A stretch of DNA of 34,650 nt, taken from contig NZ_BLAE01000099.1 in assembly GCF_009687865.1 (NCBI RefSeq), forward strand, positions 1-34,650, read 5' to 3'. A program made the position numbers and the translations under genes. Shown here piece by piece: positions 1-34,650 of this stretch. The stretch is from Acrocarpospora macrocephala (GTDB taxonomy: Bacteria; Actinomycetota; Actinomycetes; Streptosporangiales; Streptosporangiaceae). The notes beneath the pieces are model-generated. The model ran no database searches, was not told the DNA's origin, and was given only the letters and a program-made list of their open reading frames with translations. How positions within the stretch are numbered: position 1 is the first letter of the stretch; each line of letters starts with the position of its first letter.

Positions 1-59
1 GGTGGGAGAACCATGGTGCCGGGGCTGTCCGTTAGCCGGGGCAGTAGGGTTTGGTGCCT

Positions 60-1238
60 ATGAGGCGTCCCGGCTGGTTGCTTCTGGTTGTTGGGTTTGT
101 GTTGGCTGCGTTGAATTTGCGGCCTGCGTTGGCGGGGTTGTCGCCGGTGCTTGGGGCGATCATGGATGATCTCGCGCTTGGGCCGGCGGCGGGTGGGGCG
201 ATCACCACGGTGATGGTGGTTTGTCTTGGGTTGCTTGGGCCGGCCGCGCCGCTTATTTCTACGCGGTTCGGGCTGGATCGGGCGCTCCTGGTGGGGTTGC
301 TGGTGCTCGCCGTGGGTGCGGTGTTGCGTAGTTCGGATGGGCTGTTCGGGCTTTATGGCGGGGCTGTGCTGGTTGGGACGGCTATCGCGATCATGAATGT
401 GGTGATGCCGGGCCTGGTCAAGCAGCATTTTCCCGAGAAGATCGGGCTGTACACCGGGGTCTACGTTTCGTGTCTGGTCGCCGGTGCGGCGGGGGCCTCG
501 GCGTTGGCGGTGCCGCTGGCCGACGCCTACGGGTGGCGGGTGGCTGCGGGGTCGGTCGCGCTGCTGGCCGTGTTGGCGGCGATTGTCTGGGTTCCGCAGG
601 CGTGGCGGCCGGTTCCGGTGGCGAGCACTGGTCCGCGGCCGTTTCGGCGGTTGTTGCGCAGCCGGGTGACCTGGTTTGTGACCGCGTTCATGGGCATGCA
701 GTCCATGTCGTTCTACATCATGCTCGCCTGGCTGCCGACCATCTTCCAGGACGCCGGTCTCCCCGCCGACCAGGCCGGATACCTGCTCAGCCTGACCAAC
801 CTCATCCAGATCGCCGCGACCCTGTGGGTGCCGATCATCGCCGGGCGGGCCCGCTCCCAGGTCCCGCACGTGACCGCAGCGGCCGTTCTCACCATCGCCG
901 GATATCTCGCTGTATTACTCGCTCCGGCCACACTGCCCTGGCTCTGGATGATCATCCTCGGTGTCGGCCAGGGCGCCTCGATCGCGCTCGCTCTGCTGAT
1001 CATCACGCTGCGCGCCCCGGACCCCACCTCGGTGACCGCTCTCTCGGCGATAGCCCAGTCCTTCGGCTACCTCCTGGCCGCCCTCGGCCCGTTCGTGATC
1101 GGCCTGCTCAACCAGCTCACCGGCGGCTGGACCTGGCCCCTGGTGGCCGGCCTGGCCGTCTGCGTGATCCAGCTGGCCTTCGGCCTGGTCGCCGCCCGCC
1201 CTGTCGTGATCACCAAGGAAGAGGCTACGATTAGGTAA
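60..1238 (+). CDS. MFS transporter, CynX/NimT-like
   Basis: A 392-residue, very hydrophobic protein with about 12 predicted membrane segments. It opens with a charged MRRPGW stretch, a hydrophobic helix and the LNLRPALAGLSPVLG segment typical of the CynX/NimT (cyanate/nitroimidazole) branch of the major facilitator superfamily, which are inner-membrane solute antiporters or exporters. The substrate cannot be read from sequence. In-frame TTG (51) and GTG (54) lie just before the ATG at 60. No strong ribosome site separates them, and ATG is chosen as the usual codon. The 3' end overlaps the iron box of the next gene, so the gene is not obviously part of the iron response itself. Family assignment is fairly secure; the role is open. 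Confidence 0.85.
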   Translation: MRRPGWLLLVVGFVLAALNLRPALAGLSPVLGAIMDDLALGPAAGGAITTVMVVCLGLLGPAAPLISTRFGLDRALLVGLLVLAVGAVLRSSDGLFGLYGGAVLVGTAIAIMNVVMPGLVKQHFPEKIGLYTGVYVSCLVAGAAGASALAVPLADAYGWRVAAGSVALLAVLAAIVWVPQAWRPVPVASTGPRPFRRLLRSRVTWFVTAFMGMQSMSFYIMLAWLPTIFQDAGLPADQAGYLLSLTNLIQIAATLWVPIIAGRARSQVPHVTAAAVLTIAGYLAVLLAPATLPWLWMIILGVGQGASIALALLIITLRAPDPTSVTALSAIAQSFGYLLAALGPFVIGLLNQLTGGWTWPLVAGLAVCVIQLAFGLVAARPVVITKEEATIR

Positions 1239-1249
1239 GGCTAACCTAA
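1231..1249. promoter_or_regulatory. IdeR/DtxR (DmdR) iron box
   Basis: TTAGGTAAGGCTAACCTAA differs at one position from the 19-bp iron-box consensus TTAGGTTAGGCTAACCTAA. It overlaps the last codons of the MFS gene and sits 11 bases before the GTG of the FhuF-like gene, where bound Fe(II)-repressor would block transcription or its start. Iron-dependent repression is inferred from the site and from the downstream product. Confidence 0.88.
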
Positions 1250-1260
1250 AGGAGCATCCC

Positions 1261-1977
1261 GTGCTGGCCGAGCTCAACGCCACCCTGGAGAAAGCCGCGG
1301 CCGAGCGGGACGGCATCCTCGGCGTGCTGCCGGGCCTGGTGACGGAATCCTCCGCAGACGGTTGGCTTTCGGCCCGGGAACTGGCGCGGGAGCCGTACCA
1401 AGCGCTGGCCGGGTTCGTGGATGACACAGCTGAGCAGTGGAACGCGCCGCGGCACGTGGCGGCAGCCGTGTTCTGGAAGACCTACACGTATTGGCACATC
1501 TTTCCGATCGCGCTCGGGTGGTCGATCAACCGGCGCGTCCCGTTGATGCGGCTGGAGCACACGATGGTGCGCCCGTCCGACGCGGGAGTGACGATCGCGG
1601 CCACCGAGATCACAGTCGCCGTCGAACCCGGGGATCCCGTCGCGGGAACCCCGGGCACGGTGGTGAGCGACGATCTTGGCGCGACCATCAGGGAGGCGTT
1701 ACTCGACGGGCAGCAGCCGCTCATCGAAGCGATCTCCAAGCTGACCCGGATAGGGCGGCGCAACCTGTGGGGCTCGACCGCCGAGGCCTTCGCGGGCCTG
1801 CTCCTGGAAACCGGCCCCTACCAGCGAGCCGAGGACCTGCTGCGATCGATCGGCCGCCCGGTGGACGGCCTGATCGAACCGCATGAGGACGGCTACCGGC
1901 GGCGGACCTGCTGCCTGTGGGTCACCCTCCCCGACGAGGAAGCCTGCTCGACCTGCTGCGTGAAGAGAGTGTTTTGA
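1261..1977 (+). CDS. FhuF-like [2Fe-2S] ferric-siderophore reductase
   Basis: A 238-residue protein that ends with the FhuF-family iron-sulfur signature C-C-x10-C-x2-C (CC, then ten residues, then CSTC) within the last 20 residues. In E. coli FhuF this motif binds a [2Fe-2S] cluster that reduces siderophore-bound Fe(III) in the cytoplasm so that iron is released. The body (residues 1-200) fits the divergent actinobacterial 'IucA/IucC-FhuF-like' fold, with no membrane segment. The GTG start is supported by AAAGGAG at 1248-1254. The iron box directly upstream agrees with the function. It probably works with the siderophore importer encoded near 11.2-15.4 kb. The last codons lie in the stem of a long hairpin. 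Confidence 0.88.
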   Translation: MLAELNATLEKAAAERDGILGVLPGLVTESSADGWLSARELAREPYQALAGFVDDTAEQWNAPRHVAAAVFWKTYTYWHIFPIALGWSINRRVPLMRLEHTMVRPSDAGVTIAATEITVAVEPGDPVAGTPGTVVSDDLGATIREALLDGQQPLIEAISKLTRIGRRNLWGSTAEAFAGLLLETGPYQRAEDLLRSIGRPVDGLIEPHEDGYRRRTCCLWVTLPDEEACSTCCVKRVF

Positions 1978-2010
1978 GATGCACCTCGTGCCTCTCAAAA
2001 CACCCTCTTC
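1962..2010. terminator. Bidirectional hairpin terminator between convergent genes
   Basis: Arms at 1962-1979 and 1993-2010 pair at 17 of 18 positions. The 13-base loop contains a further GCAC-CTC-GTGC mini-stem. Both convergent genes end inside the stem: the stop of the FhuF-like gene is in the left arm, and the stop of the cupin gene starts at the edge of the right arm. AAAA/TTTT runs are inside the arms, not after them. Confidence 0.75.
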
Positions 2011-2542
2011 AGAGCGGGCGCAGCTCGTCGGCGTAGCTGACCGACTGGCGGCGCATCATGCCGTCGTCCCGGATCGAATACTGCCCCAGACGCCATAACG
2101 GCGGCGAGTACGCGTGAATCGACACGCTGCCGTGCTCCGCGCCGGTCAGCCGGTGGATGTGGTCGGGCCCGAAGGTGAACGACTCGCCCGCGCTGACCGT
2201 GGTCTCCAGGTGCTCGCCGCCGATCCGCGGGTTGCACTCGGTGAGCGCGCCGTTGACCACCCGGACCGCGCCCGAGGAGATGTCGTGGTCGTGCCAGCCG
2301 GTGTCGTCCTCGGGCCGCCAGCAGAGCAGCCAGACATCCACGTACGCGTCCCGGTAGAGGCTGGCGTAATGCCGCCCCCCGTCCTCCGCGCCGTCGAAGC
2401 CGAGGTGCTCCTCCCACAGCTCGGGCTGGGCGGCCAGCCCGTTGACGAGCGCGGAGAGTTCGCGCCGATCCAGGGCCCGCGCGGGCAGCTCGTCCAGGGG
2501 AGTCGGACATGTCTGAGGAACCGGGATAGTGGGCGTGCTCAT
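2009..2542 (-). CDS. Cysteine dioxygenase-like cupin protein
   Basis: A 177-residue single-domain cupin matching the cysteine dioxygenase type I family. The first cupin motif is visible as GWHDHD...G (metal-binding HxH) and the second as GPDHIHRL, with the third histidine. Family members use a three-histidine non-haem Fe(II) to oxidise thiols such as cysteine to sulfinates, and many bacterial relatives have other thiol substrates. The ATG at 2542 overlaps the TGA of the upstream amidohydrolase (ATGA), and GAAAGGAG precedes it, so translation is coupled. It is the second gene of the LacI-flanked operon. The true substrate is not evident; a role in degrading a sulfur-containing compound is only an inference. 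Confidence 0.8.
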   Translation of the reverse strand: MSTPTIPVPQTCPTPLDELPARALDRRELSALVNGLAAQPELWEEHLGFDGAEDGGRHYASLYRDAYVDVWLLCWRPEDDTGWHDHDISSGAVRVVNGALTECNPRIGGEHLETTVSAGESFTFGPDHIHRLTGAEHGSVSIHAYSPPLWRLGQYSIRDDGMMRRQSVSYADELRPL

Positions 2543-3429
2543 GAGGGCGACTCCTTTCGGGACAGCAGACGGGCCGGATTGGCCACCTGGATGGCGTGGC
2601 GGGCGGCGTCGCCGAAGTCCAGCGACGCCGATTCGGCATAGGGCTGGTCGGATCCGTTCACGACCACGTCGATGCCGAGCTCGCGGATGACGGCGTCGAT
2701 GGCGCGCGGGCCGTAGGAGGACGTCTCGACGTAGAGGCCGGCGTCCACCTGGCCGCGGCTGGTGCCGCCGCGATTGATCTGCCGCTCGGAGTGCAGCGGG
2801 GCGAGCCCGGCCAGCAGCGAGAAGCAGACTTTGAGGTCCGGGTGGCGGGGCCGCCCGAAAGTTTGGAACGCGTACCAGGACGCGTGCATTTGCTGGACAT
2901 ACGGGACCACGGCGGGCCACCAAGCGGGGGTGCCGGGACTCGTCGCCGGGCCCGGGTGCACGAACAGGGGGAGGCCGCGGGCGGCTAGCTCGTCCAGCAG
3001 GGGGGCCACGTTCGCCAGCCCCGCCTGGTCGGAGATCGCCGTCGCCGGGAGTTGGAGCCCGGCGAAGCCCGCGTCGAGGGCGTGCGCGAGTCGTACCGAA
3101 TCGATATCGGTTACCGGAGCCGACGCCCAGGCTTGGAACGGCGCGGGGAGGGTGGCGGCGCCGGTGTGGAAGGCGTCGATGAGCGGCCAGGCCTCGTCCG
3201 GCGGGAGGTGTTCGATGCCGAGGGGACTGGACAGGGAGACGAGCGCGAGGTCCAGCCCGGCGTTGCGTTTCACCCGTAGGTCGATGTCGTGGTCGTCGGG
3301 ATTGACCTGGTAGGGAGGCTCGCCGTCGAGGATGAGGGTCCAGTCGTCCAAGTAGGGGGGCGCGGTGCGGGCGCGCAGCGCGGTGACGAACGAGGACGGC
3401 CAGATGTGCTGGTGCACGTCCACGCCCAT
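2539..3429 (-). CDS. Amidohydrolase family (amidohydrolase-2) TIM-barrel protein
   Basis: A 296-residue protein beginning MGVDVHQHIWP. DVHQH is the N-terminal HxH metal motif of the amidohydrolase-2 group, which includes ACMSD-type decarboxylases and lactone hydrolases. A later FVHPG strand supplies a further probable metal-site histidine. The ATG at 3429 follows GAGGAGG, and longer in-frame starts lack a ribosome site. It is first in a two-gene operon with the cupin protein (4-base overlap) and is divergent from a LacI-type regulator with operator palindromes in between. The reaction (hydrolysis or decarboxylation) and the substrate cannot be fixed from sequence. Confidence 0.8.
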   Translation of the reverse strand: MGVDVHQHIWPSSFVTALRARTAPPYLDDWTLILDGEPPYQVNPDDHDIDLRVKRNAGLDLALVSLSSPLGIEHLPPDEAWPLIDAFHTGAATLPAPFQAWASAPVTDIDSVRLAHALDAGFAGLQLPATAISDQAGLANVAPLLDELAARGLPLFVHPGPATSPGTPAWWPAVVPYVQQMHASWYAFQTFGRPRHPDLKVCFSLLAGLAPLHSERQINRGGTSRGQVDAGLYVETSSYGPRAIDAVIRELGIDVVVNGSDQPYAESASLDFGDAARHAIQVANPARLLSRKESPS

Positions 3430-3501
3430 GGTCCCTCCTCGATAACCCCTATTCCCGACTGATATTACAGGGTATCCGCACCCCAACGGAACACTCGTGA
3501 G

Positions 3502-3541
3502 GTGAAACGGTTCACTGATACGCTTCAGTGAAGCGTTTCAC
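3502..3541. promoter_or_regulatory. Tandem LacI-type operators in the divergent intergenic region
   Basis: Two near-palindromes of the LacI/GalR type, GTGAAACGGTTCAC (3502-3515) and GTGAAGCGTTTCAC (3528-3541), are centred 26 bp apart. Between and overlapping them lies another inverted repeat, CACTGATACGCTTCAGTG (3513-3530). The location between the lacI-type gene and the amidohydrolase-cupin operon suggests control of both by the adjacent regulator. Confidence 0.8.
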
Positions 3542-3577
3542 CCCATTTGTGTCAAGGAGCGGGCGTAGGCTGATTCG

Positions 3578-4564
3578 ATGCCTCAGCGCAAGAGGGCGAC
3601 GATTCGCGAGGTGGCCAAGGCGACCGGCCTGTCACCTGCGGCGGTCAGTTACGCCCTGCGGGGCATGCAGGTCTCCGAGGAGACCCAGCGGCGGGTGCGC
3701 CGGGCGGCGGCCGAACTCGGCTACGAGGCCGACCCGATCGCACGGGCCCTGGCCAGCGGCAAGACCGGCATGATCGGCGTGCTCTGCTCGTCGCTCGAAG
3801 ACCTGTGGCAGCAGTCGCTGGCCGTCGGCATCGGGCGCACGCTGCGGGAGAAGGACCACTACGCGCTGATCCTGGACGCGGCGGGCGACCCCGACCGGGA
3901 GAGCACGCTCGCCCGCCAGCTGCGCGGCGTGGACGGCCTGATCGTCCAGCCGGTGGACCCGGCCGCGGCCTTCTGGCCCGCCCTGGCCGAATCCCTGCCC
4001 GTCGTGGTGATCGGCGACGCGCTCAAGGACGCGCGCACCGCCGCCGAGGTCGTCTTCGACAACCACAGCGGGGTGACCATGGCGCTGGAGTACCTGCGCG
4101 CCATGGGGCACCACCGGGTCGCCGTGCTCACCCCCACCCAGGCCAGCACCCCCGACCGGCCCGCCGACCGGCTCGTCAACGACGAGGCGCAGCGGCTCGG
4201 CCTCGACATCGAGGTGCTCACCTGCCCGCAGGGCCTGGCCCCGGCCACCGAGGTGGCACGCTCGCTGCTGTCGGCCGCCGTCCGGCCGAGCGCGGTGTTC
4301 TGCTTCTCCGACTCCATCGCGTACGGCGTGCTGATGGCCGCCAGCTCGCTGGACCTGAACGTGCCGCGGGACGTGTCGGTGATGGGCTACGACGACCATC
4401 CGATGTCGGAGCTCCTGGGGCTGACCAGCGTCAACTGGAACCTGGACGGGATCGTGCAGGCCGCCGTACGGCTGGTGCTCGGCGCCGCCGACGGGACGAT
4501 CCGGAGGCGCCGGATCACGCAGGAGCCGTTCCTGCGGGATCGCACCTCAGTCGGGGCTGTGTAG
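3578..4564 (+). CDS. LacI/GalR-family transcriptional regulator
   Basis: A 328-residue repressor with an N-terminal helix-turn-helix at residues about 7-26 (TIREVAKATGLSPAAVSYAL), the hinge region that follows, and a periplasmic-binding-protein-like sensor domain. The segment near residues 245-275 (FCFSDSIAYG, VSVMGYDDHP) is the conserved ligand-pocket/dimer region of the family. It is divergent from the amidohydrolase-cupin operon with two matching operators between, so it most likely represses that operon and itself until an effector binds. The last 18 bases overlap the 3' end of the convergent lyase-like gene. Confidence 0.92.
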   Translation: MPQRKRATIREVAKATGLSPAAVSYALRGMQVSEETQRRVRRAAAELGYEADPIARALASGKTGMIGVLCSSLEDLWQQSLAVGIGRTLREKDHYALILDAAGDPDRESTLARQLRGVDGLIVQPVDPAAAFWPALAESLPVVVIGDALKDARTAAEVVFDNHSGVTMALEYLRAMGHHRVAVLTPTQASTPDRPADRLVNDEAQRLGLDIEVLTCPQGLAPATEVARSLLSAAVRPSAVFCFSDSIAYGVLMAASSLDLNVPRDVSVMGYDDHPMSELLGLTSVNWNLDGIVQAAVRLVLGAADGTIRRRRITQEPFLRDRTSVGAV

Positions 4565-5836
4565 CCGTCGCCTGGCTGCCTCGATGTCGATCGGCCGGTC
4601 GGGTTCCGGGCCGCTCAGGGCGCGGTCGGCCGCGATCAGCTCGCAGGCCAGGACGATCTCGTACGGCTCACGCGTGGCCAGACAAGCCCGGGCCGCCTGA
4701 GTCGCGAAACCGGCGTGATCCTCGACACCTCGGGAGATGACGGCGCTGCCCGTCGTGACGGGGGTCGCGAGCTGGCGGAGGGCGGCCAGGGCGTCCTGGG
4801 CGACGTACTCCAGGATCAGCAGTCCGGAGGCGCCCTCGGTGGCCGCCAGGAACGGGAGCCTGCCAGTGTAGGCGGGTTCCATCAGGGTGGCGAGGCGGGC
4901 GGTGGACAGGGACGCGGTCTGGGTGAGGGCGGCGCGCAGGGTGTCGAGGGTGAGGGCGATCGGGCCGGTGTGGAAGTTGCCGTTGTGGAGGGCTTCGGTG
5001 GCGATAAGGGGATTTTCCAGGGCGGAGTTGATCGCGGTGGTGACCGAAATTTCGGCGTTTTGTAGGGCGGTGAAGGCGGCCTCGTGGACTTGAGGGAAGG
5101 CGCGGTAGCCGTAGGGGTCCTGGATTCTGCGGGGGGTCGTGGTGGGGAGGATCGCGCGGAGTTCGGCGGCGACGTGGGTGTTCTGGACAGGTTCGGCGAG
5201 GGGCTCCGTGGATGCTTGGACGGCCTGCCAGGTGCGTCCGGTGATTCTGATCGATGACTCCAGGAGCCTCCGCAGGTCGTGGAGGGCGAGGGCGGCATCG
5301 GCCAGGGTGAGGGCGCTGGAGCTGATGAACGGGAGCGCGTCGGTGGGCTCTAGTGGAAATGTCGGGCCATTCCACGAAATTTCGCCCAGGAGGCAGAGGG
5401 CGGTGGTCGACAGGGCGGTCAGGTCGCCGGTGCCGATCGCGCCGTACTCGCGGATGGGCGGGACCGCGCGCCCATTGATCGCGTCCGCGAGGACCGGGAG
5501 CAGGGCCGGGTCGAGGCCCGAGCCGCCGCGGAGCAGCTGATTGAGGCGGACCGCGAGCATCGCTGTGGCCCGCTCGGGACCGATGAGCGGCCCGGCCCCG
5601 GCCGCGTGACTCCGCAGCAGGTCCAGGCCCTGCTGTCCGGCCACGTCCTTGTTCGCGCCCACGCCGGTGGTCCGGCCGTACACCGGTCCGGCCAGGGCCG
5701 TGGCGGCGCGCCAGGAACGGTCGGCGGCGGCGGTCGAGCCGAGCGTGACCGTGGCGCGGCCGGAGCCGATCGCGCTGACCTGCGCGCAGGTCAGAGAGGT
5801 TCCGTCGAGGGGGACGACGCGGTCAGTCGTTGACAC
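4547..5836 (-). CDS. Aromatic amino acid lyase (HAL/PAL) homologue with non-canonical MIO triad
   Basis: A 429-residue protein, shorter than histidine ammonia-lyase (about 510). Family landmarks are present: Y53 in YGRTTGVG, the IQDPYGYRAFPQV segment, ENPL, GNFHTG and a C-terminal EDH. In known lyases an Ala-Ser-Gly triad cyclises to the MIO electrophile. Here the aligned residues are G135-T136-G137 (codon for T136 at 5429-5431), and the Asn-Gly of the EGLALxNG segment aligns with S172-S173. In Pseudomonas HAL the serine-to-threonine change is reported to destroy most activity, so normal ammonia-lyase function is doubtful. The GTG start overlaps the upstream holin-like gene by 14 bases. Confidence 0.8.
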   Translation of the reverse strand: MSTTDRVVPLDGTSLTCAQVSAIGSGRATVTLGSTAAADRSWRAATALAGPVYGRTTGVGANKDVAGQQGLDLLRSHAAGAGPLIGPERATAMLAVRLNQLLRGGSGLDPALLPVLADAINGRAVPPIREYGAIGTGDLTALSTTALCLLGEISWNGPTFPLEPTDALPFISSSALTLADAALALHDLRRLLESSIRITGRTWQAVQASTEPLAEPVQNTHVAAELRAILPTTTPRRIQDPYGYRAFPQVHEAAFTALQNAEISVTTAINSALENPLIATEALHNGNFHTGPIALTLDTLRAALTQTASLSTARLATLMEPAYTGRLPFLAATEGASGLLILEYVAQDALAALRQLATPVTTGSAVISRGVEDHAGFATQAARACLATREPYEIVLACELIAADRALSGPEPDRPIDIEAARRRLHSPD

Positions 5837-6200
5837 CGAGGATCAGGTCGAGCAGCCAGGACACGATGCCGATGATGATCGCGCCCCAGAACGCCGCCCA
5901 GAAGCCGGCCACGTGGAACGGCAGGTCGATCTTCCCGGCGATCCAGCTCGTCAGGTAGAGCAGGCCGGCGTTGACGACCAGCGCGAACAGGCCGAGCGTG
6001 AGCACGTAGAACGCGCAGCCGACGACCTTGATGATCGGCTTCAGGAGCGTGTTGATGATTCCGAAGATCAGCGCGACCGCGAGGAGCGTGCCGATCTGCC
6101 TGGTGGTGTCGCTGCTCTCGACGGTGATGCCGTCCACTACCTGAGTGGCGACCCAGAGGGAGGCGGCGACTACCACGATCTTGAGGATGACCTTAATCAC
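5823..6200 (-). CDS. Phage-holin-4-like small membrane protein
   Basis: A 125-residue protein with four predicted membrane helices. It matches the phage holin family 4 / YvlD-like group, seen in MIKVILKIVVVAASLWVATQ at the start and in the central LIFGIINTLLKPIIKV segment. These proteins are chromosomal in most actinobacteria and have no proven holin activity. The GTG start at 6200 is preceded by GGAAGGA. Its 3' end overlaps the start of the lyase-like gene, so the two are probably cotranscribed. The functional link between them is unknown. Confidence 0.82.
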   Translation of the reverse strand: MIKVILKIVVVAASLWVATQVVDGITVESSDTTRQIGTLLAVALIFGIINTLLKPIIKVVGCAFYVLTLGLFALVVNAGLLYLTSWIAGKIDLPFHVAGFWAAFWGAIIIGIVSWLLDLILGVND

Positions 6201-6278
6201 AGCTGTGATCCTTCCACGCCCGCACCCCGTTTGCGCAGTGCGAATGTGGATGCGTCATAGCGCGAGCACATCGTCACA

Positions 6279-6292
6279 TTATGTTTGCATAA
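6279..6292. promoter_or_regulatory. AT-rich inverted repeat upstream of small ORF
   Basis: TTATG-TTTG-CATAA is a perfect 5+5 inverted repeat in an AT-rich patch between the divergent holin-like and small unknown genes. It lies about 45 bases before the ATG at 6336. It could be an operator or part of a promoter; there is no further support. Confidence 0.25.
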
Positions 6293-6335
6293 GTGGTGAT
6301 CCTGGGGGAAATGTCCAATTGGGGGTGGGTGAGAG

Positions 6336-6635
6336 ATGGACGTCGACCAGTTGGCGCAGCTGTCCGCCAAAGAATTGCACGACCGCGCCGTGCGCTACGC
6401 GGTCCGGCACGGCGACTTCGGATTCCTGTGGGAGCTGCTGAAGGTGATCCCGGCCGCCGAAGCCGCGAGCGGACACTCCGACGAGACCGCGAACGATCTC
6501 AGCCGGGTGTCCGCGCTGCTCAGCGACGCGCTCGGATCAGGTGAGGGCGAACTCGGCGACGCCCTCCGCCCGATCTACATCGACTACTTGGCGCGGCATC
6601 CGGACGCGCTCAGGAACGCCGGCGAGGACGTGTAG
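6336..6635 (+). CDS. Small hypothetical protein (99 aa)
   Basis: An acidic, soluble, mostly helical 99-residue protein with no signal peptide or membrane segment, and no family that I recognise. The ATG at 6336 follows a GGTGAGAG ribosome site. Coding character is good: third positions are GC-rich and amino-acid use is ordinary. The segment HDRAVRYAVRHGDFGFLWEL is its most distinctive stretch. It ends one base before the convergent ApbE-like gene. Confidence 0.7.
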   Translation: MDVDQLAQLSAKELHDRAVRYAVRHGDFGFLWELLKVIPAAEAASGHSDETANDLSRVSALLSDALGSGEGELGDALRPIYIDYLARHPDALRNAGEDV

Positions 6636-6636
6636 C

Positions 6637-7452
6637 TCACCCCGCCATGCTCTCGGGGGCGTACGCGAGGAAGCCCGGCGTGGTCACGGCCTGGCCGTCG
6701 GAGGTGATGATCAGCACGTCGTACGGGGTGGCCTGGGTGTCCTTGGGGAGGGCCAGCAGGCGGGCGACGTGTTTGGCGCGGGCCAGGCTCATGCCGTACA
6801 GGGCGGCGGCGTACGCGCCCGCGTCCGCCAGATCCGGCCCGACCACGGTCACCCCGGCGATCCCGCTCGCGCGCGGGCGGCCGTCGTGCGTGGCGACGGC
6901 CAGATCGTGGGCGAACAGGACGGTACGCATCGCGTAGCTGTTCAGGTCGCGCAAGCCGCGCAGCCGCTCCCGCGCGCTCCGGACCGGATCGCGCACCCCG
7001 ATCCGCCACGGCACGCCCGGCCGCGCAGAACCGCGCACCCGCACGTTCCCACCCGCGCTCACGCAGTGATCGACCGCGCCCGCCGCCGCCAGCGCCCGCG
7101 AGACCCGCTCCACCGCCCAGCCCTTCACGTATCCGGCCGGCGCCGGCTCCTTGCCGATCGAGGCGCGCAACTCGCTCCGGCGCTTGAGCACCTCGGCCAG
7201 CTCCGGCGCGCACTCCGCCAGCGAGAGCTCATCTCGCGCGAGCCGGCTCACCTGGCTTTCCGCGTCGCTCCCGTCGAAGGTCTCGTCCACCCAGCGCAGC
7301 CAGGTGAACGCGTCGTCCAGCAGCGGCCGCAGCTCCCGCTGGGGCAGCGCCGTCCGGATATCTATGCCGACCGGGGTGCCCATCACCATCTCGACACGAT
7401 GTGCCCCGGGGAAGCGGGCACTGCGGTGGGCCTGGTCTTCGTTGATGTTCAT
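6637..7452 (-). CDS. ApbE-like FAD:protein FMN transferase
   Basis: A 271-residue protein of the ApbE family. It shows the N-terminal MGTPVGIDI strand, the PAGYVKGWAVE segment (usually DxGgiaKGya), VSAGGNVRVRG (usually iNaGGdvr) and a C-terminal GVTVVGPDLADAGAYAAALYGM. ApbE enzymes transfer FMN from FAD to threonine in target flavoproteins. No lipobox is present, so this one appears cytoplasmic. The start at 7452 is supported by AAGGAGA. It is divergent from an OsmC-like gene. No obvious FMN-bearing target protein is nearby. Confidence 0.87.
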   Translation of the reverse strand: MNINEDQAHRSARFPGAHRVEMVMGTPVGIDIRTALPQRELRPLLDDAFTWLRWVDETFDGSDAESQVSRLARDELSLAECAPELAEVLKRRSELRASIGKEPAPAGYVKGWAVERVSRALAAAGAVDHCVSAGGNVRVRGSARPGVPWRIGVRDPVRSARERLRGLRDLNSYAMRTVLFAHDLAVATHDGRPRASGIAGVTVVGPDLADAGAYAAALYGMSLARAKHVARLLALPKDTQATPYDVLIITSDGQAVTTPGFLAYAPESMAG

Positions 7453-7508
7453 CGGTCTCCTTCGCTCTGCACCCTGAGGTACGCGGGAGCTCCCGATCCT
7501 GTTCACGA

Positions 7509-7520
7509 CTTTCGCGAAAG
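7509..7520. promoter_or_regulatory. Perfect 12-bp palindrome in divergent promoter region
   Basis: CTTTCGCGAAAG is perfectly self-complementary and lies midway between the divergent ApbE-like and OsmC-like genes, 25 bases before the GTG of the latter. It is a plausible dimeric-repressor site; the regulator is unknown. Confidence 0.45.
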
Positions 7521-7544
7521 ATCTCAGAATGATCTCGGAGTACT

Positions 7545-7949
7545 GTGCTGCGTATGGCGCCAGTACACGTAGAACGCACCCCCGACGGCTTCGTCGCCAG
7601 CAACGAACGCGGCGCGCACCTCAAGATCGGCAGTGCCACCGACGAGGGCGTCTTCAGCCCCGTCGAACTCCTGCTGATCGCCGTCGGAGCCTGCAACATC
7701 GTCACCGTCGAACCCCTCACCGCCCAGCGCGGCCACCGCCTGCCCCGGCTCGCCGTCTCCATCACCGCCACCAAAGCCGAGCCCACGCTGCTGGACACGG
7801 TGACGGTCACGTACGAGGTCGAGCTTCCAGAAAGCCTCACGCCGGAGAAGTTCGCCGAGATCGCGGAACGCGTGCACCAGCGGCATTGCACGGTCAGCAG
7901 ATCCTTGGAGCGGGGGACTGAGGTCAAGCTCAACCTGCCTCAGGCCTGA
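7545..7949 (+). CDS. OsmC/Ohr-family protein
   Basis: A 134-residue protein with the OsmC fold pattern. A central PVELLLIAVGACNIVTVE helix carries the first redox cysteine (the AC in VGAC), and HCTVSRSLERG near residue 114 carries the second. OsmC/Ohr proteins reduce organic hydroperoxides with this cysteine pair. The subgroup here (YhfA/OsmC-like) is less well characterised. GGAG at 7537-7540 favours the GTG at 7545; the ATG at 7554 is an alternative. The gene is divergent from the ApbE-like gene across the CTTTCGCGAAAG palindrome. Confidence 0.85.
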   Translation: MLRMAPVHVERTPDGFVASNERGAHLKIGSATDEGVFSPVELLLIAVGACNIVTVEPLTAQRGHRLPRLAVSITATKAEPTLLDTVTVTYEVELPESLTPEKFAEIAERVHQRHCTVSRSLERGTEVKLNLPQA

Positions 7950-8009
7950 GATCCAGACCAACTATCCACCCGTTCATGACGACTTCCATAAAGTCGGTTC
8001 TGTAGCGTG

Positions 8010-8195
8010 GAAGCAGGTCAAGGGGGCTGGAAAGCCACCACACAGGCTATATGTCACAAGGATGCGGGAGGGGAACCGTATCCCAAGCGGGGGAATCCGC
8101 CCAGAGCGCCTTTGGGGGAGGGCGCCTCGGCGGTGCCGCTTAGTGAAAGTCGGGACCGGACAGTTGGGGGACTGTCCGGTCCCGACTGTATTTCG
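8010..8195 (+). ncRNA. Candidate structured RNA with serial GGA-loop hairpins
   Basis: No convincing protein gene covers 7950-8315. From 8025 the + strand can form consecutive hairpins: 8025-8036 (loop GGAA), 8066-8084 (loop GGGGAACCGTA), 8087-8100 (loop GGGAAT), 8106-8125 (loop TTTGGGGGAG), 8128-8138 (triloop), and a 16-bp terminator hairpin at 8148-8187 (loop TTGGGGGA). Five loops contain GGA. The same hairpins on the - strand would have C-rich loops, as in the actinobacterial 6C RNA, so the strand is uncertain. A weak TAGCGT -10-like hexamer lies at 8003-8008. I could not match it to a riboswitch class. It could be a free small RNA or the leader of the downstream gene. Confidence 0.4.
8148..8187. 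terminator. Strong 16-bp hairpin terminator
   Basis: Arms 8148-8163 and 8172-8187 are perfectly complementary (16 bp) around an 8-base loop TTGGGGGA. Only a short T-rich stretch (GTATTTCG) follows on the + strand, as is common in high-GC actinobacteria. It lies 128 bases before the next start codon. Confidence 0.7.
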
Positions 8196-8315
8196 AGCCA
8201 GGCCGCCGCTACCAGGACGGGTACACCTTCACCTCATGAGTTGCACCATCGGTGAGCTGAGGGACAGGATCGCGATGTCGCTCCTCCCGCACGACCTGGC
8301 CATGCGGAGTCCTTG

Positions 8316-9134
8316 ATGACCCATCCATCCGGTCCTCACACGCGGCAGCCGTATGGCCACCATCCACAGCAGCCACCGCCACCCAAGAGCGTGACCTCCG
8401 CCATCGTCTTGACGATGGCCCCAGTCGCGGCCGTCCTGCTGATCGGCGGCTTTGTCATGTTCCTCATCTTCGGCCAGGCGTCCAACCCCTCCGCTGTCCC
8501 CGCACCGGCTTCCTCGCCACCGGCGGCGGCTCTCACCGCGCCTTCCAGCCAACCGGTGACGACGCCTGGCGCGTCGCCGACGGTGCTGATGTCGACTGGC
8601 TATTCTCCGTTCGCCCCGCCCAAGACCCACCAGGGGCAGGGGCCCGCACTGCTGCGCATCGACCCGACCACCGGCGAGGGGCTGATAACACTCACCCATG
8701 CCGGCAACGCGAACTTCATCGTCACCACCGTGGATGCGACCGGCGCTGAGCGGGACCTCGTCAACACCACCGGCCGCTACGAGGGCACCCGGCTGATCGG
8801 CTCAAACAACACACAGATCACCGCGTTACGAATCCAAGCAGATGGCGCGTGGACCGCCACCACCAAACCCCTACTCGACGCACAGGTCTGGAACGGGCCG
8901 ACCATCCAGGGCCAGGGCGATCAGGTCCTTCGCCTGGACCGTCCCATCGGCAGGCACACCCCCGCCCGGGCCTCGCATCCCGGCAAGGGCATCTTCCTCG
9001 TCCACGTGATCGGCAACGGCACTGAACTCCAGGTCGACGCCGCCGACACCTTCACCGGAGAGTTCCTCCTCAAGACCGGCACCACCTTCGTCGACATCCA
9101 CGCGGACGGACCGTGGACCCTCAGCCGCAACTGA
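8316..9134 (+). CDS. Membrane-anchored protein with duplicated extracellular beta unit
   Basis: A 272-residue protein: a His/Pro-rich cytoplasmic N-terminus (residues 1-25), one membrane helix (about 30-52, IVLTMAPVAAVLLIGGFVMFLIF), a Pro/Ala/Ser linker to about residue 90, then two related extracellular beta units. Unit one runs THAGNANFIV ... IQADGAWT and unit two SHPGKGIFLV ... IHADGPWT. Each begins H-x-G-x3-F-x-V and ends I-x-ADG-x-WT, so the ectodomain is an internal duplication. The start at 8316 follows GGAG at 8306; the TTG at 8313 is the only nearby alternative. I do not know the function; surface binding is an inference. Confidence 0.75.
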   Translation: MTHPSGPHTRQPYGHHPQQPPPPKSVTSAIVLTMAPVAAVLLIGGFVMFLIFGQASNPSAVPAPASSPPAAALTAPSSQPVTTPGASPTVLMSTGYSPFAPPKTHQGQGPALLRIDPTTGEGLITLTHAGNANFIVTTVDATGAERDLVNTTGRYEGTRLIGSNNTQITALRIQADGAWTATTKPLLDAQVWNGPTIQGQGDQVLRLDRPIGRHTPARASHPGKGIFLVHVIGNGTELQVDAADTFTGEFLLKTGTTFVDIHADGPWTLSRN

Positions 9135-9149
9135 AACGGCTCAGGGCAC

Positions 9150-9227
9150 TTAGCGGGACATGATGGCGATGCCGAGGCACATTTCGTCGCTGGTGCCTTC
9201 GCCCCAGACCACATAGCGCGGGGGTTA
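9150..9227 (-). other. In-frame C-terminal tail of the copper monooxygenase beyond a TAA stop
   Basis: Immediately after the TAA at 9225-9227 the same frame stays open for 24 codons to a second TAA at 9150-9152. It encodes PPRYVVWGEGTSDEMCLGI and a short end. DEMC is the conserved element of PHM-type monooxygenases whose methionine is the third CuM ligand. The tail therefore belongs to the upstream coding sequence and is now separated from it by one stop codon. Confidence 0.75.
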
Positions 9228-10259
9228 GTTCTGGAGTTGGGGGAGTTGGGCGCGGAGAGAGGCGTCGTGGGTGCAGGTGACGCGGATGGTGTCGCCTGCT
9301 TTGACTTCGACGGGGGATTTCAGGGGGCGGAGGGCCTGGTCGTCGAAGTCGTAGTTGGGGACGTCCAGGAGGGTTTGGGCGGTTGGGGTGCCGGGGTTGA
9401 GTTCGACTTTGATGGAGCGGCCCAGCAGGTGCATGTGGCCGGCCAGGGCGTGGAGGTGGCCGGGTTGCTCGACGGGGACGTCGCAGTGCTGGGTGGGGCC
9501 GGGGGCGGGTGCGCCGCACATTTGGGTCAGGTGGTCGGGGGTGGCCATGGATTCTTGGCCGAAGCGCCGGCCGATGTCGGTGACGGCTGCCGCACGGTCA
9601 CAGAGTGGGCCTGATTCCTTGGCCGTACAAGGGAGTTCGACCTGGGCCGGGAACAGCGCGGTGCCGAGCGGTTCGAGGGCCTTGTCGCTGACCCGCAGGC
9701 GGATTCCCGACTGGTCGGAGCCGGTCCCGCCAAGGGTGTTGTAGTGCACCTGCATGACCAGCTGGCTTCCGCCGGGAAGCGGATGCCCGTACTTGGGATC
9801 GAGCAGGGTCTCGTTGGTGCCGGGCGCCCAGTGCGAAACCCATCCGGCTTCCTGTACGCCCGCGTCCGCGAAACACGTCCAGCCCTGACCGGGAGTGCTC
9901 GCATCCAACGCCTTGGCCTCCGCCGCCTGCTCAGGACTCAGCCTGAAGAAGATCGCATGATGCACGATCGCCAAATTCTCCGGCATGAACTGCGCCCCGG
10001 TAAGGAACCGCGCACCCTCCCCCAACGCCGGATCAATCAGAAAACACCGATAATCATCGGTCCCCCCATTGGGCCCCTTCGGCGTATACGCCTCCGCCAT
10101 CTTCAGCGTGACGAACCTCTCCCCGTCCCGCAACGGCTGCTGCACCACCGCCGTCCCCGAATGCCCCCCATGCCCCGAGACGACCGCCGCCTGCCCCCCA
10201 CATGCCACGACCACCATGGCAACCGCCACCAGAACCAGAATTCCCCGAATTCGACCCAT
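9225..10259 (-). CDS. PHM-like copper type II monooxygenase lipoprotein, truncated by a stop
   Basis: A 344-residue product beginning MGRIRGILVLVAVAMVVVACGG, a signal peptide with a lipobox (VVAC), so a surface lipoprotein. It resembles the ascorbate-dependent peptidylglycine alpha-hydroxylating monooxygenase fold. Tandem histidines in IVHHAIFF and the HY in QVHYNT match the CuH site, and GHMHLLG supplies the HxH of the CuM site. The third CuM ligand (Met of DEMC) lies beyond the in-frame TAA at 9225-9227, so the translated product lacks it and is probably inactive, unless the stop is a sequencing error or is read through. The ATG at 10259 follows GGAG; a GTG three codons upstream is possible. 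No partner gene is recognisable nearby. Confidence 0.78.
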   Translation of the reverse strand: MGRIRGILVLVAVAMVVVACGGQAAVVSGHGGHSGTAVVQQPLRDGERFVTLKMAEAYTPKGPNGGTDDYRCFLIDPALGEGARFLTGAQFMPENLAIVHHAIFFRLSPEQAAEAKALDASTPGQGWTCFADAGVQEAGWVSHWAPGTNETLLDPKYGHPLPGGSQLVMQVHYNTLGGTGSDQSGIRLRVSDKALEPLGTALFPAQVELPCTAKESGPLCDRAAAVTDIGRRFGQESMATPDHLTQMCGAPAPGPTQHCDVPVEQPGHLHALAGHMHLLGRSIKVELNPGTPTAQTLLDVPNYDFDDQALRPLKSPVEVKAGDTIRVTCTHDASLRAQLPQLQN

Positions 10260-10360
10260 GCTCTCCACACTCGCCGAACTCTCTCGCCCTCGCCATCCTC
10301 CCAGGGGAGGTTTCCTTCCTCCTCCGTCAGCATGGGACACCGACCATCGGGACGACCTGA

Positions 10361-10612
10361 AGAGCGCGATTCTCTCCGAACTCTGTCCGTCAGGGGATCT
10401 TCGACTGGGAACTCATCGCACTCCAGCGCACTGTCGCGGCCCGCGATGATGACGGGGTCAAGGACGTGATCCGGGAGAAGTTCTTGGAGCAGATGTGTGC
10501 GCCGAAGCGTGACACCGTCTTCTACGTGGGCAACCAGCAGGCGCATCCGCAGAGTTTCATCATTTTGGGGGTCGTCTACCCCGAACGTGTCAAGCCGACA
10601 TGGCAAAACTGA
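10361..10612 (+). pseudogene. 5'-truncated remnant of an unidentified gene
   Basis: After a TGA at 10358 the frame is open to TGA 10610-10612 and encodes a natural-looking C-terminus, with GIFDWELIALQRT, then VIREKFLEQM, then a conserved-looking VFYVGNQQAHPQSFIILG and VVYPERV. No credible start codon or ribosome site exists before the conserved part, and the upstream DNA is promoter sequence of the lipoprotein gene. The gene therefore appears to have lost its 5' portion. It overlaps the 3' end of the DUF488 gene by 23 bases. I do not recognise the family. Confidence 0.5.
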
Positions 10613-11045
10613 GCCGGTCGCGCACGGCGTTCAGCACGACGTCGCGATGGCACCGCTGTTCGTCGGCTTCGAAGCACATCAACGCGACACTGCGCAGCCG
10701 CGCGGCCGCGGCGATCCGGTCCAGGCATTCGCTGGCTGAAGGGCTCCGGAGTCCCTCGGCGTACGTCTCCCGGGCATTGGCCAGTTCACCTGCGCTGCCG
10801 CCGAATCCTGCCCGGTTCCATTTGGGGTTGCCGAGTTCGCGCAGGTGTTCATAGGCAATCCCGGCCTCTCCCAGCGCGCCGGCCAGGGCCGTCTTGCTGA
10901 ACCCACGCTTGCGGGAGATCGGATTGAGCCGGACGTCCACCAGCAATGTCACGCCAGAGAGCTGAAGGCGCCGGATGAACTCGTCGAGTCCGAGGCCTTC
11001 GTATCCGACCCCGGCCAACCGGATGTCCCGCTCGATCGTCAGCAT
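10590..11045 (-). CDS. DUF488 domain protein
   Basis: A 151-residue protein of the DUF488 family. Visible are the N-terminal GVGYEGLGLDEFIRRL segment (usually TIGhs), LLVDVRLNPISRKRGFSK (VDVRxxPxSR) and the C-terminal LMCFEADEQRCHRDVV, the family CxExxxxxCHR signature. The histidine-cysteine cluster suggests a nucleic-acid or metal-related role, but no activity is established. The start at 11045 follows GAGAGGGTG. The convergent neighbour is a truncated gene. Confidence 0.85.
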   Translation of the reverse strand: MLTIERDIRLAGVGYEGLGLDEFIRRLQLSGVTLLVDVRLNPISRKRGFSKTALAGALGEAGIAYEHLRELGNPKWNRAGFGGSAGELANARETYAEGLRSPSASECLDRIAAAARLRSVALMCFEADEQRCHRDVVLNAVRDRLSFAMSA

Positions 11046-11172
11046 GATCTACACCCTCTCACGCCTGGTCGCAGGTGTCCTCGACATGCCCTCTCTTCCC
11101 CACAACCAGGGTGGGGACTCATCCGAGGTTCGGTCTTGACGGTTAGGCAGTGATTGCAACATCCTGTCGCGT

Positions 11173-11191
11173 ATAGGTAAGGCTTACCTAA
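11173..11191. promoter_or_regulatory. IdeR/DtxR (DmdR) iron box
   Basis: ATAGGTAAGGCTTACCTAA has 8-bp arms (TAGGTAAG/CTTACCTA) around a central G and matches the iron-box consensus at 16 of 19 positions. It lies 13 bases before the ATG of the siderophore-interacting protein, next to the GAGGAGG ribosome site. It is the second such site in the window. Confidence 0.87.
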
Positions 11192-11204
11192 TTGAGGAGG
11201 GTGT

Positions 11205-11909
11205 ATGCCTACGGTGCCGGCGTTGATTGCTGACCCGATGACGCGGTGGATGGGGCGGCGGGCTGTGGTGGTGGGGGTGGAGGTGCTGTCCGCGGGGTTG
11301 GTGCGGGTTCGGTTCGCTGGGGAGGCGTTGCGGGGGCGGGCGTGGCAGCCGGGGTGTGAGATCGAGTTCCGGGTGGGGGAGCGGGAGTTGCGGCACTACA
11401 CGCCGGCCGCGTTCGACGGGGTGGCCGGGTGGATCGACGTGGTCTTCCAGCTGTACGGCGCGGGCCCGGGAAGCCACTGGGCGCGTGGCCTCACGGTGGG
11501 GGACGAGACGCTGGTGCTGGGGCCGGGGGGCAAGTCGTGGGTGCGGGATGGGGCGACGCACTTCATGGCGGGGGACGCCAGCGCGCTGGGGTTGTTCGAG
11601 GCGCTGACCGTCGGGCTGGGGCCGGACGCGAAGGTTTCGGGCGTGGTGGAGGTGTCGCCGGAGGATGCGGAGGCGGCGAGGGCGTTGCTGCCGAGGCTGG
11701 AGGTGGTGGCCGAGGGCGAACGGCCGGGGGAGGCGATGCTGGCGTGGGTGCGGGAGTTGGCGGTCGAGCGGCCGGACGCCGCCTACGTGGCGGGGCACGC
11801 GCGAAGCGTTCAGGAGGCGCGCGGGCTGCTCTGCGCGGAGCGGGTGGGCATGCGGCGGAAGGACGTCGTCACCAAGCCGTACTGGGCGACCGGGAAGAAG
11901 GGGTTGTAG
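11205..11909 (+). CDS. Siderophore-interacting FAD protein (ferric-siderophore reductase)
   Basis: A 234-residue SIP-family flavoprotein (ViuB/YqjH-like). An N-terminal FAD-binding barrel carries the RHYTPAAF motif (family RxYT), GPGSHWARGLTVGDETLVLGPGG binds the flavin diphosphate, and the C-terminal NAD(P)H domain ends TKPYWATGKKG, typical of the family. SIPs reduce Fe(III)-siderophores in the cytoplasm. The ATG follows GAGGAGG, and the iron box lies just upstream. The stop shares one base with the GTG of the following ABC gene, so the three genes form one iron-repressed operon. In mycobacteria the equivalent domain is fused to the N-terminus of IrtA; here it is free-standing. Confidence 0.92.
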   Translation: MPTVPALIADPMTRWMGRRAVVVGVEVLSAGLVRVRFAGEALRGRAWQPGCEIEFRVGERELRHYTPAAFDGVAGWIDVVFQLYGAGPGSHWARGLTVGDETLVLGPGGKSWVRDGATHFMAGDASALGLFEALTVGLGPDAKVSGVVEVSPEDAEAARALLPRLEVVAEGERPGEAMLAWVRELAVERPDAAYVAGHARSVQEARGLLCAERVGMRRKDVVTKPYWATGKKGL

Positions 11910-13582
11910 TGCTGGGGCAGTTGCTCGCGCCGGTGCGGGGGCGGCTCTGGGCGGCGGCGGGGTTACAGGTCGTCGCGGCCGTGGCGGGGCTGGTGCCGTA
12001 CGTGATGGTGGCGGAACTGGCTCGCGAGCTGCTGGGAGCGGGCGACGCGGGGCGGGCCTGGGCGATCGTGGGGGTGGCGGTCGCGGCGGTTGTGGTGCGG
12101 ATCGTGGCCATGGGGGTGGCGGTCACGGTGACGCACCTGGCCGATGCGGGGCTTCAGCTGCGGTTGCGGCGGGGGATCGTCGCGAAGCTGGGGACGGTGC
12201 CGCTGGGGTGGTTCACTGCCCGGAGCTCGGGCGCGGTGAAGACGGCGGTTCAGGATGATGTGAACAGCTTGCACCACCTGGTCGGGCACGCGGTGCTCGA
12301 TCTGGTGTCGGCGGTGGTGGTTCCGGTGTTGTCGCTGGCCTATCTGTTCTGGGTGGATTGGCGGATGGCGCTGGCGACGGTGGGCACGTTGCCGATCTAC
12401 CTGCTCGCGTACGCGGTGATGATGCGTGGCTACCAGGCCAAACTCGGCGAGGTCGCCGAGGCCACCGCGCGGATCAACAGCACGGCGGTGGAGTTCGTGC
12501 ACGGGATCGCCGTGGTGAAGACCTTCGGCCAGGCCCGGCGGTCGTACCAGCGGTTCGCGCGGGCGGCGGATGATTTCTCGGCGCGGTTCCGGAGCTGGGT
12601 GGAGCCGATGACGAGGATCGAGGCGGCGGCGCAGGGCGCGATCATGCCGGTGACCGTGCTGCTCGTGGTTCTGGTGACGGGCACGGCGCTGGTGTCGGCG
12701 GGCTCGCTGGCCGCGGTGGACATCCTGCCGTTCGCGCTGCTGGGGCTCGGGCTGGGGCAGCCGATAGTAACGCTGGGTTTCGGGATCGGGGCACTGCAGG
12801 AGGCGCGGGAGGCAGCCGGGCGGGTGACGGGCGTGCTCGCCGCACCCGAACTACCGCAGCCGCGGGTCAAAGCGGCGCCGGACGGGCACCTCGTCGAGTT
12901 CGATCAGGTCGGTTTCTCCTACGACGGCGCCAACGAGGTGCTGAGCGACATCAACCTGACCATGTCGCCGGGCACGGTGACCGCGCTGGTCGGGCATTCG
13001 GGCTCGGGGAAGTCGACGCTGGCGCGCCTGCTCGCCCGCTACTGGGATCCGACGTCCGGCGTCGTCCGCATCGGCGGCGCCGATGTGCGCGACATCCCCC
13101 CGGGCGAGCTGGTCGCGACGGTCTTCCAGGACGTACGGCTGCTGCGGATGACCGTCCGCGACAACATCGCCCTCGGTCGCCCCCACGCGACAGACGAGGA
13201 GATATACGCCGCCGCCAAAGCCGCCCAGATCCACGACCGCATACTCGCCCTGCCCGGCGGCTACGACGCGGAGGCCGACCTGTCGGGCGGGGAGGCGCAG
13301 CGGGTGAGCATCGCGCGGGCGCTGCTGGCCGACACGCCCGTGCTCGTGCTCGACGAGGCCACCGCGTTCGCCGATCCCGAATCGGAGGCCGCCATCCAGG
13401 ACGCGCTGTCGACTCTGGCGGCGGGCCGCACGGTCCTGGTCATCGCCCACCGCCTGCCGACGATCGTCGGCGTCGATCAGATCGTCGTGCTGGATCGGGG
13501 CCGGATCGCGCAGCGCGGCACGCATCCGCAACTGCTCGCCGAGAACGGGGTCTATCGCACGCTTTGGGAGAGGTCACGATGA
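11909..13582 (+). CDS. IrtA-like ABC half-transporter (siderophore import)
   Basis: A 557-residue half-transporter: six membrane helices (about residues 1-310, type IV exporter fold), then an ATPase domain with Walker A GHSGSGKST, the signature LSGGEAQRVS, Walker B VLVLDEAT and the H-loop IAHR. The GTG start overlaps the SIP stop by one base (TAGTG), with AGAAGGGG upstream. With its partner it matches the IrtA/IrtB and YbtP/YbtQ pairs, which import ferric siderophores despite the exporter fold. The SIP domain normally fused to IrtA is the preceding gene. Iron uptake is a strong contextual inference; the siderophore is unknown and no synthesis genes are in the window. Confidence 0.88.
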   Translation: MLGQLLAPVRGRLWAAAGLQVVAAVAGLVPYVMVAELARELLGAGDAGRAWAIVGVAVAAVVVRIVAMGVAVTVTHLADAGLQLRLRRGIVAKLGTVPLGWFTARSSGAVKTAVQDDVNSLHHLVGHAVLDLVSAVVVPVLSLAYLFWVDWRMALATVGTLPIYLLAYAVMMRGYQAKLGEVAEATARINSTAVEFVHGIAVVKTFGQARRSYQRFARAADDFSARFRSWVEPMTRIEAAAQGAIMPVTVLLVVLVTGTALVSAGSLAAVDILPFALLGLGLGQPIVTLGFGIGALQEAREAAGRVTGVLAAPELPQPRVKAAPDGHLVEFDQVGFSYDGANEVLSDINLTMSPGTVTALVGHSGSGKSTLARLLARYWDPTSGVVRIGGADVRDIPPGELVATVFQDVRLLRMTVRDNIALGRPHATDEEIYAAAKAAQIHDRILALPGGYDAEADLSGGEAQRVSIARALLADTPVLVLDEATAFADPESEAAIQDALSTLAAGRTVLVIAHRLPTIVGVDQIVVLDRGRIAQRGTHPQLLAENGVYRTLWERSR

Positions 13583-15372
13583 TCAGGCAGTTGATGATGC
13601 TGACCGGGGCTGCCCGGATCCGGGGATATCTGCTGACACTCGGGGCATTCGCCATCGTGCAAGGGCTGGCCTTCGTGCTGATCGTGCCCGTGCTGCGGGC
13701 TTTGTTCGCGGGTGATCCGGCGGCGGCGTGGCCGTGGCTGGGCGGGCTCGCCCTCGCGGTGCTGGTGTGCGGGGTCCTGCAGTATCGGCAGGCCGTGCTG
13801 GGTTTCTCGGTCGGGCTCGACCTGTCGCGCAGCCTCTACCACCAGCTGGGCGACCACCTGTCCGCGCTGCCACTCGGCTGGTTCCAGGCCGACCGGGTGG
13901 GACGGATCGGGCGTCTGGTGGTGCAGGGCGTGCGCGCGGTGATGGGCGTGCCGGCGCATCTGCTGCAACCGCTGGTCACGGCGTATCTGACCCCGGCGAC
14001 GGTGGTCGTGGCGAGCCTCTTCCCCGACTGGCGGCTGGGGCTGGCACTCGCGGTCGGCGGCCTGGTGCTCGCCGGAACACATCGGTACACGGCCGGTCTG
14101 ATGGAGCGCGTGGACCATTCTGTGGATGCCGCCAGTGCCGAGGCGGGCAGCAGGGTGGTGGAGTTCGCGCAGGCTCAGGCCGTACTGCGGGGCTTCGGCA
14201 GGACAGGTCCGGCGTACACCGAACTGGAGTCAGCACTCCTCCAGCAGTATCGGGCCGGGCGGCGCTCGGTCACGAGCGCGATCCCGGGGCTGGGGTTGAA
14301 CGCGCTGGCCGTGCAGGTCCTCTACACGGCGCTGATCGCGCTCGGCACCTACCTGACGCTCGGCGGGTCGCTGGATCCGGCCGGGCTGATCGTGCTGCTC
14401 GCGCTGGCCACCCGCTTCACCGAGCCGCTGCTGCTGGCCGCCGAACTGGGCGGCGCGCTCCGGATGGGCCGCAACAACCTGGCCCGCTTCGCCGAGATCC
14501 TCGCCACCCCCACCCTCCCGGAACCCGCCGAGCCGGTACGGCAGCCGCCCCCCGGCGCCCCCGCCATCCAGCTCGACCACGTCGATTTCGGCTACGACGA
14601 CACCCTCGTCCTGCACGACCTCTCGCTGACCGTCCCGCCGCGCACGATGACCGCGCTGGTCGGGCCGTCCGGTTCCGGCAAGACCACCGTCACCCGGCTG
14701 ATCGCCCGCTTCTTCGACGTACAGTCGGGCGCCGTCCGGGTGGACGGGCACGACGTGCGCGAGCTCGGCACCGAGGACCTGATGTCGCGGCTGTCGCTGG
14801 TCTTCCAGGACGTCTACCTCTTCGACGACACGATCGAGGAGAACATCAGGCTCGGCCGTCCCGGCGCCACCGACGAGGAGGTCCGGCGGGCCGCCGCGCT
14901 GGCCAGGGTGGACACGATCGTGGACCGGCTGCCCGACGGCTGGGCGACCAGGGTCGGCGAGAGCGGCGCCGCGCTCTCCGGGGGCGAGCGGCAGCGGGTC
15001 TCCATCGCGCGGGCGATCCTCAAGGACGCGCCCATCGTGCTGCTCGACGAGGCCACGGCCGCGCTCGACTCCGACAACGAGGCCGCCGTCATCGAGGCGC
15101 TGCACGCGCTGACCGAGGACAGGACGCTGCTGGTGATCGCGCATCGGCTCGCCACGGTCCGGGCCGCCGATCAGATCGTCGTCCTGGACGGCGGCCGGGT
15201 GGCCGAGACAGGCGATCATGATCGATTGCTGGCGGCGGGCGGCCGGTATGCCGCGTTCTGGCGGGAGCGTACCCGCGCGGCCGGATGGCGGCTGATCTCG
15301 CGCGAAGATGGGCGGCATGACCACGCCGCGTCCGAGCCCTCGTCCGGGACGACGTCCCAGCTTCAGTCTTGA
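13579..15372 (+). CDS. IrtB-like ABC half-transporter (siderophore import)
   Basis: A 597-residue half-transporter with the same layout as its neighbour: six membrane helices, then Walker A GPSGSGKTT, the signature LSGGERQRVS, Walker B VLLDEATAALD and IAHR. The ATG overlaps the TGA of the upstream half by four bases (ATGA), which points to co-translation of a heterodimer. The extreme C-terminus (from about residue 577) overlaps the start of a TetR gene read in another frame and has the look of a non-conserved extension. The product should form the IrtAB-like importer with the previous protein, feeding the reductase encoded first in the operon. Confidence 0.88.
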   Translation: MIRQLMMLTGAARIRGYLLTLGAFAIVQGLAFVLIVPVLRALFAGDPAAAWPWLGGLALAVLVCGVLQYRQAVLGFSVGLDLSRSLYHQLGDHLSALPLGWFQADRVGRIGRLVVQGVRAVMGVPAHLLQPLVTAYLTPATVVVASLFPDWRLGLALAVGGLVLAGTHRYTAGLMERVDHSVDAASAEAGSRVVEFAQAQAVLRGFGRTGPAYTELESALLQQYRAGRRSVTSAIPGLGLNALAVQVLYTALIALGTYLTLGGSLDPAGLIVLLALATRFTEPLLLAAELGGALRMGRNNLARFAEILATPTLPEPAEPVRQPPPGAPAIQLDHVDFGYDDTLVLHDLSLTVPPRTMTALVGPSGSGKTTVTRLIARFFDVQSGAVRVDGHDVRELGTEDLMSRLSLVFQDVYLFDDTIEENIRLGRPGATDEEVRRAAALARVDTIVDRLPDGWATRVGESGAALSGGERQRVSIARAILKDAPIVLLDEATAALDSDNEAAVIEALHALTEDRTLLVIAHRLATVRAADQIVVLDGGRVAETGDHDRLLAAGGRYAAFWRERTRAAGWRLISREDGRHDHAASEPSSGTTSQLQS

Positions 15373-15976
15373 CGACATCGCCGAGGCCGCGCTGGCGGTG
15401 GGGTTCCGCGACCTGACCATGACATCGGTGGCCGACCGGCTGGGGGTCCGGCACTCCTCGCTCTACCGGCGGGTGCCCAGCCGGGACGACCTGGTGATCG
15501 CGGCGATGGATCTGGCCGTCCAGCGGGCGGACTGGCCGCGGCCGGGGGCGGATTGGCGGGCCTACCTGGAGGAGACGGCCGATGTCGTCTGGGGCGTGTT
15601 CGCCGCGTATCCGGGGATGGCGGACCTGATCCGCGACCTGCCCCGGACCCCGCCGAGCGTGACCCGGGTCTTCTACCGCACCGCGCGGGCGCTCACGGAG
15701 TTCGGGTTCGGGGACGACGACGCGGTGCTCGTCGTCGACACGCTCACCGACCTGGCCGCCGATGTGTACGCCGGATGGGAGCGCCTCGTCCGCGTACGCG
15801 ACGGGGATCCGCTGACCGCACGGGACCGGCTCCGCGCGTCCTGGGCCGCCGAGCAGGCCGATCCGGGCGCCGCCGCCTTCGCCGTCGTGGTCCGGCAGAT
15901 CATCGACGGCGACCCCCACGAGTGGTTCCGGCGCAAGCTGGCCCTCGTGCTCGACGGCGCCGCTGGACGCCTCTAA
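15317..15976 (+). CDS. TetR/AcrR-family regulator
   Basis: A 219-residue regulator with the N-terminal TetR helix-turn-helix (DIAEAALAVGFRDLTMTSVADRLGV, HSSLYRRVPSRDDLV) at residues about 20-65 and a helical ligand-binding domain. The start is at 15317, with 15308 as an alternative; either overlaps the upstream ABC gene by more than 50 bases. Immediately downstream is a TetR-type inverted repeat (16020-16039) in front of the FAD monooxygenase, so the monooxygenase is the most likely target, not the iron operon. The effector is unknown. Confidence 0.87.
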   Translation: MTTPRPSPRPGRRPSFSLDDIAEAALAVGFRDLTMTSVADRLGVRHSSLYRRVPSRDDLVIAAMDLAVQRADWPRPGADWRAYLEETADVVWGVFAAYPGMADLIRDLPRTPPSVTRVFYRTARALTEFGFGDDDAVLVVDTLTDLAADVYAGWERLVRVRDGDPLTARDRLRASWAAEQADPGAAAFAVVVRQIIDGDPHEWFRRKLALVLDGAAGRL

Positions 15977-16019
15977 GAGAGCACATTTCGGGATGTACGC
16001 GCCCTGCCGCCCCTCGCAC

Positions 16020-16039
16020 AATAACACTGTCATGTTATT
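16020..16039. promoter_or_regulatory. TetR-type operator before the FAD monooxygenase
   Basis: AATAACA-CTGTCA-TGTTATT is a perfect 7+7 inverted repeat, AT-rich in a GC-rich setting, and overlaps the probable promoter 20 bases before the ATG at 16059. It is the likely binding site of the TetR regulator encoded just upstream. Confidence 0.7.
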
Positions 16040-16058
16040 CGTCCGGAGGAGGTGCGCC

Positions 16059-17380
16059 ATGGGGCGTGGTCACGCCGTCGTCCTCGGCGCGAGCATGGGC
16101 GGCCTGCTCGCCGCGCGAGCGCTCAGCGAGACGTTCGATCGGGTGACGCTGCTCGAACGCGACGAACTCCCCGTGGAACCCCGCGATCGTCGCGGCGTGC
16201 CGCAGGGGCGTCACGTGCACGTCCTGCTCCCGCGCGGCTCCCAGATCCTTGGCTCGTTCTTCCCCGGCCTCGCCACGAACTGGGCGCGCTCGGCGTCCCG
16301 CGCACCCAGTTGGCGCGGCAGATCCGTTTCGTCGTCTCCGGCCACCGCCTCACGCGTGGCCATCCCGGGCCCATCATGCTTCAGCCGACCCGGCCTACCC
16401 TCGAGCACGCCGTACGCCGCCGGGTCGCCGCGCTGGCGGGCGTGGAGTTCGTCCAGGGATGCGATGTCACCGGCCTGACCACCACGGCGGGCCGGATCAC
16501 CGGGGCACGCTTCGCCCGCCGCGCCGGGGGCGGCCCCGAGGAGACCGTCGAAGCCGACCTGGTCATCGACGCGCTGGGCCGATCCGGCCGCTCCCTCGAC
16601 TGGCTCTCCCGGCTCGGCTACGCCCGTCCCCCCGAGGAACGCATCCAGGTCGGTATCCGGTATGTCAGCTGTTTCATGCGTACTCCGCCGGACGCGCTCG
16701 CTCCCGAACAGGGCATTCTCGTCGGCCCCGTCCCCGGTCGCCCCAGCGGGATGGCGTTCATGGCCTGCGAGGGCGACCGCTGGCTGCTCACCGTCGCGGG
16801 GATGGCGGGCACTCAACCGCCCACCGATGTGGACGCCCTCATCACCTTCATCCAGAAGATGACCCCGCCGGACTTCCACGAGGTCATCGCCAAGTCCGAA
16901 CGCCTCTCCGACCCGGTCGTTCACACCTTCCCGTCGAGCCTCCGCCGCCGCTACGAGAAGCTTCGCGCGTACCCGGAAGGTCTGCTCGTCTTCGCGGACG
17001 GCCTGTGTAGCTTCAATCCGATTTACGGCCAGGGGATGACGGTCGCCTCCCTGCAAGCGGAAGCCCTCCGTACCTGCCTGGAAGCTGGAGATCACAACCT
17101 CGCCCGCCGCTTCTACAAGGCCGCCGCCAAAGCCATCGACCCCGCCTGGCAACTCTCCGCCGCCGGCGACCTTGCACTCCCGGAAATCAAAGGCCCCCGC
17201 CCACTCGCCACCCGCCTGATCAACCGCTACGTCGCCAGACTGCACCGCGTCGCCGCCACCGACCTCGCCGTGGCCGACGCCTTCTGGCGCGTGACCGGAT
17301 ACCTCGACCCGACCCCGGCGCTCCTGCGTCCTCGGGTGGCCTTCCGGGTCTTCAGGAACCCTAGGCGACCGAGGCGGTGA
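16059..17380 (+). pseudogene. FAD-dependent monooxygenase, single-base frameshift
   Basis: The reading starts at the ATG at 16059 (GGAGGAGG upstream) with a Rossmann FAD motif VLGASMGGLLAARAL, followed by RGVPQGRHVHVLL and FFPGL. It then loses frame near 16269-16274. Continuation is in the next frame: ELGALGVPRTQL, ADLVIDALGRSGRS, then the second FAD motif FADGLCSFNPIYGQGMTVAS and a normal C-terminus. One missing C (CTCGCC for CTCCGCC) explains the break. The intact protein would be about 440 residues, a group A-like flavin monooxygenase or oxidoreductase of the type often paired with TetR. It is a recent inactivation or a sequencing error in a short C-run. Its 3' end overlaps the MHS transporter gene by 20 bases. 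Confidence 0.8.
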
Positions 17381-18701
17381 CGGAGGCGCGGCCCAGGTCT
17401 TCGGTCGGAATCTGGTACGTCTCCCGGGCCGAAGCCACCGCGATCGCGCTGATTGCGCACAGCACCGCGGTGAAGATCCCGACTCCCACCCACCCCTGCA
17501 GCCCCAGCCAGCCCTCCGGGGAGACGATGCCCGCGGCCGACGCGACCGCGAAACCGGCGACCGCGAAGCCGATCTGGGTGCCGATGGCCATGCCCGAGAG
17601 GCGGACCCCGGTGGTGAACATCTCGCCGTACAGGGAGGGCCAGATACCGTTGGAGGCGCTGTAGACGACGCCGAGCGTGATCATTCCGACCAGGAAGATC
17701 AACGGGTAGTTGCCCGAGTTGATCGCGGCCAGGTAGGCGAAGATCATGATAGGGCTGCCGATCGCGCCGACCAGGAAGACCGGCTTGCGGCCGATCCGGT
17801 CGGAGAGCCTGGCCCAGAGCGGGATGGCGATCAGGGCGACCCCGTTGGCTGCGCTGCTGACCCAGAGCATGGTCGCGCGGTCCAGGCCGATCTCGTCGCT
17901 GGTGGCGTAGTTCAGCGCCCAGACCGTGAAGATCGTGCTGACGGTGGCGATGAGGGCGGCGCAGACGACGCGGAGCACGCTGGTCCAGTGGTCGCGGAAG
18001 AGCAGGGAGAGCGGCATCCTCGCGACGGTTCCCTCGGCCACCGACTGGGTGAAGGCGGGGGTTTCCTCGACGCGGCGGCGAATGACGTACCCGGCGATGG
18101 CGACCGCGACGCTCAGCCAGAACGGGACGCGCCAGCCCCAGCTGAGTAACTGGTCCTCGGGCAGGGCGGCGACCGGGATGAAGACCAGAGTGGCCAGGAT
18201 CTGGCCGAACTGGGTGCCGTTGAGGGTGAAGCTGGTGTAGTAGCCGCGGCGGTTCGCGGGGGCGTGTTCCAGTGTCATCGAGTTGGCGCTGGCCTGCTCT
18301 CCGGCCGCGGACAGGCCTTGCAGGATGCGCAGGACGACCAGGAGGGCGGGGGCCAGGCCGCCGATCTGGTCGCGGGTGGGCAGGCAGCCGATGAGGAAGG
18401 TCGAGACACCCATCAGGATGAGGGTGAAGACCATGATCTTCTTGCGGCCGAAGCGGTCGCCGACGTGGCCGAGAATGAACGCGCCCACCGGCCTGGCGGC
18501 GTAGGCCACCCCGAACGTGGCCAGGGATTGCAGCGTCGCGGTCGCGGGGTCGGACGTGTCGAAGAAGACGTCGGAGAAGATCAGGGCGGCGGCGCTGCCG
18601 TAGATGAAGAAGTCGTAGTACTCCAGTGCGCTACCGATCCAGGCGGCGACGGCCGCCTTGCGCGGCGTGCCTTGCCGGACGCCGGGTGTTTGATCAGTCA
18701 C
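17361..18701 (-). CDS. MHS-family MFS transporter, probably shikimate/quinate
   Basis: A 446-residue, 12-helix transporter of the metabolite:H+ symporter family. Seen are the N-terminal WIGSALEYYDFFIYGSAAAL segment, GHVGDRFGRKK (the loop 2-3 MFS motif) and LRILQGLSAAGEQASAN. Family members carry dicarboxylates, proline betaine, or shikimate (ShiA). It is divergent from shikimate dehydrogenase and 3-dehydroshikimate dehydratase genes, so shikimate, quinate or dehydroshikimate uptake is the natural inference. The GTG at 18701 follows GGGAG. A motif shared with the opposite promoter lies 36 bases upstream. Confidence 0.87.
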   Translation of the reverse strand: MTDQTPGVRQGTPRKAAVAAWIGSALEYYDFFIYGSAAALIFSDVFFDTSDPATATLQSLATFGVAYAARPVGAFILGHVGDRFGRKKIMVFTLILMGVSTFLIGCLPTRDQIGGLAPALLVVLRILQGLSAAGEQASANSMTLEHAPANRRGYYTSFTLNGTQFGQILATLVFIPVAALPEDQLLSWGWRVPFWLSVAVAIAGYVIRRRVEETPAFTQSVAEGTVARMPLSLLFRDHWTSVLRVVCAALIATVSTIFTVWALNYATSDEIGLDRATMLWVSSAANGVALIAIPLWARLSDRIGRKPVFLVGAIGSPIMIFAYLAAINSGNYPLIFLVGMITLGVVYSASNGIWPSLYGEMFTTGVRLSGMAIGTQIGFAVAGFAVASAAGIVSPEGWLGLQGWVGVGIFTAVLCAISAIAVASARETYQIPTEDLGRASVTASVA

Positions 18702-18736
18702 GACTGCTCCCTGGGGGGTGTGATCGGGCGTTGTGA

Positions 18737-18755
18737 CGAACTGGATAGTTCATTA
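18737..18755 (+). promoter_or_regulatory. 19-bp regulator motif, copy 1 (MHS side)
   Basis: CGAACTGGATAGTTCATTA contains the inverted repeat GAACT-GGAT-AGTTC and lies 36 bases upstream of the MHS transporter start. The same motif, CGAAC-N2-G-N2-AGTT-N2-TTA, recurs on the opposite strand at 18868-18886, one copy per divergent promoter. The TetR gene at 21406 is the likely regulator. Confidence 0.6.
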
Positions 18756-18867
18756 ACAGGTTCGATTCCTGCATGGTGCAGGCGACGTCTCCTAGTGTCA
18801 AGAGGCGAAATTTGTGGTTGAACTGGACATATGGCGAGCTCTTGGATGAGGCGGGGTAGGCGGGTTA

Positions 18868-18886
18868 TAACTAACTCACTGGTTCG
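18868..18886 (-). promoter_or_regulatory. 19-bp regulator motif, copy 2 (dehydrogenase side)
   Basis: Read on the - strand this is CGAACCAGTGAGTTAGTTA, sharing 13 of 19 positions with copy 1 in the blocks CGAAC, G, AGTT and TTA. It ends 21 bases before the ATG of the shikimate dehydrogenase gene, an ideal position for repression of the operon. Confidence 0.6.
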
Positions 18887-18907
18887 TACATTTGGAAGGC
18901 TGGACTG

Positions 18908-19750
18908 ATGACCTCCTACCTGATCGGGCTGATCGGCTCGGGCATCGGACCGTCCCTGAGCCCGCCGCTGCACGAGCGGGAGGCCGCCTTCCTGGGACTG
19001 CGCTACCTGTATCGGCTGATCGACATCGATGAGCTGGGGGTGAGCGGAGATGCGGTGGGGGAGCTGGTGCGTACCGCGCGGAGGTTCGGGTTCGACGGGC
19101 TCAACATCACGCATCCGTGCAAACAGGCCGTGATCGAGCACCTGGATGAGCTGTCTCCGGACGCGGTCACGCTGGGCGCGGTCAACACCGTGGTCTTCGC
19201 AGGAGACCGGGCGATCGGGCACAACACCGATTGGACCGGCTTCGCGCAGGCATTCGCCCGGGGGCTGCCCGACGCGCGCACCCGGCGGATCGTCCAGCTC
19301 GGCGCCGGCGGCGCGGGAGCCGCGGTCGCGTACGCGCTGCTCACCCTTGGCGCTGATCACATCACCCTGGTCGACGCCGAACCCGCGCGGGCGCGAGCGC
19401 TGGCGGCAAGGTTCGGCGGGGGCCGAGTCGGAGCAGCCCTTCCCGCTGATCTGCCCAGGCTGGTACCGGACGCGGACGGGCTCGTGCACGCGACTCCGAC
19501 CGGCATGGCCCACCATCCCGGCCTGCCACTCCCCGCCGAGCTGCTGCATCCCGAGCTGTGGGTGGCCGACATCGTCTACCGCCCGCTGCGGACCGAGTTG
19601 CTTCGCGAGGCCGAGGTGCGCGGCTGCCGGACGCTGAACGGCGGCGGCATGGTCGTCTTCCAGGCCGCGCAGGCGTTCCGCCTGTTCACCGGCCGCGAAC
19701 CGGACGCCGAGCGCATGTTCGCCCACCTCACCAGCCTGGTCACGGCCTGA
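18908..19750 (+). CDS. Shikimate/quinate dehydrogenase (AroE/QsuD family)
   Basis: A 280-residue dehydrogenase. Visible are IGSGIGPSLSPPLHE (shikimate-binding serines), GLNITHPCKQAVIEHLD with the catalytic lysine, GHNTDWTGF with the catalytic aspartate, and the nucleotide-binding loop LGAGGAGAAV. It oxidises shikimate or quinate to the 3-dehydro compound (or the reverse). The partner gene one base downstream is a dehydroshikimate dehydratase, and the divergent gene is an MHS transporter. Together these suggest the catabolic, NAD-dependent QsuD-type role, not the biosynthetic one. Cofactor preference is not proven by sequence here. Confidence 0.87.
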   Translation: MTSYLIGLIGSGIGPSLSPPLHEREAAFLGLRYLYRLIDIDELGVSGDAVGELVRTARRFGFDGLNITHPCKQAVIEHLDELSPDAVTLGAVNTVVFAGDRAIGHNTDWTGFAQAFARGLPDARTRRIVQLGAGGAGAAVAYALLTLGADHITLVDAEPARARALAARFGGGRVGAALPADLPRLVPDADGLVHATPTGMAHHPGLPLPAELLHPELWVADIVYRPLRTELLREAEVRGCRTLNGGGMVVFQAAQAFRLFTGREPDAERMFAHLTSLVTA

Positions 19751-19751
19751 G

Positions 19752-21395
19752 ATGCGGACGTCCATCGCGACCGTGTCGGTCGGCGGCACTCTGGCGGAGA
19801 AGCTCACCGCGATAGCCGCCGCCGGATTCGACGGCGTTGAGATCTTCGAGAACGATCTGCTCGCGTCGCCGATGTCGCCCGCCGAGGTCCGGGTGCGGGC
19901 CGCCGATCTCGGCTTGAGCATCGATCTCTACCAGCCGTTCCGCGACTTCGAAGCCATGCCGGCCGACCTCCTGGCCGCGAATCTCCGCCGGGCCGACCAC
20001 AAGTTCCGCCTCATGCGCCAGCTCGGGGCCGATCTGCTGCTGGTCTGCTCGAACGTGTCGCCGGCCGCGATCGGTTCCGACGAGCTGGCCGCCGAGCAAT
20101 TGCGGTCGCTGGCGTCCCTGGCCGCCGAGTACGGCATCCGGATCGCGTACGAGGCCCTGGCCTGGGGGCGCCACGTCGACGACTACCTGCACGCCTGGCG
20201 CATCGTGCACCTGGCCGACCACCCGAACCTGGGCACCTGCCTGGATAGCTTCCACATCTTGTCCCGCGGCTTCGACCCGATCGGCATCGAGGCCATCCCC
20301 GGCGAAAAGATCTTCTTCGTGCAGCTCGCGGACGCGCCGATACTCGCCATGGACGTCCTGCAGTGGAGCAGGCACTACCGTTGCTTCCCTGGTCAGGGCA
20401 TGCTCGACGTGCGCGGCCTGGTCGGTCACGTGCTCCGCGCCGGGTATTCGGGGCCGCTGTCGCTGGAGGTCTTCAACGACGTGTTCCGGCAGGCCGACGC
20501 GGGCCGTACCGCCCTGGACGGGATGCGATCACTGATCGCCCTGGGGCTTCCAGAACCGGTCGTCCCGACCGGGTTGGCCTTCGCTGAGCTGGCCGTCGCG
20601 GATCCGGCCCGGCTGGGCGAGTTGCTGGCCGCGCTCGGTTTCGTACGCACGGACGCTCAGCGCTGGGAACAAGGCGCCGCCCGTATCGTCCTGCGCACGG
20701 CGTCCGGAGAACCCGAGCTCGCGGCGATCGGCCTGGAAAGCCCCGACCCGGATGCCGCCCTGACGCGCGCCCGAACGCTGCGGGCCACCGTCCTCCCCGG
20801 CGAACACGCCATCGCCGCCCCCGACGGAACCCAGATCGTCTTCTGCCCTCCGACCACCGTCCCGCGTTCCGGGCATATCACCCATATCGATCACGTCGCC
20901 CTCACCCAGCCCTGGCACCACTTCGACGAGGCCGCCCTCTTCTACCGCAGCGTCCTCGCCCTGTGCCCGCAACCGAGCCTCGAGGTCCCCGACCCATACG
21001 GCCTGCTCCGCAGCCGCGCCATGAGCGCCGGCCCGGTGCGCATGGTCCTCAACATCACCCAGGTCCAGGGCATCCCCACCCAGCACATCGCCCTGGCCTG
21101 CGACGACCTCGTCGCCACCGCCCGCGCCCTGCCCCCCGACCTGCTCCTGGAGATCCCCGCCAACTACCACGACGACCTCGACGCCCGCTACGACCTGCCA
21201 TTCGACCATCGCGCCCTCGGCATCATGTACGACCGCGACGACCACGGCGAATTCCTGCACCTCTACACGATCACCATCGGCCGGGTCTTCTTCGAACTCG
21301 TCCAGCGCGTCGGCGGCTACCAGGGCTACGGCGCCGTCAACGCCCCCGTCCGCCTGGCCGTCCAGCACTCCAGGGGACCGATGACGCCTCAGTAG
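19752..21395 (+). CDS. 3-dehydroshikimate dehydratase with HPPD-like C-terminal domain (QsuB-like)
   Basis: A 547-residue two-domain protein. Residues 1-270 form a sugar-phosphate isomerase/epimerase-like TIM barrel (metal-site segments such as IRIAYEALAWG and TCLDSFHIL). Residues about 275-530 form vicinal-oxygen-chelate modules resembling 4-hydroxyphenylpyruvate dioxygenase, with candidate metal ligands in HIDHVAL, TQHIAL and FFELVQR. This is the QsuB architecture, in which the barrel converts 3-dehydroshikimate to protocatechuate. The HPPD-like domain's role is less clear. It starts one base after the dehydrogenase stop, so the two are co-transcribed. No protocatechuate ring-cleavage genes are in the window. 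Confidence 0.88.
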   Translation: MRTSIATVSVGGTLAEKLTAIAAAGFDGVEIFENDLLASPMSPAEVRVRAADLGLSIDLYQPFRDFEAMPADLLAANLRRADHKFRLMRQLGADLLLVCSNVSPAAIGSDELAAEQLRSLASLAAEYGIRIAYEALAWGRHVDDYLHAWRIVHLADHPNLGTCLDSFHILSRGFDPIGIEAIPGEKIFFVQLADAPILAMDVLQWSRHYRCFPGQGMLDVRGLVGHVLRAGYSGPLSLEVFNDVFRQADAGRTALDGMRSLIALGLPEPVVPTGLAFAELAVADPARLGELLAALGFVRTDAQRWEQGAARIVLRTASGEPELAAIGLESPDPDAALTRARTLRATVLPGEHAIAAPDGTQIVFCPPTTVPRSGHITHIDHVALTQPWHHFDEAALFYRSVLALCPQPSLEVPDPYGLLRSRAMSAGPVRMVLNITQVQGIPTQHIALACDDLVATARALPPDLLLEIPANYHDDLDARYDLPFDHRALGIMYDRDDHGEFLHLYTITIGRVFFELVQRVGGYQGYGAVNAPVRLAVQHSRGPMTPQ

Positions 21396-21405
21396 GATGG
21401 GCGCC

Positions 21406-22059
21406 ATGACCTCCCCGTCCGGCACTCGCCCCAGCGCGGCCCGCCAACGCGACGCCGACCGGACCCGCGCCGAAATCCTGGAGGTCGCCCAGCGGGTCTT
21501 CGCGCGCGACGGATACGCCGGAGCCCGGGTAGACGAGATCGCCGATCTGACCCGCACCACCAAACGCATGATCTACTACTACTTCGGCAGCAAGGAGCAG
21601 CTCTACATCGCGGTCCTGGAAAAGGCGTACACCGAAGTCCGCACGGTCGAACGAACCGTGGACGTGGCCCACCTGGCCCCCACCGCGGCCATCCGCACCC
21701 TCGCCGAACTCACCTTCGACCACCATGACGCCCACCGCGAGTTCATCAAACTGGTCGCCATCGAGAACATTCACCGAGGCGAGCACATCCGTAAATCCGA
21801 GGTCCTCGCCAACCTCGGCACCCCGGTCCTGGACCTCATCACCCGCATCCTGGAAGCGGGCCGCGTCAGCGGCGAATTCGACACCGAGGCCGACGCCATC
21901 GACGTCCACATGATGATCAGCGCCTTCTGCGTCTTCCGCGTCGCCAACCAGCACACCTTCGGCGCCCTGTTCGGCCGCGAGATGACCGCACCCCAGCATC
22001 GCGCCAAGCAGCGCCGAATGCTCGGAGAGATGATCGTGTCCTACCTACGCGGCAGCTGA
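21406..22059 (+). CDS. TetR-family regulator of the shikimate/quinate locus
   Basis: A 217-residue TetR protein. The helix-turn-helix is RAEILEVAQRVFARDGYAGARVDEIADLTRTTKRMIYYYFGSKEQL split over residues about 20-65, with a C-terminal domain of the TetR_C-type seen with aromatic catabolism genes (FDHHDAHREFIKLVAIEN). The ATG at 21406 follows AGGATGG; the ATG at 21397 is an alternative. It lies 10 bases after the dehydratase gene and is likely cotranscribed. It probably acts at the paired 19-bp motifs in the divergent promoter region. Confidence 0.87.
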   Translation: MTSPSGTRPSAARQRDADRTRAEILEVAQRVFARDGYAGARVDEIADLTRTTKRMIYYYFGSKEQLYIAVLEKAYTEVRTVERTVDVAHLAPTAAIRTLAELTFDHHDAHREFIKLVAIENIHRGEHIRKSEVLANLGTPVLDLITRILEAGRVSGEFDTEADAIDVHMMISAFCVFRVANQHTFGALFGREMTAPQHRAKQRRMLGEMIVSYLRGS

Positions 22060-22180
22060 TCCGTAGACCACGTCGGCAGGGACAACAACCTGCATGCGAT
22101 CCCGAGGTGATGGTGGTTCGGCGGTTGAGGGTTTGCGGAAGTATCGTGTGGATCGCCGAAGCAATAGGGGAGGGAGCGGG

Positions 22181-24235
22181 ATGCCGGATGTTCGCCCGCT
22201 CCGGCCGGGTGATCCTGAGCGGATCGGTGACTACCGGCTTGTCGGTGTGCTCGGCTCCGGTGGGCAGGGAGTGGTCTATCGCGGGGTCGGCGAGACCGGG
22301 CGCGAGGTCGCCGTCAAACTGATCCACAGTCACCTGAGCCGCGATGACGACGTGCGGAAGGGTTTCCTGCGTGAGGTGGAGGCGGCGCGCAGGGTGGGTG
22401 CGGTCCACACGGCCGCGGTGCTGGATGTCGGGATGCTGGACGAGCGTCCGTACATCGTGAGCGAGTACGTCGCCGGGGACACGCTGCAGGCGTTCGTACA
22501 GTCCTCGGGCCCGCGCACGGGCGGCGCGCTGGACCGGCTCGCGATCTCCACCCTGGCGGCGCTGGTCGCCATCCACGAGGCCGGGATCGTGCACCGCGAC
22601 TTCAAACCGGCCAATGTCCTGGTAGGACCGGAAGGTCCGATCGTCATTGACTTCGGCATCGCCAAGGCGTTCGACTCCACGACGCAGGCCTCGGGGCCGA
22701 TCGGCACGCCCACCTACATGTCGCCGGAGCAGTTCAGGGGCGAGCGCGTCGGACCCGCGTCCGACCTGTTCAGCTGGGCGGGCACGATGGTGTACGCCGC
22801 CACCGGCCGCCAGCCCTTCCCGGGGGACACGGTCCCCGCCATCGTGAACGGCGTCCTGAGCGGCTCGCCCGATCTCTCCGGCATGCCCCCTCATCTGGTG
22901 GACTCGATCCAGGCGTGCCTGGCCAAGGATCCCGCCGCCCGGCCGGTCGCGGCCGACCTGCTACGACAGCTGATCAGGCGCACAGGGCCGTCAGCCGGGC
23001 CGTTCCCGGAGCCTTCACCGGCGCCGGAAGAGGAGGTCTCGCCCAGGCAGGTCAGCCGGCGGGTCCTGATCGGCGGCGCCGTCGCGGCCGCCGCGGCGGC
23101 GGTCTCCGCCTTCGCCGTTCTCCGGCCAGGAAGTGGTCTCTTCTCCCCGGGCGGTGAACAGGTCAATCCGCCAGGAAGCACCAAACAGGGCAGCGATTCC
23201 TCCCTGTCCACATCCTCATCCGCTTCCCCCAGCTCCTCGCCGACCCCGGCCGCCTCGCCCGAGCCCTTCGGCGCGCAGGTCAAGGACCCCGTCACCCTGA
23301 CCGCGGGCAGCGGTGCGCCCACCGCCCTCGCCGCCGCCGGGGCCACCGTCGTCTGCGGTACGGCCAAGGGAACGGCACTGTTATGGGACATGAACACGGC
23401 CACGGCGGTCACCGAACTCGGCGACGGCGGAGGCTCGGTGACCTCGGTGGCGTCCGGCGTCGTCAGCGGGACGCCGGTGACGGCCTCCGGCCACGCCGAC
23501 GGCGGGATGCGGCTGTGGACCCAGACGGGTGCCGAACATGCCTCGCACCGGGCCAGCGACCCCATCATCGCCGTCTCGATCGGCGACCGGGCGATCGCGG
23601 TCTCGCAGAAGTACGACGGCATGACCGACCTCTACAGCGTCGTACGGCTCTGGGACATCGCCACCGGCAAGCAGATCGGCGCGACGATCACCGAACACTT
23701 CCAGGGTGTCAGAGGCCTGACATTCGGCAGACTCGGCCAGAACGACGTGCTCATCACAGGAGACGGCGGCGAACGAATCCGGGTCTGGAACCTGTCGACG
23801 GGAAAGCTGACACGCTCGTTCCGCACCGGCGAGATCGGCGGCATCGAACTGCTGGCCTGCGGCCAGGTGAACGGCAAACCCGTCCTCGTCTCCACCCATC
23901 TGGACGCCACCCTGCGCGTCTATGACCTGGCCACCGGCAAGCGCAAGAAACAGTGGACCTTCAGCGACCGGAGCCCCGACGACCGGGGCACCGCCGCCCT
24001 CACCGCGGGCCAACTCGGCGATGTGCCCATCGCGGTCGTCGCCCACAACCCGGCAGGCTCCGACATCACCGTCCGAATCTGGAACCTCGACGACGGCGAG
24101 ACCATCGGAACCCTGGGTTCCGGCCCCAACGGCGCGACCAGCACACTGACACTGACCGAGTTCGCCGGCCGCCCCATCGTCGTGACGGCCGGCGAGGACA
24201 GAATCCTCCGAACCTGGAGCCTCGGCCGAACATAA
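22181..24235 (+). CDS. Transmembrane Ser/Thr protein kinase with C-terminal beta-propeller
   Basis: A 684-residue protein. The Hanks-type kinase domain spans residues about 18-275: glycine loop GSGGQG (25-30), VAVK lysine, HRD (138-140) in the catalytic loop HRDFKPANV, DFG (157) and the GTPTYMSPEQF activation segment. A membrane helix follows at about 291-313, then a Ser/Pro linker to about 365, then WD40/propeller-like repeats to the end, with recurrent LWD/VWN and ATGK turns. The propeller should lie outside the cell as a ligand-binding or scaffold domain, in place of PASTA repeats. The ATG follows GGGGAGGGAG. All catalytic motifs are intact. The signal and substrate are unknown. Confidence 0.92.
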   Translation: MPDVRPLRPGDPERIGDYRLVGVLGSGGQGVVYRGVGETGREVAVKLIHSHLSRDDDVRKGFLREVEAARRVGAVHTAAVLDVGMLDERPYIVSEYVAGDTLQAFVQSSGPRTGGALDRLAISTLAALVAIHEAGIVHRDFKPANVLVGPEGPIVIDFGIAKAFDSTTQASGPIGTPTYMSPEQFRGERVGPASDLFSWAGTMVYAATGRQPFPGDTVPAIVNGVLSGSPDLSGMPPHLVDSIQACLAKDPAARPVAADLLRQLIRRTGPSAGPFPEPSPAPEEEVSPRQVSRRVLIGGAVAAAAAAVSAFAVLRPGSGLFSPGGEQVNPPGSTKQGSDSSLSTSSSASPSSSPTPAASPEPFGAQVKDPVTLTAGSGAPTALAAAGATVVCGTAKGTALLWDMNTATAVTELGDGGGSVTSVASGVVSGTPVTASGHADGGMRLWTQTGAEHASHRASDPIIAVSIGDRAIAVSQKYDGMTDLYSVVRLWDIATGKQIGATITEHFQGVRGLTFGRLGQNDVLITGDGGERIRVWNLSTGKLTRSFRTGEIGGIELLACGQVNGKPVLVSTHLDATLRVYDLATGKRKKQWTFSDRSPDDRGTAALTAGQLGDVPIAVVAHNPAGSDITVRIWNLDDGETIGTLGSGPNGATSTLTLTEFAGRPIVVTAGEDRILRTWSLGRT

Positions 24236-24287
24236 CGGACACTTTCCGCTTTTCCCGGCGCCCGGTGGTCCTAGCCGCCGTGATCGC

Positions 24288-24494
24288 GACAAATCGGTAT
24301 TTCGGCTGGACGATGGCGCGGGTGGTCCCACCGACGTAGACCAGGTCGCCCAGTACGAATTGATCGGTCGCCCTCAGCGTAGGAAGACCTCGTCGAGGTG
24401 CCATGTCTTCGCGCCCATGTTCCGGGACCATAGACAGTCCGTACGACAATTTCTGGATCAGATGAAAGGCAACCGGGCCGAGTGGGAGCGCTAG
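24288..24494 (+). pseudogene. Possible gene remnant in 24236-24490
   Basis: Between the kinase gene and the next clear gene the + strand holds an open frame with no start codon, ending TAG 24492-24494. The peptide is plausible: DKSVFRLDDGAGGPTDVDQ, then FRDHRQSVRQFLDQ and MKGNRAEWER at the end. The frame is open from inside the kinase gene and composition alone could explain it. I see no terminator or repeat here. It may be the C-terminus of a decayed gene; confidence is low. Confidence 0.25.
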
Positions 24495-24679
24495 GCCCTT
24501 GCCCGAGTTTGGCGAGCGGTGACGAGCGACGCCCCGACCAGCGCGGTCAGCAGGCCCCAGTAGGCGAATGAAGCCCAGCTCTGGTACGAGCGCTCCTCCA
24601 CGAGGTAGACCAAGGAATGCTCGATGATCGCCGCATCGCTGACCTCCTCGGCTGCCAGCGCCCGGGTCACCGCGGCCAT
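24491..24679 (-). CDS. Small membrane protein (62 aa)
   Basis: A 62-residue product: an amphipathic acidic N-half (MAAVTRALAAEEVSDAAIIE) and one membrane helix (about 36-54, SFAYWGLLTALVGASLV) followed by a positive tail TARQTRARA. The frame remains open for about 27 codons upstream of the ATG, with protein-like sequence but no start, so this may be the end of a longer, decayed gene. There is no strong ribosome site. No family is recognised. The 24680-24876 stretch upstream holds nothing else I can support. Confidence 0.4.
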   Translation of the reverse strand: MAAVTRALAAEEVSDAAIIEHSLVYLVEERSYQSWASFAYWGLLTALVGASLVTARQTRARA

Positions 24680-24876
24680 ATCCGGGTCTTTCGTATCATC
24701 GCCCGCCTTCCGTAGCTTGGACGGTCGCCCTCCTTCACCGATGGACGGAAAACTGTTTCATCGGCCACCGCCGCCAAGGAGCTCGGTCTGGCCTGAGGCC
24801 CGCGGAGGTCGTAGGCAACAGCGCCGTGACATCTAGTGGGGTGACCACCTGGGCGGATACGCGACGTTGGCCGTCG

Positions 24877-25527
24877 TCATGGCTGGTTGTTGAGGAAGGT
24901 GAGGACGGCGAGTACGCGGCGGTGGCCGCTGTCGGTGGGGGGTAGGCCGAGTTTGGCGAAGATGTTGCCGATGTGTTTGTGTACCGCGTTGTCGGTGATC
25001 ACCAGGTGCTCGCCGATGGCGGTGTTGCCGAGACCTTGTGCCATCAGGGCGAGGACTTCGCGTTCACGCCTGGTGAGCGTCTGGATGGTGTTCTTTCCCT
25101 GGCTGGTGGTCATGAGCTGGGCGATGACCTCGGGGTCCATGACCATGCCGCCCTTGGCGACCCGGTGCAGGGCGTCGACGAACTCGCTCACCCGGCTCAC
25201 CCGGTCTTTGAGCAGGTAACCAACCGCTCCGTGACCGTCGGAAAGCAGTTCCTTCGCATACACCTGCTCGACGTACTGCGACAGGACCAGAACCGGCAGA
25301 CCAGGCCGGGCGCGGCGAATCTCGAGCGCGGCGTGGATGCCCTCGTCGCGGAAGGACGGGGGGAGCCGGACATCGACGATCGTGACATCTGGCCGGTGGC
25401 GCTGGACCGCCGCGATGAATCCCGGCCCGTCGGTGGCGACTTCGGCGACCTCGAAGCCTTTGGCGGCAAGCAGGTACTCCATTCCCGCCGAAAGCAGGAT
25501 GTTGTCCTCAGCGATCACAACCCGCAC
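24877..25527 (-). CDS. NarL/LuxR-family response regulator
   Basis: A 216-residue response regulator. The receiver domain has acidic residues in VVIAEDN, the phospho-acceptor aspartate in VTIVDVRLPP and the conserved lysine in GYLLKDRV. A LuxR-type helix-turn-helix follows at residues about 148-205 (LTRREREVLALMAQGLGNTAIGEHLVITDNAVHKHIGNIFAKLGL). Its start lies inside the 3' end of the histidine-kinase gene (13-base overlap), so the pair is co-expressed. Target genes cannot be read from this window. Confidence 0.93.
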   Translation of the reverse strand: MRVVIAEDNILLSAGMEYLLAAKGFEVAEVATDGPGFIAAVQRHRPDVTIVDVRLPPSFRDEGIHAALEIRRARPGLPVLVLSQYVEQVYAKELLSDGHGAVGYLLKDRVSRVSEFVDALHRVAKGGMVMDPEVIAQLMTTSQGKNTIQTLTRREREVLALMAQGLGNTAIGEHLVITDNAVHKHIGNIFAKLGLPPTDSGHRRVLAVLTFLNNQP

Positions 25528-26756
25528 GGCAGCTCCACCGTGATGGAGGTCGGGCCGCCCACCGGACTGGTGACGAGTACGGTTCCGTCGAGCGCCGCGG
25601 CGCGGCGCCGGATTCCGATCACGCCGGTCCCGCGTGCCTCCGCCACGCCGCCTATCCCGTCGTCGGTGACCTCGATCAGCAGACTGTCACCGGCACGGGT
25701 GAGCCGCACGAGCACCCTGGTCGCGCAACTGTGCTTGGCCGCGTTGGCGAGCGTCTCGGCGACGATGAAGTAGGCGGCGGCCTCCACCGCGGCGGGCAAC
25801 CTGCCAACCTCGCCGAGGTCGACCTCGGCGGGCACCCCCGATCGCGCGCCGAGCGCCGCGAGCGCGCCGGCCAGCCCTCGATCGGCGAGGATCGGCGGAT
25901 ACATCGTACGGATCACATCACGCAGCTCCGACATGGCCTCCTCTGCCCCCTCGTGGGCATGTCGCAGCAGCTCCGCCAGTGGCTCGGAGCCCTCGGGGAG
26001 CGTCTCTCTGGCCATGCCCAACTGCATGGCGATGGCCACCAGCCGGGCCTGCGTGCCGTCGTGCAGATCCCGCTCGATGCGGCGCAGCTCGGCCCCGTGG
26101 GCATCCAGCACGCCCGCCCGGCTCTCGCTCAGCTCGCCGACACGCTCGGCGAGCTGGTCGGCGTCCGAAGGCTCGAGCGCGGCCAGACAGGTGCGCGCGT
26201 GGAAGCGCGCCAATTTCGGCACCGCCCAGAACGCCACCAGACCCGAGATCACGATCTGCCCGCCCCCCAGGGCCAGTGCCCAGCTCCAGCTGGTCACGGG
26301 GATGGCCGTCAGCAGCCGGAGCGGCGCGTCGGCTGGAAACAGCCACCACAGGGACGCCGCGACGACGGTGAACACGGCGGTGCCGATGCAGGCCAGCGCG
26401 GCAAGGCCGGCGGGGATGCCGGTGGCGATATGCCGCCACACCCATCCGATGTCTCGTCGGGTCTCAGGGTCGTCCAGCACCTGACGCCATTGCGCGCGAA
26501 TGCCCTGGCTCAGCGACACATATCTGGAGGACACCGGCACGCCGAGCAACCCGGCGGCACGGCGGCGATTCCACTCCGCCCACCGCCGCAGGGCGACCAG
26601 AGCCCGCGGGAAAATCACCAGGCCGGCGCCGGCCAGGCCAGTGGACAGTGCCGCCGCTGCGAGGAGCGGCGGCACCAACATCGTCGCGATGGCACCCGGC
26701 AGGCCGAGCAACAAGTACCTGCCACCGCGCCACACATCTCTCCATCGTTCCCGCAT
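25515..26756 (-). CDS. NarL-type sensor histidine kinase (HisKA_3)
   Basis: A 413-residue membrane kinase. Hydrophobic segments lie at about 13-50 and 108-185 and surround a short 'putative sensor' region. They are followed by a linker, then the HisKA_3 dimerisation helix with the phospho-histidine in IERDLHDGTQARLVA (near residue 228) and a HATPase_c domain with the N-box ETLANAAKHS, G1 VTDDGIGG and G2 GTGVIGIRRR. It autophosphorylates and passes phosphate to the co-encoded NarL-type regulator. The stimulus is unknown; the small extracytoplasmic loops suggest an intramembrane or envelope signal. Confidence 0.92.
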   Translation of the reverse strand: MRERWRDVWRGGRYLLLGLPGAIATMLVPPLLAAAALSTGLAGAGLVIFPRALVALRRWAEWNRRRAAGLLGVPVSSRYVSLSQGIRAQWRQVLDDPETRRDIGWVWRHIATGIPAGLAALACIGTAVFTVVAASLWWLFPADAPLRLLTAIPVTSWSWALALGGGQIVISGLVAFWAVPKLARFHARTCLAALEPSDADQLAERVGELSESRAGVLDAHGAELRRIERDLHDGTQARLVAIAMQLGMARETLPEGSEPLAELLRHAHEGAEEAMSELRDVIRTMYPPILADRGLAGALAALGARSGVPAEVDLGEVGRLPAAVEAAAYFIVAETLANAAKHSCATRVLVRLTRAGDSLLIEVTDDGIGGVAEARGTGVIGIRRRAAALDGTVLVTSPVGGPTSITVELPCGL

Positions 26757-27094
26757 GGCGTCCAGTCTGCGAGCCGGGCCACGCGCCCGGCACTACAGCA
26801 GACTCCCCTTTCTTCCTCCGCTCCTGGCCGAGCCGGCGATGCCACGCAGTGCCGTACTAGCGCGTGGCAGTGCCGACAGGCCCTGACGTCGGTTAACCGT
26901 GAGCCCTTAACGGCATGTGCATACCGCGATGGTGTCGAATGTGATGACGCATTACGTCAAGAATGCCCGGGGCGCGGTCTCATCGGCACCGAATTTCGCT
27001 CGGTGGGGTTGGATTGAGCGGGTCAGCGGTACGCGGAATGGGTAAAGTCCTTTTCCGCACCGCCATGTTGGTCTCTCTATCTCCCCGGAGTGCG
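26757..27094. other. Divergent intergenic region before the helicase gene
   Basis: This 338-base region lies between the kinase gene (leftward) and the helicase gene (rightward). It contains a perfect short inverted repeat TGACG-CATTA-CGTCA at 26945-26959 and in-frame upstream starts (such as the ATG at 27038) for the helicase gene, without strong ribosome sites. I see no separate gene. Promoter hexamers are not clear. Confidence 0.4.
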
Positions 27095-30000
27095 ATGACA
27101 GGCTCGCGGCACAAACCCTTCCCCGCCGAAGAACTCCTGCGGGCCGTACAACTGGAAATCGTCGCGGAACTGCGGAGTGATGGGGACGGGGAGAAGCTTT
27201 CCCTGACCGCGGGCCGCAGAATCGGCGGCACGGGGGAAACCCGGGAATACCTCTTCTCCTGCCGGGCTTGGCAGCCGGCGTTCGCCGGGGACAAGCTGCT
27301 GGTGCGATCATCGCGCTCCCGCGAGGCGTGGACTCCCGCGGAAACGTCCCGGATGCCCGACGGCAAGATCAAGGTCCGTACCGCAGCGGACCTGAACGGT
27401 GAGAACGCCCAGCTACGCCAGGACGAAACGGCCGGCTGGGCCACCGTGGCCGAGCGGCTGGAGTCCGCCGGCCGCGCCGACGGACTGGTCAACCTCACCA
27501 CGGCGGGATGGATTGTCGGCCAGGGACGGCCGCGCATCGGACACTGCGCCACCCCGCAGGACTACATCCGCGAGTACGGCTCACGTCAGCTCAACCCCGG
27601 ACAGCGCCGAGCGATCGAACAGGCCCTGGGCAGCGAGCTGACCTTCATCTGGGGACCGCCGGGAACCGGCAAGACCGATGTCGTGAGCTGCGTCGTCGAA
27701 GGCTGTTACCGGCAGGGGATGCGGGTGCTGTTCGTGGCCCCGACCAAGGTCGCGGTGGATCAGGCGCTTGAGCGCATCTGTGACCTGCTGTCCGGCGAGG
27801 AGGCCTTCGACGCGGGTCTGGTCCAGCGGGCCGGTGAGATCGAGCTCGCGTCGCTGGCGGGGAAGTTCGGCGAGCAGATCGACCCGGCCAAGATCGCCCT
27901 GCGGCTTTCCGCCTCGCTCACGGCCCAGCTCGACCAGGCGCGAACCAGCCTGGAGGCCGCGCGCCGGGACCTGGCCCGCCATGACGAGGCCGAGAACCTG
28001 CGACGCGAGCTGACGGACCTGTGCACGCGGCGTGACGCGGCGGCCCGAGACGCGATCCTGCTTCACGAGCGGATCCAGGCCGCCCAAGCCACGCTGGCGA
28101 AAACCGAATACGAGATCCGGGAGATCGGCACGCCGTCCGGGCTCTTCGCCAAGAAGAAGCAGGCCAAACTCGATCATCTTGGCCGTCTTCACTGGGAGCT
28201 GAGCAGCGGACTGGCCGCTCTTCAGCAGCAGCTGGACGGGGCTCTCCGGGCTCGGCAGCAAAACGGGGACGAGGCTGACCGACTCCAGCCGAAGGTGACG
28301 GCCGCCTTCGATCGGCTGCGCGGCATTCCCGGCCGTGGCCCGCTGCGGGAGGCCGCCGACCGGTTGCAGGAGCAGGTCACCGCGTTGGAGAGCGAACTCC
28401 AGAAGATCGCCGAGGTGGTTCGCCGGAATTGCCAGGTGATGGGGACAACCGTGGCCAAGGCCGTACAGTCTCGCAGGCTGCTGGATTCGGTCGATGTCGT
28501 GATCATCGATGAGGCCGGGATGGTGAACACCCCGTCCGCCTGGTGCGCGGCCGGGCTCGCCACCCGCAGAGTCGTCGTCGCGGGCGACTTCCGGCAACTC
28601 CCCGCGGTGACCAAGTCCCCCGGAGATCGCAAAGCCTCCGCCCAGGACCGCGAGCACGCCCGCCTCTGGATGGACCGCGACCCGTTCACCACAGCCGGAC
28701 TCGTGGACCAGGCCGGTACGGCTCGCCGCGACGACCCGCGGATGGTGTGCCTGGACACCCAGTACCGCATGCGCCCGGCGATCTGCGAGATCGTCAACAC
28801 GGTCGCCTACCCCGACTCGCCGCTCCGCACCGGCCGCGGCGACGCCGGTCGGCTTCCCGCGTCAGCACTGCTCGACGGGCCGCTGATCCTCGTCGACACC
28901 ACGCCGCGCCGCCTGCCCAACGAGAACCGCGCCAACGGGCACAAGACGAACACCGTCCACGAAGCCGTCATCCACGAGCTCATCCGCGGGCTGCAATTCG
29001 ATCAGGTGCTGCCCGCCCGCAAGTCGACCGGCACCCGGCCGACCGACCTGATGGCCGTGATCTCCCCGTACAAGGATCAGGTGAGAGCGCTTCGCGACAG
29101 CCTGACCTACCGGTTCGGCGCGGAATACGACGGGCTCGTCGACACGGTCCACCGGTTCCAGGGCAGCCAGCGGCCGCTCGTGATCATCGACACGGTGGCC
29201 GGGGCCGGGGACAAGGTCGGCTACTTCTACGACCAGGTGGGATTGTCCTCGTCCACCTGCCGCCTGCTCAACGTGGCACTCAGCCGGGCCCAGGACCATC
29301 TGATCGTCGTGGCCGATGTGCGGTTCCTGCACGCCAAGCTCAACCAGAGCAGCGAGGCCGCACGCATGCTGGCGCACCTGGAACGCCATGCCCGGCTGCT
29401 GTCCGTGGACGACCTCGTGCCCTTCCGCAGCGCCGCCGACCTGGCTGGACTGCCGGAGGAGGAACTGGCCCGCCCCGCTTTCTTTCCCGCCGACGAAGTG
29501 CCCCGCGCCGTCGCGTGGGACATCGCCCGCGCGCAGCGCGGGATCGACATCTACTGCGCCTTCCTCGACCCGAACCCCGTGCGGCAGTGGCTCCGGCAGC
29601 TCAGCCCGCGCATCCAGGCCGGGGTGCACGTCACCATCCACACCCGCGACCAGTCCGACGACCTGCGCAGGAACGGACTCGTTCAGGAACTCGAGGCGGC
29701 GGGCTGCAAGATCTCCACGCGTGAACGTATGCACGAGAAGGTCCTCATCATCGATGAGACGGTGCTGTGGCACGGTTCCCTGAACCTGCTGGCGAACATC
29801 GGCCCCACCGATCTGATGATGCGCATCACCGACCCGTCCTCCTGCCGGCGCGTCCGCACCATCGTCGACCGCGCCCGGATGGAACGCCCCGCGCGGCCGC
29901 CGTCCCAAGGACACGCCGAACACGGCACCGTGATCAACGGCCGCTTGTACGTCAGCGTTTCCTTCCACGACAAGGATGACTTCAAGCAGGCGGCCCGAGC

Positions 30001-30100
30001 GGCCGGAATGCCGGCGTCGTGGGACAAGGACCGAAAGTTGTGGCACGTGGACGCGACCATCCCCCGCGAGAGGATCGCGCGCTGGCTCCCACCGTCATGA
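27095..30100 (+). CDS. SF1 helicase with coiled-coil insert, PLD module and DUF5710-like tail (type II Mokosh-like)
   Basis: A 1001-residue protein. The UPF1/Dna2-like (COG1112-type) SF1 helicase core shows Walker A GPPGTGKT (near residue 187), the motif Ia region APTKVAVDQAL, Walker B/II DEAG (472), motif III GDFRQLPA, LDTQYRMRP, motif V VHRFQGSQ and motif VI NVALSRAQDHL (about 725). Residues about 270-445, between motifs Ia and II, are a long coiled coil. A PLD-like domain at about 800-930 carries one HKD motif, HEKVLIID...GSLN (near 880). The last 50 residues (RLYVSVSFHDKDDFKQA, then W-D-KDRKLWHV) resemble DUF5710. Helicase plus PLD in one chain is the reported layout of MkoC of type II Mokosh anti-phage systems. 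The ATG follows GGAG; earlier in-frame starts exist. All key motifs are intact. Defence is inferred from architecture only. Confidence 0.88.
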   Translation: MTGSRHKPFPAEELLRAVQLEIVAELRSDGDGEKLSLTAGRRIGGTGETREYLFSCRAWQPAFAGDKLLVRSSRSREAWTPAETSRMPDGKIKVRTAADLNGENAQLRQDETAGWATVAERLESAGRADGLVNLTTAGWIVGQGRPRIGHCATPQDYIREYGSRQLNPGQRRAIEQALGSELTFIWGPPGTGKTDVVSCVVEGCYRQGMRVLFVAPTKVAVDQALERICDLLSGEEAFDAGLVQRAGEIELASLAGKFGEQIDPAKIALRLSASLTAQLDQARTSLEAARRDLARHDEAENLRRELTDLCTRRDAAARDAILLHERIQAAQATLAKTEYEIREIGTPSGLFAKKKQAKLDHLGRLHWELSSGLAALQQQLDGALRARQQNGDEADRLQPKVTAAFDRLRGIPGRGPLREAADRLQEQVTALESELQKIAEVVRRNCQVMGTTVAKAVQSRRLLDSVDVVIIDEAGMVNTPSAWCAAGLATRRVVVAGDFRQLPAVTKSPGDRKASAQDREHARLWMDRDPFTTAGLVDQAGTARRDDPRMVCLDTQYRMRPAICEIVNTVAYPDSPLRTGRGDAGRLPASALLDGPLILVDTTPRRLPNENRANGHKTNTVHEAVIHELIRGLQFDQVLPARKSTGTRPTDLMAVISPYKDQVRALRDSLTYRFGAEYDGLVDTVHRFQGSQRPLVIIDTVAGAGDKVGYFYDQVGLSSSTCRLLNVALSRAQDHLIVVADVRFLHAKLNQSSEAARMLAHLERHARLLSVDDLVPFRSAADLAGLPEEELARPAFFPADEVPRAVAWDIARAQRGIDIYCAFLDPNPVRQWLRQLSPRIQAGVHVTIHTRDQSDDLRRNGLVQELEAAGCKISTRERMHEKVLIIDETVLWHGSLNLLANIGPTDLMMRITDPSSCRRVRTIVDRARMERPARPPSQGHAEHGTVINGRLYVSVSFHDKDDFKQAARAAGMPASWDKDRKLWHVDATIPRERIARWLPPS

Positions 30101-30236
30101 CGTCCTGCGCACGATCTGGACAAGCGGTCTGCCAGCGGTCCATGCCATCACCTTAATTCGCGACCGGAATCTCACGGTTGCCGGCGGATGCCTGTTGCAG
30201 GTTTGTTGCAGGATTCGCACTTTCCATTGACGCCTT

Positions 30237-30280
30237 TTGACAGCCGCCGTTATGGTCCGGCTAAGTGGAAAGCGCTTTCC
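30237..30280 (+). promoter_or_regulatory. Pectate lyase promoter with LacI-type palindrome
   Basis: A TTGACA -35 (30237-30242) is followed after 18 bases by CTAAGT as a possible -10. Immediately downstream is the perfect 14-bp palindrome GGAAAGCGCTTTCC (30267-30280), the LacI/CebR type seen before actinobacterial polysaccharide-degradation genes. It sits where it would block transcription. A 200-base leader with nothing else recognisable separates it from the start at 30481. The cognate regulator is not obviously in the window: the operators at 3502-3541 differ. Confidence 0.7.
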
Positions 30281-30480
30281 GTCACTCTTTTCGGCGTACG
30301 GCTCTCGGCGTCCCCCTTCGCCGTGGGGCCAGCACGCCGCATCACTTCGCCGGTCTCTACGCCGCCCCGCGGATTTCGTATGCCAGCACTTCTACGGCAT
30401 AGCCATCCGGCCGCAGGCCCGCAGCGCCGACCGGACAGAGAAGAACGCACCCAGCATTCGAAGACGAAGGTGAGAAGAGG

Positions 30481-32049
30481 ATGAGACGAGCAGTCGCATT
30501 GCGACTTCAGGCGGCGCTGGCCACGGCGGCCATTGTGGCCGCGGTAGGTGTGGCCTTACCGGCACTCCAGGCGTCGGCAGCGGTCGGCAGCGCCACGGGC
30601 TACGCGAGCGCCAACGGCGGGACCACCGGCGGTGCGGGCGGACAGACGGTGCGGGCCACCACGGGGACCGCGATCCATGCGGCCCTGTGCGGTCGGGCCA
30701 GCAGCAGCACCCCGATCACCATCGAGGTCGAGGGGACCATCAATCACGGCAACACCACCAAGGTGTCGGGCGCGAGCTGCAACACCGCCGCCGGCCTGAT
30801 CGAGCTCAAGCAGATCAGCAACGTCACGATCATCGGGGTCGGCAACGGGGCCGTCTTCGACCAGCTGGGCATTCACATCCGCGAGGCCAGGAACATCATC
30901 CTCCAGAACGTGACCATCCGGAACGTCAAGAAGTCGGGTTCGCCTACGTCCAACGGTGGTGACGCCATCGGCATGGAGAGCGGCGTCCGCAATATCTGGG
31001 TCGATCACGTCACCCTGGAGGCCTCGGGTGGCGAGTCGGAGGGCTTCGACGGCCTCTTCGACATGAAGGACGACACCCAGTACGTGACCCTGTCCTACAG
31101 CATCCTGCGCAACTCCGGCCGCGGTGGGCTCATCGGGTCCAGCGAGAGCGACCGCTCGAACAGCTTCATCACGTTCCACCACAACCTGTACGAGAACATC
31201 GACTCCCGTACGCCCCTGCTGCGGGGCGGCATCGCTCACATCTACAACAACTCCTACGTGAGCCTCCACGAGTCCGGGATCAACTCCCGGGCCGGGGCTC
31301 GCGCCAAGGTGGAGAACAACTACTTCAAGGACTCCAAGGACGTCCTGGGCACCTTCTACACCAGCGAGGCCGGCTACTGGCAGGTCAGCGGCAACATCTT
31401 CGACAACGTGACCTGGTCAAGCCCCGGCAGTGAGAACAACCCCGCCGGCCCCAACCCGCAGTCCAACACCACCGTCAGCGTCCCGTACTCCTACGGCCTC
31501 GACGGGGCCAGCTGCGTGCCGAACATCGTCCGCCAGACCGCGGGGGCCAACAAGGGTCTGCAGGTGTCGAACGGCAGCTGCTCGCCGCAGACACCGAGCC
31601 CAACGCCGTCAGCCAGCCCCTCACCGTCAGCCAGCCCTTCTCCGTCAGCTAGTCCTTCTCCGTCAACCAGCCCTCCACCCAGCGGAACCAACCTCAGCAT
31701 CGGGGCCGGCTCCGACGGCTCCAGCAAGGCTGACGGGACGAGCTACGGCAACGTGCGGGACGGCGACATGAGCACCTACTGGTCGCCGGCCGGCTCGACC
31801 GGTGACATCTCGATCAAGTGGAGTTCCGCCAAGACCGTGTCCAGGATCATCATCCGTGAGGCGTCAGGCTCCGCGGGCAGCATCGGATCCTGGCAGGTCA
31901 TCAACGGCGGCACTGGCGCCGTCCTGAAATCCGGCAGTGGGGCGGGCGCCATCACCTTCGCCTCGACCTCGCTGAGCAAGATCACCTTCAGGATCGCCAG
32001 CTCGACCGGCACGCCGAAGGTCGCCGAGTTCGAGACCTACGCCGCGTAG
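30481..32049 (+). CDS. Secreted pectate lyase (PL1) with discoidin-like domain
   Basis: A 522-residue secreted enzyme. The signal peptide (residues 1-34, cleavage near ASA-AVGS) is followed by a PL1 parallel beta-helix to about residue 365, with the family motif WVDHVTL, calcium-site aspartates in DGLFDMKDD and the catalytic arginine segment SRTPLLRGG (R-x-P-x-x-R). A Pro/Ser/Thr linker follows (about 372-400), then an F5/8 type C (discoidin/CBM32-like) domain of about 115 residues. It cleaves polygalacturonate by Ca-dependent beta-elimination outside the cell, and the C-terminal domain probably binds plant wall glycan. The start follows GAGAAGAGG. A strong hairpin terminator lies 20 bases after the stop. 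Confidence 0.94.
   Translation: MRRAVALRLQAALATAAIVAAVGVALPALQASAAVGSATGYASANGGTTGGAGGQTVRATTGTAIHAALCGRASSSTPITIEVEGTINHGNTTKVSGASCNTAAGLIELKQISNVTIIGVGNGAVFDQLGIHIREARNIILQNVTIRNVKKSGSPTSNGGDAIGMESGVRNIWVDHVTLEASGGESEGFDGLFDMKDDTQYVTLSYSILRNSGRGGLIGSSESDRSNSFITFHHNLYENIDSRTPLLRGGIAHIYNNSYVSLHESGINSRAGARAKVENNYFKDSKDVLGTFYTSEAGYWQVSGNIFDNVTWSSPGSENNPAGPNPQSNTTVSVPYSYGLDGASCVPNIVRQTAGANKGLQVSNGSCSPQTPSPTPSASPSPSASPSPSASPSPSTSPPPSGTNLSIGAGSDGSSKADGTSYGNVRDGDMSTYWSPAGSTGDISIKWSSAKTVSRIIIREASGSAGSIGSWQVINGGTGAVLKSGSGAGAITFASTSLSKITFRIASSTGTPKVAEFETYAA
31606..31677 (+). repeat. Four 18-bp tandem repeats encoding the PSASPS linker
   Basis: Units at 31606, 31624, 31642 and 31660 follow the pattern CCGTCAGCCAGCCCTTCT with few differences and encode the Pro-Ser-Ala-Ser-Pro-Ser hinge of the pectate lyase. 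Such repeats readily change copy number and linker length. Confidence 0.85.
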
Positions 32050-32068
32050 CGGATCTGTCCCGCCGGAA

Positions 32069-32095
32069 CGGGGCCCGTCAGACTGACGGGCCCCG
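32069..32095. terminator. 12-bp hairpin terminator after pectate lyase
   Basis: CGGGGCCCGTCA (32069-32080) and TGACGGGCCCCG (32084-32095) pair perfectly around a 3-base loop. There is no T-run, as usual in this GC range. Confidence 0.8.
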
Positions 32096-32195
32096 CACGG
32101 TAAGCCTCGGCCGAACCTGAATGGAGCCCATCGGCCGGCCTCAACGCTGATCATTCACGCCGACGCGGCGTCCACGGATCGGATGAGTCGGTGAA

Positions 32196-32212
32196 ATACC
32201 GTACACGGGTAT
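32196..32212. promoter_or_regulatory. Possible CsoR operator upstream of csoR
   Basis: ATACCGTACACGGGTAT has matching ATACC/GGTAT ends around a 7-base centre. It is a weaker relative of the TACCCC-GGGGTA sites further on and lies 36 bases before the csoR start. Autoregulation is plausible. Confidence 0.5.
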
Positions 32213-32248
32213 GCTGCTGAGCATTGTGTGGGAACGGGAGGACGACAG

Positions 32249-32530
32249 ATGGCCGGTTACTCGCACAACAAGCAGGACCACGTGCGGCGGCTTCGGCGGG
32301 TCGAGGGGCAGGTCCGCGGGCTGCAGCGGATGGTCGAGGATGACAAGTACTGCATTGACGTCCTCACGCAGGTGTCGGCGGCCACGAGCGCTCTGCAGTC
32401 CTTCGCCTTGTCCCTGCTCGAAGAACATCTGGCGCACTGTGTCGCTGAAGCCGCCCAGAAGGGCGGAGCCGAAGCCGACGCCAAGGTCAAGGAAGCCGCT
32501 GAAGCCATCGCGCGGCTCGTCCGTTCCTGA
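32249..32530 (+). CDS. csoR: CsoR-type copper-sensing repressor
   Basis: A 93-residue all-helical DUF156-family repressor. The Cu(I) ligands align exactly with CsoR: C35 (in DKYCIDVL), H60 (EEHL) and C64 (AHCV), spaced as C36-H61-C65 in the M. tuberculosis protein. The family's HxxR...V-E-GQVRG segment is also present. Cu(I) binding releases the protein from DNA. The ATG at 32249 follows GGGAGG; an upstream GTG (32228) is less likely. It is convergent with the SHOCT gene and adjacent to copZ and a copA remnant, with several CsoR-type palindromes between them. Confidence 0.92.
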   Translation: MAGYSHNKQDHVRRLRRVEGQVRGLQRMVEDDKYCIDVLTQVSAATSALQSFALSLLEEHLAHCVAEAAQKGGAEADAKVKEAAEAIARLVRS

Positions 32531-32549
32531 GTTGCCATCAACGCCCGTC

Positions 32550-32825
32550 CTATCCGGTCGTGCCCCGCGCTGAAGGCGCGGCGCCGCCCAGCACCTGCAG
32601 GCGCTGGGTGTACTCGTCCTCGTCGATCTCTCCGCGAGCGAACCGGTCGGCGAGCACCTGTTGCGGCGTCGGTGTCTGGGCGGCCACCGCGTCCGGCTGG
32701 CCGCCGCCACCCAGGGACCGGACCAGCAACACGATGCCGGTGATAATCAGGCCCCAGAAGAGCAGGCCGCTGACAGCCATGGGCACCATGCCCCAGCCGC
32801 CCATGCCGTTGCCCCAGTACATCAT
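32550..32825 (-). CDS. SHOCT-domain small membrane protein
   Basis: A 91-residue protein. The Met/Gly/Trp-rich start MMYWGNGMGGWGMV precedes one membrane helix (about 15-40), a Gly/Ala linker and a C-terminal SHOCT domain (VLADRFARGEIDEDEYTQRLQVL). The methionine-rich head beside copper genes suggests a copper-exposed face, but no function is proven. The ATG pair at 32825/32822 follows GGAGGAG. A perfect CsoR-type palindrome 109 bases upstream suggests copper induction. Confidence 0.87.
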   Translation of the reverse strand: MMYWGNGMGGWGMVPMAVSGLLFWGLIITGIVLLVRSLGGGGQPDAVAAQTPTPQQVLADRFARGEIDEDEYTQRLQVLGGAAPSARGTTG

Positions 32826-32933
32826 CGTGATCTCCTCCATCCACCGGCCGGACTTGCGAGATGCCTCCACCGTGCTCTCGACTGCCCGGGCCGGGTATGG
32901 GCGCACGTCACGTGCGGCAGGGTCGAAGGTCCC

Positions 32934-32948
32934 TACCCCCTGGGGGTA
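32934..32948. promoter_or_regulatory. CsoR-type operator (SHOCT gene)
   Basis: TACCCCC-T-GGGGGTA is a perfect 7+1+7 palindrome of the kind bound by actinobacterial CsoR. It lies between the copA remnant stop and the SHOCT gene start, so the SHOCT gene has its own copper-responsive promoter. Confidence 0.78.
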
Positions 32949-32990
32949 CGAGCGTGGGAGGTCTTCGGCCCCCTGCCGCGCTGCCCGCCT

Positions 32991-33244
32991 TCACCCGGAC
33001 CACGTTGCGCGGAAGCGGCGCAGGCGCAGGCTGTTGCTGACGACGAAGACCGAGGAGAACGCCATGGCGGCGCCGGCGATCATCGGGTTGAGCAGGCCGA
33101 GCGCCGCCAGCGGGAGGGCCGCCACGTTGTAGGCGAAGGCCCAGAACAGGTTGCCCTTGATCGTGCGGAGGGTCCGGCGGGAGAGCCGGATCGCGTCGGC
33201 CGCCACCCGCAGGTCGCCGCGCCCAGCTTGGCGGCGGTGTTCAT
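32991..33244 (-). pseudogene. copA: Remnant of copper-exporting P-type ATPase (copA)
   Basis: Codons read leftward from about 33220 encode the exact C-terminal end of CopA-type ATPases: [18 protein letters not shown], then [19 protein letters not shown], then the last helix [19 protein letters not shown], stop at 32991. Everything expected before it (metal-binding domain, DKTGT, GDGxND) is missing. At the other side an ATG at 33244 overlaps the copZ stop (ATGA) and encodes only MNTAAKLGA before running into the remnant out of frame. A deletion of about 2 kb that joined the start and the end of copA explains this. No functional export pump remains at this locus. Confidence 0.83.
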
Positions 33245-33450
33245 GACGGATCCACTTCGTATCCGGCCTCTTGGACAGCGGCCTTGATCTGCTCACTGTC
33301 GATCGGGTCATCGCTCTCCACGGTCAGGAGCCCGCTCGCCAGGTCGACCTCCACCGCGGTGATACCAGAGATCTCCCCGACCTCTTCCTTGACGGAGCTG
33401 ACACAGTGACCGCAGGTCATTCCCTTGACGGTGTAGGTGGCGGTGGTCAT
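33241..33450 (-). CDS. copZ: CopZ-like copper chaperone
   Basis: A 69-residue heavy-metal-associated domain with the Cu(I) site GMTCGHC (C13, C16), a single ferredoxin-like fold and no membrane segment. It carries Cu(I) to CopA or CsoR in the cytoplasm. The ATG at 33450 is ten bases after AGGAGGA; the in-frame ATG at 33459 is too close to it. The TGA overlaps the ATG of the deleted copA by four bases, which shows the former copZ-copA operon. Two CsoR-type palindromes lie 44-96 bases upstream. Confidence 0.92.
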
Positions 33451-33493
33451 GGCGATCATTCCTCCTGCTGGGTTGATCAAGAAAGGCTTCGAT

Positions 33494-33546
33494 TACCCCC
33501 ATGGGGTATGCCAACGCAGGGAAACGTAGCATACCCCCCGGGGGTT
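33494..33546. promoter_or_regulatory. Two CsoR-type operators upstream of copZ
   Basis: TACCCCCATGGGGTA (33494-33508) and TACCCCCCGGGGGTT (33532-33546) are both C-run/G-run palindromes with TA ends, 38 bp apart. They flank the probable copZ promoter. The double site suggests tighter control than at the SHOCT gene. Confidence 0.8.
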
Positions 33547-33678
33547 TGCACAAGATTGCCCGGGGGTTGCGGCCTTCCACCCGTTCTGTGGACAGGTCAC
33601 AGCAGAGGGAACGGGATGTCCGCGCAGGCGGTTAGAGGCGCGGAGGACGCAAGAGATGCGCCCACATGGATGTCTTCG

Positions 33679-34650
33679 TCAGGGGCGGACGGCGCCGAGG
33701 AAGCGGCCTCGCCAGTAGCCGTCAATGGTGACCACCTTGACGACGTCGCCGGTCTGCGGAGAGTGGACCATCTTCCCGTCACCCGCGTAGATGCCCATGT
33801 GTCCCAATCCCCGGCTGAACAGCAGATCGCCCGGTTGCAGTGCGTCCAAGGGGACTCGGCGGCCGGCACCCCAGGCCCACTGCTCGTAGGTGGTGCGGGG
33901 CAGCTGGACTCCCGCGGCTCTCCAGGAAGCCTGGGAGAAGCCCGAGCAGTCGTAGGAACCGGGGCCTGTGGCGCCGTATCTGTACGGCTTGCCGACCTGG
34001 GCGAAGGCGAACTCAAGGGCCACGCGCGCGTCCCCGGAGGCGGGCCCGGTGTAGGCGATTCCCGTACTGTTCGGGTCGCCGACATTGAAGGCACCCAGCT
34101 GGCGCAGGAGTTTTGTCTGCTCTCTTACCAGCCGATCAGCCTTCTTCTTCTCCTTGCCCACCTTGTCGCGTTCCGTGTCCGCCTCAGCGAGCACGACCTT
34201 GGCCTCGTCGCGCTGGGCGCGCAACTCCACGGTGGTCGCCTCGAAGGAGCGCAGCGCTTCCGTCTGGGTTCGGGCCATCTGGTCGATGGAGGTCATCCGG
34301 CTCAGCATCGCGTCAGCGTTGCCGGAGTCGAGGAATCCCTGCATGCCGGACAACCCGCCGAACTGGTAGCTGCCGACCGCCAGCGAGACGAGACCCTCGC
34401 GGAGGGCGTCGAGTCGTGCGCGCTTGCGTTCCAGCGCGGTGTTGAGACCCTGGTACTTCTTCCTGGCCTTCTGGTACGACTCGGTGGCTTGGTTGTACTT
34501 CTCGACCACCTCGTCGGCCTGCTCGTTGAGCTTCACCAACTTGGCACGGGCTTGTGCGATGGTCGGCCGGGGTTCCGCGGTCGCGCCGCCTTGAGCGACC
34601 AGTAACGCGAGTAGGAGAAGACCCACGGTCACTGGTATTCGCCCAAGTCT
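33679..34650 (-). CDS. NlpC/P60 peptidoglycan endopeptidase with coiled coil (5' end at or beyond window edge)
   Basis: At least 317 residues. A signal-peptide core (VGLLLLALLVAQGGATA) is followed by a long coiled coil (about 30-185, rich in K, E, R, Q and A), a short linker and a C-terminal NlpC/P60 domain with catalytic Cys in YDCSGF, His in LGHMGIYAG and the third polar residue in VHSPQTGD. This is the RipA/CwlO-like layout of secreted D,L-endopeptidases that cut peptide stems during growth or division, the coiled coil serving in auto-inhibition or partner binding. A GTG at 34632 could start it, but the frame is open to the edge and the positively charged signal start (RLGRIP) lies before it, so the true start is probably outside. 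Confidence 0.88.
   Translation of the reverse strand, partial: RLGRIPVTVGLLLLALLVAQGGATAEPRPTIAQARAKLVKLNEQADEVVEKYNQATESYQKARKKYQGLNTALERKRARLDALREGLVSLAVGSYQFGGLSGMQGFLDSGNADAMLSRMTSIDQMARTQTEALRSFEATTVELRAQRDEAKVVLAEADTERDKVGKEKKKADRLVREQTKLLRQLGAFNVGDPNSTGIAYTGPASGDARVALEFAFAQVGKPYRYGATGPGSYDCSGFSQASWRAAGVQLPRTTYEQWAWGAGRRVPLDALQPGDLLFSRGLGHMGIYAGDGKMVHSPQTGDVVKVVTIDGYWRGRFLGAVRP

Follow-up and report, generated by a model that had tools for sequence, protein, structure and literature searches.

A Candidate Single-Gene Helicase–Nuclease Defence System with a Mokosh II-like Plan in Acrocarpospora macrocephala

Introduction

The window analysed here, a stretch of 34,650 bp of Acrocarpospora macrocephala DNA (contig NZ_BLAE01000099.1), contains a gene for a helicase fused to a PLD domain, and the question arises whether this gene belongs to the anti-phage system Mokosh. 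According to an excerpt of PMC11672841, Mokosh type II is a single gene encoding an N-terminal COG1112-type helicase and a C-terminal PLD domain. The first-pass annotation of the locus, made from the sequence alone, had described a solitary fusion resembling type II Mokosh and proposed that it was an actinobacterial member of this type or a sister system. The original Mokosh paper is reportedly that of Millman et al. 2022.

Gene and Domain Architecture

The gene (27095–30100, forward strand, as are all its features below) encodes a protein of 1001 aa (P0001) and was delineated using its open reading frame, Pfam matches and an AlphaFold model. Its ATG at 27095 has GGAG 4 bases upstream and the stop codon is located at 30098–30100. 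A longer frame opens at 26963; judging from the sequences, 27095 is the likely start codon, since several relatives start at the equivalent residue. The frame, its coordinates and the SF1 motifs were all found as first annotated.

The AlphaFold model begins with a beta-rich domain (residues 34–109; 27194–27421), which may correspond to the OB/1B-type barrel of UPF1-like helicases. Next to it, the SF1 UPF1-like helicase core (residues 160–775; 27572–29419) matched Pfam AAA_11 (109.7 bits) and AAA_12 (88.2 bits), which we take to correspond to COG1112, above the curated cut-offs and far beyond chance. The helicase motifs are in place, namely GPPGTGKT (187–194), DEAG (472–475), GDFRQLPA (497–504) and NVALSRAQDHL (726–736), and the nearest folds to the predicted helicase part are SETX, IGHMBP2 and UPF1. 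The DNA nuclease-helicase Dna2 was also among the fold matches. Between Walker A and motif II, the model contains a coiled-coil insert (residues 264–445; 27884–28429) formed by helices 264–344, 352–407 and 414–445. The coiled coil noted earlier is present as a predicted helical insert before motif II, but it comprises 182 residues, not about 175.

The PLD domain (residues 793–927; 29471–29875) scored 34.4 bits with PLDc_2 against a Pfam cut-off of 27. It contains only one HKD motif, as had been read, with HEKVLIID (residues 880–887; 29732–29755) and GSLN (residues 894–897; 29774–29785) both intact and recovered in the family alignment (29732–29785). Structure prediction, proposed earlier as a check, gave a PLD fold with a pLDDT of 87, and the PLD nucleases Zucchini (4ggk), Nuc (1byr) and NucT (6ehi) were among the best Foldseek matches. 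The C-terminal tail (residues 950–999; 29942–30091), previously called DUF5710-like, is supported by the alignment of relatives and exceeds the Pfam DUF5710 cut-off (40.0 bits versus 26.5; E 3.2e-10).

Conservation and Distribution of the Relatives

Full-length copies of the gene were found in 16 of 200 genomes of the family, together with one partial copy. All 18 full-length sequences of the alignment have intact Walker A, GDFRQLPA, HxKxxxxD and GSLN motifs, the partial L051 being excluded from the counts; DEAG is kept in 16, and the remaining two have DEVG and DEAA. A DUF5710-type tail was aligned in 17 of the 18 (the Pfam cut-off was also passed by the relatives in G007 and G038, the other 14 tails being assigned by alignment only), and in one relative a CxxC...CxxC tail replaces it. 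The four other congeners had no homologue at 1e-30. Plasmid and phage records contained none covering 80% of the query, plasmids none at 1e-40, and a scan of viral contigs with only two peptide patterns gave none confirmed by C-terminal alignment.

Genomic Context

The gene lies in a variable block of about 5.9 kb (24247–30155), which is absent at the same site in the congener G127 and also contains a response regulator (24877–25527, reverse strand) beside a histidine kinase (25515–26756, reverse strand). No direct repeat of at least 16 bases was found joining the block ends. The kinase/regulator pair was considered as a partner of the helicase–PLD protein and dismissed, since these genes are not constant neighbours of its relatives, whose gene neighbourhoods vary. 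None of four neighbours (22094–26756 and 30481–32049) reached the cut-off of any defence family in NCBIfam, and a tblastn search with ten defence proteins gave no match in 20095–34650. Within this scope no defence gene was recognised, which agrees with the earlier description of the gene as solitary.

A housekeeping UPF1/IGHMBP2-like enzyme of RNA or DNA surveillance would also explain the nearest folds listed above, and the top NCBIfam match is indeed the IGHMBP2-family model TIGR00376. However, the protein's score of 132.8 bits is below the cut-off of 348.9, which makes a housekeeping IGHMBP2 identity unlikely; kinship with UPF1/IGHMBP2, named at first pass as a point against defence, is thus seen in the fold and not at the level of the TIGR00376 family. 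The patchy presence of the gene, the empty site in G127 and the inconstant neighbourhood also argue against a surveillance enzyme, and we consider this explanation very improbable.

The contexts of the homologues, another check suggested earlier, revealed no constant neighbourhood and defence genes near many relatives. Known defence genes were found near the helicase–PLD gene at 9 of 19 loci, whereas none of 20 random control stretches contained a member of these families. The comparison is biased, as nine of the ten defence-protein queries were drawn from the test loci and the test stretches were mostly longer. In the less biased PADLOC search, at least 7 of the 73 proteins encoded by neighbours (one of the 73, from L052, being a miscalled ORF) had matches against 2 of 80 control proteins (Fisher p 0.087). 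The control stretches came from 12 of the genomes, at round coordinates that were picked manually, and the neighbours scanned singly were a non-exhaustive choice by size and position. Among the latter, McrBC genes adjoin only L042 and L031.

Some of these contexts raise the possibility that the protein does not stand alone but serves larger systems (ARMADA, DISARM) as an accessory effector. In L041 and L052, an operon of YprA, SNF2 and methylase genes is divergent from the helicase–PLD gene, and DrmA/DrmB-like genes are located near it in L060. In addition, genes of a sister clade, in which the C-terminal region may be a degenerate PLD domain (hhalign 1.3%, E 0.04, with 3 of 100 column shuffles reaching the observed score), often lie near DISARM-type genes (L053–L056 and L058). 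DrmD and DrmMI adjoin the sister gene in L056; homologues of both are found no more than 5 kb from the sister gene in L053, L054 and L058, and L055, on a short contig, has a DrmD homologue at such a distance. However, queries with YprA, SNF2 and DrmA found no homologue in 15 of 19 stretches, among them that of the window, which indicates that the gene is independent of such an operon. An accessory role appears quite unlikely.

Relation to the MkoC Proteins

The best PADLOC matches to the window protein were those of Mokosh, namely MkoA (6.4e-60) and MkoC (4.4e-44). The search with the MkoC profile, suggested earlier, thus gave a match, but it reached only 149 bits with its best stretch at 660–1103 of 1136, whereas the Yoonia MkoC scored 1230 bits over 1–1134 of the same PADLOC profile. 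The PLD domains of the window clade and MkoC aligned by hhalign with 96.5% (E 7e-10).

In the helicase tree, the window clade and the MkoC clade form separate branches, each with 100/100 support. The nearest kin of the window clade are the degenerate-PLD rows and a cyanobacterial row (100/98), and those of MkoC are rows L061 and L062 (99/96). L062 is without an HKD motif and ends in another stretch; L061 is cut by the contig end before its tail could be read. The best tree places the window clade and its sisters, weakly, beside MkoC plus L061 and L062 (80/57), a union that was not rejected. Uniting the clade and its sisters with MkoC while leaving L061 and L062 outside was rejected (AU p 0.017), long branches being a caveat; wider groups of the clade and sisters with MkoA (p 0.12) or with both MkoC and MkoA (p 0.057) were not. 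Narrower groups of the clade with MkoC (p 2.8e-5) or MkoA (p 8.2e-5) were set aside as misleading, since their rejection was bound to follow once the clade's own sisters were left out.

The first tree used 32 of 42 rows: L057b, P24_L061 and P24_L062 were omitted by choice, and the motif patterns missed W_L042, D_L059, Cy2_L070, own_L002, MkoAstk_Microvirga and two archaeal rows. The second tree and the topology tests used 26 of the 42; of 18 clade members, 8 were kept, of which 7 remained after W_L042 had been missed; D_L059 and the Microvirga row were also missed, and own_L002, Cy2_L070 and L057b were omitted by choice. L055 (near-identical to L056) and L068 (lacking the PLD domain) were not included in the trees.

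The partial profile match and the position of the helicase outside the MkoC clade led us to reject full MkoC membership. Of the earlier proposals, the resemblance to type II Mokosh stands for the domain order but is only partial for the MkoC profile, and the status of an actinobacterial member of that type is not supported, given this partial match and the separate branches. A sister system, the other proposal, may still apply, the best tree grouping the two only weakly. Alternatively, the protein could be a far-drifted actinobacterial branch of type II Mokosh that arose from one ancestral helicase–PLD fusion and gained DUF5710. The common domain order, the PLD and PADLOC matches and the weak grouping in the best tree are in favour of this, but the difference between 149 and 1230 bits, the different nearest kin and the rejected grouping, subject to the long-branch caveat, speak against it, and we regard such a descent as unlikely. 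With somewhat more credence, though still tentatively, we suggest that the gene could represent a hitherto unrecognised defence system of actinobacteria, made up of one gene, which came to the Mokosh II plan independently, with an exchangeable substrate-reading tail and a dead-PLD sister subfamily recruited near DISARM. We hold this no more firmly because the wider tree tests also allow a single origin.

Proposed Mode of Action and Significance

Taken together, the intact helicase, PLD and DUF5710 domains, the conserved motifs, the PLD-nuclease and UPF1-like folds, the patchy presence, the empty site in G127, the defence genes at 9 of 19 loci and the Mokosh PADLOC matches allow us to assume, with a probability slightly above one half (about 0.57), that the protein is a single-gene anti-phage (or anti-plasmid) helicase–nuclease, similar to Mokosh II in action but outside MkoC. 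The lack of a recognised defence gene at the window locus and the biased neighbour test count against a defence function, as does the fact that RNA decay and DNA repair are other conceivable roles of a UPF1-like helicase–nuclease.

In such a system, the motor would load on single-stranded nucleic acid or RNA accumulating during infection, move along this substrate and feed it to the PLD domain. The PLD domain would probably cut once two subunits have brought their HKD motifs together; Nuc-type enzymes are a precedent for the dimerisation of single-HKD PLD proteins. DUF5710, or the CxxC...CxxC tail in one relative, may help to hold or recognise the substrate.

In the Mokosh, DUF5710 and UPF1-like/PLD literature, no description of a helicase–PLD–DUF5710 family was recognised among the matches listed. 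MkoA and MkoB, a UPF1-like motor and a Zucchini-like PLD nuclease, have been compared with the eukaryotic piRNA pathway (excerpt of PMC11291487). If the independent origin suggested above is correct, bacterial defence has coupled such a motor to such a nuclease on more than one occasion. The active and degenerate-PLD subfamilies in one bacterial family would then make it possible to compare naturally occurring motors that have the nuclease with ones that lack it, and the exchange of tails would open the choice of substrate to direct testing.

Comparison with Known Systems

CoCoNuT CnuH of types II and III, as described in an excerpt of PMC11090510, is a UPF1-like helicase whose Walker A motif is followed by a coiled-coil insert and which is coupled or fused to a nuclease. 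The window protein is likewise a UPF1-like helicase with such an insert. Unlike CoCoNuT, however, the region 20095–34650 contains no McrB or McrC homologue (L042 queries, 1e-8).

The sister clade (L053, L054, L056, L057 and L058) provides, with the cyanobacterial row, the nearest helicases among the rows tested, but it has lost the HKD residues, carries a CxxC...CxxC tail in place of DUF5710 and has DISARM-type genes nearby in most members.

As for Mokosh type I, the helicase part of an MkoA model gave the best PADLOC score of the window protein (201 bits), and a union of the helicase with MkoA is not rejected once the sisters are included (p 0.12, with only three MkoA rows). On the other hand, the window protein is without a kinase or NERD part (Pfam matches up to E 1), and its PLD domain is fused, with no separate MkoB. 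Like MkoC, it is encoded by one gene with the COG1112-type helicase first and the PLD domain last, and the two PLD domains are related by profile. It differs from MkoC in that the MkoC profile is matched over part of its length only, its helicase falls into its own clade in both trees and DUF5710 extends beyond the PLD domain, whereas six aligned plasmid MkoC proteins end soon after it.

Domain composition and predicted structure

The gene at window 27095-30100 (plus strand) encodes 1001 residues, in which the AAA_11, AAA_12, PLDc_2 and DUF5710 profiles all exceeded the Pfam cut-offs. The helicase and HKD motifs claimed in the first-pass annotation were found at the expected positions, and its DUF5710-like tail was borne out by the profile search. 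Modeling of the full protein using AlphaFold with 24 aligned sequences led to a model (mean pLDDT 87.0, pTM 0.69) comprising a beta-rich N-terminal part, the helicase core, long insert helices (residues 264-445) and the PLD domain, followed by a small tail domain. The best Foldseek matches of the full model were SETX, IGHMBP2 and UPF1, with Dna2 ranked lower. For the C-terminal 257 residues, modeled separately (pLDDT 87.1), the best matches included mouse Zucchini (4ggk), Salmonella Nuc (1byr) and H. pylori NucT (6ehi), with TM-scores of 0.58-0.68 on the target, as well as a phospholipase D (7e0m). A PLD fold was thereby recovered by structure prediction.

Distribution and conservation of relatives

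Matches at 1e-30 were found in 23 of 200 sampled genomes of the family, namely 16 full-length ones including the window's own, one partial (genome G195) and six of a more distant type; the four other genomes of the genus gave no match at this threshold. In the phylum sample, 3 of 396 genomes matched (the own genome, G222 with a full-length relative and G537 with a distant one), and Streptosporangium amethystogenes provided one additional full-length relative. The motifs GPPGTGKT, GDFRQLPA, HRFQGSQ, HxKxxxxD and GSLN are invariant across 18 full-length sequences (window included). Motif II reads DEAG in 16 of these, DEVG in one and DEAA in one, and the final residue of NVALSRAQDHL varies in one. 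A DUF5710-type tail is present in 17/18, the Pfam profile having been run on three of the 17; in the protein of locus L050, a CxxC...CxxC stretch takes its place. Loci L035, L036 and L037 of the same bacterial family contain ORFs of 293-394 residues in which DUF5710 is joined to a stretch resembling, by eye, an HNH nuclease.

The window protein and its full-length relatives (the window clade) have a sister clade of degenerate-PLD helicases (L053, L054, L056, L057, L058), which are without HKD residues and end in CxxC...CxxC. The C-terminal domain of this sister clade likely descends from PLD, which profile comparison weakly supports. Homologues of DrmD lie within 5 kb of the sister helicases in L053, L054, L055, L056 and L058, and those of DrmMI in L053, L054, L056 and L058, not L055; the L055 and L056 regions are near-identical. 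In L053 (10715-16206), two adjacent genes next to the degenerate-PLD helicase match the PADLOC models LeoBC (545 bits) and LeoA (367 bits), and a McrBC pair like that of L031 is located nearby.

Genomic neighborhood

In congener G127, the counterparts of window 13513-24246 (94.6% identity) and of window 30156-32096 (91.0%) lie directly side by side, with a 4-base overlap. The intervening block of ~5.9 kb, containing a response regulator, a histidine kinase and the helicase-PLD gene, is absent from G127; homology at the junction tapers off over tens of bases, so that the exact block ends are uncertain. Close relatives thus differ in whether they carry the block; such variation would be expected of defence cargo and is no proof of defence. 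Near its left edge (24377-24457, minus strand), there is a 27-residue open stretch ending GAKTWHLDEVFLR, which resembles part of an IS6-type transposase and is possibly an insertion-sequence remnant.

No constant neighbor of the gene was found across 19 loci, and recognised defence genes were located near it in nine of them. L041 and L052 contain a YprA-type helicase, an SNF2 helicase and a DrmMI/type IIG-like methylase, in the gene order of ARMADA type I as given in PMC12458937. The other seven of these nine loci contain DrmA/DrmB-like genes (L060), a DrmD/BrxH-like helicase (L047), McrBC (L042, L031), N6 methylases with DUF6119 (L030), GmrSD (L049) and TIR (L027). In L052 (1888-8214, minus strand), a 2108-residue protein is a fusion of a Ser/Thr kinase and a YprA/DruE-type helicase with an MZB domain, followed by the SNF2 helicase and DrmMI-like methylase genes as a kinase-headed ARMADA-like operon. 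The L027 stretch, which holds a full-length window-type gene and the TIR gene, carries a C-terminal fragment of a degenerate-PLD sister helicase as well (3537-4430, minus strand).

A tblastn search with ten defence proteins matched 9/19 test stretches versus 0/20 controls, a comparison biased by nine of the ten queries coming from test loci and by test stretches being mostly longer. Among 73 neighbor proteins there were 79 PADLOC family hits at 1e-25, versus one among 80 control proteins. Since a single protein may match many families, proteins are the fairer unit; this less biased count gave at least 7/73 neighbors (from single-protein scans) versus 2/80 controls (Fisher p 0.087). The association with defence genes is suggestive, not proven.

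Relationship to Mokosh

The first-pass annotation had read the protein as an actinobacterial member of type II Mokosh or a sister system. The plan agrees with membership, while profile and placement do not. Using PADLOC, Yoonia MkoC, the single protein of type II, scored 1229.6 bits against the MkoC profile (positions 1-1134 of 1136), whereas the window protein scored 148.9 bits (best stretch 660-1103), which rules it out as MkoC by profile. It scored 201.5 bits against the helicase part of a model of MkoA, from the type I pair, and three relatives showed the same pattern; the Mokosh models only half detect this branch. On a Microvirga plasmid (L075, 2213-8014), a helicase annotated as a Ser/Thr kinase, a hypothetical gene and a PP2C phosphatase form a row resembling type I Mokosh plus phosphatase.

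In a 32-row helicase tree, strongly supported branches set apart each of four groups (the window clade, the degenerate-PLD rows, MkoC and MkoA), and a 26-row tree with archaeal outgroups recovered this separation. A position of the window protein outside MkoC is the safe conclusion. In the latter tree, the window clade grouped with the degenerate-PLD rows and a cyanobacterial row (100/98), and MkoC with two other helicases, L061 and L062 (99/96); the union of these halves apart from MkoA reached only 80/57, and long branches were flagged in the trees. The first AU tests, uniting the window clade with MkoC (p 2.8e-5) or MkoA (p 8.2e-5), carry little weight because the clade's own sisters were omitted. 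With the sisters included, p was 0.017 for the union with MkoC excluding L061 and L062, and 0.12 for that with MkoA.

These wider tests raised our estimate for a single origin of the helicase-PLD fusion in the window clade and MkoC, and lowered those for an independent origin and for the best explanation. Profile comparison matches the PLD domains of the two groups (96.5%, E 7e-10), although this could reflect PLD kinship in general. A single origin requires PLD loss in the L062 line, which is possible: L062 has no HKD and carries a different C-terminal stretch, Vsr/DUF559-like by eye, while L061 is cut by the contig end right after motif VI, its tail lying outside the available sequence. We regard a single origin as less likely than not, and independent invention of the fusion as only slightly more probable. 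The best explanation, a single-gene anti-phage helicase-nuclease outside MkoC, has a probability of about 0.57.

Proposed mechanism and comparison with known systems

The predicted parts are a motor, an insert, an intact nuclease and a tail. By analogy with the protein families, the motor would translocate along single-stranded nucleic acid or RNA and paired PLD domains would cut the substrate; Nuc-type enzymes are homodimers with two HKD motifs. DUF5710 might hold the substrate, since it is swapped for CxxC...CxxC and found beside other nuclease-like stretches, and this is the weakest step of the scheme.

The window protein is a predicted helicase-nuclease of a familiar kind, probably serving in defence. 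It has the same plan as type II Mokosh. As described in PMC11090510, CnuH of CoCoNuT likewise couples a nuclease to a UPF1-like helicase that bears a coiled-coil insert, so that, by this description, the motor-insert-nuclease plan recurs among defence systems.
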